Below are positions 1-64,000 of a DNA stretch of 64,000 nt, in pieces. A program made the position numbers and the translations under genes. The notes below the pieces were generated by a model that was not told the DNA's origin, made no database searches, and saw nothing but the letters and a program-made list of their open reading frames with translations. The stretch is from Citrus sinensis. Taxonomy: Eukaryota; Streptophyta; Magnoliopsida; Sapindales; Rutaceae. Where the stretch lies: positions 16,283,501 to 16,347,500 of the forward strand of contig NC_068557.1 in the NCBI RefSeq assembly GCF_022201045.2, written 5' to 3'. Position 1 is the stretch's first letter. Every line of letters begins with the position of its first letter.

Positions 1-1010
1 ATTATTATTATTTCTCTTCACTTATTAAAATTTAATGCATCAAATTCAAAGTTGGGCATCATAAAAAATATCTTGCAAGTATAGAACAACAAGAGGCATG
101 GACTAAGCTAAACCATGGCTTGGAGATTTGAATAGATACATGAAGTGGAAGACCACCCGTGGAAGGGAAATACGTAAAAATAAAAGTTCTGATTTTAGGA
201 AACAATTCGCTAAAGCCTAAAACCACTCACTGTCTCACTCACTAAATAATGGAGGGAAGATGAGACACAACTTTTAATAGGATTTGATGGGGGTTGTTAT
301 AATTGTTATACAAATGTATCATCAAGTTGATCACCCAATGTCCCACCTCTCCTCTCTTGATAATTGCTCTTTTGCTTTTTGTCCTGGTGGGTCACAAATT
401 TTTACTCCAATTGTGATGTGATCTCCATCCATAAATCATAATGAGCTGAGAGCTCCACCCAAAAATCTTTTTACGGGTGCCGAGAGAAAATTTTTAAGTG
501 CTCCTAAAACCATTCGTTCTTTTTTCTATTTAGTCTCTGTCATATGTAAACCGCGGACTTGACTAGCTTACAGTATCTTTAAGCTACAGACTGCAGCATC
601 AGCCGTTGGATGTGGAGTGAGAAACTAAACAATAGAAAATCGGATGGTGGGATGACGGGAGATGTTTGTTACAGAATCTGTACCATAGACAGGTCCGTAA
701 ACCGCAATCAATATCTATTGAATAGTGAATGGATTAAAACTAAATAAAAGAAAGATTGAATAGAAAAAGGATAAATGCGGATAAAGACTAAATGGAAAAA
801 GACAGATTAGAAAAAAAAATAAAAATAAATAAGAACATTATGTTTGTCTTTACCCTTTTATTTAAGATGGAAAAAAATAGAAAGATAATTTGATATGCAT
901 AGTCTCGCACCCAGGGAGATCTTTGGTGCTCCTGAAATATTGAGCTTCTAGAGTGCGAGGTTATGCATATTAAATTATTTTTATAATTTTTTCAACTTAA
1001 ATAAAAGGAC
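1..1010. other. AT-rich intergenic DNA, no gene seen
   Basis: No coding region or conserved motif is recognisable on either strand. The one visible structure is an imperfect palindrome at about 838-1030: the left half around GATATGCATAGTCTCGCAC is answered by GTGCGAGGTTATGCATATTA on the other side of a short centre at about 930-948, and similarity continues outwards for about 70 bp on each side. It may be a small foldback element or a relic nested beside the larger one that follows. Confidence 0.5.
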
Positions 1011-1011
1011 A

Positions 1012-1790
1012 AATATTCAGTGATTATTTGCACTTTATTAAAAATACATAATTTTTTTTTTCTTTTTACAGCTTTCTATTTAAAATTTATAAAGTATATC
1101 ACTTTTCTACTTTTCCATTAACATCCTTAAAGGATTCAACGAAATATTGACAAATGACTATTTTATCCCTAAATGTAAAAAGACTATTTATTTATTGTTA
1201 TTTTAGATTGATGCAAACAAATTATAAATTCTAAGTTTCCCATAACTAATTTTATATTGTTATTTTTTATTTGTGAAAGAAACCAAAATGTTAAATGTTT
1301 TTCATAATTAGGTTTATAGTTACTTTAAATGTATTTTAGATAACCATGACCGTTTCTATTGGTGATTTATTATTATTAAAGATTTATTATTATTGTCGAA
1401 AATATGTCATTCAAGATAGATTAGATGAGCAGTGGTTCTTGATTTATGTTGTAAATGAGCTACAAATTAGTTAGGATGGTTATTTTGGTGATTATATATC
1501 TTTAAATTACAAGTTTGATGAACTAATATATCTAATTTTGTAGTCGTTATTGGTCGCAACATCCACAAAATGAAATCTAATTTTTTCTTTTTGTCATTTA
1601 GCTAGGATTAAATAGCCTTTTACGTTCAAGAGCAAAATAGTAATTTTATTAATATTGCGTTAAATCCTTTAATGGTGTTAATGAAAAAGTGGAAAATGAT
1701 ACACTTGGTAAATTTTAGGTAAATAGGTGCAAAATCAAAAAAAAAAAATGTATGCCGAATATCCTAATAAAACAGAGTATTTGTGATACA
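1012..1790. mobile_element. Foldback / MITE-like element with long diverged inverted repeats
   Basis: Bases about 1064-1190 and about 1603-1735 are inverted copies of each other. The best block is around 1120-1165, where ATTAACATCCTTAAAGGATT is matched in the complement near 1655-1685. Weaker similarity continues outwards through a T-run (near 1050) and its A-run counterpart (near 1740). There is no open reading frame between the arms. The ends are not sharp and no clear target duplication was found, so superfamily and exact limits are uncertain. Long terminal inverted repeats without coding capacity fit a non-autonomous DNA transposon. Confidence 0.55.
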
Positions 1791-4700
1791 AATATGATTG
1801 ACTAACCTACATTACCTTGTTTCGTTCGGTTTAATTTTAAGAACAATTTTTTTATTTACTAATGTTTTTTAATACCAGGAAAAAAATACGTTTAATACAC
1901 TTTTTTTTCCAAGTATATGTGAAGTGACTTTCTCAAAATTTTAAAGTATTATTTTATATGTCACATGATGAGTACCACTTCGTTAAATGAGATGAATTAT
2001 TTGAGGTATTTTTTGTCTGTGTGTGTTACCACTAAGCCTATAGGGCACTGTTGTATTACAAATGTACAAATTACAACGAAACAAGTTCATTTCAACTTTA
2101 TGTCTTTTTAATATCAAACCTAATTTTATGTCTTTTTAATATCAAATTTGTTTATGTAATATCATATTAAAAAGTTTAAAATGTAGACATGGGCCAAAAA
2201 TTGACAAACCCAATAATGCAAAGGAATCTTTCAGTTGATGGACCAGCAACAGACGATCCTAGCACTATTTAAATAAAGCCATAAGATGATGAGAGTCAAT
2301 TTTTGTCATCAATAATAATAATATTGGATTTATAGTGAAAACAAAACATCAGTCCCTGTACGATTGACTGAATTTTTTGCAACGACGCTCGCCTATGTGG
2401 TCCATCAAAGATGATCAAAGTTTCAAAAATGCTAAACTTCTCTAGGCTGCATCAAGGATAATGAACCTCAAGTTCAACTTAAAAGTCCTCTTAACCTAAA
2501 AAGTACTAATAATAGAAAAACACTTCAAATTAGGATCTCTTCCATCACTTGTATTTTAGTGTTAGAGTATGATTAAGATTTAATTTTTTTTTAATTTATT
2601 AACCACTAATTATATTAATAAAATTTGCTCATAAAAAAATCAAATTAGGAAAAAATTCTATCTAAAATTTACATCTTTGATGCGAAATAATAATAAAGAA
2701 AGAAATGATAGTGAAAACCTACTCATTGTCTCATTGAATGGGCCAACCCCATTATAATAAGTTGCTAAATAAAAGCAGGTACACTTGGATTAAAGCTCTT
2801 TAATAATACTACTCCCTACTGCATGTATTGAAAGTGATTGCTTAGTATCTTTTTATTTGGATATTACCCCACCCCATTTGCAATTTCTTATATAATCAGA
2901 TCTCTCTTTCATTGATCTGCTTGATTTTCAAAGTTATCCTCTATTCTTTTGTTACAAAATTTAAGGACATGTTTGGCATCTAATAGAAATACAACTTAAA
3001 AAGTGGATAAATACGATAAAATCAGTTATAAGCAGGGGCTTTGTATTATTATGTACTAGTCGATAGATTAACACAACTTCTGTTACTTTTATCAAAGTTT
3101 TGTGAACTAGTCACTTTACATATGTTTATCTTGATGAGATGAACCAAAAAATTTCAGGATAAAGAGAGAATCACAACCCTCAAATTGGAGAAAATATCTT
3201 CTTTTGTAATATAAATGCTTTTTAAACAAATGTCGTTATCGTACAGATCTTGCTCCTAATAATGTTTCTGTTAGGGTAAGTTTTGAGTTTTGAATTACTT
3301 TTCTCACAAATTAGTTATTTTTAAATCATCTCTCTTACTTTTAAAAGCCTCAAATTATCTTTATATTTGGCCAAAAGATGAAGGATAAGTAGGAGTGGAT
3401 TGATTTTTTCTTCTTTTTTTTTTCCCTTCCCCTTAACAAAATACAATTAAAGTTTTCAAAAGTAAAAACGTGATTTAAAAATAATTGATTTATGAGAGAA
3501 GTAATATAATATAATGAAAAAACAAGAAGACCTCACATTAGTAAAAGGAAACACCATTCCAAAGACGACAAAATCAAATATTATTTTCCTAGATCCAAAC
3601 ATGCCATACCTCAATATTATTTATTTAATCACCATCGGATAGATAATCACTCACGATAGACACATACAGTAAGTAAGGATGTTAAAATAAGTTTTGTGGA
3701 CCAAGTAGAATCAGAACCATATCCAGAATTGAGATCTCAAGAAAGCATATTTAATTTGACAAATAAAACAAAATTTATTTTCTCCTGGCCAAATAAATCT
3801 CCGACTATTAAGCACCCTACAGATCTTTCTTTCCAGCTATTAAGGCATCAAAATGCAAGCAATGACAACCAAACCAATAATAGGGACTTAATCAATACAT
3901 AACAACAAATTCTAGCCTTTAATTAACTCTTTCTCAATTAATTTATTAATCCAAAGGTATGGCATGCTAGGAGAAGATTGGACTTGGGCTGATCCACATA
4001 TATAATATACACCATGGAGAAGTTAATGATGGGGCAACTTCTTCTTCTTCTTCTTATTGTTTTGGTTTAATAATTATAAATAAAATATCACGGTTACAGG
4101 TTCTACAACTTATATTTTCTAAAAACTTAAAACATCAGTTACATCACAAGACTCATATCTTATACTAATATACTATTATAGAGCGTGGGCACAAAATAGT
4201 TCAAGATTGTAAATGAGATTTCTTTTTTTTTTTCTTGAAAGGAAGATTGTAAATGAGATTAACTCATTACTCACTGGCACTTAAAAAGTTGTAAAATTTA
4301 GGAATGTCGCTATTTTTCAAAATCGGAAAGTACAATTCAGGGCGTGCCATCAAGTAAAATTTCAGTAATTGTTTGAACCTAACCTAAATAACCTTGAAAG
4401 CCACCGACTAAAGCATTTGTTTCCAATGCTTTAAACTATCTAAAAGTTGGAATATATAAGGGGCAAAGTTTCAAGTTTAACATAAGAATGATACCCAGGA
4501 AGCCGAACTTAATGCGCTATGCAATAATTCTCCCATTCTCCAAGACTAAAATCATAAGGATACTATATAAAATAAAATAGAGATGCGGCAACATAAAGTG
4601 CATGTGATTTGGATCATACAAAATAAACAAATTCTCCATTCTAATCAAAATCCCACTATCTACAAGTTGCAAGGCACCAGCCCTGAAACAAGTGCATTAT

Positions 4701-4920
4701 GTGAAATACAGTTTCATGTAAATACAAATAAATTATCTCACATCTACTAACAACAAACATACTTTCATTTAATACCTTTCTTGAGACTCCCTTTTGATCC
4801 TTCTTGATCACTTGGACATGCTCCCAATGACGGAGCCAATGACGGAGCCAAAGAATATAGCTTTGCATGATGAGAATTTCAGCGGTAGAAAAGTGCTCAA
4901 AAGCAAGTGGAAACAACAGT
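1791..4920. other. Intergenic DNA, including the likely 3' UTR of the MSP-domain gene
   Basis: AT-rich sequence with no supportable gene. A short CTT microsatellite lies near 4037-4058, and a 19-bp motif (AGATTGTAAATGAGATT) is repeated at about 4204 and 4244. The last few hundred bases before 4921 probably form the 3' untranslated region and flank of the minus-strand gene that ends there, but no decisive polyadenylation site was picked. Short open frames here (for example 3696-3902) have no recognisable domain and look like chance. Confidence 0.5.
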
Positions 4921-7900
4921 TTACACAGAATCAACCCCTTCAACCTGTTGCCGGGCCAGGTATCTTTCCCTACGTTCTTTCTGGTAAGAAAATTTGAGCA
5001 GAAGAAAATATTATTAAAAGTAAAAGGATTAGCTAGTATCAGATATACTCCATCAAGTTCAATGTCTCACCCATTCATCTATAACAAGTCCTTCCCCTAC
5101 AATACGGGGTCCAGTGTCTTCTGGAGGCTTTTTGCGTGCCTCAAGTGCAGCATCTGCCTCAGCCAACTGTCGTTTAAGTTTATCAAGTGCCTTGGCATAA
5201 ACAAACCGCACAAATTATTGAGTGATAATGATACATCTTAAATGTAAGGCAAGGATGGAGCCAGTAAATAAATACTCATTGAAGGAAGAATGCAACGTAT
5301 AAGAAATATTTGATTATACTCACAGGGCTAGGGTGTTCTGGGTCAAGGAAAACAACTCGTAAAATTTGCTCAACAGCCACTTGATCCTTTTGCTCATCAA
5401 ACTGTGTAAACATTGTTATAACACATCTTGTCAGCTTCATAGTCCACAGAAAGAATTTCGCAATAAAGGGAAAAAAATCCAAGCAGAATTCATGTAATCA
5501 AGATTTACATGGCCAAACACCTATGGGCCAGGAACATGTACACCCATTTGACTGGTGGTCTTCCAAACACCAAGAATACATTTTAAAGGTAGCCTTAAAG
5601 ATTCAGACACAAAATCAAGGATTTGGAAATTGCTTGATGCAAATAATGATTCAAAAGTGGTAGTAAGACCAATAAGGATAATGATAACAAGGATCAGCAA
5701 TAATATTTGAAGAAGGATTCAAGAGGAGGAGACAACCACAATTCTGAAGAAAATATTTACTTTTCAATTTAGCAGGACTTAATTGGCACATGTACAACCT
5801 GAATAATCATCAAACTATAGTGCTTTTATCGAACTTGTGAACATAACTCCCCATGGTCCAGCCAAGTGAGTTCCTGCTTCATTCACTACATTTATAATTT
5901 ATAATTTAATGGTGTGCAATAGTAATTTTACAACTCCCAGTCTGCAAGCCCCAAATCAATTCACACCCAAAAGTCTTTTTCCTCTAAATTTTTCACAAAA
6001 TGAAACAGACCCATCTTACAAGCACACTCCCATTTGATTTCAAAAATAGAAAGGAAACATGCTCCATATCATTTGATCAAGTTACTTATGCTGTAGAAGA
6101 AAAAATAAAATCAAAACCCAGGAAATTTTGTATTAACAAACTTCACCGATATAAAGTCAACCTTCCACTAATGGAATAACATTCTGCCACTGGCCTAGAG
6201 ATTCCAAAGACAAAATTATGATTGTGACAAGGTGAAAAATATTCTTTAGAATGTAGCTTCCACAAGTTCACCAAATCAAATAGATATGGAAACAAAAATT
6301 CAATAAGATGGGTCAAGAAAGTGGGCTTGCAATGCATACCAATTCTGGAACATAATCCATCTCTCCTTTCACTTTCAAGCTCATGATCTTAAATTTGACC
6401 TTGCTTTTCTGATCCGTTGGTCGCTCATTGTTCTCAGGGGGCTCCACAAACTTGAATACTATCAGTCAAATAACCAATGGTTAAACAACTATCCAATGCA
6501 AAATAATAAACAGAACCCATGATAAGAAGGATGAATTACCTGTAGCTATAAGACTTTCCCCAGGAGCAAGTATACCCCCCGGAGGACGCATGTAACAACT
6601 TTTTGGAGCAGTAGTTTGAAACTGTACAACAATACATAGTCAATCAGAGGAGTTATATTCAGTAACTAGAATTGATGGCAAAGACATATAGCAGATAGAC
6701 TCGTAGACTAGTACAACTGAACAAGGAAGAAGAGAAATGTAATGAACATGGATTGTCTACTTGAAAGCAATAATAAACAGCAGAATTACTATTAATTTAT
6801 AATAAAGAGTGGACAAAAGTAGAAATTAAGCTTGAGTTTGCAGCCACTTTTTTAAGGGTTGCATCAAGATTTTCCCAATATGAATCAATTGTTTCTGATA
6901 ACTTCTGTTTAAGTACATGTATTCTCAAACACCGGTCTTAACAAGATTTGAAGCTCAAACCTCTTGTACCACCCCAAAGATCAAATTTTAATCAATTTAA
7001 GTTTCTAAACTGATAAATTTTCAAAAATGTAATGATATTTGTTTTTATATGAATTCTTTATTTTTAAAATTTTTCCAAAATAATTGATTGAAGTTATTAG
7101 AGAAGCTGGCCAGTGACAGTTTCTACCTTCTAGAAATAACTTTCAGATTTAGGTTGAACATAAAATCCATAGTTTTCACATCAATGTAATCCAAATTTGA
7201 TCGTGAGTACTGTGAAAATTGAATTTGATAAACTAGCCATGCCTGAGTGCAGAATTTAACCCATAGGTAACATACATTCTTTAACAATAAGAAGTAAGCA
7301 TTACAAGGCCATGTATGAGACAAATCAAACGTCCACACCAATAGCAGAAAACAAAGAAATCTATAGAGGAACAGATTTTTCATACCTTAAAAGCCACATG
7401 GGACTTGCTTGTGTTTTTAATTGAAATAGCACTCCTAACCTGCTTACCGGGTTCGTCTTCTCATGCAACAGAAATTAAACAAATCAGTGGGCTTGAAAAA
7501 GACATATCTGGCTTGCAAATATCAAAAGATAAAGAAACTTGAACAACATTGTTCTTCTAATTATTAACCAGAATTTGAAAGTGAAATCATGACAAGAAAA
7601 TAGAAAAAAACACTGAATGAAGAAAGAAAAAGGAATAAACCTCAATTTAAATGACTGGCAAGCTACAATCCACAGAAGCCTGATTAATTTACAAATACTG
7701 AAGAGACTAAGATATGAACATCAATGAAAACTTTCCCCCGATTATTCGACTAGAGTTATTAAACATTCTGAGCTGCTGAACTTAAATACTCACAAGAGGA
7801 AAGAGTTTATCACTTAAAACATCAATAAAGCAAATAATAAAGAATCTAATTTCCAGCAACTGAAATAAGATAATTAATCAAGAGAAAACAACAAATCATG

Positions 7901-8809
7901 CAACGGAAACCACTTTAAAGAATAAAGTTTCTTCAATATAGAGAATGGATGAAATCAATCCATATCAACATAATCAAATATTGAAGCACAAATCGATTAA
8001 ACCAGTCAAAAGCAATGTGTAACATTCTAACGGGAGAAATAAGCAGATCATGAAATCTAAGGAGCCAACGGTAAAAGACTCTCTTAACTCGAGAGAGCAA
8101 GTGAATTAAGGAACGTCAACTTAGCAAGAAAGAAAATAAAACCACTTTCAGCTCAAAGGAACAGATCTTCCATTCTAAAAGTAGCAGTTAGCGGTTGAAA
8201 CCATTGATCAAGCTATCAAATCAGCAAAGAACAATTAGAAGCACAGCAATTCAGAAGATGAGCGAATTAGTGAAGCATCAGGGGAAAAAAGGGGAAAAAA
8301 AAGTACAAACGATAATAAACTGCAGACCCAGATCAAGAATTTCCACAACACAAAATCTCATTTCTGATGAATGTATCAAGAATACCCAGATCAAAAAAAT
8401 CAGCAAAGTAAAACAAGAAAGCACATTTCATATCTATCAAATCACCAAAAGAAATTTTTTTTTTTTTTAAAAGAAATAAACCATAAAGGGGGAAAAAAAC
8501 AGACTTACAAGGAAAAAAGAGCTTAGTAGAAGGATCAAGCCTGAGTCTCCTTCTAGTGGGAAGCAAAGACTTAGCCATAGAAGAAACATTAGAAGAATTA
8601 ACAACACTTGATCTCCCCATCACTTGTTGGCTCTGATTCTGCTGGTAAACATGACTGCTACTGTTGTTATTATTACTACTATTATAATTATTATTATTTT
8701 GCATCGAAGAGGAGGAAGAAGAAGAACCGTTGCTTGATTGCCAAAATGGCATTTTACAAAGACCCCAAACCTTGCCTTCAGCCCCTGATTTCTTCTCATC
8801 AACAGCCAT
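4921..8809 (-). CDS. VAP4-type vesicle-associated protein with MSP domain (7 exons)
   Basis: Minus-strand gene assembled by hand from seven coding exons: 8809-8509, 7456-7386, 6621-6540, 6458-6340, 5401-5324, 5190-5071 and 4980-4921. All introns have GT-AG ends, and the phases join into 831 nt (276 residues plus TAA). The start is the ATG at 8809 (MAVDEKK); the longer open frame upstream begins with TTG and is not used. Residues about 20-80 are Ser/Asn/Gln-rich and low complexity. The MSP (VAP) beta-sandwich begins near residue 88 (LRLDPSTKLFFPYEPGK) and includes VAFKFQTTAPKSCYMRP, which matches the core of VAP/VAP27 domains. It is followed by a short helical charged segment (LDKLKRQLAEADAALEARKK, about 219-238). 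No C-terminal membrane anchor is visible, as in the plant VAP4 subgroup. VAP proteins bind FFAT-like peptides at ER and plasma-membrane contact sites; a role for this member is inferred only from the family. The gene looks intact. Confidence 0.93.
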
Positions 8810-10544
8810 TTTTCTTCTTCTGCTACTCTCTTTATTTAATAACAACTGGATATGGGTGGCAATGGGTTGGTTTGCTTTCTCTCTTTCTTTCTTTCTTTTT
8901 ATTTTCTTTTTTCGGTTATAAATAAATAAATAAATTTAAATATAAAATATAATAAATATATGCAGTGTTTTTAAAGATTTGTGTTGTGTTCGGTTGGTGA
9001 AAGCTGTTTCATGTTATCAAAATCAAACAATAATATGGTTATGTTATGCTAATTGTACTTATTACTATGTATGGATAGTGGATGAGTCCTATGATAGCCT
9101 TTTTGCTCTCACTATTTGCCTTTTTTTGATTGATGAAACTGGCGGTGGATGGACACTTTTTTTTTTTATCTCCGTTGGGATATCTGAAACTCAAAAAAGT
9201 TTGGGATTTTTCTGCATTTGCTTTCACCATTTTTTTTTTTTTTTGTTTGCTGCATTTGATTTTGCATAGGATTCCCGGGCTTTTTACACTTCACTTCTTT
9301 TCTGTGTGACCCCTGTTAGTTAGGTTTCTTCTTCTATTTTGACTTTCTTGTCTACTTTCTCTTCAAATATTTTACTCTAGAGATTGACTTTCTAAATTAT
9401 ATAATCGGTTAAAATTTTGTTGAATAAAGAAAAGGTCAAATTTTGGGTAATCATATATGGATACCTACTTTTTAATTATTTTTTTTCAAATAACGATATA
9501 GTTTGACCATTTTATATCATATTTGTTACTGACTAATCGCTTCTAAAATGACTGAAATATCATTTTTTTTAAAGTTACATTACATAGTATTCGTATCACA
9601 AAATGTAATTTTGTATGCAAATAAATAAAGTGCGTTCTTATTTTATGAAAAGGAAAAGAAACTTGAAAATATATTAAACTCCTCTTTCGAAATTTATTAA
9701 AAGCACTCTTTGAACTAGTCATTAAAAACCTCTTTTAATTTTTGTGTGAATTTTAATAAAAGCATAAATCTCATATACTGTAGTTCAAAAGAATTGAAAT
9801 TGACTCAAACTACAAATTTTATAATATTTTAGTTTAAAAAAAAAAGTAATCACACCCTTGCTTAAAGTTTAGTTGATGGTTCGTGCAATTAAATTTTCTG
9901 AAAAGGAATATATAAAAGATTTTGATTAGCATTATCTTAATTCTTAAGAGGGCAAGCCATGGGATGGGAACACATAATGTGGCATGATGTGCGAATGAGA
10001 AGATGCACTTAATGGGTGACATTCAAATAAGAAAACAAGGTAAAGGGAAAAGAAGAATGGCCACCGATTCTCCCATGTGGCCCTCTTGTAGAAAGCATCT
10101 CTTCTTTTGCAATCCTCACACAATAATTTTTTCGCCAAAAAAAAAGAAAAAAAAACACACACACACAAAATAATGTTTATTTTTAACCCTTAGGCCCAAG
10201 CAATACACACATTACACACATTGGCCAATAAGTAAAAATTGCAATTGGTTGGGTACAATCCTACAGCCTCCGCGTAAAGTCACTTTCCCATTTCTCATAT
10301 CTTTGACACAAGTCAATCAACTTTGGAATTGGACCCACTCGCATTAATTATCATACTTCAAAATTTGAATGTTACCACTATTTAGCTTTATAATTAGGGT
10401 AAATTTGGTAATGTCCTATTTTTCAAAATAATATATGTATAGATAGAGAGAATTAATTAAATTTTTACTAAAATTTATTTTTAAAAATACTATGAGTATT
10501 TTTTATACTGATAATATATACAGATAACTAATATTATATTAAGT
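8810..10544. other. Promoter side and upstream flank of the MSP-domain gene; no gene
   Basis: Next to the start codon the sense (minus) strand is GA-rich: the plus strand shows a CTTT/CTCT run at about 8876-8911, a common feature of plant 5' untranslated regions. An ATAAATAAATAAATA tract lies at about 8921-8936. Beyond that the DNA is AT-rich with poly-T runs (9150-9166, 9231-9245). Open frames of 60-105 codons here are low-complexity Phe/Ser/Leu strings and are not convincing genes. Confidence 0.5.
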
Positions 10545-10950
10545 GTCTATTTGGTATGACTTATTTAATGACTATAAATACTTATTTAATCTCATAAATT
10601 TTTATCATGATTTTAATAGAGCTTTTGAAGATTAAATAAGTTATTTTACCTCTATTAGCAAAAGCCCAAATTTTGAGTTTTTAAAAGTAGAGATTGAAAA
10701 ACTTTTTATAAATATCAAAATATCTAAAATATCCTCTATTTATTGAATAATCTTATTTATTGTTTTCATAATATAACGTTAAAAAAATTACCTATTAAAG
10801 TAATTTAATAAATTTTTAATAAAAACTATTATTGACAACCAAACAACTAATTTTTTTTTTAATAGAAGCTCTAGTTACAAAAGCTCTACTAACAAAATCT
10901 CTACTTAAATAAGTTCTACTTGAAAAACCGTACCAAACGGAGCCTAAATA
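10545..10950. mobile_element. Possible hAT-like MITE
   Basis: The left end reads GTGTCTATTTGGTATG and the right end, on the complement, reads AGGCTCCGTTTGGTACGG. Such ends are common in small non-autonomous hAT elements of plants. The two sub-terminal regions also mirror each other (TTAATAGAGCTTTTG near 10615 against AAAGCTCTA motifs near 10880). No exact 8-bp target duplication could be fixed by eye, so the call is tentative. No coding capacity. Confidence 0.4.
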
Positions 10951-12314
10951 TTTACAACCACTATTTCAGCACACAATTAAATATTAAAGTACAACTACTA
11001 TTTCAGCAGACAATTACATACTAGGATTATAATTTTTCATATATTAAATTCTATGAAACACATGTCTAGAGATGTGTTTGACACACTGTATTGCATTATT
11101 TTAATGCAAATGTATTGTATTATTTTAATGCGGGTGTATTGCATTATATTGTATTGCATTAGCACTGTATTATAATAATGTTGTACAACATTTGGTGCTA
11201 CATTGTATTGTATTAATTTTTTATGATTAACTTAAATTATATATTTAGAAAATAATATTTATTAGTACCTAGAAAAATACTAGATATAGAAGTCTTAAAT
11301 TTTAGAAGTTTAACATTATTTTTTAGTAAAAATGTTAAAAAATAACACAATTTTTTTATAAAGATCAAAGCTTATAGTCTTATATTTTCAGCAGCATAAC
11401 ATTTATTTTTGAATATTTTCTAAATATATAACATGTTAAATAAAGATCGAAGTAAATAATTTAATCAAATAATATCATAATGTAATGATATTTTATGTTA
11501 TTATTTTTATTGGTATTAATTTTAAATTAATATTATTTAAATTTATTCATATATAAATATTTATTGTTAGTTATATTAAATTTTTAAATAATAATCAATT
11601 TTATATATTAATTATTATATAATTAAATAATACATTATTTAGTTATATTTTTAATATAATAAAAATTAAAATATGAATAATAAGTTATAAAATTACTAAT
11701 TTATATTAATAATTATGATGTAAAAATAAAAATAAAAATAATATTAATCTTATATAATAATAAATTAAATCAAAAAGTCATATTTATTTATTATTATTAA
11801 AAAAAAGCAAAAGCCAGAAAATAAAAAGAGAAGCAAAAGCAAAACATTAAGGTGGCAATTGCTGCATTAGCACACCCCCTTTAACCCAATACAATTTCTT
11901 TCAAAACATGGCCTTGATATTAAGTTAATGTTAACAATATCTTAATACACTATAATCTCATACTCTAAACACACCCTAGGTTGTCTATCTTTACAAATAT
12001 TTAAGGGTGGTCCGCTCCATTTGCATTTCACAATAAAGAGACTATAACTGACTGCACTCAATCATATTTAATTGAGGGACAGTGAGTCTCTAAGGACACC
12101 AACTGCTACTCTCACGTGTGTGGGAGCAGGCGGTCCACTACTCGGTCAAAGGCCAAGTAGCAAGTACTATGAGTGTTAAAAACATTCATATTTAGTTGAT
12201 AAATTTTACTGTTAAGTTGATCTAAGAATATGATACTAAATTGAAAATAATGTTGAATAAAATTTATTTACATATTTATAAACATGTGTATAAAATATTT
12301 TTTTATTATGTATA
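10951..12314. other. AT-rich intergenic DNA, possible further MITE relic
   Basis: Very AT-rich. Between about 11057 and 11215 several variants of TGTATTGCATTATTTTAATG occur. The two ends of the stretch (GATGTGTTTGACACAC near 11070 and, on the complement, GGTGTGTTTAGAG near 11985) resemble short terminal inverted repeats. The similarity is too short to make a firm element call. No gene is visible. Confidence 0.35.
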
Positions 12315-12323
12315 TATAATAAT
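12315..12323. repeat. 9-bp target-site duplication, left (TATAATAAT)
   Basis: TATAATAAT directly abuts the left end of the MITE and is repeated exactly at 12526-12534 beside the right end. A 9-bp duplication is the hallmark of Mutator-superfamily insertion. Confidence 0.85.
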
Positions 12324-12525
12324 GAGTAATGATACAGCCACAAACTCTTGTACAAATTTATTTTGTACAAACTGATGTGGCATAATAAGATTGGTTGAAT
12401 TAAATATCACTTGGCCCACATGATTTGTTTTTATTAATTTATATTTTCATTCAACCAATGAATTAATGCCACGTCAGTTTGTACAAAATAAGTTTGTACA
12501 AGAGTTTGTGGCTGTATCATTACTC
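12324..12525. mobile_element. Mutator-type MITE, 202 bp
   Basis: Terminal inverted repeats of about 60 bp begin GAGTAATGATACAGCCACAA at 12324 and, on the complement, at 12525. By eye the two arms differ at about two positions only. A perfect 9-bp target duplication (TATAATAAT) flanks the element, which assigns it to the Mutator superfamily. The interior of about 80 bp is AT-rich and non-coding, so the element depends on a transposase encoded elsewhere. The decayed Mutator-like transposase at 60.3 kb is the same superfamily, but no link between the two is shown. Confidence 0.88.
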
Positions 12526-12534
12526 TATAATAAT
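12526..12534. repeat. 9-bp target-site duplication, right (TATAATAAT)
   Basis: Exact copy of 12315-12323 on the other side of the MITE. Confidence 0.85.
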
Positions 12535-13023
12535 TGATGACTAAAATAAGTATTTTACACTATTAATTTTATTTTGATTTTGTTATCTCAATATAATTGA
12601 TAATAATAATAATATCTTTAAAGTTAATGATTTTGTTTTTAATTAATAAGGATAATTTTAGATTTTTAAATATATATGAGGATATATTAAGTATAAAATT
12701 AATTCTTAAAATCAAAATTTGAAAACTACTCATTCCTCACTTTTCAAAATCTGTTGTAGAATTGAATGATTTTGTGAAAAACAATTTTTAAAGAACTTAC
12801 CAAACACTAAAATTAAGTTTTAATCTTTCAAAATCACTTTTAAACCTCGTAAAATAATCCCAAACATTGTAAAGGAAAACGATACCCATATAGTTATCAA
12901 ATCTCAATAGAATATGGATTATGTAATTCTCTTTGTTGCGTTTGAACAATGAACAATAAATCGGATTTAATTTATGAGCAACAATCTATTAGAACGTCCT
13001 TTGTCACGTCGTAGAGGCCTACT
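12535..13023. other. Intergenic DNA before the copia element
   Basis: AT-rich, no gene or repeat recognised. The final five bases, CTACT (13019-13023), are the left target duplication of the copia element. Confidence 0.5.
13019..13023. repeat. Copia target-site duplication, left (CTACT)
   Basis: CTACT immediately precedes the 5' LTR and is repeated exactly at 21886-21890 after the 3' LTR. A 5-bp duplication is expected for LTR retrotransposon integration and shows that this is a complete, unrearranged insertion. Confidence 0.9.
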
Positions 13024-14571
13024 TGTTGGGAAAATATGCTCTTTAAAAGCATATGTGTTTATTTAATTGTAATAAACAATTTTTTCTGATTAATAAAATA
13101 AATGAGGTATTTTATTCAAATATCTTAATTGCATTAATATTTGTATTAAAGTCCATTTAATCATATTATATGTATTTATGTGATCACCATGTGGATTCAC
13201 AGAAGACATAAATACAAGTTATCTTATGATTAAATAAATTTAGTTCGCAGTTGATAAATAAAGTTGGGCACTTTATTTAGGTATAGACTGTAATAAATTC
13301 ATTGAATGATTTGTCTTAATCATGTATGAATTTATTGATGTAGTACGACTACATTGAACAGGATCACATATGAGATTTAATTAACTTTGTAATAACTGTC
13401 AGACTTATTAAATCTCATAGGCGTTGATTTTATTGTAATCTTAATCTTGAGTTAATTATGATTTCATGATTGTGATTGTTATTTCATTTGAGTTACCTAT
13501 GGGCACGACACATCCTTGTGATCAAGATTACCCGGTATCTTGGTGGGAGCAATTATGAGTATTGGAGTTATGGATTAACAATATAGAATTTGTACAACAC
13601 ATCTCTTGATAGGTTTTCGGTACTTGATCATAGAATTCTCTGGCCAGAGTGTGTCAACATATTTAGTATGTTGAAAATGATCATTAGAGAAAACCAGTAA
13701 GGATCAAGGAATAAGATGTTATTAAATTGATTGGACAGTTGAGATATCAATTTAATTAACGATGTGGTACAAAGGATTGTGCAGTAAAGAAATCAATGTG
13801 GCTTGGGACGAATTATTATTCGAGCATACAATTATGGAAGTCAGTTCCAATCTTTTAGTGGAGTAGATTTGGAATTAAATAATTGGGCTAGTTTAATTAC
13901 ATGCCTAATTATTGTAGCCACTATTGTATGTTCCCAAATGATCCCCGGGTTAGCTCATTTAATTGATTGCACCACTACTGGACTAATAAGTAAGATAACT
14001 AGCAATTTGGGTCAAAAGCCTAAATATATCATTTAGTGGGAGGCTCCATTTAATTAGCTTTTGTATAAGGGGCCTTATGTTATTTTACAAGGTGGGTCCC
14101 CTATTGAAAAAGCAAATAACGTGGGTTTTGATTTTTCATTATTTGGAGCCTAGGGTTTTCACTAAAGGGAGATATATAAGGCTTATTTTTCTCAACAAAA
14201 AAAAAAAAGAAGCCACTTTATACAAATCAGAGAATAAGATTTTTCTCTCCATTATTGAGAGAAAGATTTTCTCGTGCTAGTTGCTTTGGTAGTGATAAAG
14301 GCGCCCACACGTCAAGTGCAGATCGAACCTGAGTCATAACCTGGAAGATCATTGGAGACTGTTCGTGATCTAACAAGCGTGGTGGTGACGGATCGTGATC
14401 TAACAGGAGTGGTGGTGGCGGATCGTGATCTAGGAGCCTAAAACACTTCAGCGGAAAAAGCCAACTCGGATTTTCAAGGTACGATTTCTAGAATACGAAT
14501 TCTCATATATTATATGAGAGCGATCTTCAAAAGGTTTAATAAAAATTTAAAAACCTAATTTTTCCCCAACA
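13024..14571 (+). repeat. 5' LTR of the copia element
   Basis: 1548 bp, beginning TGTTGGGAAAATATGC and ending CCCCAACA, with the expected TG...CA ends. It contains a TATA-like box, GATATATAAG, at 14171-14180, about 400 bp before its end, which probably sets the start of the element's RNA. Near its 3' end TCGTGATCTA recurs with a 30-bp spacing at 14363, 14393 and 14423. The 77- and 67-codon open frames inside it are repeated in the 3' LTR only because the LTR is duplicated; they are not genes. Confidence 0.95.
14171..14180 (+). promoter_or_regulatory. TATA-like box in the 5' LTR
   Basis: GATATATAAG, placed as expected for the U3 promoter; the same motif is at 21485-21494 in the 3' LTR, where it would fire outward into the 3' flank of WIP gene 1, antisense to that gene. 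Confidence 0.6.
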
Positions 14572-14573
14572 AT

Positions 14574-14585
14574 TGGTATCAGAGC
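14574..14585 (+). other. Primer-binding site (initiator Met-tRNA type)
   Basis: TGGTATCAGAGC starts two bases after the LTR end. This is the standard sequence complementary to the 3' end of plant methionine tRNA that primes minus-strand DNA synthesis in many plant copia elements. Confidence 0.93.
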
Positions 14586-16500
14586 CATCTCATATTAATA
14601 TATAAGAATTTCGTATGAAATCATTCTTGAAATTTATGTATTAGAGTGGCACAATTTATTCAGATATATATTAATTGTTTAATATATGAATAAAGCATGT
14701 TTTGTTTTGTCTTAATTCATGGTTAGATTTTCCGTTGTATTTTTTCTTTGGATCTGTAACAAGAGGGGTGATTTTTTATCATCATGTTTCTCTCTTGATT
14801 TATTTTACTGTTATAGAATTTTTGTAAGCCAAAAATTGGCCTAGGAAATTTGTAATTTAATCTCGGATTTTCAAGATCGGAGCGACGGAGGCCGGAAATT
14901 TTGACAGCGGCAACCAGCAGCAAGCAGCGCGTGGCCAGCAGCACATGCTGCCAACAAGCGCGCGCTGCATGCGCAGCGGCAGCAGCGCGCGGCTCGCAGC
15001 ACACGCTGCCAGCAGCGCGCGCTGCAAGCCAGCAGCAGCAGCACGCAGCAGCCAGCGCTTGCGGGAAGCGTGGCTTGTGCGCGCAGCACGCGCTGGCACA
15101 GGCTGCTCGCACAGCAAACAGCGCGCGCGGCCAGCGTGGCCAGTAGCGCCAGCTGCACGAGCAGCAAGTTGCGTGCGCGAGTTTGGAGCGTTTCCGGCGA
15201 CATGGCGGCGGGTGGTTCGGCGTCGGAGATGGTCGGAAAATCATGAACAGCGGCTGGATTTTTTTGGAGATGGCGGCTGGGGAAGAGAGGAAGAAAAATA
15301 TGGATTTAGGGTTACATGGTTTTTATCATGGAGGTCCCTATGGTTCCATAATTTTTCATTTGGGTAGAAAGGTTTTTAATTTTTTGCATTTAAATCCAAA
15401 AACAGTTTTGGGTTTAATGAATCCTAGTTTTAGGCCCAATTTCAATTGGGCTTAATGGATTAAAAATGCATAGACAAAATTAAATACATTAAATTTATTT
15501 TTGGTCCAAAAGTTTTATTTTAATAAAAAAAAATAATAATAAAACTATTTATTTATTTATTTTTTTTTAAAATTAAAAATTGGACCAATTATAAATTTAA
15601 AAGCCCAATTTCCCCTAGTCCATTAACAAAGACAAGATTATGGAAGATGGACATTGACAAGAAGCCCAATGAAGATTAGGCTTAGGTTAATGTATTTTTC
15701 ATTATTAGGAAAGCCATGAATTAAGATTATTTAATTGTTTTTCTATATGTTATGTTTTGGATGATAACATGCCATGATAACATGTCATATAGAATAGGTA
15801 GTGCCACTCTATGCATAATGATACATATCATTCATTAATTATGAATTTCATTTTATTGTTTGAAATTTGCACATGCTTAATAATATTTGATATCATCTAG
15901 ATAATATTATAGGAAGCATGCAATTAACAATATGTATGTTTTAAAAAGGAAAAACCAATTTTAAAATATTGAGTGGGAGAGGGAAAATTCAAGATAATTT
16001 TCCCACGGGCTCCATTGTTAGTTCAATAATAAAATTATATATATACCTCGACTTCATGATACGGTGATGCTCCCTACGGAGGGTATATATATTAGATATT
16101 TTATTTGATGAACTTCAAAGATAAAATTGAAATATTTTTCAATCGATTGTTCACCCCAACGGTGACTATTGATATGAAAAATACGTAGATTGAAACAATG
16201 GTTATACACTCAACTAAAGTTTGTTATTAACCTTCCCAACGAAGCTCTGTTAACAAATTTAGGCCCAAAAAGATAACGATAATTATTTATCATGTCTTTA
16301 CATGAAAGTAAATAATCTAATGGATAATTGGGTCTAGTAAGTGTAGACATGACTTCCCCAACGGATAGCTTGTCAAAGCGGTACTAGATTATCGTTACAA
16401 TAAATTAAAATGCATTTATGGTTTTTTGCATTTTTGTCATTTATTGTGAATATTGTTTCAAAGTATTTATGCATGTTTATTTTGTTTTGTTTTTCAGAAA
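14586..16500 (+). other. Long copia leader with an extreme GC-rich block
   Basis: About 1.9 kb between the primer site and gag. Bases about 14890-15190 are dense in GCAGC and GCGCGC motifs and far richer in G+C than anything else in the window. Open frames in every direction there give only Ala/Cys/Arg-rich low-complexity strings, so it is not read as a gene. The rest is AT-rich. Just before the gag ATG lies a strong splice-acceptor-like stretch, a T-rich tract ending TTTTTCAG at about 16490-16497. Confidence 0.7.
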
Positions 16501-17325
16501 ATGTCTTCCATCAACCCATTATTAATTATCCTTGTTAAAAATGAACTCACTGGCGAAAATTATTTAGATTGGAAACGCAATCTATTTAATATTCTCACTG
16601 CTAAGGGAAGCAAATATGTGTTGACCCAGCCTTGCCCTCCTGAACCATCTTTATACGATTATAGAAATCAGAGGGAGCCTTATGAGAAATGGTGCGAAGC
16701 TAACAAAATGGCTAAGCGCTATATATTGGCTTCGATTTCTGTGGAACTGCATAAGAAATATCGGAGCATGGAAACAGCCACTGAAATAATGGCTAGTCTT
16801 CATCAGATGTTTGGGCAAAATACCCATTTTGCCAGAGAAGCAGCATTAAAACGTATCACAGATACTAAGATGGAAGAGGGCACAAAAGTTCGTGATCATG
16901 TCCTCAAAATGATGGACTATTTGAATGAGGTAGAGATTCATGGTGTTCAAATCAATGATAAATCAAAGATTAACATGGTGATTGAATCTTTACCTGATAC
17001 ATTCAAAGAGTTTAAGGTCAGCTATATCTTAAACAATAAAGATATGACCTTAATTGAATTAATGCACGAACTACATGCTATAGAAGAATTTTATCATAGC
17101 AGAAAACTTCCTGAAAAAGGATTCCCTTCAAGGCTTAAGTCGAAAGACAAGAATGAGCAAGCAAGAGTTGGGATCAGCAAACTGTCCACTAAAAGAAGTG
17201 GCAAGCCAAAAGGCAAGTGTTACAAATGTGGACAGAAGGGTCACTGGAAGAAAGATTGTCCTAAGATTATTAAAATCAGGTATAGGAAATCTTTAAGCTT
17301 CCTAATTAGTTCAGATTTCTATTGA
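16501..17325 (+). CDS. Copia gag (UBN2-type) with CCHC zinc knuckle
   Basis: The start is the ATG at 16501 (MSSINPL); the longer frame begins at a TTG and is not a start. 274 residues. The N-terminal part (NELTGENYLDWKRNLFNIL) matches the gag-polypeptide-of-copia fold. A middle section around REAALKRITDTKMEEGTKV is typical, and residues near 240-254 form a CCHC knuckle, CYKCGQKGHWKKDC, for RNA binding. Gag would build the virus-like particle. The frame is intact and ends at TGA 17325. An AG/GTATAG donor at 17279/17280 and a TTTTCAG acceptor ending 17388 could remove 109 nt and change the last residues to KPRD with a stop at 17402-17404. Such splicing is seen around gag in some plant copia elements, but is only inferred here. 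Confidence 0.88.
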   Translation: MSSINPLLIILVKNELTGENYLDWKRNLFNILTAKGSKYVLTQPCPPEPSLYDYRNQREPYEKWCEANKMAKRYILASISVELHKKYRSMETATEIMASLHQMFGQNTHFAREAALKRITDTKMEEGTKVRDHVLKMMDYLNEVEIHGVQINDKSKINMVIESLPDTFKEFKVSYILNNKDMTLIELMHELHAIEEFYHSRKLPEKGFPSRLKSKDKNEQARVGISKLSTKRSGKPKGKCYKCGQKGHWKKDCPKIIKIRYRKSLSFLISSDFY

Positions 17326-17404
17326 TTCATACAATAATGAATTCTGAGATAACTAATCTTATTTGTAATTCATTTATTTGGTTTTCAGGAAACCAAGAGA
17401 TTAA

Positions 17405-18579
17405 GTGAAGAAAGCTTCAAACAGCAGTTGAGGACGTGCTAGTTTATATCAATTGAAAGACTAGATCAATTTTACAAGACTTTAGTTTTGATATTTGTCT
17501 TTATATTAGAGGAATTTAATTTCGGTGGCTTGTTTTAATAAACAGGAGTACACTGTTATTTATGGATCCTCTGTTTATTACTTATTTTGGTTATTTATAA
17601 AGACAATTTATATCATAGAAGTACATTGATCTATTCAAAGTAAGATATAATGATAAAAAGTATATGCATTTATCTAAGAAAAGAAATGTTTCTTCTAACC
17701 AAAAATCACCTCTGATATTTATGCTTAAGTCATATAAACTATAATAAGATTTTAAGAAAATGATTAATGATAGACTTGTTGGCCTATTAAGATTGATCAT
17801 TGTAACTCTATAAATCTTATTTAGAAAAGTAATATGACAAGGATGCTCTTCATGAGCTAAAAGCATAACATTGTATTTGATGATTTAGCGCATACAAATG
17901 TATACGGACTAATCATTTTACATGTTATAAGAGGTTATGAGTATTCTATCAATCTTGTTGATGAATATTCATTTTATTTATGTTTGTCTAAATGCGTCAT
18001 GATTCCATTGCTTTTGAAATTCAAAAGAGAACGTGGATAAGACAGAAGCAATTAGACAGGAACATAAAAGAACTTCGATATGATCGAAACAAAGAATATC
18101 TCTATGGAGAATTCAAGTACTATTTGGTTGTCAATGAACACTATGATACAATAGTGTAATTAAATGGAGAAACAAGATTCTTTTGGATAAGACAAGATAT
18201 ATACTAAGTGGTTTATCATTTACCTTTTTTGATTCCAGATACTAGAATTTGAAACTACAAAGTTTATTGAACTAAGTTTCATCTATCTCGGTGTCTACTA
18301 CTCCAAGATATTATGAAGAAGTCACAAACATAGTTTGAGACACATTCGTATTTGGAGTTTACTAGAATCAGAGATAGAGCAGATGAATTCGTGTTCAGAA
18401 GCTTGCATGTTTTAGGTATCTTAAAGGAATAAGGGAAAGTCTGAATTATAGTCCTCAAGATAGGAATGTATTTATTATTTACTTTCTTTGAGGAAGACTA
18501 TATAATGACTTATAACCTAAGAGTAAGGTAAAACTAGAGAAGCAAAAGAGATCAGGTTGATGCTCAGCTTTCAACACCT
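17405..18579 (+). pseudogene. Copia pol, decayed protease/integrase section
   Basis: No continuous frame. At about 17900-18160 fragments in two frames resemble the integrase core: RGYEYSINLVDEYS (the usual RGYEYFITFIDDYS context) and, after a shift, IKELRYDRNKEYLYGEFKYY, which corresponds to the conserved LRSDRGGEY...EF block but with the RGGEY glycines replaced. No retropepsin active site could be found, and the segment is much shorter than a full copia protease plus integrase, so deletions are likely. This part cannot support autonomous transposition. Confidence 0.75.
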
Positions 18580-20174
18580 GTTATAGAACAGGAAGAACAG
18601 CAACAACCAGCTGATCAGTACAGGATTATCCTTGAACAACCATCACTTTTAGAACCTCGTCGTAGTGGGAGGGTAACTAGGTTACCTGAGAGATACATGC
18701 TTTTGGGAGAAACCTATAAGGCTATCTCAGATGAACATGTATAAGATCCCACTAGTTACAACGAAGCTCTAATAGATAGATATGTTGAATTTTGGAAAAA
18801 GGCCATGAATCAAGAAATGGAATCTATGTATTCCAATAAAGTCTGGGAACTTGTAGAGGCACCAAATGGGGTAAAACCTATAGGGTGCAAGTGGATCTAC
18901 AAGAGAAAAAGAGGAGTAGACGGAAAGGTGGAAACATTTAAAGCAAAATTAGTAGCCGAATGGTTTACTCAGAAAGAAGGAATCAATTATGAGGAAACCT
19001 TTTTCTCCGGTTGCTATGCTTAAATCCATCAGGATTCTGCTCTCCATTGCTGCAGTGCTAGATTATGAAATTTGGCAAATGGATGTCAAGACTGCCTTTC
19101 TTAAACGGGCATCTTGAAGAAAACATCTACATGCAGCAACCAGATGGATTTATACAAAAAGGCCAAGAACACATGGTATGTAAGTTGCAGAGATCCATTT
19201 ATGGATTGAAGCAAGCATCCCGGTCATGGAACATCAGATTTGATCAAGCGATAAAATCGTTTGGATTCATTCAGAACATTGATGAACCATGTGTGTACAA
19301 GAAAATTCAAGAAAAATTTGTAACCTTCCTAATTCTTTATGTAGACGATATTCTTCTAATTGGAAACGATATAGGAGTGTTGACTACAATAAAGAGTTGG
19401 TTAGCAAAACAATTTGATATGAAAGACCTGGGAGAGGCAAGTTATATTCTTGGTATCAAGTTATTACGAGACCGGAAGAATAAAACTTTAGCCTTGTCTC
19501 AAGCGGTCTATATCGATAAGATATTGGCTAGATTTAGCATGGAAAATTCCAAGACTGGTTTATTACCATTCAGACATGGAATTACATTCTCTAAGGATCA
19601 ATCACCTAAAACATCTGAAGAGATAGAGAGAATGAGACGAGTTCCCTATGCAACAGCTGTGGGAAGTCTCATGTATGCCATGCTTTGTACTAGGCTAGAC
19701 ATCTGTTTTGCGGTATGGATGGTTAGCAGATATCAATTTAATCCTGGACCTCAATACTGGACTGCAGTCAAGCATATTATAAAGTATTTGAAAAGAACTA
19801 AAAATTATATGCTTGTGTATTCTGGTGATGAACTTATTCCAGTGGGTTATACTGATTCTGACTTTAAGTCAGATAGGGATTCCAGAAAATCTACTTCTGG
19901 CTATGTGTTTGCATTGGGAAGTGGAGCTATTAGTTGGATGAGTGTGAAACAATCTTGTATCACAGACTCAATAACTAAAGCTGAATATGTGGCTACATCT
20001 GAAGCTGCAAAAGAAGCTATATGGCTCTGCAAGTTCCTACGAAATCTTGAGGTGGTACTTGTTGTAACTGCACCCCTTAAACTATTTTATGATAATGGTG
20101 GTGCGGTAGCTCAATCTAAGGAACCAAGGAACCACAAGAAACAAAACATATTAAAAGGAAGTATCATCTTATAA
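18580..20174 (+). pseudogene. Copia reverse transcriptase and RNase H, frameshifted
   Basis: From about 18580 the frame reads a linker (LEPRRSGRVTRLPERY), hits a TAA near 18742, then continues into the RT (MNQEMESMYSNKVWELVE, CKWIYKRKRG). One frameshift lies near 19000 in a T-run and another near 19105 in an A-run, and the catalytic QMDVKTAFL block lies between them. From 19108 to 20174 the frame is open: YVDDILLIGND is the RT active site (near 19341), and the RNase H part shows YTDSDF, KSTSGY and SITKAEY. The last residues (DNGGAVAQSKEPRNHKK) reach the usual end of copia RNase H but then diverge. The RT and RNase H motifs survive although the polyprotein is broken. Confidence 0.88.
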
Positions 20175-20328
20175 GGGAATAGTGTAGAAAGGTTATATAA
20201 AAGTACCTCAAATGGCATTAGATGCTAAATTGCAGATCTTATTACAATGGCCATTAGTGGGAAACCTTTATAACCTGCACTTAGAGCCCTAGAGCATGTG
20301 CAATATGCCAGATATGCTTTGAGAGCTA

Positions 20329-20336
20329 GTGGGAGA
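20329..20336 (+). other. Polypurine tract of the copia element
   Basis: GTGGGAGA immediately upstream of the 3' LTR start, the position where plus-strand DNA synthesis is primed. Confidence 0.7.
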
Positions 20337-20337
20337 T

Positions 20338-21885
20338 TGTTGGGAAAATATGCTCTTTAAAAGCATATGTGTTTATTTAATTGTAATAAACAATTTTTTC
20401 TGATTAATAAAATAAATGAGGTATTTTATTCAAATATCTTAATTGCATTAATATTTGTATTAAAGTCCATTTAATCATATTATATGTATTTATGTGATCA
20501 CCATGTGGATTCACAGAAGACATAAATACAAGTTATCTTATGATTAAATAAATTTAGTTCGCAGTTGATAAATAAAGTTGGGCACTTTATTTAGGTATAG
20601 ACTGTAATAAATTCATTGAATGATTTGTCTTAATCATGTATGAATTTATTGATGTAGTACGACTACATTGAACAGGATCACATATGAGATTTAATTAACT
20701 TTGTAATAACTGTCAGACTTATTAAATCTCATAGGCGTTGATTTTATTGTAATCTTAATCTTGAGTTAATTATGATTTCATGATTGTGATTGTTATTTCA
20801 TTTGAGTTACCTATGGGCACGACACATTCTTGTGATCAAGATTACCCGGTATCTTGGTGGGAGCAATTATGAGTATTGGAGTTATGGATTAACAATATAG
20901 AATTTGTACAACACATCTCTTGATAGGTTTTCGGTACTTGATCATAGAATTCTCTGGCCAGAGTGTGTCAACATATTTAGTATGTTGAAAATGATCATTA
21001 GAGAAAACCAGTAAGGATCAAGGAATAAGATGTTATTAAATTGATTGGACAGTTGAGATATCAATTTAATTAACGATGTGGTACAAAGGATTGTGCAGTA
21101 AAGAAATCAATGTGGCTTGGGACGAATTATTATTCGAGCATACAATTATGGAAGTCAGTTCCAATCTTTTAGTGGAGTAGATTTGGAATTAAATAATTGG
21201 GCTAGTTTAATTACATGCCTAATTATTGTAGCCACTATTGTATGTTCCCAAATGATCCCCGGGTTAGCTCATTTAATTGATTGCACCACTACTGGACTAA
21301 TAAGTAAGATAACTAGCAATTTGGGTCAAAAGCCTAAATATATCATTTAGTGGGAGGCTCCATTTAATTAGCTTTTGTATAAGGGGCCTTATGTTATTTT
21401 ACAAGGTGGGTCCCCTATTGAAAAAGCAAATAACGTGGGTTTTGATTTTTCATTATTTGGAGCCTAGGGTTTTCACTAAAGGGAGATATATAAGGCTTAT
21501 TTTTCTCAACAAAAAAAAAAAAGAAGCCACTTTATACAAATCAGAGAATAAGATTTTTCTCTCCATTATTGAGAGAAAGATTTTCTCGTGCTAGTTGCTT
21601 TGGTAGTGATAAAGGCGCCCACACGTCAAGTGCAGATCGAACCTGAGTCATAACCTGGAAGATCATTGGAGACTGTTCGTGATCTAACAAGCGTGGTGGT
21701 GACGGATCGTGATCTAACAGGAGTGGTGGTGGCGGATCGTGATCTAGGAGCCTAAAACACTTCAGCGGAAAAAGCCAACTCGGATTTTCAAGGTACGATT
21801 TCTAGAATACGAATTCTCATATATTATATGAGAGCGATCTTCAAAAGGTTTAATAAAAATTTAAAAACCTAATTTTTCCCCAACA
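20338..21885 (+). repeat. 3' LTR of the copia element
   Basis: 1548 bp, collinear with the 5' LTR at a constant offset of 7314 with no indel. The only difference noticed is T at 20828 against C at 13514. The right boundary is followed at once by the CTACT target duplication. Confidence 0.95.
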
Positions 21886-21890
21886 CTACT
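21886..21890. repeat. Copia target-site duplication, right (CTACT)
   Basis: Exact copy of 13019-13023. Confidence 0.9.
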
Positions 21891-21993
21891 ATGATATAAG
21901 GACAAATGATGCCCATTAAGTTTTGGGTAGCACGTCAATTTCATTCACTACTGTGAATCTTTTCACTGTTTAGTGTTCACACACAGGGTAAAT

Positions 21994-22290
21994 CTAGTTA
22001 TAGGGACCCCAATAACTCAAGAGCATAATTTTTCTGAGTGACTCCTCTGATTGATCTATTTTATCTTGCTTGCCAATGCTTCTCTTTTTGGATATCGTTT
22101 TTGAAGAAGAAGAGCTCTCCACTTGAGTAGACACAGCAGGCCACATGTTCTTAATGGCTTGGTGGTGGTGGTGGTGGTGGTGGTGCAAAGGTTCTAAGCT
22201 GGAGTTGCTTTCGTAAAGTTTATCGGTTCTCATTTTCTCTAAGGCTGCAACAGTGCCGGCAAAAGCCCAAGCTTTGCTCTTCCAACTCAT
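21994..22290 (-). CDS. Wound-induced protein (WIP/DUF3774 family), gene 1, divergent
   Basis: 98 residues, start ATG at 22290 (MSWKSKAWAFAGTVAALEKM). An upstream in-frame GTG at 22323 is not a eukaryotic start. The N-terminus aligns with the [20 protein letters not shown] of the other copies. The C-terminus has the family signature QSEESLR.IM.LS.WGP. Between them is a run of eight histidines encoded by a GGT/CAC repeat (22156-22182), which the other copies lack. The family consists of small plant proteins induced by wounding or low oxygen, with no known enzyme activity. This is the most divergent of the five copies. A TATA-like stretch, TATAATATAAGG on the sense strand, lies at about 22354-22365. 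The copia insertion begins 103 bp past the stop, so the native 3' flank is cut. Confidence 0.85.
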   Translation of the reverse strand: MSWKSKAWAFAGTVAALEKMRTDKLYESNSSLEPLHHHHHHHHQAIKNMWPAVSTQVESSSSSKTISKKRSIGKQDKIDQSEESLRKIMLLSYWGPYN

Positions 22291-22983
22291 GTTTTGTTCT
22301 GAATTTTGATTGAGTGTACTCACTCTTCATCTCTCGGTGACTAAGAATTGAGCTTTGCCTTATATTATAAGGTGATGGGAGCGTAGGCGGTTACAGTTCT
22401 AGCTTGTGGTTTCTGCAGCTGCCGATGGTTCAGTCTGACCAGCGGCCTCTTTTGGTGGCTTTTCAGCCCAGAATCTAAGGAAACAGTTTTGAATTGGACT
22501 ATTGGCACCCCTTTAGAACACTCTAAAAACCCTTTGGATATTTTGCAACTTTAACCTTCATGATAATTATATTTAAGGACAAAATATATCTACTAAATAT
22601 TTTCTACTATTATCAAATATTTCACAAAAAAAATTACTTGGATCCCAAACTACTTAACATCTGATAAAACTCAATTCTCCAAAAATAATCAATATAGGAT
22701 GTAACAAATTGAAATTATAGTGCGCTTACTCTCTAGATTGGAGAACAAAAATTAAATTCAAATTTAGTTGTTGAAATAAAGAGAGGAATAGGTTACCAAT
22801 GAGATTTTGGTCCAATAAGAGAATCTTTACATTTACAATGTTGAGTGCAAGAGTTCAAACCTCTATAAAAATATTATGGGGGTTAATATAGTCCTCCCTC
22901 GGTTATTAAATAATTGCGTGGAGTTAGTGTATTCCTCACTATTCTGTCAAATATTAAAGAAAGTTTAAAGAATATGGACAGTG
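22291..22983. promoter_or_regulatory. Upstream region of WIP gene 1
   Basis: Contains the TATA-like box near 22354-22365 and then AT-rich DNA up to the hAT element. The conserved upstream block shared by WIP genes 2, 4 and 5 was not recognised here. No gene seen. Confidence 0.5.
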
Positions 22984-22991
22984 TTTTAGAG
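22984..22991. repeat. 8-bp target-site duplication, left (TTTTAGAG)
   Basis: TTTTAGAG flanks the hAT element and recurs exactly at 23980-23987; eight bases is the hAT duplication length. Confidence 0.85.
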
Positions 22992-23979
22992 TAGGGATGG
23001 CAATGGGGAGGGGAGGGGAGGGGACCGACCTCCCTGTACCCATCCCCGATATTTTGCGTATGTCCCTGTCCTCTCCCCGTCCTCGTCAGAATTACTTGAG
23101 AGAATCTCCATCCCCTCCCCGAATAATAACAGGGGATCCCCGAGGGTCCCCGATCCCTGAATAACTAATACATTTTTTTTCGATTTTGAGTTAATCATAT
23201 TAAAATAAAAAATTCAAATAAAAGTAAAGTTCGAAATATATCTTACATTAATATCTATTAAAAAAGTCACATACATTAAATTAGTAAGTAACACAACATG
23301 CAAGGGATACAAACTTCTTTTACAAACTATCATGAACAAATTAATAGTATAATACAAAATTGTTACAAATAAAATCGAATTTAGATTCAAAATTAACTTT
23401 TTCAATGGTGGCGTGGGCACTTTATAAATGTGGATTATTCCCTTTACAACACAATAGTTAAATCGGAGCAAATCAAAAGTAAATATTATATTAGATTAGA
23501 TTAGATATTAAAATTGTGATTCGTTGTGGGCAATTATAACATCTAAAAATAAATAAAAAATAGATTTAAGTTTAAAATATTTAAAAAATATTAAAATTAA
23601 AAAAATGTTTGGCTATTAGAATTTACTCGGTCTTTTTAATGTCCTAAATAAAAATTTAGGACTTTAATTAATTAATTAGGCCTAAAAGTTTAATAATATA
23701 AATATTTTGATATTTTTTATTTTTACCAATATTTATAATTTTATAATTTAAATTTTATAATTTATTTACTAGTAATTTTTAAAAATTAAAATGGGGAAAT
23801 AGGTAGGGGATGGGGATTCCACATCATCCCCGTCCCCTCTCCGAATAAGAAATTGGGTAAAAAAATTTCCCCCTCCCCTCCCCGAATAAGAAATTAAGTA
23901 TAAAATTATCCTCATACCCTCCCCGAATAGAGAAAATCCCCAAGGGTACCCGTCCCCGTGGGGATTTTTGTCATCTCTA
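22992..23979. mobile_element. Non-autonomous hAT element, 988 bp
   Basis: The left end is TAGGGATGGCAATGGGG and the right end, read on the complement, is TAGAGATGACAAAAATCCCC. These are short imperfect terminal repeats of the type seen in many plant hAT elements. A perfect 8-bp target duplication, TTTTAGAG, flanks it. The sub-terminal regions are rich in repeated CCCCGAAT / CCCTCCCCG motifs (23030-23150 and 23810-23960), the clustered short motifs that hAT transposases bind. The centre is AT-rich and encodes no transposase; the 85-codon minus frame at 23214-23471 has no recognisable domain. Confidence 0.85.
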
Positions 23980-23987
23980 TTTTAGAG
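23980..23987. repeat. 8-bp target-site duplication, right (TTTTAGAG)
   Basis: Exact copy of 22984-22991. Confidence 0.85.
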
Positions 23988-26101
23988 GAGTACATATCAC
24001 GAAAAATGTCTCAGTTGTATAATTTATTTGTAAATATAATTATAATATCGTATGTAATATCAATAATATCAGTAACAGTCCTATATAACAATATTAAAAA
24101 ATAAAAAGAGGAATAGGTTTGGATGGACCCCACATCAAACTGAAATCATGCATGAGAGTCTGATTTTGGGATGATTGGGTGGGTTGGAATCAGACTCCAA
24201 TTCCTAAAGTTACTAAAATACCCCATTTAAATTTCATTATTACAACTTTATCCTTTATTTAAATATTAAAAAAATATAAGATACATAGAATGATTAGAAA
24301 TCACAGCAATCCAAAAATAAAAAGCTACTTCATCCAGCAATCAAATTTTCTGTAGCACAAATTGGATTTACAGTCACCGTTCCCTTCAAGCAGCAGTGTC
24401 GGAATCACTTTGTTGGTCGTCGTGCAGCACCGACAGTGTTTTTTCACTTGTTGATTTGAAGATGAAGAGCAGACGAAGAAAAAGAAGAAAATAAAGAGGA
24501 GAAAAATTAACAAAGAGTAAAGAAGTGATGAAGTGAAGAGTAACAGAAAAAGAAAAAACAAAAGAACATACGAAGAAGAAGAGGAGAAACAAAAAAAAAA
24601 AACAAAAAACAAAAGAGAGAGAAAATAATATTATTGTTGTTAATATTGTAATTATTATGATTGTTGTTGTTGTTATTATTAATGTCAACAATAATTTTTT
24701 AATAATAATAATCACAATTATTATAAAAAATTATGGTAATGATTAATTAAGGGTATTTTAGTGACTTATCACAATTTATTTTAATTATGAAATAAAATAA
24801 ATATATTAATGAGAATACAACTCGTTCTGATTCTGATTTTTAAAGTTCAAATAAATAATTTATTCTGATTTTTATTCCAGTCCATTCTCATTCCAGCTCA
24901 TTTCAATTTTAATCCATTCTAATTACCAATTAGTCAACACGCCATTAAATTAAATTATAATTATAGAAACTCAAAAAAACACAAGTGAATAAATAAAAAA
25001 TTAGTAAACAAGTTATTTTGATTCCAAATATAGGAATAATTTGAAGTTTTTAAAAGTAAGGGAGATAATTTGAAAATAGTCAATTCACGATAAGAATAAT
25101 TTGAAATTAACCCTTTGTTTTACTATGTCCTTTCCTCCAATTCTTTTTGGATTAGCAATGCATCTATTAATTATTCTTTTGGGTTATATTTCACTGAAGT
25201 CGATAATTATTTTAGTATCAAATAAGGTCATCGGGTTTGTCAAATTCCAACCCGAACGAGTTGGAATTTTCATTTACTTGAATTTTTCAGGTCGGATCGG
25301 TTCAGGTTATTTACCCACTCCTAAATAGCGTTGTAAGAAATTAACATTTTTTATAAATATATTAAGGGATAAATAAAGAAAAGGGATTTTAAAAGTGTTA
25401 TGGAGGATGTAATAGTCCCACTCTTTTATTTTTTTGTGAATAATTTTAATCATTTCAGTTATATAAGTTTTTTATTTTTATTTTTGGAAATAACATAGAT
25501 CCAGATATATGGCTTTTCAAATGCACTAGCACTCAGATTCGCATTCAAATCACTACGGATCTTAGTTTTTAACATCTGGGTTTGCATTTCTAATAATATG
25601 AATTCAGAAAAAATTCAAATCTAAATCTTGTGGATTTTTACGGATGCCAGCTAGACCCAATTTTTTTATTTTTTTTTGGTCGCTAAGACATTGTATGATT
25701 TGTATCCATGTCGATTGAAACTATAATCTCAAAGATTGGTTGTCAGATGTCGCATACAAAACTCTTCATACTAAAATAAAGTTAACAAATGAATTGATTG
25801 TAAGTTGTAAAAGCTTTCTGATGAGAAATTGAAGATTCTTGGTTATGCTACCAAATAATACAATTGGGGCAATAAAGCAAATTTGAATGTTAGAAATCCT
25901 AGTAAGATTATTATTATATGACAGAGCTTACAATTTATAATTTACAACTCAATCAGTATTTAGAACCCTTCAGGCAGCAAACACAAATATTTACCACTGC
26001 CATCTCAATCAATTAATAACTACTTCCTACTCTACTGCCCACCAACCAAAATCTTGAACTATTATGATCTTCTTGATCAGCTGAGTAGTGGCCGTTGGGG
26101 T
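23988..26101. other. Intergenic DNA, possible MITE relic near 24130-24950
   Basis: Bases near 24205 (TACTAAAATACCCCATTTAA) are mirrored near 24750 on the complement (ACTAAAATACCCTTAATTAA), with further weak mirror similarity outward. This suggests an old inverted-repeat element about 0.8 kb long. Its centre (24440-24720) is a GA/TTG-rich low-complexity tract whose open frames are strings of Phe, Leu and Ile. No target duplication was fixed. The remainder is plain AT-rich DNA. Confidence 0.35.
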
Positions 26102-26353
26102 TTAATTGGGACCCCAACAACTCAAGTACATGACTGTCCTTAAAGACTCTTCCGATTGCTTAGCTTTGTTCACTTGACTTGAAACCACAGCAGAAGATGA
26201 TGAAGAAAGCTTCCTTGTTGACCGAGAAACCGAACTTAGATTGTTCTTGGCATGTTGATGTAAATATTTGAGTGTGTAGTTCCATCTGCAGAACCCTTGA
26301 TCTTTCAAGGCTTCAACTGCTCCAACAATCCACGCTCTGCTTGTTGAACTCAT
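26102..26353 (-). CDS. Wound-induced protein (WIP/DUF3774 family), gene 2
   Basis: 83 residues, start ATG at 26353 ([20 protein letters not shown]). The longer frame to 26392 begins with GTG and is rejected. It has the family C-terminus ([20 protein letters not shown]) and a Ser-rich middle. Compared with genes 3-5 it is shorter: it lacks four residues in the N-terminal Ala/Val segment and the LMRDP insertion before the C-terminal motif. A sense-strand TATATATAATAAG box lies at about 26450-26462, roughly 100 bp upstream of the ATG. A block about 370-445 bp upstream is shared with genes 4 and 5. Probably a functional, stress-inducible small gene; the biochemical role is unknown. Confidence 0.88.
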   Translation of the reverse strand: MSSTSRAWIVGAVEALKDQGFCRWNYTLKYLHQHAKNNLSSVSRSTRKLSSSSSAVVSSQVNKAKQSEESLRTVMYLSCWGPN

Positions 26354-26830
26354 CTTTGATCTATATGAATGTCTTTCAGATAACTCTTTCACTTTGCTTT
26401 GCTTTAGAAAATTTGATGTTTTGATGGAGAAAAATGGCGCGGAGGGATTCTTATTATATATAAAGAATGGCCCAAGTAAAGGACAAAAGTAAAGGAGATA
26501 AAACCTTTAAACCAGCAGCTACTACTGCCTTTTACTTCGCTGGAGGTTTTAGGAGAAACAAAGGCCAAAATTATTTCGTTCATTCAAAATGGGATAAGAT
26601 AACAGATGATGACATTAATGTTAATGTCATTGTAGGACCACTTCTACACTTGTGTAATGAGACTAACAAAGTGAAGAGGATAAGGTGAAGGTGGGGTTTA
26701 GATTACATCACAAGTCACGACACTGACAATTCTGGCAACGCGCACCTGGTTTCGCTTATCAAAATCCAGTTGAGCCCGGAGATTGGGAGTGAAAACCACT
26801 AGTTTCTTTATTAAGGTTGCCTCAGGATTA
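26354..26830 (-). promoter_or_regulatory. Upstream region of WIP gene 2 with TATA box and conserved block
   Basis: Besides the TATA box (26450-26462), bases about 26726-26798 match the regions upstream of WIP genes 4 (49067-49142) and 5 (53100-53174), with a core AGCCCGGAG...TGGGAGTGAAAACCAC. Conservation of a non-coding block at a similar distance from three gene starts suggests a shared control element or recent common descent. The 96-residue and 73-residue open frames in this stretch are not supported as genes. Confidence 0.55.
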
Positions 26831-29020
26831 AGTTACATCTAGTATGTCGAAACAATCTGGGCAGACGACATAATTAAAATTTGGAGAAAATCATCCAAGC
26901 CTGTACGGACACTCGGTGACAATACCAAATGTATTTCTCATTACGGTAAGGATTAATTTATAGGACAATTTTATTCTAAGTTATATTTTTATTCGTTTAT
27001 GGACCTTGACCCCTTACATAATGATGTAAGTAATATCAATTAAAAGGTTACACTAAACAAGTTATGTGTAGTTCACTTGATACAACTATGTGTGTGTTTG
27101 GTATAACTATGTCGTCGATATAGCTTATATTATTATATAAAGAATCTCTTGTCTATATTTATTTATATTTTTTTTATTTTCTAAAAAGTAAGACGGCAAG
27201 TAAAATCCTAATTAAATATTTAGCTTCTTTACTTCCTTTAAGATTCAAATCTAAGTTGTCAACTAAATAAAGTTGTTTAAAAATCACTCAACTGCTCCTG
27301 TAGAAGCTATTTAAGATATATAAATGTATAGAGCAATGATTTATGACTCTCAAATCAAGAAAAACCTTAATTAAACCTCACTGCAAAGGCAAAAAAAAAT
27401 TAAAATTAAAAAATTAAAAAATATAAAAAAAATAAAAGAAAATTATCAGTCACCCGCCTTAAAAGTTTACAATACACTTGTCACATTTTAGTAATTGATT
27501 GCACTAATACTCTAGATATACTTGAGAATTTCTCCTTTTATACACTCTGGAGTTTTTTTCTTCTTCTATATAGGACAAATGATATGTACCCCACTAATAA
27601 AATCCACCTCAACCCTACCAGGACAAAATTTTTGAAGTAATTTTATCATTATCTCAAAAGTTAAGGGTATCCATTAAACTATTTCAATTTTTATTACTCT
27701 TGTGTGGGTTTGGAAAAATCAATAACATTAGCGATGAGCACAAAAAGCAAAGATCAACTTGAAACTGGAAGAAGCTATCCCAAGTGCAGGAAAAATTTAC
27801 ACTAATGGATTAATCTCATTTCCCTCGAAGCACGATAAGATGGGCGAGAACCAGCCATCCAACCAAGGGATGGTTTTCTCTAGGCTTTGTGTTAAACTTC
27901 ACCATTTCTGCTCCATTAGACCAGGCATGTTCTTACTTAATGTAGTATAACTATGTAAAAGATTAAATTGTAAAGGTCTGTTGCCTATATTACCTGTGCG
28001 TTGCAAACCCCCTAAAATTCCAGGCCAAAGAGGCTAACTTGGCAAGTTCGAGGTATGCTAGCTCGGCTTGTCCCCAGAAACTCCCATCATTAGCAATCTC
28101 TTGCACATTCTCTTCACTTGTATATATGTAGGAACTGTCTAGATTTTGCTAGAGCATTGTACCACATAGCTTGTACATAGATTTCTTTAAAACTCACTAG
28201 ACACTGCTAGGCATGACAGCTCTCACCAAATCTTGAGAATTCTCTAGACATAGAATATTCTAAAATTAGGTAAGCCTCCCCATAAATAGGGCATGACACT
28301 TAGCACACAACAACTCAAGCTAGCAATTTTGTGAGCTATCAAGCTCTCTTGTACAATTATTTGGCTCATTTGCTCACTCTTCTCCTCTAGATTTTCCGCA
28401 AGCTAGCATGACACTCCTCTTGTACAATTACTTAGCAACTTTCGGGCAATAGTTGTCTAAGAGCTAAATTGGTTTGTTACCCAAAATACTCATCGTGTGA
28501 TAAGTGTCTAGCTTGTGCTTTCTCTTCGAATTTATGACTTTGACTCGGTAAATAATTAGTTTAAAATTACGAAGGAAGAACCATTTGCAAGACCAACTTT
28601 AGAGTATTTAGGATCTTAGATGATTTTTTAATGAGTTCTCCTTACAATCAATAATTTTAATACCAAACAAACATAAAAGAGCTTAAAACTTATTACACCT
28701 CAAGAAGATCCTAAAAAATTTTTAAAATGAAATAAATCATAAAAAAAAAGTCAAGAAGAGAGCAGGAAAAATTTTAATTATTGTTGATACTTTGTCCACA
28801 TTTTAGAGATGATAAGGTTTTGAATGGAAATTAAAAGAAAAGTCAAAGATTCTAACATTAAATAATTAAGGTTTTTTAAAAATAAAATGTAAAAAAATTT
28901 ATTTATTTATTATTAAAAGATTAACAAAGAATAAATTAATGTTAGACAATAATAAGAACATTATTAATTATAGGTTATTTAGTAATGAGGTTATCAAATA
29001 TAAAATTATAGCTCTATAAT
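26831..29020. other. Intergenic DNA, LTR-like stretch near 28000-28560
   Basis: No gene is visible. The part from about 27980 to 28560 has a composition unlike its surroundings, a TATA-like CATAAATAGG near 28290 and CTTGTACAATTA twice (about 28349 and 28419). This resembles a solo LTR, but no TG...CA ends with a target duplication were found, so no element is called. Confidence 0.35.
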
Positions 29021-29187
29021 ATTAAGATGAGTCTGGCTATGTTGGAATCACTCTGAGATAGAGCATGCCTTCATAACCAGATGATCAAAGTCATAGCATG
29101 TTTTTCACTATTTATTACTTTGCGTGTATGGTTATGATTTGTGCTCTACTTTAGAGCAGTTCCAAGGTAGCTATTGCCTATTAAGAT
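29021..29187. mobile_element. Small MITE (29029-29179) with 8-bp target duplication
   Basis: The element spans 29029-29179 (151 bp). The left arm, GGCTATGTTGGAATCACTCT and onward, pairs with the complement of the right arm, AGCTACCTTGGAACTGCTCT, at roughly three-quarters identity through the AGAGCATG/AGAGCACA and ATAACCA positions. ATTAAGAT occurs on both sides (29021-29028 and 29180-29187), an 8-bp duplication that favours hAT. Non-coding. Confidence 0.65.
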
Positions 29188-30488
29188 TATCAAATATAGA
29201 ATTTGTATAAAATATGAATATTAATTTATGATAATTATTAATCAGGGAATTGTCAAAAATAGGCTTTACTACAATAGGTAACTTAAAAAATTCTTTATCA
29301 ATTAGAGTATGATTAGAGAAATACTTAAAATATGGGACACTAAATGACAATTTTGTTCGTTTATACTTAAAATCGCCTTTGACCATTTGATAAATTAATA
29401 ATTAATAATTTTTAAGTTTTATATAAAATTAGTACCTAACTTTTTAAGAGAAGTAGGAGTCAACCCATGGATTTCTTACTTGCCAAGTAGGATTAGGAAT
29501 TGGGATGAGAATGATGGATCAAAATTCTCTAATCTCCTATTGAGCAAAAATTAAAGAAATGATTCGTTGTTAATAAATAAAAATTAAAAAAGTTAAATAG
29601 AAAATTTTTAAAAGTTCAGAAGGGTTGACTCCGAATCTCAAAATGACCCTATGTCAACCATGACTTGATGTGAATGTGATTATCTAAAAGGGGGCCAAAT
29701 TGGTAATTCACTCTATGTTGATAAAGAAACTCCGGCAATGGCCAACGTGCACCACATTTTGCTATACAAAACCCATTTAAGGCCGGAATATGGTTGAAAA
29801 GTTAAGTAGTGCAAATTGATGCAGCCGACGTTATGGTGCCAAATTCATTTTATTTGATCATTGGCATCCGGCATTATCAAAATAAAATTACTGTTTACAT
29901 TCCCTTTTATTTAAATTTTTGGGGATAATAAAATGATTTTTCAATTAATGTTTTCTTGGGAGTTTAAATTTATACAACGACAAACTTATGATAAAATAAA
30001 ACAATCAATTAGTGTTAATTAATTAAAGGACCTAAATTCATAATATTTCAAAATTTGCACATACTTAGGAGCTAGCTTGATATTAGCTAAGAATGGCTTC
30101 TCAAACTGGCAAAAAGCATTAAGAGTGAAGCCTATTTTGAGTTGCTGTTAGACTTGCATCCAGACATGGAGTTGGAATTGGGTGCAGTTATTGTTTTTAA
30201 TTTCCTTTGTCCGTGGGCTGAGGCCTGAAAGTCACCATTTCTGTTCCTCAGTAGCCCTGCCTTGAGCTTAATCTCGTTGTTTGCTTTAGTACTTCAGTGT
30301 AAGAAGATATGGGGGCGCAGATTGATGAAATCTTAAACAAGCATCATTCACAGCAAAAAGGACAAAAATTATTCAAAAGATTTTTTGAATTAATATGTGA
30401 TATATAGAGTAATATTGCTCTTCCTATATTACAATATACAAATCAAAATGGTCACTTGGCAGTTGGCACTATCCAAGTTGGGGACTGG
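29188..30488. other. Intergenic DNA and 3' flank of WIP gene 3
   Basis: AT-rich with no gene. Bases about 30263-30488, next to WIP gene 3, are closely similar to the 3' flanks of genes 4 (48269-48481) and 5 (52288-52518), for example TGATGAAATCTTAAACAAGC, which marks them as duplicated together. Confidence 0.6.
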
Positions 30489-30773
30489 TTAATTAGGACC
30501 CCAGCAGCTCAAGTACATGACTGTCCTTAAAGACTCCTCTGATTGCTTAGCCTTGGGGTCTCTCATCAATTTGCTTGAAACCACAGCAGAAGATGAAGAA
30601 GAAGAAGAAGAAAGCTTCTTTGATGATTGAGAAACTGATGATCTTATATTGTTCTTGGCATGTTGGTGTAATGATCTTAGGGTGTAGTTCCATCTGCAGA
30701 ACCCTTGATCTTTCATGGCCTCAACTGCTGCAACACTTGCTGCTACCATCCATGCTCTGCTTGTTGAACTCAT
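30489..30773 (-). CDS. Wound-induced protein (WIP/DUF3774 family), gene 3 (mosaic)
   Basis: 94 residues from the ATG at 30773 ([20 protein letters not shown]) to TAA. The body is almost the same as genes 4 and 5: [17 protein letters not shown], a serine run, [19 protein letters not shown] and the ending YLSCWGPN. Its 3' flank also follows genes 4/5. Its 5' untranslated region and proximal promoter (30774-30880), in contrast, match those of gene 2, including the TTTAGAAAATTTGATGTTTT stretch and a sense-strand TATAAATAAG box near 30868-30877. The gene therefore seems to join a gene 4/5-type body to a gene 2-type promoter, perhaps by unequal exchange or conversion. Intact; function known only at family level. 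Confidence 0.9.
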   Translation of the reverse strand: MSSTSRAWMVAASVAAVEAMKDQGFCRWNYTLRSLHQHAKNNIRSSVSQSSKKLSSSSSSSSAVVSSKLMRDPKAKQSEESLRTVMYLSCWGPN

Positions 30774-32394
30774 CTTGAATCTATGTGAATGTCTCTCGGA
30801 TACTCTTTCACTTTGTTTAGCTTTAGAAAATTTGATGTTTTGATGGAGAAAATGGCACGGCGGGATTCTTATTTATACAAAGAGGGCCAGGGGTGAGGGG
30901 ATGGAGTAAAGGCCTAAAGTCATGGAAATATGTAAAACAAGTGGCCGCAGGCTTTAGCTTTTCAATTTCCTGCTGGTTTTGGGGCAAAGCAGTCAAAGCC
31001 AGTGGTTTCTATTTTGGCTGGTAGTTGGAACTGTATAATGACAGTAACACCCTTGCAGGAGCACTTGGTGCGATCAATTAGAAGGGGGACAAAATGGGTA
31101 TCGGATGCATCACGAAAAGATAAATTCAGCCAATGCGCGCACCTGGGTTTCCTTTATTTTATTAAGAAATCCATTGAAATTGAAGCGTACGGTTAAATTT
31201 GACATATTTGTAAAATTGAAGCGTATGGAAAAAAAAAAAAAAAAAAACAGCACGTTTCTTTGTTGAAACGTGGGTCGTCGGGGAAAGGTCCTCGGTTCTT
31301 AGGTCTTTTTTCCCATTTACGGATAAAATTAAAAAATCAAAATTAATTGAGGTAAAATAAGGAAATATGACTTTTTAATTATGTGGATTCCAAATTTCCT
31401 TACTCATCAATCAAGAAACTAAATTCCTCGAACAATAGAAATTGGCATCGGAAGCAAATTTGATTTTCAGTAATTTTTGCCAACCGAACAAAGGAAAAAT
31501 AAAGAGGAAATAGACAATCTCTCTTCTCTTGCCTTCATTTCTAACAACCGAACATGGCCTTATGTCTTTTTTTTTTTTTTTTCCATTTTAGGATAAAACT
31601 AGAAAATCAAAATTAAATGAGGATAAAATAAGAAAATCTGACCTTTTAACTTTGTGGAATCTAAGGATGCTTTTGGTAACTTTTTTATTGGGTGTTTTTT
31701 ATTTTCAAAAAATGAAAAACACAAAACATGTTTAGTTAAGCCATTTTTTAATAATTAGTAAAAAAGTTAGAGAACAATATATTTTTATTTTTAAACTTTT
31801 GTAAAGAAAACTCAAGAAAGCTAAATTGGTGTTCTTAAATCTTTTAATAACGATTAAAAAAGACAAGGCAAAAAGTGGTGCTGGCTCACTATTGTTATTG
31901 TTTCAATTATTACTTTATTAATTCTTTATTTAATTACTTTCACGTTATCCCTTCAATTTTTAGTTCTTCTATATCTTATATTTTTCTTCTTTATTGTAAC
32001 CACTCAAGAGTTCTTATCTCTTTGTATCAAGATCCAGGTATTTTTTTTTTAAATTTTTAAATTTTATTTATTGTTCATTAAAATTTTGGATGATTTTCTA
32101 TTATATCAAATATAAGATGAATATCCCTCTTTTTTTTTGTAATTTTTACATAGTAAGAATGAATAAATATAATTGTAGTACAAATTTTTATTTTTTTATA
32201 TGTTAACTAATTCTACATTTATTATTTTGTTTTCCATTTTATTTGTATTTCTTAAAATTAATAAATTATGAGAGGATTTTATGAAAATTATTATTGTTAT
32301 ATGAAATTTGATCTCATTTTGATTAAAATTATAATAAAAAATAAAATGAGTAAGTAAATTGAAGAAAATTATTTATAAAAAAATCTATATTATG
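30774..32394. other. Upstream region of WIP gene 3 and flank of the viral locus
   Basis: After the gene 2-like promoter there is no gene. A local direct duplication is visible: about 31305-31395 and about 31575-31668 both contain a TTTTTCCATTT / GGATAAAA / AAAATCAAAATTAA / GACCTTTTAA-type series. A 20-base A-run lies at about 31229-31248. The viral sequence begins at 32395 without any target duplication. Confidence 0.5.
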
Positions 32395-32758
32395 GTGAAG
32401 TACGTGGCGTTGTTATACCAGAACTACAACAGTTAAGACTGTTCTTAGGACCAGTAGTCCGCAAGCTCGGGTTTCCAGCCGATATACCTCTGTAATCAAA
32501 AACCTTTAAAACATTTTTCTCAGGTTATACAACCCAAAACAGACTTTCCTTTAGTCTAAAACAGGGTACCAAACCAGATAAGAAATGATCAAAAGTTTTC
32601 TGATGCACAGGATCCTTAGAAAAGGCAAGTGCAGAGCATACTTCCTTAGGTTTTCAAAATGAACAAATTTAATTCTTTATTCTTTTTCTTTCTTAGGACT
32701 TCATTTGCAGAGAGAGAGAAGAGTTTTAGGGATTCATGGTGTAAGAGAAAAACACGAG

Positions 32759-32764
32759 TTTATT
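32759..32764 (-). terminator. Poly(A) signal AATAAA, left viral arm
   Basis: AATAAA on the minus strand, 39 bp downstream of the TATA box, the short spacing that gives caulimovirid RNA its terminal redundancy. Confidence 0.6.
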
Positions 32765-32802
32765 TCTTTCAAACTTCTATATCTTACAAGCAAGGGGAGA
32801 AT

Positions 32803-32812
32803 CCTTTATATA
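32803..32812 (-). promoter_or_regulatory. TATA box, left viral arm
   Basis: TATATAAAGG on the minus strand in a CCTCCCC context, identical to the right-arm copy at 46611-46620; likely core of the viral RNA promoter. Confidence 0.75.
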
Positions 32813-33030
32813 GGGGAGGATTCTTGAGAAGATAGGACAGGACCCCTATCTTTTACATAATTGCACAACTTTAATTATTACAAAAGACAAAAGTGCTTTA
32901 ATAATTAAAGCATGACTTGGACAAAAGTATTAAAGTAAAAACAAACTTTAATAATTATGCAAACATAAAGCGAAACATCATTATGATAACAAGACAAACT
33001 ACTTTATTGAAAGCAACAAGACAAACAACT

Positions 33031-35313
33031 TTATGGAGAGCGGAGATTCATGTACTCGTCTTCGGATGAGCTTTCGGTCTCATCTGGGTCCGTATCACCA
33101 GAGTGAGGATGCTTTTGGAAGAAAGTTTTGGAGAGCTTTGGATGCTTACAGGAGGGACCACGGCATGGTGGATAAGGACAATTATAGTCTCTGGGAGTAC
33201 ACTTCGGAGTATACTGAGGGGAAGTTTGGGTGGCTTTGTCAACTTGGGATGGTTGAGCTGGTCGTTTGGAAGATTGGGTTGAGGGTCCTGGTACGGAGGG
33301 GCCAGGTTCATCCATTGTTGGTTGGGGAAACTGGTGGAGGTGTTGGCTCAGAGGAAGAAAATCTTCCCATGGATCTTGTGAGTCTTGGTAAAGAAAGTCA
33401 GTGTAGTCTGGTCGTTCTTCTTTGATGATGATGCCAGTGGACTTAGGTTTAGATATAGCAGATGGAGTGGGTATCATGAGAAGGTCATGTTGTGGACCTA
33501 AGGAGGTGTGAGAGATATCTTTAAGTGGCGGAGGTTGGTGGTTTAATTGGCAAAGGTAATTGTGCAGGACGTCTTGTATGTCATTTTCAATCACAGTTAT
33601 ATGTGGTGCAGTGAACCATTCATATACCTGATCTTGAGTCCAAAAGAGATGGGTGTCTGGATGTTGGAAGTATGGCCTGTGAATAATAAAAACTGATGTG
33701 AACATTTGTGCTTCAGGGGCAGGCATACGGTCAAGGTTGTAAATTTCGGACAGTTGTTGCAGTTTCTTTCTCCACCATGGGATGGGGGAGAACCATTCAA
33801 GTAGGGTCCAGGTAAGGGAGGTGGCGTTATCTGGATTAAGGAGGTGGTCCAGAGTGGGAGAAATGGGGAGGACTAACTTGGTTGCGTAAAGGACTGTTAG
33901 GCACCAGATGTACCATAACACGTCTTCAGTGGTGTCCCTGGCCGGATCAAGGGTTAAACCGGTAAGGAACAGATTTTCTGGGTGGAAAGTGGAAAAAGGA
34001 AAAGGGTCGGTGACAAGGTAGGCTTTCATGAAAAAGCGAAAGAGAGCTTTTCTTGCAAATTCTTGGATATCAAAAACAGAAGAGAAGGTTTTGTTGAAGG
34101 GAAAAGTTTTCTTGGTGAGAGCTTCTGGGGGTAGTGAGGTAGCCATGGAGATAATTGGAAAATGGTAGGTGGTGGAAAACAGGGTGAGAGGGCCTTGTGG
34201 TTTAGAGAGTCTGGAGAGCATATCAGGGATGAGGTTCTGGGATCCCTTTATATGCTTGACTGAAAAGTCATATTTGGAAAACCAATCTTTTAATCTGAGT
34301 AACATTTTTTCGGGAACAGTTTTACCTTTGAAATGAAAGATATTGGGGAAGGCTGAGCTGTCCATTCGGATGAGAAAATGGTGTCCAATCAGATGATACT
34401 CAAACTTTTTGATGCCATTCTTTACCGCTAAGATTTCTTTAAACACGCTATGGTAGTGCTTCTGTGTTTCAGAAAAATGTCCACTAGCGTAAGCGATAAA
34501 GTGTTCCTTGTCATTGAGTTCTTCGAGGAGGATGGCACCCCATGATTCATCACTTGCGTCTGTCTGTAATATGCGCTTGCCATCAGTAATCAACTTTAAA
34601 GGAGGCGGATTTTGCGCAATCTGCTTGAGAGTAGTGACAGCACGTGTGTGGTCAGCATTCCATTCTGGGGGCTGCTTTTTCAATAAAGCTGAGAGATGAT
34701 GAGTGTGATGGTCCACATGTGGGAGGAAATCACGGATGTAATTGATAATGCCGAGAAACTGTTGGATTTGCCTTTTGGAAAGTTGCTGATCTGGAAAGTG
34801 AAGCAATTCTTGGGCAATGTGCTTTCCTGGCTGGTAGTGTCCATCTTTAATGATCATACCAAGGAATTCAATATTATCTGTAGCAATGGTGCTTTTCTTG
34901 GCCGATAACATGATTCCATGACTTTGGATAATATCATAGAATTGGGACAATAGGTTGCGATGTTCTTCATGCGATCCTGAAAAAAGCAAAATATCGTCAA
35001 TGTAAATCAATGCATGATGCAAAATGGGCTGGAAGATTTGGACCATGGATTTTTGGAAAATGGAGGGGGCAGTTTTGAGGCCAAAGGGTAGGACGGTCCA
35101 TTGGAAATGGGCATTGGGAATACAAAAAGCGGTTTTGTAACGTTCGGAGGGTTCAATGCCGAGTTGCCAAAAACCAGATTTTAAATCAAATTTGGAAAAG
35201 ATCTGGGCATTTTTAAGAAAAGTAAACATGCTTTGTCTGCGGGGTAATGGAAACTTGTCATCTTGTAAAAACATGTTTAGGGGCTGATAATCAATGACTA
35301 GGCGTTTCTTTCC
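33031..35313 (-). pseudogene. Viral RT - RNase H - C-terminal region, left arm
   Basis: Continuation of the polyprotein after the internal TGA at 35314; the frame is open to its normal end (first ATG at 35274, 747 codons). The RT shows the FDLKSGFWQL and LPFGLKTAPSIFQ blocks and a YIDDILLF active site; RNase H begins at QTDASDESWGA. A C-terminal region of about 385 residues follows, ending in an acidic tail. Compared with the right arm, only four amino-acid differences were seen in 747: E/K in the block before PSERY, L/F beside YIDD, T/K beside the first RNase H aspartate, and T/A near the C-terminal IENDIQD. The motifs are kept, but the frame is cut off from the protease and upstream parts by the stop. 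Confidence 0.88.
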
Positions 35314-36438
35314 TCAGACAATTTCAGAATGTTTTTCAACATAAAAGGCTTGGCAAGCCCATTGGGAACTTGTGGGCTCAATTAAACCTTGGGCTAACAA
35401 TTGTGAACATTCTTGCTGGGCTAGGAGTAAGTCAGAAGGACTCATTCCTGGATGGGTAGCTTTAGTTGGGTTAATGTCTTCATTGAGTTTGAAGGGTAAC
35501 TTAATGAAGAAAGACTTATTTTTCCACAATGGATTTGGATGGGTGAACTCAGAATGGGACTCTGGACAGAAACTCAAAAGTTTGGTTGAAATATCCTGGT
35601 AAGACTGGGGAGTTTCAGACAAATTGTAGAGTTTCAGAATGTTTGTGAATGGTTTGAACATGGACTTGACTCGGATTCCAGTGGGAATGATTTGGAGGTG
35701 TTTGATTTGGTGAAGGATGTCAAATCCTAATAAGATATCCTTATTAGGAAGAGTGGAACCAATAACCTTGGTCCAAATGACACAATTTGGGAAGATTTGA
35801 ATACCAATGGATTTTTTGGTAATCAAAGAGGTGGTGAAGAGTTTGCCATTGACAGCTTTGAAATGTTCTTCAGACTGGGTCCAATATTCTGGTGGAAGAA
35901 TATGGGGGTTCAACATGCTTCGTTGGGCACCAGTATCTATAAGACCAATTGCTGGAATGGGCCTTTGAAATTTTGAGGGCAAGATCTGGAGTTTGATGGA
36001 TGGGATAGGAACTGTAGTATCAAGGGAGAGTAACTGTTGGTGGAAAATCACTTGAGACTGGTCACTATCTGAGTCAGAGGAATTTTGTAGTGCGAACACT
36101 GTTTCATCGTTGGGTTCATCTTGTTCAGAGAAATAGAATTCCAATTCATCTTTGGCAGGAGAGTAGTCTGTGGTTGCTTGAAGATGTTCAACCAACCGGA
36201 TGGCCTTTTCTCCTTTGTTGGGACAATCTTTGGCATAGTGGCCTTTTCTCTTGCAGATGAAACATCTGCTTGATTGCTTTCGTTTAAATTCTCTGGAGGG
36301 GGAAGATTTCTTTCTGAAGAACCGGTAGGGCTTTCGGGATCTGCGAGGTTTGGATGAAAATTCTGGAGTTTTGAATTTCCGAAAATGCCGTTTTTTCTTT
36401 GAACTGCAATCGCAATCCTTTTTCTTGTGGCATCTGAT
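35314..36438 (-). pseudogene. Viral zinc knuckle - protease - RT start, left arm, bounded by two stops
   Basis: This part of the polyprotein lies between an in-frame TAG (36436-36438) and TGA (35314-35316). It includes a basic stretch, the CCHC knuckle CFICKRKGHYAKDC and the retropepsin motif LIDTGAQRSML, then the first residues of the RT. The right arm reads CAG and CGA where these stops stand, so both are single C-to-T changes on the coding strand. A neighbouring AAA/AGA difference also separates the arms beside the TAG. Confidence 0.88.
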
Positions 36439-38997
36439 CTATAAATAAGGCTTTTTGCAAGCACTGCGGAAAGGTTCTTTGTCTTTCAACAGTTCTTTGA
36501 AAAACTGTTTTTGCTCGCAAAGTTTGTCAAGGCAGGTTTTGGCAAGCTGGAAGATTTTGCCAAGGGAGATGTTGTCTAGGGAAAGATTGGATGCTGTAAG
36601 TTGTCTCTGGATGTCAGGTTGGAGTTCTTCGGGGAGGGAAGCCAGAAAGACATGCTTTAATGTCGGCTCATTGAATCCATTAAGCTTATAGAACAGCAGG
36701 GACATTCGCTTATAATGGAAGTCAAGATCCTTAGCATTGAGGGAGCAGCATTTCATGTTGAGGTAGTCTCGTCTGGCAGCTTCAAAGACTGCAGAAGGGT
36801 CGCCAAGGAATTGATCATGAAGTACAGCAAGAGCACTTGAAACTTCTGGAAGGTCAACAAACTGTAACTGGCGATATTGTCCTAACGAATCAAACCAATC
36901 TCTTAGAGCACCCGTAAAACGAGTAGCAAATTCTCTAAGGACGGATTGAGTTGTTGCTCCTGTTCTTAGCATCTGCAGGTCAATCCAGGCAGACATTTCA
37001 TTGAGTCGGTCACGCCATTTATGAGATGGAAGATCATCAAATGTGAACCATGGACCATTTGACGATTTTTGACTGGGTGGATTGGGCTGGGCTGGAGAAG
37101 GTTGGTTTGTGGCAGAAGATTCAGGCATTTCTTCTTCAACTTCGGAGGGAATATCAACATATGGTTCTGTATGAGAGGTTTGGCCTTGATCAGGTTGAGC
37201 CATCAGGATTTTGGTAATATCAGCATAGGACTTTTCAGAGTTACTGGTGGATGCTGAAGATTCTGAGTCGGTTTCGGTATGGCTATCTGAAACAGCTAGA
37301 TTTGAATCAGAAGTTTGATCGTCAGTAGATGAATGGATGACTGCGTGAGCAGTAAATTGGTTCATGGGTTCTTTATCTTTTGATTGGGCAGGGACTGATA
37401 AAGGAGCTGGTGGTGAGGTCGGTGTAAAAGTAGGAGATGGTTGGCCAGGGATGGTCAGAGAGGAAGGATGAAGAGGGGGAGGTCGAGGCTGCGGTCTAGG
37501 TTTGGGTTTAGGTTTAGGTGGCGGTGGCAAAGGATTGTCTCTGAAAAGAGTATGAGTCATGCCAAATAACTTGGAAGGGTCATATTGTTTAATAGGAGAG
37601 AGCATAGAGGCAAAAGGATGGTAAGTTGGACCGATAGAAGGAATAAGAGGTGAACTGGTGAAAAGGGTAGGTCTCTGTTTTTCAGATTCAATCTGAGCAA
37701 GTTCAGCTTTTAATCGCCTGATTTCCCTTTCTTTTTGGTCAAATTCGGGACCATTGTATCTGTGGGCTAGCATGGCTCGTAACTCTGAATCGAGTTGGCC
37801 AATTCTGGACTGGAGATTTTGGTGGATCTGCTGCATCTGTGCAGAGATGGAGTCAACCTTTGTCTCAAGCTGTTCAGTTCGTAAACTGATTTTCTCAACT
37901 TTGGAATTGATATTGACCAAAGTATCATTCTGTGCTCTAGCATTTTGGGTTTGCCAGTTGAGGACTGATTCAAAAGGTTTGGGAGGTTCTAGGTGGCCAG
38001 ATGAGGTAATTGGTGAAGGGACAAAGGGTTTGGACACAACATTTCGTTGAGAATCTGTGTGGGTGTCTAAAGAAGGAAAAGAGGAAGAATAGTCGGATGA
38101 AGTAGATGAGAACATCATACAAGCCAGTGGTGGTGTGGGATTTGAGATTGGTGATGGAATCTCAGATTTGCAATGCTTTGCAATCCATGTGAGTTCTTTT
38201 CGGTAGATGGGTAATGGAGCCGGTGGAGGTGGAGGATCTGATGGTGGTTTAGGGTCACAATGGTGACATGGGACAGGAGGTTTTTTCTTTTTGGGTTTCT
38301 TTTTCCTTGTGGTTGCGTAATCATCGTCTTCTTCCCAATCATCCCAGCAGGGACAATTTGGGTCACACATGCCGGAACCAGGGGCATCCCATAGGAAATG
38401 GCCATTGTATTTGGCTGGATAAACAGGGTAGCCTTGAGAATTAAACCCTGTAATGGGCAGATCTTCCTGCGCTGTCTGAACAGCTGTGATCATTGAAGAA
38501 TAGGTAAAGGAGAGCCTAGGAGGCTCTTGTGGAGCACTGGGAGGTGGTTTAAAAGTCATTCTGACTGTTCCATCATGTCGTCTTTCAAACATGCCTTCAG
38601 AGGTCTGAATTGGAGCTGTATTGTTGTGGAACTGTTCATAGTTGGAGATCCATTCAAGAGGCATAAGCTTGATGAGCTCATGACGGGGAATTTGTCGGGG
38701 AATCTGGATGATTGTCGGGATCTGGTCAGATTCTGCTAACACCATGAGGGTGTCAGAGTGGTGTTCTGGAGCGGGTAGATCTAAGGCATGATTTTGAAGC
38801 CTGTAGACCAGTTGGTGATGTAAAGTGGCAATTTTTGCAGAAGAAATTTGTTCAGCACCTTGAATCTGAACTTGGACTTTCAAGGTTGTGGGCAAATTTG
38901 GATCTTGGAGAGAAAGATTGAAATTGGGATAGAAAGTGAGTAAAACACTTCCTGCATGAAGGGTTGTGAGGACAGTACCGATAACAGCATCTTGGTA
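36439..38997 (-). pseudogene. Viral movement-protein C-terminus, coiled coil and coat region, left arm
   Basis: Open on the minus strand from the palindrome centre to TAG at 36436. The first part (38427-38997, the spacer) exists only here and looks like the C-terminal half of a 30K-superfamily movement protein (YQDAVIGTVLTTLHAG at its start). Then come a Cys/acid motif (CDPNCPCWDDWEEDDD), a lysine run, CHHC, a proline-rich linker, a heptad-like coiled coil (KVEKISLRTEQLETKVDSIS and on), a Pro/Ser-rich linker and the coat domain around WFTFDDLPSHKWRDRLNEM. The open frame extends to 39156 only because the mirror-image right arm is translated in antisense: its first 45 or so codons are an artefact of the junction. 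Confidence 0.85.
38427..38997 (-). other. Single-copy spacer at the centre of the viral palindrome
   Basis: 571 bp of viral sequence present once. On its left it continues the left arm without a break; on its right it meets the start of the inverted copy. The crossing point is near 38998, where CTGTTTATCC of the right arm abuts the CAGTACCAAG of the left arm in opposite orientation. It would form the loop of a hairpin RNA. Confidence 0.85.
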
Positions 38998-39002
38998 CTG
39001 TT

Positions 39003-41596
39003 TATCCAGCCAAATACAATGGCCATTTCCTATGGGATGCCCCTGATTCCGGCATGTGTGACCCAAATTGTCCCTGCTGGGATGATTGGGAAGAAGACGA
39101 TGATTACGCAACCACAAGGAAAAAGAAACCCAAAAAGAAAAAACCTCCTGTCCCATGTCACCACTGTGACCCTAAACCACCATCAGATCCTCCACCTCCA
39201 CCGGCTCCATTACCCATCTACCGAAAAGAACTCACATGGATTGCCAAACATTGCAAATCTGAGATTCCATCACCACTCTCCCACCCAACACCTATCGTCC
39301 AACCACTGGCTTGTATGATGTTTTCCTCTACTTCTTCAGATTACTCTTCTTCCTTTCCTCCTTTGGAACCCCATACAGATTCTCAACGAAATGTTGTGTC
39401 CAAACCCTTTATCCCTTCACCTATTACCTCCACTGGCCACCTAGAACCTCCCAAACCTTTTGAATCAGTCCTCAACTGGCAAACCCAAAATGCTAGAGCA
39501 CAGAATGATACTTTGGTCAATATCAATTCCAAAGTTGAGAAAATCAGTTTACGAACTGAACAGCTTGAGACAAAGGTTGACTCCATCTCTGCACAGATGC
39601 AGCAGATCCACCAAAATCTCCAGTCCAGAATTGGCCAACTCGATTCAGAGTTACGAGCCATGCTAGCCCACAGATACAATGGTCCCGAATTTGACCAAAA
39701 AGAAAGGGAAATCAGGCGATTAAAAGCTGAACTTGCTCAGATTGAATCTGAAAAACAGAGACCTACCCTTTTCACCAGTTCACCTCTTATTCCTTCTATC
39801 GGTCCAACTTACCATCCTTTTGCCTCTATGCTCTCTCCTATTAAACAATATGACCCTTCCAAGTTATTTGGCATGACTCATACTCTTTTCAGAGACAATC
39901 CTTTGCCACCGCCACCTAAACCTAAACCCAAACCTAGACCGCAGCCTCGACCTCCCCCTCTTCATCCTTCCTCTCTGACCATCCCTGGCCAACCATCTCC
40001 TACTTTTACACCGACCTCACCACCAGCTCCTTTATCAGTCCCTGCCCAATCAAAAGATAAAGAACCCATGAACCAATTTACTGCTCACGCAGTCATCCAT
40101 TCATCTACTGACGATCAAACTTCTGATTCAAATCTAGCTGTTTCAGATAGCCATACCGAAACCGACTCAGAATCTTCAGCATCCACCAGTGACTCTGAAA
40201 AGTCCTATGCTGATATTACCAAAATCCTGATGGCTCAACCTGATCAAGGCCAAACCTCTCATACAGAACCATATGTTGATATTCCCTCCGAAGTTGAAGA
40301 AGAAATGCCTGAATCTTCTGCCACAAACCAACCTTCTCCAGCCCAGCCCAATCCACCCAGTCAAAAATCGTCAAATGGTCCATGGTTCACATTTGATGAT
40401 CTTCCATCTCATAAATGGCGTGACCGACTCAATGAAATGTCTGCCTGGATTGACCTGCAGATGCTAAGAACAGGAGCAACAACTCAATCCGTCCTTAGAG
40501 AATTTGCTACTCGTTTTACGGGTGCTCTAAGAGATTGGTTTGATTCGTTAGGACAATATCGCCAGTTACAGTTTGTTGACCTTCCAGAAGTTTCAAGTGC
40601 TCTTGCTGTACTTCATGATCAATTCCTTGGCGACCCTTCTGCAGTCTTTGAAGCTGCCAGACGAGACTACCTCAACATGAAATGCTGCTCCCTCAATGCT
40701 AAGGATCTTGACTTCCATTATAAGCGAATGTCCCTGCTGTTCTATAAGCTTAATGGATTCAATGAGCCGACATTAAAGCATGTCTTTCTGGCTTCCCTCC
40801 CCGAAGAACTCCAACCTGACATCCAGAGACAACTTACAGCATCCAATCTTTCCCTAGACAACATCTCCCTTGGCAAAATCTTCCAGCTTGCCAAAACCTG
40901 TCTTGACAAACTTTGCGAGCAAAAACAGTTTTTCAAAGAACTGTTGAAAGACAAAGAACCTTTCCGCAGTGCTTGCAAAAAGCCTTATTTACAGATCAAA
41001 TGCCACAAGAAAAAGGATTGCGATTGCAGTTCCAAGAAAAAACGGCATTTTCGGAAATTCAAAACTCCAGAATTTTCATCCAAACCTCGCAGATCCCGAA
41101 AGCCCTACCGGTTCTTCAGAAAGAAATCTTCCCCCTCCAGAGAATTTAAACGAAAGCAATCAAGCAGATGTTTCATCTGCAAGAGAAAAGGCCACTATGC
41201 CAAAGATTGTCCCAACAAAAGAGAAAAGGCCATCCGGTTGGTTGAACATCTTCAAGCAACTACAGACTACTCTCCTGCCAAAGATGAATTGGAATTCTAT
41301 TTCTCTGAACAAGATGAACCCAACGATGAAACAGTGTTCGCACTACAAAATTCCTCTGACTCAGATAGTGACCAGTCTCAAGTGATTTTCCACCAACAGT
41401 TACTCTCCCTTGATACTACAGTTCCTATCCCATCCATCAAACTCCAGATCTTGCCCTCAAAATTTCAAAGGCCCATTCCAGCAATTGGTCTTATAGATAC
41501 TGGTGCCCAACGAAGCATGTTGAACCCCCATATTCTTCCACCAGAATATTGGACCCAGTCTGAAGAACATTTCAAAGCTGTCAATGGCAAACTCTT
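39003..41596 (+). pseudogene. Viral coiled coil, coat, zinc knuckle and protease start, right arm proximal copy
   Basis: In-frame viral sequence from just after the movement-protein region (YPAKYNGHFLWD) to the middle of the protease, where it is interrupted at 41596 by the flipped patch. The open frame then runs on meaninglessly to 41705. It keeps CAG and CGA-type codons where the left arm has changes, and contains the CCHC knuckle and DTGAQRSML. A cluster of differences from the left arm lies at about 39275-39430, including 9 extra bases (SHPTPIVQPLAC against SNPTPPLAC), although the outer arms are nearly identical. Confidence 0.85.
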
Positions 41597-42026
41597 TGGC
41601 AAGCCCATTGGGAACTTGTGGGTTCAATTAAACCTTGGGCCAACAATTGTGAACATTCTTGTTGGGCTAGGAGTAAGTCAGAAGGACTCATTCCTGGATG
41701 GGTAGCTTTAGTTGGGTTAATGTCTTCATTGAGTTTGAAGGGTAACTTAATGAAGAAAGACTTATTTTTCCACAATGGATTTGGATGGGTGAACTCAGAA
41801 TGGGACTCTGGACAGAAACTCAAAAGTTTGGTTGAAATATCCTGGTAAGACTGGGGAGTTTCAGACAAATTGTAGAGTTTCAGAATGTTTGTGAATGGTT
41901 TGAACATGGACTTGACTCGGATTCCAGTGGGAATGATTTGGAGGTGTTTGATTTGGTGAAGGATGTCAAATCCTAATAAGATATCCTTATTAGGAAGAGT
42001 GGAACCAATAACCTTGGTCCAAATGA
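41597..42026 (-). repeat. 430-bp viral patch inserted in antisense orientation
   Basis: Identical in order to left-arm bases 35351-35780 (constant offset 6246), so it is antisense relative to the surrounding right arm. It carries the end of the protease region and the stretch up to the RT. It has private substitutions (for example T at 41623 where the left arm and the distal copy have C or its complement), so it is not a copy of either neighbour made very recently. Confidence 0.88.
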
Positions 42027-42034
42027 AACATGTA
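42027..42034. other. 8-bp filler at a viral rearrangement junction
   Basis: AACATGTA matches neither the flipped patch before it nor the viral sequence after it. Short untemplated or copied filler at junctions is typical of end-joining repair in plants. Confidence 0.65.
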
Positions 42035-43586
42035 CCCAATCAAAAGATAAAGAACCCATGAACCAATTTACTGCTCACGCAGTCATCCATTCATCTACTG
42101 ACGATCAAACTTCTGATTCAAATTTAGCTGTTTCAGATAGCCATACCGAAACCGACTCAGAATCTTCAGCATCCACCAGTGACTCTGAAAAGTCCTATGC
42201 TGATATTACCAAAATCCTGATGGCTCAACCTGATCAAGGCCAAACCTCTCATACAGAACCATATGTTGATATTCCCTCCGAAGTTGAAGAAGAAATGCCT
42301 GAATCTTCTGCCACAAACCAACCTTCTCCAGCCCAGCCCAATCCACCCAGTCAAAAATCGTCAAATGGTCCATGGTTCACATTTGATGATCTTCCATCTC
42401 ATAAATGGCGTGACCGACTCAATGAAATGTCTGCCTGGATTGACCTGCAGATGCTAAGAACAGGAGCAACAACTCAATCCGTCCTTAGAGAATTTGCTAC
42501 TCGTTTTACGGGTGCTCTAAGAGATTGGTTTGATTCGTTAGGACAATATCGCCAGTTACAGTTTGTTGACCTTCCAGAAGTTTCAAGTGCTCTTGCTGTA
42601 CTTCATGATCAATTCCTTGGCGACCCTTCTGCAGTCTTTGAAGCTGCCAGACGAGACTACCTCAACATGAAATGCTGCTCCCTCAATGCTAAGGATCTTG
42701 ACTTCCATTATAAGCGAATGTCCCTGCTGTTCTATAAGCTTAATGGATTCAATGAGCCGACATTAAAGCATGTCTTTCTGGCTTCCCTCCCCGAAGAACT
42801 CCAACCTGACATCCAGAGACAACTTACAGCATCCAATCTTTCCCTAGACAACATCTCCCTTGGCAAAATCTTCCAGCTTGCCAAAACCTGTCTTGACAAA
42901 CTTTGCGAGCAAAAACAGTTTTTCAAAGAACTGTTGAAAGACAAAGAACCTTTCCGCAGTGCTTGCAAAAAGCCTTATTTACAGATCAAATGCCACAAGA
43001 AAAAGGATTGCGATTGCAGTTCCAAGAAAAAACGGCATTTTCGGAAATTCAAAACTCCAGAATTTTCATCCAAACCTCGCAGATCCCGAAAGCCCTACCG
43101 GTTCTTCAGAAAGAAATCTTCCCCCTCCAGAGAATTTAAACGAAAGCAATCAAGCAGATGTTTCATCTGCAAGAGAAAAGGCCACTATGCCAAAGATTGT
43201 CCCAACAAAAGAGAAAAGGCCATCCGGTTGGTTGAACATCTTCAAGCAACTACAGACTACTCTCCTGCCAAAGATGAATTGGAATTCTATTTCTCTGAAC
43301 AAGATGAACCCAACGATGAAACAGTGTTCGCACTACAAAATTCCTCTGACTCAGATAGTGACCAGTCTCAAGTGATTTTCCACCAACAGTTACTCTCCCT
43401 TGATACTACAGTTCCTATCCCATCCATCAAACTCCAGATCTTGCCCTCAAAATTTCAAAGGCCCATTCCAGCAATTGGTCTTATAGATACTGGTGCCCAA
43501 CGAAGCATGTTGAACCCCCATATTCTTCCACCAGAATATTGGACCCAGTCTGAAGAACATTTCAAAGCTGTCAATGGCAAACTCTT
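42035..43586 (+). repeat. 1552-bp direct duplication of 40045-41596
   Basis: Bases 42035-43586 repeat 40045-41596 at a constant offset of 1990 with very few changes (one is T at 42124 against C at 40134). The two copies share variants that differ from the left arm (aspartate in SASTSDSEK, asparagine in the left arm), so the duplication happened within the right-arm lineage. Confidence 0.9.
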
Positions 43587-46392
43587 CACCACCTCTTTGA
43601 TTACCAAAAAATCCATTGGTATTCAAATCTTCCCAAATTGTGTCATTTGGACCAAGGTTATTGGTTCCACTCTTCCTAATAAGGATATCTTATTAGGATT
43701 TGACATCCTTCACCAAATCAAACACCTCCAAATCATTCCCACTGGAATCCGAGTCAAGTCCATGTTCAAACCATTCACAAACATTCTGAAACTCTACAAT
43801 TTGTCTGAAACTCCCCAGTCTTACCAGGATATTTCAACCAAACTTTTGAGTTTCTGTCCAGAGTCCCATTCTGAGTTCACCCATCCAAATCCATTGTGGA
43901 AAAATAAGTCTTTCTTCATTAAGTTACCCTTCAAACTCAATGAAGACATTAACCCAACTAAAGCTACCCATCCAGGAATGAGTCCTTCTGACTTACTCCT
44001 AGCCCAGCAAGAATGTTCACAATTGTTAGCCCAAGGTTTAATTGAGCCCACAAGTTCCCAATGGGCTTGCCAAGCCTTTTATGTTGAAAAACATTCTGAA
44101 ATTGTCCGAGGAAAGAAACGCCTAGTCATTGATTATCAGCCCCTAAACATGTTTTTACAAGATGACAAGTTTCCATTACCCCGCAGACAAAGCATGTTTA
44201 CTTTTCTTAAAAATGCCCAGATCTTTTCCAAATTTGATTTAAAATCTGGTTTTTGGCAACTCGGCATTAAACCCTCCGAACGTTACAAAACCGCCTTTTG
44301 TATTCCCAATGCCCATTTCCAATGGACCGTCCTACCCTTTGGCCTCAAAACTGCCCCCTCCATTTTCCAAAAGTCCATGGTCCAAATCTTCCAGCCCATT
44401 TTGCATCATGCATTGATTTACATTGACGATATTTTTCTTTTTTCAGGATCGCATGAAGAACATCGCAACCTATTGTCCCAATTCTATGATATTATCCAAA
44501 GTCATGGAATCATGTTATCGGCCAAGAAAAGCACCATTGCTACAGATAATATTGAATTCCTTGGTATGATCATTAAAGATGGACACTACCAGCCAGGAAA
44601 GCACATTGCCCAAGAATTGCTTCACTTTCCAGATCAGCAACTTTCCAAAAGGCAAATCCAACAGTTTCTCGGCATTATCAATTACATCCGTGATTTCCTC
44701 CCACATGTGGACCATCACACTCATCATCTCTCAGCTTTATTGAAAAAGCAGCCCCCAGAATGGAATGCTGACCACACACGTGCTGTCACTACTCTCAAGC
44801 AGATTGCGCAAAATCCGCCTCCTTTAAAGTTGATTACTGATGGCAAGCGCATATTACAGAAAGACGCAAGTGATGAATCATGGGGTGCCATCCTCCTCGA
44901 AGAACTCAATGACAAGGAACACTTTATCGCTTACGCTAGTGGACATTTTTCTGAAACACAGAAGCACTACCATAGCGTGTTTAAAGAAATCTTAGCGGTA
45001 AAGAATGGCATCAAAAAGTTTGAGTATCATCTGATTGGACACCATTTTCTCATCCGAATGGACAGCTCAGCCTTCCCCAATATCTTTCATTTCAAAGGTA
45101 AAACTGTTCCCGAAAAAATGTTACTCAGATTAAAAGATTGGTTTTCCAAATATGACTTTTCAGTCAAGCATATAAAGGGATCCCAGAACCTCATCCCTGA
45201 TATGCTCTCCAGACTCTCTAAACCACAAGGCCCTCTCACCCTATTTTCCACCACCTACCATTTTCCAATTATCTCCATGGCTACCTCACTACCCCCAGAA
45301 GCTCTCACCAAGAAAACTTTTCCCTTCAACAAAACCTTCTCTTCTGTTTTTGATATCCAAGAATTTGCAAGAAAAGCTCTCTTTCGCTTTTTCATGAAAG
45401 CCTACCTTGTCACCGACCCTTTTCCTTTTTCCACTTTCCACCCAGAAAATCTGTTCCTTACCGGTTTAACCCTTGATCCGGCCAGGGACACCACTGAAGA
45501 CGTGTTATGGTACATCTGGTGCCTAACAGTCCTTTACGCAACCAAGTTAGTCCTCCCCATTTCTCCCACTCTGGACCACCTCCTTAATCCAGATAACGCC
45601 ACCTCCCTTACCTGGACCCTACTTGAATGGTTCTCCCCCATCCCATGGTGGAGAAAGAAACTGCAACAACTGTCCGAAATTTACAACCTTGACCGTATGC
45701 CTGCCCCTGAAGCACAAATGTTCACATCAGTTTTTATTATTCACAGGCCATACTTCCAACATCCAGACACCCATCTCTTTTGGACTCAAGATCAGGTATA
45801 TGAATGGTTCACTGCACCACATATAGCTGTGATTGAAAATGACATACAAGACGTCCTGCACAATTACCTTTGCCAATTAAACCACCAACCTCCGCCACTT
45901 AAAGATATCTCTCACACCTCCTTAGGTCCACAACATGACCTTCTCATGATACCCACTCCATCTGCTATATCTAAACCTAAGTCCACTGGCATCATCATCA
46001 AAGAAGAACGACCAGACTACACTGACTTTCTTTACCAAGACTCACAAGATCCATGGGAAGATTTTCTTCCTCTGAGCCAACACCTCCACCAGTTTCCCCA
46101 ACCAACAATGGATGAACCTGGCCCCTCCGTACCAGGACCCTCAACCCAATCTTCCAAACGACCAGCTCAACCATCCCAAGTTGACAAAGCCACCCAAACT
46201 TCCCCTCAGTATACTCCGAAGTGTACTCCCAGAGACTATAATTGTCCTTATCCACCATGCCGTGGTCCCTCCTGTAAGCATCCAAAGCTCTCCAAAACTT
46301 TCTTCCAAAAGCATCCTCACTCTGGTGATACGGACCCAGATGAGACCGAAAGCTCATCCGAAGACGAGTACATGAATCTCCGCTCTCCATAA
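42058..46392 (+). CDS. Viral polyprotein portion, right arm distal copy (coat - CCHC - protease - RT - RNase H - C-terminal region)
   Basis: An uninterrupted frame of 1444 codons from ATG 42058 to TAA 46392; this ATG is internal in the viral polyprotein, so the frame is N-terminally truncated. Coat domain near residues 105-300, a Lys/Arg-rich stretch near 310-365, CCHC knuckle CFICKRKGHYAKDC at 368-381, retropepsin DTGA at 477-480, RT active site YIDD at 788-791, RNase H from about 934 (first catalytic aspartate 936) to about 1055. A region of about 385 residues follows; it contains a Cys-rich motif (CTPRDYNCPYPPCRGPSCKH) and an Asp/Glu/Ser tail. In caulimovirids the coat packages DNA, the protease cleaves the polyprotein and RT/RNase H copies the pregenomic RNA. 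No dedicated promoter reads into it, and the movement-protein region is missing upstream. Petuvirus-like is inferred from the single-polyprotein layout. Confidence 0.9.
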   Translation: MNQFTAHAVIHSSTDDQTSDSNLAVSDSHTETDSESSASTSDSEKSYADITKILMAQPDQGQTSHTEPYVDIPSEVEEEMPESSATNQPSPAQPNPPSQKSSNGPWFTFDDLPSHKWRDRLNEMSAWIDLQMLRTGATTQSVLREFATRFTGALRDWFDSLGQYRQLQFVDLPEVSSALAVLHDQFLGDPSAVFEAARRDYLNMKCCSLNAKDLDFHYKRMSLLFYKLNGFNEPTLKHVFLASLPEELQPDIQRQLTASNLSLDNISLGKIFQLAKTCLDKLCEQKQFFKELLKDKEPFRSACKKPYLQIKCHKKKDCDCSSKKKRHFRKFKTPEFSSKPRRSRKPYRFFRKKSSPSREFKRKQSSRCFICKRKGHYAKDCPNKREKAIRLVEHLQATTDYSPAKDELEFYFSEQDEPNDETVFALQNSSDSDSDQSQVIFHQQLLSLDTTVPIPSIKLQILPSKFQRPIPAIGLIDTGAQRSMLNPHILPPEYWTQSEEHFKAVNGKLFTTSLITKKSIGIQIFPNCVIWTKVIGSTLPNKDILLGFDILHQIKHLQIIPTGIRVKSMFKPFTNILKLYNLSETPQSYQDISTKLLSFCPESHSEFTHPNPLWKNKSFFIKLPFKLNEDINPTKATHPGMSPSDLLLAQQECSQLLAQGLIEPTSSQWACQAFYVEKHSEIVRGKKRLVIDYQPLNMFLQDDKFPLPRRQSMFTFLKNAQIFSKFDLKSGFWQLGIKPSERYKTAFCIPNAHFQWTVLPFGLKTAPSIFQKSMVQIFQPILHHALIYIDDIFLFSGSHEEHRNLLSQFYDIIQSHGIMLSAKKSTIATDNIEFLGMIIKDGHYQPGKHIAQELLHFPDQQLSKRQIQQFLGIINYIRDFLPHVDHHTHHLSALLKKQPPEWNADHTRAVTTLKQIAQNPPPLKLITDGKRILQKDASDESWGAILLEELNDKEHFIAYASGHFSETQKHYHSVFKEILAVKNGIKKFEYHLIGHHFLIRMDSSAFPNIFHFKGKTVPEKMLLRLKDWFSKYDFSVKHIKGSQNLIPDMLSRLSKPQGPLTLFSTTYHFPIISMATSLPPEALTKKTFPFNKTFSSVFDIQEFARKALFRFFMKAYLVTDPFPFSTFHPENLFLTGLTLDPARDTTEDVLWYIWCLTVLYATKLVLPISPTLDHLLNPDNATSLTWTLLEWFSPIPWWRKKLQQLSEIYNLDRMPAPEAQMFTSVFIIHRPYFQHPDTHLFWTQDQVYEWFTAPHIAVIENDIQDVLHNYLCQLNHQPPPLKDISHTSLGPQHDLLMIPTPSAISKPKSTGIIIKEERPDYTDFLYQDSQDPWEDFLPLSQHLHQFPQPTMDEPGPSVPGPSTQSSKRPAQPSQVDKATQTSPQYTPKCTPRDYNCPYPPCRGPSCKHPKLSKTFFQKHPHSGDTDPDETESSSEDEYMNLRSP

Positions 46393-46610
46393 AGTTGTTT
46401 GTCTTGTTGCTTTCAATAAAGTAGTTTGTCTTGTTGTCATAATGATGTTTCGCTTTATGTTTGCATAATTATTAAAGTTTGTTTTTACTTTAATACTTTT
46501 GTCCAAGTCATGCTTTAATTATTAAAGCACTTTTGTCTTTTGTAATAATTAAAGTTGTGCAATTATGTAAAAGATAGGGGTCCTGTCCTATCTTCTCAAG
46601 AATCCTCCCC

Positions 46611-46620
46611 TATATAAAGG
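46611..46620 (+). promoter_or_regulatory. TATA box, right viral arm
   Basis: TATATAAAGG preceded by CCTCCCC; likely core of the pregenomic RNA promoter. Confidence 0.75.
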
Positions 46621-46658
46621 ATTCTCCCCTTGCTTGTAAGATATAGAAGTTTGAAAGA

Positions 46659-46664
46659 AATAAA
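46659..46664 (+). terminator. Poly(A) signal AATAAA, right viral arm
   Basis: AATAAA 39 bp past the TATA box; in a complete viral genome it would be ignored on the first pass and used on the second. Confidence 0.6.
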
Positions 46665-47028
46665 CTCGTGTTTTTCTCTTACACCATGAATCCCTAAAAC
46701 TCTTCTCTCTCTCTGCAAATGAAGTCCTAAGAAAGAAAAAGAATAAAGAATTAAATTTGTTCATTTTGAAAACCTAAGGAAGTATGCTCTGCACTTGCCT
46801 TTTCTAAGGATCCTGTGCATCAGAAAACTTTTGATCATTTCTTATCTGGTTTGGTACCCTGTTTTAGACTAAAGGAAAGTCTGTTTTGGGTTGTATAACC
46901 TGAGAAAAATGTTTTAAAGGTTTTTGATTACAGAGGTATATCGGCTGGAAACCCGAGCTTGCGGACTACTGGTCCTAAGAACAGTCTTAACTGTTGTAGT
47001 TCTGGTATAACAACGCCACGTACTTCAC

Positions 47029-48268
47029 TTTTCAAACTAAACTACCAAACAAAATTTCATTTAAAAAAAATCACATAAAAAACATAATTCTTTTTCTCTA
47101 AAATAAGAGCCAAAAACAATTTTACTTTTACTTTTTCTTTCCTTTTATAATAATACCCTTGTAACAATATTATTGGAGATGTTAATGAAAATAAAAATGA
47201 TAATTTATTAAATTAGCCAAATTTTTATATTACTATCTTATTTTTAGGATTAATTTTGTAAAAACAAATTCTATAAAATAATTATTAGTAACATTGTTAC
47301 AAGGATATTAAACATTGCTTTAAGTTGGTTGATGTTGATTTGTTTATAATTAATTATTAACAAGATTGTTGTATAGATACAAAAAATACTAATTCTTTCA
47401 TACTACTAATTATTGGTTAATTTGTTAAAATTAATTTTTTTAAAAATAAATAAATTAATATCAAGAATATTGTTGCAAGATATTATTGACAAAGCTAAGA
47501 AAAATAAGAATAAAAATACAAGGTATTTAACTGTAAGATATTTTGAGATTTTTTTTAACATATAAAAACTAAACAAACACTTAAATCAAAATATATGAAC
47601 TAAATCAATATTTATTTTTTTTATAAAATTAAAAAAAAGGTACTCGGGGAGTGATTTAAGGTACTTATCTAAACAGTGGTATTTTAAGTTTTCATCAAAA
47701 GCGTGGGGATTCGCAAGTAGCTTGTCTTAACTTTTAAAGCACATCTCATCTCATTTGAGTGAAGACCATTGTGAGTTACTGAAAACCATCATTGTTATTG
47801 GCAGACTTTCATGGAAGCTGAAATTGGATGCATTTGCTATCAATTTCCTTTCTCCGCAAGTCCTACAATTATTTGTCTTCAAAATTCCTACCATGCTCAT
47901 ACTATATTATTATAGTAGTAATTATAAAAGATCAAATTGTGCTGGTCTCCTTTGCTGCAAATATAATTTATATTTATTTAATATATGTTGATGGTGTTTC
48001 GTATTTTCTCAGTGAATTTCCACTCTTTATACAACTAACAGGCGAACATAGTAAGATTCTTAAGTTATGATTTGACTCATTAAACAACAGGTTCTAACTG
48101 GTTTAGAAATGTCAAATCAAAGGCCAACAGATTGTTTTTGTTCAATAGATTGTACGTAAGAAATCGTTTAGACCTTCTCCCAAGAAAATTTTAAAAAAAC
48201 CCACTAAAAATATTAATAAATAAAAATGATAAAAAAGGTAAAAAGTAAAAAAACTAAAACTGAAGTCT
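47029..48268. other. Intergenic DNA between the viral locus and WIP gene 4
   Basis: AT-rich with no gene. From about 47940 it becomes similar to 51965 onward (for example CTGCAAATATA and TTTCCACTCTTTATA), which marks the left limit of the tandem segmental duplication. Confidence 0.55.
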
Positions 48269-48481
48269 TTAGCTTAATCTTGTTGTTTGCTTTAGTACTC
48301 CAGTGTAAGATTATATGGGGGCAGAGATTGATGAAATCTTAAACAAGCATCAACCACAGCAAAAAGGACAAATTTGTTCAAAAGATTTTTCGAATTAGTA
48401 AGTGATATATAGAGCAATATTTACAATATACAAATCAAAATGATCTCTTCGCACCAAACCAAGTTGGGGAATGGGGACCAG

Positions 48482-48769
48482 TCAATTAGGACCCCAGCAG
48501 CTCAAGTACATGACTGTCCTTAAAGACTCCTCTGATTGCTTGGCCTTGGGGTCTCTCATCAATTTGCTTGAAACCACTGCAGCAGAAGATAAAGAAGAAG
48601 AAGAGGAAAGCTTCTTTGATGATTCAGAAACTGATGATCTTATACTGTTCTTGGCATGTTGGTGTAATGATCTGAGCGTGTAGTTCCATCTACAGAACCC
48701 TTGATCTTTCATGGCCTCAACTGCTGCAACACTTGCTGCTACCATCCATGCTCTGCTTGTTGAACTCAT
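48482..48769 (-). CDS. Wound-induced protein (WIP/DUF3774 family), gene 4
   Basis: 95 residues, ATG at 48769. The N-terminus ([20 protein letters not shown]), [17 protein letters not shown], the serine-rich centre ([20 protein letters not shown]), KLMRDPKAK and the C-terminal [18 protein letters not shown] are all present, so it is complete. It differs from gene 5 at only a handful of residues. A sense-strand TATATAAATATG box lies at about 48884-48895, roughly 115 bp upstream. The conserved block is at 49067-49142. The nearest neighbour on its 3' side is the viral locus 1.45 kb away, whose outward promoter would transcribe it in antisense if active. Confidence 0.9.
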
Positions 48770-49947
48770 TCTTAATTTTCTATATATTCTTCAGATGCCC
48801 TTCTCTCTTTTGCTCTTTGTGAACTCTTTTAAAAGATCTGCTTTTGCTTTGATGGAGTAAACGATACGCGGGGGTTTCATATTTATATACACTTGGTTAG
48901 TGGTTTAGTTGATTGAGCACACAGATGGAAAAAGATGAAATAAACAAAACCAGTGGGCTCTGTCTGGCTAGCGGCAATTATTTGGTAGAGCACAATTACT
49001 TTTATGTCCTTACAAAAGCACGAACTAAATGGGGACGAAATGGGGATTTAGGCACTTCGAGACAGAACAATTCTGGTAGCTGAGCTAGCGGTTTCACTTA
49101 CTAAAATTCAAATTAGCCCGGAGTTTTGGAGTGAAAACCACCTGGGATTTTTGGAAGCCTGGGGAACGTAACTGTCGCTCTGCAGTGAAGTAAACAACTA
49201 GATAAAATTGCTTTAATTGTAGATTAGTTGATAAATCTCAAATTTAATATATTATTTTTTATAATTAAAAGTTCATTTAAAAATTGTTATGTTAATTTTT
49301 TATCTTTATAACTTTATTTAATTTGTGTAGGGAAATTTCTTGATATTAATTATGGGAAAGTTTATAATAATTATAGGAGTTTTTCTCTTTATGTTAATTT
49401 TTGTAAACTTCTCTATACTAATTTAATTATAAAAATTAAATAAAATTATAATTACAAGAAGTTAATTTTTTATAATTATAATTTCATTTAAAAATTATCA
49501 TCTTATATTTTGAGATTTTTTTTGAATTTAGGCTATTTTTATAATTATAATTTTTTTTTATTTTTTAAAATTTAATAGAATAAAATAGTTTTTAATTCAT
49601 TTAGTAATAAAATGATAATTTTTAATATCAAAATGATTGAAGGATATAAGTTTAGAAGTAAAGATAGTGTAAAAAATATGTCAAAATTTTATAATAGTTA
49701 AATGTATATATGACAAAATAAAAGTGATATAGAGATAATTTTACTTATTATAAAATTAATTTTTGAATTTGTTTCTCCGTGATTCATTCAACATGTTGTG
49801 TATGACCTTGTAAATTGGCGAAACTTCCATGCACTGTTATCAATGATAAAATTATTCAGTAGATTATTTTATATCATAATTGCCATCATATTAAAAATAA
49901 TAATAATACATGGAACGATCATCAGGTGATTATACATTTGTAGTAAT
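48770..49947 (-). promoter_or_regulatory. Upstream region of WIP gene 4
   Basis: Contains the TATA box near 48884-48895 and the block 49067-49142 shared with genes 2 and 5 (AGCCCGGAG...GGAGTGAAAACCACC). Beyond 49200 the DNA is very AT-rich with no gene. Confidence 0.55.
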
Positions 49948-50190
49948 TTACAGTTCAGTCAAATTAGAAGGTGACCCATCAACTGGCTTCACTATGGTAC
50001 TCACATTTGCAATGATTTGTGTGGCGTACTCTTGAGTAGATGCATTATTGCCCGACTTGATTGTGCTACAGAAGCCCATAGCATCAAACTGAATATCTGC
50101 ATTAAGGATACATGACAAATAATTTTCCCCAAAAATATCAAAGGCTTCAAACTTTAACTTCATTAAATTTAAAATCTTTAAGGGCTTCAA
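49948..50190 (-). pseudogene. LTR-retrotransposon gag relic, unit A
   Basis: An 80-codon minus-strand frame reading NLMKLKFEAFDIFGENYLSC, then NADIQFDAMGF, then TIKSGNNAS. This is the N-terminal signature of a very common plant LTR-retrotransposon gag (NLSKLEF.ALDISGKNYLSW...DA.IHLDAMGL..TIK.GN.AS). Only about 60 residues are recognisable and there are no LTRs or pol nearby, so it is an old fragment. It was copied along with WIP gene 4 in the segmental duplication. Confidence 0.7.
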
Positions 50191-51035
50191 AATCTCTCAA
50201 ATTTCTGGTTTCAGATGTTTAGGCTTTAATTTTGATACTGTAAGGCTTCAATCTGGATTTGTATGCTTCAATCTTGATTTATGGTTCAATCTTAATTTTA
50301 TATGCTTTAGTTACGCTTCAATTCTACGCATTGATATTTACTTGTAGCATTAGTAGTATAAAATAAACAACTATTCTTATCGTCTGAATATCCTAAATTA
50401 AAGGCAACTGTTACACATTACACATCACACGTCACACATCACACATCCCAAATGCCTTAATAAAACTATCTCATCCTACTCTTATTACTAAATATTCTAA
50501 ATACATGAGAAAAAAAATAAATCCAACACTAATTAACCAAAATGAATTTTGGTTAATTAGTGCTGGATTTGTATGACGTCATTGCATGTGATCATTATTA
50601 TTCCGCTACATAAATTTTTCTTCTTCCATCGAGGTACCCATAAACTCACCTTTTGTAACTAAAGCTTTGTCTTGAAATTCAGCAATATGATCCCCTTGAA
50701 CTCTCTCTTTCCAATTTAAAAAATTCAATACACACACACTAAGAATCTAAACTTAGTATTGTCAATAAATAATAAATAATAAATCAAAAAAATAAACTTA
50801 TTAGAACTTAGCAAATCTGTCAACATTTCACAGCAAGTAAGAACACACAAATAAACATTATCACCATTCTACTTGGAAAGCATAGGAAAGATTTACTATA
50901 AGAAAGCCTTCTACATAAATGATATATGATAAATAAATCAAATGGGACTGCTGAAATAACTGATCAAATCGTGAAATATATCTTGGTCGGTATAAAAAGA
51001 AAATTAGCTTTTTGATGTCCTACATTACAAGCTGT
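50191..51035. other. Flank within duplication unit A
   Basis: AT-rich DNA with no gene. A repeated ACACATCACAC motif occurs at about 50410-50450. A short inverted repeat lies at about 50526-50567, where CCAACACTAATTAACCAAAA is answered by TTTTGGTTAATTAGTGCTGG. Confidence 0.5.
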
Positions 51036-51964
51036 TTGGGGTGTAAAGTGTTATGACCAAGCATCTACGAAGCAAAGTCCGTTTGCTCATATTCAAGGAG
51101 CCGTCTACTGTTTGCTATGGTATAGCTATACATGGACCGTATGCAAATTTTTTAAGAGTCGTCTGGTACAACTATAAATATAATAACAAACACAAAGAAT
51201 TAACATGGTTCAACTTTTAATTTACGTCCACAGGCAGAATAAATAAATTTTTTATTAAAATCACAATTATAATTCAATTATGCCTCTCTTCGCTACTTTT
51301 TCAGTGCCTCCCCCTCATACTAAGAGAGACATTTATTTTTATAGTCCTCTGCAAATAAAATCCCTTTCTCGCTCAAATTCACCTTAACTCTCCTTTATTT
51401 TTTTAGGTTTTTTAGGATTTAAATTATAAGATATTCCTTATCTTTTCATTGATCCTACCTGTGTCGAACTTTAACTAACTTGCTTCTGGACCAAATAATA
51501 TTCTTCATTATTGACTTTTATTTGACCGGGTTTATTCAACTATAGCCCCTTTTATTTAAACTTAACCTTTTCTATGTGGTCCATGATTTAAATTTAGGTC
51601 AAGAACCTCCCATGCGTTAGGGTCTATGACTTATTTTACTATCCCCTATTATTAGAAACCATCATTTTGCTCCCTGTTCTTAGGGAGGAACATGGTTCCT
51701 ACTCCCTAATAAACATAAGGGCATGGTTTCTACTCCTTAAAGAGCATGACTCTTGCTCTTCATTTTTACTCCTCATTCTTGGAAGCATACTCTCTCAATA
51801 TGTTCTCTATTATGATTTTCTGTATTTTCTACGACACCTACCATAAAGAGCATGACTCTTTCTCTTCATTCTTGCTCCTAATTCTTGGGAGCATACTCTC
51901 TCAATATGCTCTCTATTATGATTTTTTATATTTTCTAAGACACCTACCATGGTCATGCATTATT
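51036..51964. other. Unique segment between the duplication units, LTR-like in parts
   Basis: Not shared with the duplicated units. Around 51170-51235 an ACTATAAATATAATAAC stretch is followed by AACATGGTTCAAC...TTACGTCCACAGGCAG, a phrase common in plant LTRs. No complete LTR boundaries were found. Bases 51739-51950 are a two-copy tandem duplication with a period of 106 bp (AGAGCATGACTCTT at 51741 and 51847). Confidence 0.45.
51739..51950. repeat. 106-bp tandem duplication
   Basis: The first copy begins AAAGAGCATGACTCTTGC at 51739 and the second AAAGAGCATGACTCTTTC at 51845; both run through CATACTCTCTCAATATG and end in GACACCTACCAT. A few substitutions separate them. Confidence 0.85.
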
Positions 51965-52518
51965 ATTTCCTGGTTTGCTCTGCTGCAAATATAGTTTAAT
52001 TTATAATATCTTGATGGTTCTTCGTATTTTCTCTGTGCATTTCCACTCTTTATAGGACTAACAGATGAACATAGAAAGGTTCTTAAGCTTTGATTTGACT
52101 CGTTAAACAACTGGGTCTAGCTGATTTAGAAATGTAATCAATAGCCAATAGACTGTTTGTGTTCAATAGATCGTAAGTAAGAAATCCTTCAGACCTTCTC
52201 CCAAAAGGGAGAAAAAAAAAACCCATAAAAGTATTAATAAATAAAAATGATATAAAAAATTAAAAGGTAAAATAATTATAATTGAAGTCTTTAGCTTAAT
52301 CTTGTTGTTTGCTTTAGTACCCCAGTGTAAGATTATACGGGGGCAGAGATTGATGAAATCTTAAACAAGCATCAATCACAGCAAAAAGGACAAAAAATTT
52401 TCAAAAGATTTTTCGAATTAGTATGTGATTTATAGAGCAATATTTGCTCTTCTAATGTTACAATATACAAATGAAACTGATCTCTTAGCACCAAACCACG
52501 TTGGGGAATGGGGACCAG

Positions 52519-52806
52519 TCAATTAGGACCCCAGCAGCTCAAGTACACGACTGTCCTTAAAGACTCCTCTGATTGCTTGGCCTTGGGGTCTCTCATCAAT
52601 TTGCTTGAAACCACTGCAGCAGAAGATGAAGAAGAAGAAGAGGAAAGCTTCTTTGATGATTGAGAAACTGATGATCTTATACTGTTCTTGGCTTGTTGGT
52701 GTAATGATCTGAGTGTGTAGTTCCATCTACAGAACCCTTGATCTTTCATGGCCTCAACTGCTGCAACACTTGCTGCTACCATCCATGCTCTGCTTGTTGA
52801 ACTCAT
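52519..52806 (-). CDS. Wound-induced protein (WIP/DUF3774 family), gene 5
   Basis: 95 residues, ATG at 52806, stop just before 52519. The sequence is nearly that of gene 4: HQQAKNS instead of HQHAKNS, SVSQSS instead of SVSESS, and [12 protein letters not shown] where all other copies have RTVMYL. All family motifs are present. A sense-strand TATATAAATAAG box lies at about 52915-52926, and the conserved block at 53100-53174. It appears functional and is the youngest paralogue pair with gene 4. Confidence 0.9.
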
Positions 52807-53961
52807 TCTTAATTTTCTATATATTCTTCAGATGCCCTTCTCTCTTTTGCTCTTTGTAAGCTCTTGTTAAAGATCTGCTTTTGCTTTGATGGAGTAACCG
52901 ATATGCCGGGGTTTCTTATTTATATAGACTTGGTTAATGGTTTGGTTGATTGAGCACACAGATGGAAAAAGATAAAATAAACAAAACCACTGGCTGGGGC
53001 TAACGGCAATTATTAGGTAGAAGAATACAATTACTTTTATGTCCTTACAAAAGCGCAATTAAGTGGGGACGAAATGGGGATTTAGGCACTTCGGGACAGA
53101 GCAATTCTGGTAGCTGAGCTAGCGGTTTCTCTTACTAAAATTCAAATTAGCCCGGAGTTTTGGAGTGAAAACCACCTGGAATTTTTGGAAGCCTGGGGAA
53201 CGCAACTGTCGCTCTGCAGTGAAGTAAACAACTAGATAAAATTGCTTTAATTGTAGATTAGTTGATAAATCTCAAGTTTAATATATTATTTCATTTAAAA
53301 ATTATTATGTTAATTTTTTTATCTTTATAATTTTATTTAATTTTTGTAAAAAGGTTTCTTGATATTAATTATGTGAAAGTTTACAATAATTATCGGGAGT
53401 TTTTCTCTTTATGTTAACTTTTGTAAACTTCTTTACACTTAACTTAATTATAAAAATTAAATAAAATTCTGATTATAAAAAATTATAATTACAAGAAGTT
53501 AATTTTTATAATTATAATTTCATTTAAGAATTATCATCTTATATTTTGAATTTTTTTAATTTAAAGTATTTTTATAATTATAATTTTTTATTTTTTAAAA
53601 CTTTATAGAATAAAATAATTTTTTAAATCATTAATAAAATAATTATTTTTAATATTAAAGTGGTTGATTGATACAACTTTAAGAACAAATGTAGTGTAAA
53701 GAACATGTTAATTTTTTGTAATAGTTAAATATACGTACGGTAAAATAAAAGTGGCAGAGATATTTTTGCTTATTATAAAATTAATTTATTAATTTGTTTC
53801 TCCATATGACGTTATAAACTAGCGAAACTTCCAAACACTTTTTAGTTTTTATCAATGACAAAATTATTCAGTAGATTATTTTATATCACAATTGCCATCA
53901 TATTAAAAAAATAATAATAATACATGGAACGATCATCGGGTCATGTTACATTTATAGTAAT
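52807..53961 (-). promoter_or_regulatory. Upstream region of WIP gene 5
   Basis: TATA box near 52915-52926, conserved block 53100-53174, then AT-rich DNA paralleling unit A. No gene. Confidence 0.55.
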
Positions 53962-54181
53962 TTACAATTCATTTAAATTAGAAGGTGACCCATCAACTGG
54001 CTCCACTATGTTGCTCACATTTGCATTGATTTGTGTGGTGTACTCTTTGAGTATTGCCAGACTTGATTGTGCTGCTGAAGCCCATAGCATCAAACTGAAT
54101 ATCTGCATTAACGATACATGACAAATAGTTTTCCCCGAAATTATCAAGTGCTTCAAATTTTAACTTCGTTAAATTTAACAT
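53962..54181 (-). pseudogene. LTR-retrotransposon gag relic, unit B, frameshifted
   Basis: The same gag fragment as in unit A (LTKLKFEALDNFGENYLSC, NADIQFDAMGF, TIKSGN). A deletion around 54050, against the GAGTAGATGCATTATTGCC of unit A (about 50034-50052), shifts the frame after TIKSGN. The remaining C-terminal residues (NANVSNIV, PVDGSPSNL) are recoverable only in another frame. Confidence 0.68.
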
Positions 54182-56559
54182 CTTTAAGGGTTTCGAAATC
54201 TCTCAAATTTCTGGTTTCAGATGTTTAGGCTTTAATTTTGATACTGTAAGGCTTTAATCTGGATTAGTATTCTTCAATCTTAATTTATGGTTTAATTTTA
54301 ATTTTATATGCTTAAGTTACGCTTCAGTTCTACGCTTTGGTCTTTGCTTGCAGCATTAGTAGTATAAAACAAACAACTAGTCTTATCGTCTGAAGTGAGA
54401 GATCTAAATTAAAGGCAACTCTTACACATTACACATCCCCAATGCCTTAATAAAACTATCTCATCCTACTCTTATTTCTAAATATCCTAAATACATAAGA
54501 AAAAAAAAAAAAATCCAGTACTGATGAATTAAATAAGTATTGATAGACAAGTACAAAGTGCACCAATACCAGCATCTTATAGATGCCATCCAGAATTCCT
54601 ATTCAATCTTTCTATTGCAACCAAAATTCATTTATTGACGTCATTGTGTGTGATCATTATTATTCCGCTAAATAAAATTTTCTTCTTCCATCGAGGTACC
54701 CATAAACTCGCTTTTTGTAACCAAAGCTTTCTCTAGAAATTCAGCAATATGATCCCCCTTAAACTGTCTCTTTCCAATTTAAAAAATTCAATAACTTAGT
54801 ATTATCAATAAATAATAAATAATAAATCAGAAAATAAACTTATTAGAACTTAGCAAATCCCTCAACATTTTACAGCAAGCAAGAACACGCAAATAAACAG
54901 TATCACCAGAACACGCAAATAAACAGTATCACCATTCTACTTCCAAAGCATAGGAAAGATTTATCATAAGAAAGCTTTCTACATAATGGGACTGCTCAAG
55001 TAACTTATCAAATGGTAAATATATCTTGGTGGGTATAAAAAGGCAATTAGCTTTTAGATGTCCTACATTACAAGCAATATATTTAATTTAAATCTATAAA
55101 TTCTAAATTCTCAAAGCAATTGTTAAACTATGCAAAATGTAATTCTTCCCCATAAAAGACTTAAAAACCGTAGGATAGTTACTTAAGAAAATATTTAACG
55201 GTCAAGGAAAAGAAAATGTCATCAAGCATTTACATTTCAAATCTATAACACAGCTTCAAAGTTTCTCCATCAATGACCATGCGATGACCTGTCATAGTCT
55301 AATTTACAAGAGCTCATATGTTGGCAGAGTATGTCATTACAATATATTTTAATACAACAGCCCACCTTAAAAAGAAAAAAAAATTCCAACAGGGCCTCAT
55401 TTTTTTTTCATTTTAATCTAATTAAATGAATTATTATTACACATTAGTCGAATATAAAAAAGATATTGAATAAAGAAAGATAGAAAGAATCATAACATTA
55501 TTTAGAGGCCAAAACTTACTTTAAACTTCCAACAACAAAGAACTGCAAGGAAAAAAGAAAAAAAAAATTGGATAGTGAACAGAAAAGTGTATCAAATGTG
55601 CCCGAAATAAAAGAGAAATTTTAATAAAACAAAAAAAAAATCTTGAGAAAACGATTTTTTTTTCCCTTTGCATTAATATTTCTGACCAAGGCCAGTGTAT
55701 CAAGTATGCACAAAATTAAAACTTCTTACAAAGTGGGAGGACTGCAAGAAGTCAACTACAGCATCTAAATAAAAAATTAGAATAGCCAAGTAAAAAGCCA
55801 TGCATTACCATCCTCTGATTTGTAGGTACCAGTTCTTGCTACAAATCGTATCCAAAAACTCTCATTGAAAGCAAATATGTTTTCAACAAGAAGCTGCTGA
55901 AGCTGTTCAAAAAAAAAAAAAAAGAAAAAAAGAAAAAAAGAAAAAAGAAAATAAGGAAAGCCAGTTTATGCAGAAACCTCAACAATAGATGATATTTTCT
56001 TTCAAGTGATAGCATCCACACTTACACATTTTCAGAAGGATGAATCAAGGACCCTAATGAGAATATGATGGAATCACACATAACAGTCATAAAATATTCC
56101 AAATCCCATAAATAGATACACCAAACGGATACTTATATTTTTAAAGCCCACAGAAATAGTAAATTAAAAAGTCCATGTAAACCAACACCTAGAAAAGAAG
56201 AAAAATGAAGAAAAATACCTCATTCATTTACTAAAAAAATACAATGAATTAACTTGAAAAGAAATTAATTACCCACATTTCTTTACATACTTCCGTTAAC
56301 AAAAGATTCAAAGCAATACCCCTAAGAAAACCTATACCTAAAAGAAAGATACGAGATTTTATCTTTTTATTTTCTTAAGTTTTTTTCGGCTATCAAACGA
56401 AAGCTAGGGTTTTTTATTTTTATTTTTATTTAAACAACTAAATTACTTGGAGATAAAAGGATAACAATGAATTGAAGTTGTTGCTTTTATCGCATAAAGA
56501 GTTTGCGTTTCCTAAGACAACGTTATAGGAACTCAGTTAATCAAATATAATAAAATTAA
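54182..56559. other. Flank of duplication unit B and further intergenic DNA
   Basis: Up to about 55075 it parallels unit A. A local duplication, AGAACACGCAAATAAACAGTATCACC, occurs twice at about 54880 and 54907. After 55075 the DNA is unique and AT-rich, with an A/G-rich tract at about 55909-55950. No gene is visible; frames at 55521-56021 are Phe-rich low complexity. Confidence 0.45.
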
Positions 56560-58320
56560 CTATAGTGGTTACCTTGGTTGGACTTTTTCCAAAAGATACT
56601 GTGATCTTTATAATTCCCTTAGAAACTATACTTCCTCTAGCAAATCCATGAAGTGGAGTAGCGTAAGGTTTCAATCGCAATCGTTCCAACTTTATTTGAA
56701 CAAAGGTTGACATGAATAAAATATCAATCGAACTCTAATTATCAATGAGAATCTGATGGAAGCATTTGTTTATCACAAGGAGGGTGACGATTAAAGGATT
56801 ACAATTAGGATGATGAACATCTTCGGAGAAGATTATTGGTATATTACGAACACTTGATCCTTGGGATTGATTAGTCAAATTAACCTCAAGACCTTCGGTT
56901 TATGTTTTGCTTGGGGTACGGGCTTAATTCTTCCTTAATTTCCCGAGTCTTCCGCAACTAGTCCTTCTCAAATGTAATTGACATCAAATATGTTTTGATC
57001 ACCGTACCCTTGCTTCTTTCCCTTTCTTTTCCTCAAAGATTATGGTTAATCACTCTTCACTCCATCATTAGCATTTCTTACATACTCTTGTAGTTGTCCT
57101 TGTCAAATCAAGCTCTCTATTGTTCCTTAAGCTTAAAACACTCATACCCTTGCTTCTTTCCCTTTCTTTTCCTCAAAGATTATGGTTAATCACTCTTCAC
57201 TCCATCATTAGCATTTCTTACATACTCTTGTAGTTGTCCTTGTCAAATCAAGCTCTCTATTGTTCCTTAAGCTTAAAACACTCGTAGCTGTTATGTTTAT
57301 AATCTTTATGGAAATGACAATACTTATTTAGATTGTTTCGGGGTGGATTTGTTCTCATAGGACGTAGGGTTCTAAACAAGGTTGGACTTCTCACCTATAT
57401 AAGAATTTGCTCCCAGGGAGTATTAAGCATTGTAAAGTTGGTGAATCGAGAGGCTGAACAAGGATGAGTGTCTTAAACTTCAGAGTGTTCCCTAGGACAA
57501 AATTGATCTCTCCTTGAAAATTGATCCGATCTACCAGTCTTCCTTCTCACCGACATCTTTTTTTTTCTTTCCTTTACTTGGTTCTCATTTATCTTAATTT
57601 TTATTTTGAAATCTTTCTTCAATATTGGCATATTTCTCAACTCTTACAAGCATTTCAAAGTAAAAGGTAAGTGATTTTTTTTAAACTGACCAACATAATT
57701 TTCCTATCCTAAGTCTTTCCACAATATCAGAAAGTGCTATGTTACTATGATAACCACTTACTTGGGTGATCTCATTTTTTTACCTTCTGATGTAATCTCT
57801 CAAGAACTCCCCCTCTCGTTGTTCAACGTCAAGAGTTAGGTCATTGATTTTCCTCATTGTCGAGCATTTTAGAAGTGGGGGGTAAATTCTCTACTCAAAT
57901 CTCGAAAGGTTGACGGAGTGTGACCTTAACCTTCGAAACCATATTCGTGTTGCTCTTACCAAGGTAAGAGGAAAGGCTCGACGAAGAATTGCTTGTGATG
58001 CTCCTTGTAATTTTATAAGGATGTAATACAGTTCTAGATTTCAATAGGGTCCATCTATCTATCATGGGGCTCCATCTGGGTAAATTGAACCTAGATGGAT
58101 AGTATGTTATCATTATATCAAGAGTAAAGGTGGCTCGAGTTTCACTATTGTATCATCTAGTGATCCAATTTCTCGAACCATTTGCTCAAGTCTCTGCATT
58201 CTCTATTGTAATCATCCATCAATTTTCTTCCCTTACTTTAATTATTCTTTAGCCATACTCCCTTAGATCTTCAATGGTTTGAGGAATATCTGAGATAACC
58301 TTTATTCAATTCTTCTTAAG
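56560..58320 (-). pseudogene. Ty3/gypsy gag and protease relic
   Basis: On the minus strand, decayed gypsy sequence can be read in pieces. About 58100-57640 has gag traces, including GEFLRDYIRR and an ALSDIVERLR stretch. Near 57350-57270 is YCHFHKDYKHNSYECFKLK, the gag zinc-finger-like motif. From about 56860 to 56572 lies the retropepsin region: IPIIFSEDVHHPNCNPLIVT, then ILIDN, a TAG at 56735-56737 where glycine of the usual VDNGSS is expected, then SSIDILFMSTF and a long matching tail (RLKPYATPLHGF, GSIVSKGIIKITVSFG). Many stops and shifts show it is long dead. RT and integrase are not in the window; the element is truncated on its 3' side near 56560 or decays beyond recognition there. Confidence 0.75.
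57005..57284. repeat. Perfect 140-bp tandem duplication inside the gypsy relic
   Basis: Bases 57005-57144 and 57145-57284 are two adjacent copies of a 140-bp unit beginning TACCCTTGCTTCTTTCCC and ending near AAGCTTAAAACACTC. No difference was seen within the unit, so this duplication is much younger than the relic that contains it. Confidence 0.92.
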
Positions 58321-60309
58321 ATCTCGTTCTAGAGGAGCTAGAATTAATCACATTACCTCTACTTGAGTTCCTTTTTTCTTAGCTTGAGCTTGGAATTGGT
58401 TGAACATTCTATTGGTGTTATGAGCCAACTGATCTACTTATTATTGAAATAAAACAACACGAGGTTGTGCTTCGTGTCTGGTGTGCCGATGTGGATTTAG
58501 TTAAGGATTTAGAGGAGGATGGGTTATCATCATGTCATCATCCTCCAAATCTCGTTGTCATCTCTTTCGTCGAAAATGAACTTCCTTATCCATAACTGCA
58601 ACATTCATCCATGTGGTAGGACTTACAGACGAAGCCAATCTGTTGGAGTAAATTTTATCCTAACTTATTATATGGTAATTCCAACCAAGGATGACTCCCT
58701 TAGGACTGAGCTTCCTTTTTTTTTTCTTTTTATCTTAATTGGCTTTTGAATTTTCTCATAGGAGTCCACTTTCCTAGATAATAAGGATGCTTTTGTCAAG
58801 GAAAAAATTAGAGAACCGTCTTGCGGGTGTAAGCCCTTTGATGATAAAGTCAATTATTGATTTTTTAGAAACATGAACTTAGAGAGAGAAAGTTAGAATT
58901 TCTCTTCTTGAGTCGATTTTTCTTACATTTCAATGAGAATAGAGGGCATATTTATCAGCCTAATTGATTTGACTTAGGCCCTAATTACTTAAATGACAAG
59001 TGTTATTGTTCTTGTGACACTTTTTTCTTTTGCCTGTGCTAATTGATGTCTAGACATAAAGGTTAGAACCTTGGAAAGTTTGTCCTAGGTGTTTTGTCCT
59101 AGAATCTTGAGATTATAAGAACTTTGGAATCTTTGGGGTTTGTGATAGGATTTTGGGATCCTAAGAGTCTTCGAACTCTGAAACCTAGAAGGTTAATTCT
59201 AGGTGGTTTGTACGAGGATCCTATGAGTCTTGGAACCTTGAAATTTATGATGTTTATCCTAAATGGTTTGTTCAAGGATAAGGTCCTAGAAACCTTTGAA
59301 CTTTTTGGGCCTTAAATCTCCTAGGTAGTTTATCAATCTCTTCATAGGCCTTATAGGGACCATATAAGTTAATTTCTAGTTACCTCCTAGTGAATTGACA
59401 ATCTTCAAATTGCCCCCCTTACTATTGAAAACCCAAAACTCGTTATCTATCCGTTAATTTAAATGGCGTAAAGGGTAAGATGGTAGTTATACAAATCCAT
59501 AACGACCGTTAAGCACAGGGGCACGTGACGCATATGCAGGAAACATTAAATCAGTTAGTTTTTTTTAACCTAACCCCGTGTTACTGTGCGGTGTAAATGA
59601 TAAAAAAATTAAAAATTAAAAATAAAAAATTAAAAGGAAACAAAAAGGAAAAAAATTAATGGTGTGATATAAAAAAACAAAATCTTTGATTTTGCACCAA
59701 AGTAAAGCGAAGGGTTTGTGCATACAGTCGTAAGTTGCAAGACTTTACTCAGGCAAAAAAACATAGCAGCACTGAACAAATTGTACGGACGACATTTGAA
59801 GGAGTAAGATGAACTTAAGCAATACCAATGGAGAATTTGAGTCTGAACAGCCTCGTCCGACAACTGAGGTGAAAAAAAAGGAACTTTTTTTTATCATTTT
59901 ACTGTTATTTTTTGTTTTGGACTGTATGTCGATACTTATGTCATTTCTGGGTGTTATAATGATAGGTTAATGACATTGCATGAGGGCGTTAATCATTGAT
60001 TTTGAAGCATAATTGGAAACCCTGAGTTTTTATAAATTTGGGGATTTTTGTTTGTAGTAAAAAACATAGGAATTTTTTCCTTGTTCCTATACTCAGAAAA
60101 TTGAAAACCAAGATTTCTGTTATTTTTGTTGGTTTTGATGAGCATTGTAGGTTATTGGTAACATTGTCCTTACTGTTGACTAATCTTTCCACAATTGTAA
60201 AGAATGATTTGTGTAATGAAGTTGTATATGACTTGCAGTTGTATATGTGTGAATTGTGGATTTTAAAGCTTATCTGTGTATTGTGATATATAGGAAAAAG
60301 AATTCAAGA
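58321..60309. other. Presumed gypsy 5' region, degenerate repeats, then flank of the Mutator element
   Basis: Bases about 58321-59400 are upstream of the minus-strand gag and may be its leader or LTR, but no LTR ends were found. At about 59067-59310 a unit of roughly 55-60 bp recurs about four times in degenerate form (GAACCTTGGAAA...GTCCTAG, GAACTCTGAAACCTAG, GAACCTTGAAATTTA). From 59450 on the DNA is AT-rich and without a gene, up to the first traces of the Mutator transposase. Confidence 0.4.
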
Positions 60310-63300
60310 TGTCAGCTTGTGTTAACTTTGTAGGTGTAAGGTGGGATCTTGACCTTGTAGATCTTGATTATCTAAGTAGAGCAATAGTGATCAATGGGGC
60401 AATGAGACAAGCTTTTAGGAGAACCAGCTGGCCCAGTGAGAGGTTTGTGCTTCAGGTTACGTTGCTTTGAAATGGAAAAAAAAGGAGCAATAGAGAATGA
60501 TAATGAAATATATCAGCTATGAGAGTTGTTTAACGAGAAATACACAGATATTAACTTCTACATGGAGGTACTATCGTTGAATGTGATGTATGTGGGTCAA
60601 AAGAGATTATTCGATGATGATATTCAGACTATTGCCGTAGAAGCACCACAATCTGCTGAAGCACCACCTCGTAAAACCAATAGTAAAAATATTAAAAGTG
60701 TTCCAAGGAAAAGAAGAAGAGGCAAAAGACCTACCCCTGGCCCTGGATTCGATCGTGTTAGTCCATCAACCCCCACTCTTGAACCTGTCAATCCAGAGGC
60801 AACATCTGCTCCTGAGTCAATACATCAATCTGAACCAGCACTTGAGTCAATGCATCAATCTGAACCAATACATGAGTTAATGTATTTTTCTGAACCAACA
60901 CCTAAATCAATGCATTAATTTGAAACAACACATGAACATGAAGATGAATAACATATGGCAGGTGACAATGTATTAACAGCAGAACATGTTCTTTAGAAGA
61001 TTAAGAGACTAATGAAATCGAATCTACAACAAGATTAGTCGACAACAAAGTTTAGCAGTGAATTTAATGAGACACAGTCAGATTATGACCAAACTCCATT
61101 GCATACTCCAACAATTAACCTAAAAATTGACCAAACACCAGTATATGCAACTACTCATACATCTGAACTAGAAAAAGATAATGATGTGATCGATGATTTG
61201 TATAATGGTCTGTTGGAGGATGAAAACGATGATGATGGCCTTGGGTTGGGTGCGAACAGTAAAAATCCATCATTGTCTAAATTTTTTGAAGACAATGATT
61301 CACAAAAGGGGTGAATCTGTCTCAGAGCCTGCCACAATACCAGCACCTTCTGCTACATCAATATCTTTCCAACCAATGGCTGAACCTATGCAATTAACAC
61401 CACCAGAATAAACATTACTAACTCCTAATTAGGGACTTATATTAAATCCTGAATTTCCATCTCAATTTGACTAAACTGAACCATCTGAGACAACTATAAA
61501 GGAGTCAAATACGGTAAAGAGGAGAAGTGGTAAAGTGCAGCCATCTCATTTGCATGCCAACAAAAGAAAAACTGCTTCTGTCTAGATAAGGGCTTCTTAA
61601 AAGATTATACAGCGAAGGCAGAAGAAACAACATGCTCTTACTAAGCCTTCGAAGAGAAGTGGAAAGAAAAGAAAATTAAATTCTGTAGACAGTGAGTTTG
61701 TTCAGACCAAGCCTAAGCTAATAAAGACAAGGCGAACTAAAAGTTCATCAGGCTCTTCAACACAAACAACAACGGATGATGTGCCTCATTCTCATGTTGA
61801 AGACGAGTTTCATTATGGTTTGATTCAGAAAATGATGACAATAATGAAGAAGTAAGACACGACAACAATGGTAAATTTGATGATGATGATGGCAGTGATA
61901 ACGATGATGGCTTGTTAGAGGGTTATGAAAGTGATAATGCTGATTTTGGTCCAATGCAATCATCAGATGATGAGCATCCATTCCGTGCAATGTCTCGCGT
62001 ATTGGGGGGTTAAATGTTTGAGGACGGTACAGATCCAGTAAAGTTTAGGATTGGAATGGTTCTTAGAAATATGAAGTTTTCTACATGGGCTCTTTAAGAT
62101 TTTTGTATTCAAGAAGGTTTTCGAGGTAGAAGAGTGAAATTAGAGAGAATAAGGATATTATGTCGTTGTTATGCATCCAGGTGTCCTTTCAAGGTATATA
62201 CTTCATTGTAGAGACACAGTGAATGCTTCTAAATCAAAAGTTTTCATAATATCTATACATGTAAGGGGATTGTGAAAAATCCAGAGGCAATAGCGGGTTG
62301 GATTGTGAGGAAGTACCATAAAAAAATCACTGCCAATCCTTCAATTTCTGTAGAAAATATGGTCATTGACATCAAATAAATTTATGGAGTTGAGGTCAGT
62401 CTACAGAAGGTTTATAGGGCGAAAAAAAAAATTCTTGAGTCAGCAGGTAGTTGAGATTATGTTCGGAGCTTTAAGAACCTTTGGGACTATGCTCACATTA
62501 TAAAACAACATACGCCAAGTGCACTAACAATGCTTAAAGTTACAAAATCAGGCACCCCTGCAGAGAAGTGTAGGTTCCAGAGGTTTGTTATTAGTTTCCC
62601 AGACTTAGAGATGGTTTCAAGGCGGGTTGCAGACCATTTATTGGTCTTGATAGCTGTCATTTAATGGGACCATTTGAGGGTGTCCTGTTATCAGCAGTTA
62701 AGCTTGATGTAAACTAAGGGGTATTTCCATTGGCAGTATATATATATGAATATGAGAACATTGATAGTTAGACATCGTTTCTGGGGCATTTGAAGGAGTA
62801 CTTGGCTAATTCAAGGGAGTTAACCTTCATGATGGATAAACAAAATGATTTATTGAATGCCTTAAACTTAGAGTTCTATGGATCACACAATAGTTACGTT
62901 CAATCTTTAAAAAGTAAATTATTGTCACTTTTATTAATGTATATATATTATCATACACTTGAAACGTTTTCTGCACATTTACAGCTCTATATGATGATCT
63001 AATAAACTGTGGTCAAAGTGATAAAGGGGTAGCTTGATTTACAGTTTTGTCACTTCTCAGGGGTTGGGCATGATTAACATTTTGAGTTATTTTTTCCTTA
63101 ACAGGTACTGTCCGAGACATGTGTGAGACATGTATTTTCCAACCTAACGCAAAGGTTTCTTAATGTACAGCTGCGAGACGAGTACTGGAAGGTTGTCATG
63201 TCTGTAAATAAGGATGATTTTACGGATGAAATGAACAATATAACGAAGGTTGATGCAGATGCTTTCGATTGGCTAAGGAAAATCAACCCAAAATAGTGGT

Positions 63301-63965
63301 CAGTTCATGGTTTTGATAAATCAGTTAAATGTGATCATATAACAAACATGACTGAGAGTTGGAATGCATGGCTTGGAGATATGAGTAAGGCACCAATAAT
63401 CACCCTGATGGAGCATATAATGAAGAAGATGATGCAAGCAATCATAGAAAGAAAGTTGGAATCTCAGGGATGGCGCACTGAAGTTCTTTCTTGCATAAAT
63501 AAGAAGATGAACAAATTACTGAAGGATGTGAAGGTTCTGTCATGTTATTATACCAGCAAGTCATATATGGCCAATAATAAGAAGTCGTTTGTGGTTAATT
63601 TAAAGGAGCATACGTGTGATTATGGGCTGTGGCAAATTAATGGTCTACCATGCAATCATGCGATGCCTTGTATTGCTCATTTAAGGGCTACTTATGAGAC
63701 ATATATTGTTGCTTGCTTCACAAAAGAGACTTATCTAAGATGTTATTCAGGTATCATTCATCTTTTACTAGGCAAGTCTAAGTGGCCACACATAGAGGCC
63801 GATGAAATTTTGCCTCTGAATATATCAAGACCACCTGGTAGGCCCAGGACTTGTAGAAGAAGGGAGGCTGGTGAAGCGCTATCCCACATGAGAAAATTTA
63901 CAGTTTCATGCACATAATGCAGAGGCATTGGCCACAATACAAGATGCTGTCCTCATAATCCAGCT
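60310..63965 (+). pseudogene. Mutator-like (MULE) transposase, decayed, runs to window end
   Basis: A long plus-strand relic with frequent stops. The N-terminal part (60526-60918) is charged and ends in a 10-residue repeat (SMHQSEP). About 62040-62330 matches the MuDR DNA-binding domain (KFRIGMVLRNMKFSTWAL; RGRRVKLERIRILCRCYASR, with the C...C...CPFK pattern). About 62628-62880 is the catalytic region: CRPFIGLDSCHLMGPFEG holds the first DDE aspartate, followed by VFPLAVYIYEYENIDS with TAG where the usual tryptophan stands. 63348-63917 is an open 189-codon frame with a SWIM finger (CDYGLWQINGLPCNHAMPCI). A zinc knuckle CRGIGHNTRC follows after a TAA at 63915. MULE transposases cut and paste DNA; this copy cannot make a full protein. 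No terminal inverted repeat was found, and the 3' end lies outside the window. Confidence 0.85.
60814..60933 (+). repeat. 30-bp minisatellite, four copies, in the MULE reading frame
   Basis: Units at 60814, 60844, 60874 and 60904 (first GAGTCAATACATCAATCTGA) encode variants of ESMHQSEPxx. The last unit contains a TAA. Copies diverge progressively from first to last. Confidence 0.85.
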
Positions 63966-64000
63966 AATGCAAGCAAGAAGACCAAAACAATGATGGTAAA

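Follow-up and report, generated by a model that had tools for sequence, protein, structure and literature searches.

The locus at positions 32395-47028 of the window (the whole stretch of sweet orange DNA that was analysed, 64,000 nt, C2:16283501-16347500 of genome G000, which comprises 300 Mb in 11 contigs) is a palindrome of two endogenous pararetrovirus copies lying head to head, and it probably arose from replication-derived viral DNA that was open at the minus-strand discontinuity, at the primer-binding site (PBS), was joined head to head by microhomology and was then taken up whole at one break in the chromosome. Such capture of a replication end draws its support from the PBS-proximal ends of both copies, the 7-bp junction between them, flanks that belong to one host repeat, the failure to see a target-site duplication, and the preference for the same viral end elsewhere in the genome.

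Self-comparison of the window gives outer arms at 32395-37388 and 42035-47028 that are 99.66% complementary (17 mismatches in 4,994) with the constant coordinate sum of 79423 that had been reported for them, and inner arms that match in inverted orientation at 99% (35837-38131 and 39302-41596) and 97% (38132-38426 and 38998-39292). A 5-kb match at 99.66% excludes chance, and the palindrome is real. With the left copy on the minus strand and the right one on the plus strand, the head-to-head arrangement given in the preliminary description is borne out, as is the inverted relationship of the arms; they are not plain mirror images, however, since the right arm is longer by ~1,990 bp. It contains a direct duplication of 1,552 bp (40045-41596 repeated at 42035-43586, with 1 mismatch), and the two repeats are separated by 435 bp (41596-42030) that match 43639-44073 in inverted orientation and are joined with ~1-bp overlap on one side and ~4 nt of filler on the other. 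Between the inner arms, 38427-38997 is indeed a single-copy stretch of 571 bp, but the suggestion of a distinct loop element must be rejected: the stretch is coding sequence of the virus and forms the 5' end of the left copy, and as a query it finds at least 40 places in the genome at 98-100% identity (the best 40 of 585 candidates were scored). The features of the locus are as follows.

32390..39004, minus strand: left viral copy, its outer end 1 nt before the PBS and its inner end at the head-to-head junction
38427..38997, minus strand: single-copy 'loop', the movement-protein-coding part of the left copy, which the right copy lacks
38998..39004, no strand: head-to-head junction, a 7-bp microhomology
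38998..41596, plus strand: right viral copy, first segment, lacking the first ~1,170 nt of the virus
41596..42034, minus strand: rearranged insert, an inverted copy of 43639-44073 followed by ~4 nt of filler
42035..47028, plus strand: right viral copy, second segment, which opens with the 1,552-bp repeat of 40045-41596 and stops 6 nt short of the PBS
38001..38180, minus strand: hypervariable patch, with different haplotypes in the left and right arms, each also present in other genome copies
46611..46618, plus strand: viral TATA box of the right arm, pointing outward, with AATAAA at 46659 and 46742
32805..32812, minus strand: viral TATA box of the left arm, pointing outward
31661..32389, plus strand: left half of a dispersed host repeat, split by the insertion
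47029..47116, plus strand: right side of the same dispersed host repeat, aligned with paralogues of the left-flank repeat

The identification of the virus as an endogenous pararetrovirus is upheld by the caulimovirid domain set in its open frames. When the open-frame pieces were searched separately they matched the Pfam families MP (left copy only), zf-CCHC, RVP, RVT_1 and RT_RNaseH, which follow one another along the virus in the caulimovirid order and supply the movement protein, zinc knuckle, aspartic protease, reverse transcriptase (RT) and RNase H of a Caulimoviridae polyprotein. The tRNA-Met PBS that marks the genome start in this family is present as well: in uninterrupted copies TGGTATCAGAGC follows the viral end immediately, although in the window's own two copies it is cut off. 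The best match of the RT piece among solved structures is an 'Enzymatic polyprotein' (8r0s_A), its matches to sweet orange proteins named hypothetical reach at most 93% identity over part of its length, and a scan of viral contigs with this piece returned three pattern matches, none of which was confirmed. The descriptions in PMC3894270 and PMC9794742 suggest the genus Petuvirus as a putative placement. The polyprotein frame has two in-frame stops in the left copy and is split by the rearrangement in the right copy; counted from the PBS in copy L007, ~590 nt of the viral 5' part are absent from the left copy and ~1,170 nt from the right. Both copies are thus defective, and the endogenous caulimovirid is probably non-functional.

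The preliminary description held that both outer ends stop at the same viral base, and that this suggests a viral replication end or a defined break and not random breakage. In uninterrupted copies the sequence is ...GTACTTCAC-CATAAC-TGGTATCAGAGC and closes with the tRNA-Met PBS, where minus-strand synthesis starts. Compared with these copies, the right arm ends at 47028, 6 nt before the PBS, and the left arm at ~32390, 1 nt before it and with 5 nt more viral sequence, so that one common viral base for the two ends is rejected; both ends nevertheless lie at the start of minus-strand synthesis, and their position there, together with the behaviour of other copies, supports the second part of the claim. 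The role of the tRNA-Met PBS is described in the part of PMC4241990 that was available. Thirty copies were fetched from the 46 places listed for the terminal 200 bp of the virus, and in 24 of these, the window's two included, the viral 3' end breaks between -6 and +12 nt of the PBS, a zone 18 nt wide; the other six read on through the PBS. One copy, L038, passes it with two substitutions inside the PBS (judged by eye). These 24 breaks represent fewer than 24 independent virus-host joints: they include six sides of three tail-to-tail pairs and the two window ends, four others (L021, L022, L030 and L032) are local duplications of the viral end that have no host joint, and clusters on C8 and C3 each supply more than one. 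This lessens their weight in favour of capture at the PBS. A 260-bp query across the PBS listed 45 places, with 24 ending at query positions 211-219 (PBS nt 5-13) and 21 reading through, 12 of the latter in the array near 47 Mb on C3, whereas a 260-bp coding query was matched over its full length at all 40 places scored (the best 40 of 256 candidates, among which shorter matches may be hidden). A query from the 5' side listed 41 places, of which 10 begin at query position 4-12, just within the PBS.

At the inner junction the natural sequence of the left copy runs through 39004 and then diverges, and that of the right copy starts at 38998, which leaves an overlap of 7 bp (38998-39004); with uniform base use assumed, the chance of sharing seven or more bases at a random joint is ~4e-4. 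A 100-base query centred on this junction matched at full length only in the window among 40 scored places, and at the other 39 listed places the match stops at base 57 of 100. An assembly or sequencing artefact, either a chimeric inverted read or collapsed repeats, might be suspected in a genome with many near-identical copies, and the locus is known here from the assembly alone. We consider it extremely improbable given a junction that is matched nowhere else among the places scored, differences private to each arm, the 2-kb difference in arm length, and flanks that differ from each other and form the two sides of one repeat.

The host sequence at the insertion point also bears on when the palindrome was formed. 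The left flank is part of a dispersed host repeat, three paralogues of which (L070, L072 and L074) align to both flanks; between the flank matches there are 98 bp in L070 and 90 bp in L074 that are absent from the window, while L072 has a deletion of its own there. The multiple alignment also allows the first nine nucleotides of the right flank to be set next to the left flank; the insertion would then be clean, and the missing stretch would stem from another event 9 nt away. Since these nine nucleotides align either way, a target deletion of 90-98 bp seems the simpler reading, and the idea of a clean target site is weakened, with 90-98 bp of paralogue sequence missing at the insertion point or no more than 9 nt from it. 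No target-site duplication was seen at the insertion borders under either alignment. As the flanks together make up one host repeat, the palindrome represents one insertion, and a single insertion into one repeat, which follows from either alignment, argues against later inversion of a chromosomal copy. Inverted chromosome duplications do occur by break and fusion or by fork switching, and a single integrated copy could have been inverted and duplicated by such a route after its insertion. We regard this as very unlikely, since the duplication ends at the viral ends without including any host flank, those ends are replication ends, and the two flanks belong together.

The two arms are closely but not strictly clonally related. 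Over the terminal 1,480 bp they are each other's nearest relatives with 2 differences, the next-best relative differing at 7 positions from the left arm and at 5 from the right, and they share 2 bases that are absent from the other 29 rows compared (three poorly aligning rows were dropped). Comparison of 19 single-site differences between the arms with other loci gives 16 in which one of the alleles is confined to a window arm and three in which other copies have both, although seven of the checked differences rest on one or two other loci; bit-score differences suggest that copies in the array near 47 Mb on C3 share one more right-arm allele, so that 16 of 19 is an upper figure. In the patch at 38001-38180, 24 positions and a further 9 bp set the arms apart, and among 35 rows from other loci, some of which overlap the same copy, 11 are left-like and 24 right-like. 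Two pre-existing patch haplotypes and shared polymorphisms call for two different parent genomes or for one or more events of recombination or conversion, and the patch haplotypes lead us to reject a palindrome made strictly from a single template; the arms would be close siblings with at least one recombination and not an exact self-copy. Both repeats of the right arm depart from the left arm at seven sites, and there they agree with each other; the duplication therefore seems to be later than the left-right split, or else to have been homogenised. The divergence is 0.34% if every one of the 17 outer differences postdates the insertion. Substitution rates of ~2e-9 to 1.3e-8 per site per year would then put the age at about 0.1-0.9 million years; since a few of the arm differences are inherited, this is an upper figure.

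These relationships are also what bear most directly on a fold-back origin, in which one minus strand started from the PBS, stalled ~590 nt short of the far end, folded on an inverted 7-mer and self-primed a second strand. The expected product is precisely one palindrome, head to head, whose loop is single-stranded and whose two ends lie where the minus strand begins, and the geometry fits, with the junction as the inverted 7-mer and the 'loop' as the strand between the 7-mer and its partner; the 16 of 19 scattered differences with an allele found only in a window arm agree with it too. A single template cannot yield the two pre-existing haplotypes that the arms carry in the 180-bp patch, nor the polymorphisms shared with other copies at three of the 19 sites and probably at one more, and fold-back would thus need a later template switch or gene conversion; the extra rearrangement of the right arm is not predicted either. 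We consider this origin rather unlikely, and return to the joining of separate viral molecules as the best explanation. The starting substrate would be viral DNA with its minus-strand discontinuity, at the tRNA-Met PBS, left open; such molecules would be joined head to head at the 7-bp microhomology, and the product would enter the chromosome in one piece at one break. The parent molecules would have been near-sibling genomes of one infection, end joining would have done the work, and the locus would now be a relic whose viral promoters face outward and give no hairpin RNA. This explanation has difficulties of its own: the arms are not strictly clonal, with two patch haplotypes and three of 19 shared sites, perhaps one more; the target is not clean, 90-98 bp of two paralogues being missing near the insertion point; and the direct duplication and inverted insert of the right arm need a further event.

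The preliminary description proposed that the locus could act as a built-in source of small RNAs, the palindrome being transcribed and the double-stranded RNA diced to silence the virus and its relatives. The inverted arms are long and nearly perfect, and inverted-repeat viral DNA, a feature of the siRNA loci of the tomato TSA type, is found in the window. In tomato, inverted-repeat endogenous caulimovirids give 22-nt siRNA linked to DCL2, according to the portion of PMC10377300 available, and small RNAs matching citrus endogenous pararetrovirus have been found in citrus trees, without assignment to a locus in the part of PMC5408698 at hand. The sequence of the window itself lends the proposal no support: the TATA boxes, at 46611 (+) and 32812 (-), and the leaders that follow them run outward from both arms into host DNA, and judging from this orientation the viral promoters would not transcribe the hairpin, so that a hairpin transcript would require host read-through of ~14.6 kb. 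Seven ORFs of at least 140 aa lie in the flanks; a scan of six of them gave Pfam hits to nothing but a copia retroelement at 16.4-20.2 kb, 12 kb off. No inward-reading gene was found among these six, a limited scan that may have missed one. A bacterial promoter scan is not meaningful for a plant virus. We therefore consider a small-RNA function of this locus unlikely, the more so as loci with converging promoters elsewhere in the genome are better candidate sources.

These loci are tail-to-tail viral pairs, one at 18.78 Mb on C7, one at 38.35 Mb on C3 and two near 47 Mb on C3 (47.15 and 47.08 Mb). The pairs on C7 and at 38.35 and 47.15 Mb on C3, thus on two chromosomes, have in common the junction CTG-GTAT-CAG inside the PBS, and in each the arms share a local variant, both arms reading CATAAC in the C7 and 47.15-Mb pairs and CCTAAC in the 38.35-Mb pair; the junction of the 47.08-Mb pair is CTG-AT-CAG. 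The four joints lie at C7:18,780,88x, C3:38,350,13x, C3:47,150,94x and C3:47,082,44x. A further head-to-head pair, at 13.081 Mb on C1, is joined at the PBS like the four tail-to-tail pairs. The arms are identical over ~1,480 bp in the C7 and 47.15-Mb pairs and differ at ~4 positions over ~1,480 bp in the 38.35-Mb pair, after subtraction of the central GTAT, which self-comparison counts as two mismatches. Promoters in these pairs converge ~0.42 kb from the joint, so that RNA made there would consist of the leader in hairpin form, and by sequence the tail-to-tail palindromes would be better candidates for hairpin RNA than the window locus.

We tentatively suggest that such inverted viral dimers may have been self-primed before integration at a displaced DNA end in the PBS and then captured by the chromosome, although we do not hold this to be the likelier account. 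A strand ending ...CTGGTATCAG would fold on its CTG/CAG ends and copy itself, giving the tail-to-tail palindrome with CTG-GTAT-CAG. The recurrence of one junction on two chromosomes, the local variant shared by the arms of each pair, and the identity of the C7 arms, whose next relative differs at 11 positions, all favour self-priming. On the other side, the arms in the clusters near 38 and 47 Mb on C3 are at least as similar to nearby copies as they are to one another, so that local amplification has blurred the signal; a junction of the CTG-GTAT-CAG form joins virus to a different repeat in L025; and microhomology joining of two ends would serve equally well. If the self-priming account is true, the tail-to-tail loci would transcribe a leader hairpin and silence themselves on arrival.

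Plant pararetroviruses do not need integration in their cycle, and the Caulimoviridae have a circular genome of ~7-10 kb. At 47.06-47.18 Mb on C3, viral copies form an array with a spacing of mostly 7,217 bp and several orientation flips, and its head-to-tail spacing is compatible with a circular or concatemer origin; the citrus endogenous pararetroviruses (CitPRV or Carrizo EPRVs, near petunia vein clearing virus; PMC3894270) measure, as described there, 6,663-6,996 nt. Like the window virus, they have a polyprotein with MP, zinc finger, RT and RNase H beside a tRNA-Met site, many related sequences in sweet orange and an ORF most variable at its 5' end; unlike them, the window copies are head to head, truncated and rearranged. 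The tomato 'TSAs' (Valli et al., as described in the available part of PMC10377300) share with the window an inverted-repeat form of rearranged endogenous caulimovirid DNA, but have a high density of 22-nt small RNA, whereas the window was analysed as DNA sequence and its viral promoters face outward. Inverted caulimovirid loci with 22-nt siRNA are thus already on record for tomato. In the endogenous rice tungro bacilliform virus-like segments, as far as PMC526188 was available, virus-host junctions gather as they do here at the intergenic region and strand discontinuities, at a regional scale in rice and within 18 nt around the PBS for 24 of 30 fetched ends in citrus; inverted pairs joined at the PBS end are, set against those segments, a feature of the citrus loci. 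A 2023 review calls the mechanism of pararetrovirus capture speculative and, in the portion available, names end joining, concatemers and recombination (PMC10377300). A narrow literature search, with sources available in part, found no description of tail-to-tail pararetrovirus palindromes, and within that search the sharp end preference at the PBS and the recurring tail-to-tail joint seem to be the least described aspects.

In summary, the 24 of 30 ends within 18 nt of the minus-strand start and the pairs joined at the PBS lead to the testable proposal that capture acts on viral DNA in replication, by way of its open end, and the orientation of the promoters predicts that hairpin RNA would come from a viral promoter at tail-to-tail and not at head-to-head loci.

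A second head-to-head viral palindrome is present in the sweet orange genome, with its centre at the primer-binding site (the tRNA-Met site at which viral minus-strand synthesis starts), a short spacer and arms that are about 99% alike. Four loci (L018, L026, L034 and L081) are tail-to-tail viral palindromes, in which the joint lies inside the primer-binding site, and a CTG-GTAT-CAG junction is common to three of them. On contig C8 viral ends are fused to a host repeat, which has its own TTGGTATCAGAGCC, a primer site like that of LTR retroelements; the joint at L025 has the same form as those of the viral palindromes.

C1:13,081,166-13,081,678, second head-to-head viral palindrome (L045)
C8:10.08-10.13 Mb, viral ends fused to host repeat (L001, L009, L024, L025)
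C3:47,060,000-47,185,000, viral array (L031-L038, L049-L062, L068, L081)

The array on C3 comprises numerous viral copies, spaced mostly at 7,217 bp, whose orientation reverses several times, two of these flips being tail-to-tail joints; the whole is a nested inverted repeat of more than 100 kb.

Within the window itself, two further features were noted.

14574-20174, copia-type LTR retrotransposon remnant, with a tRNA-Met primer site and matches to gag and RT
30261-30780 and 48267-48776, two stretches that resemble each other, revealed by self-comparison

The paired stretches, which are 88% alike and run in the same direction, flank the viral insertion, one on each side.
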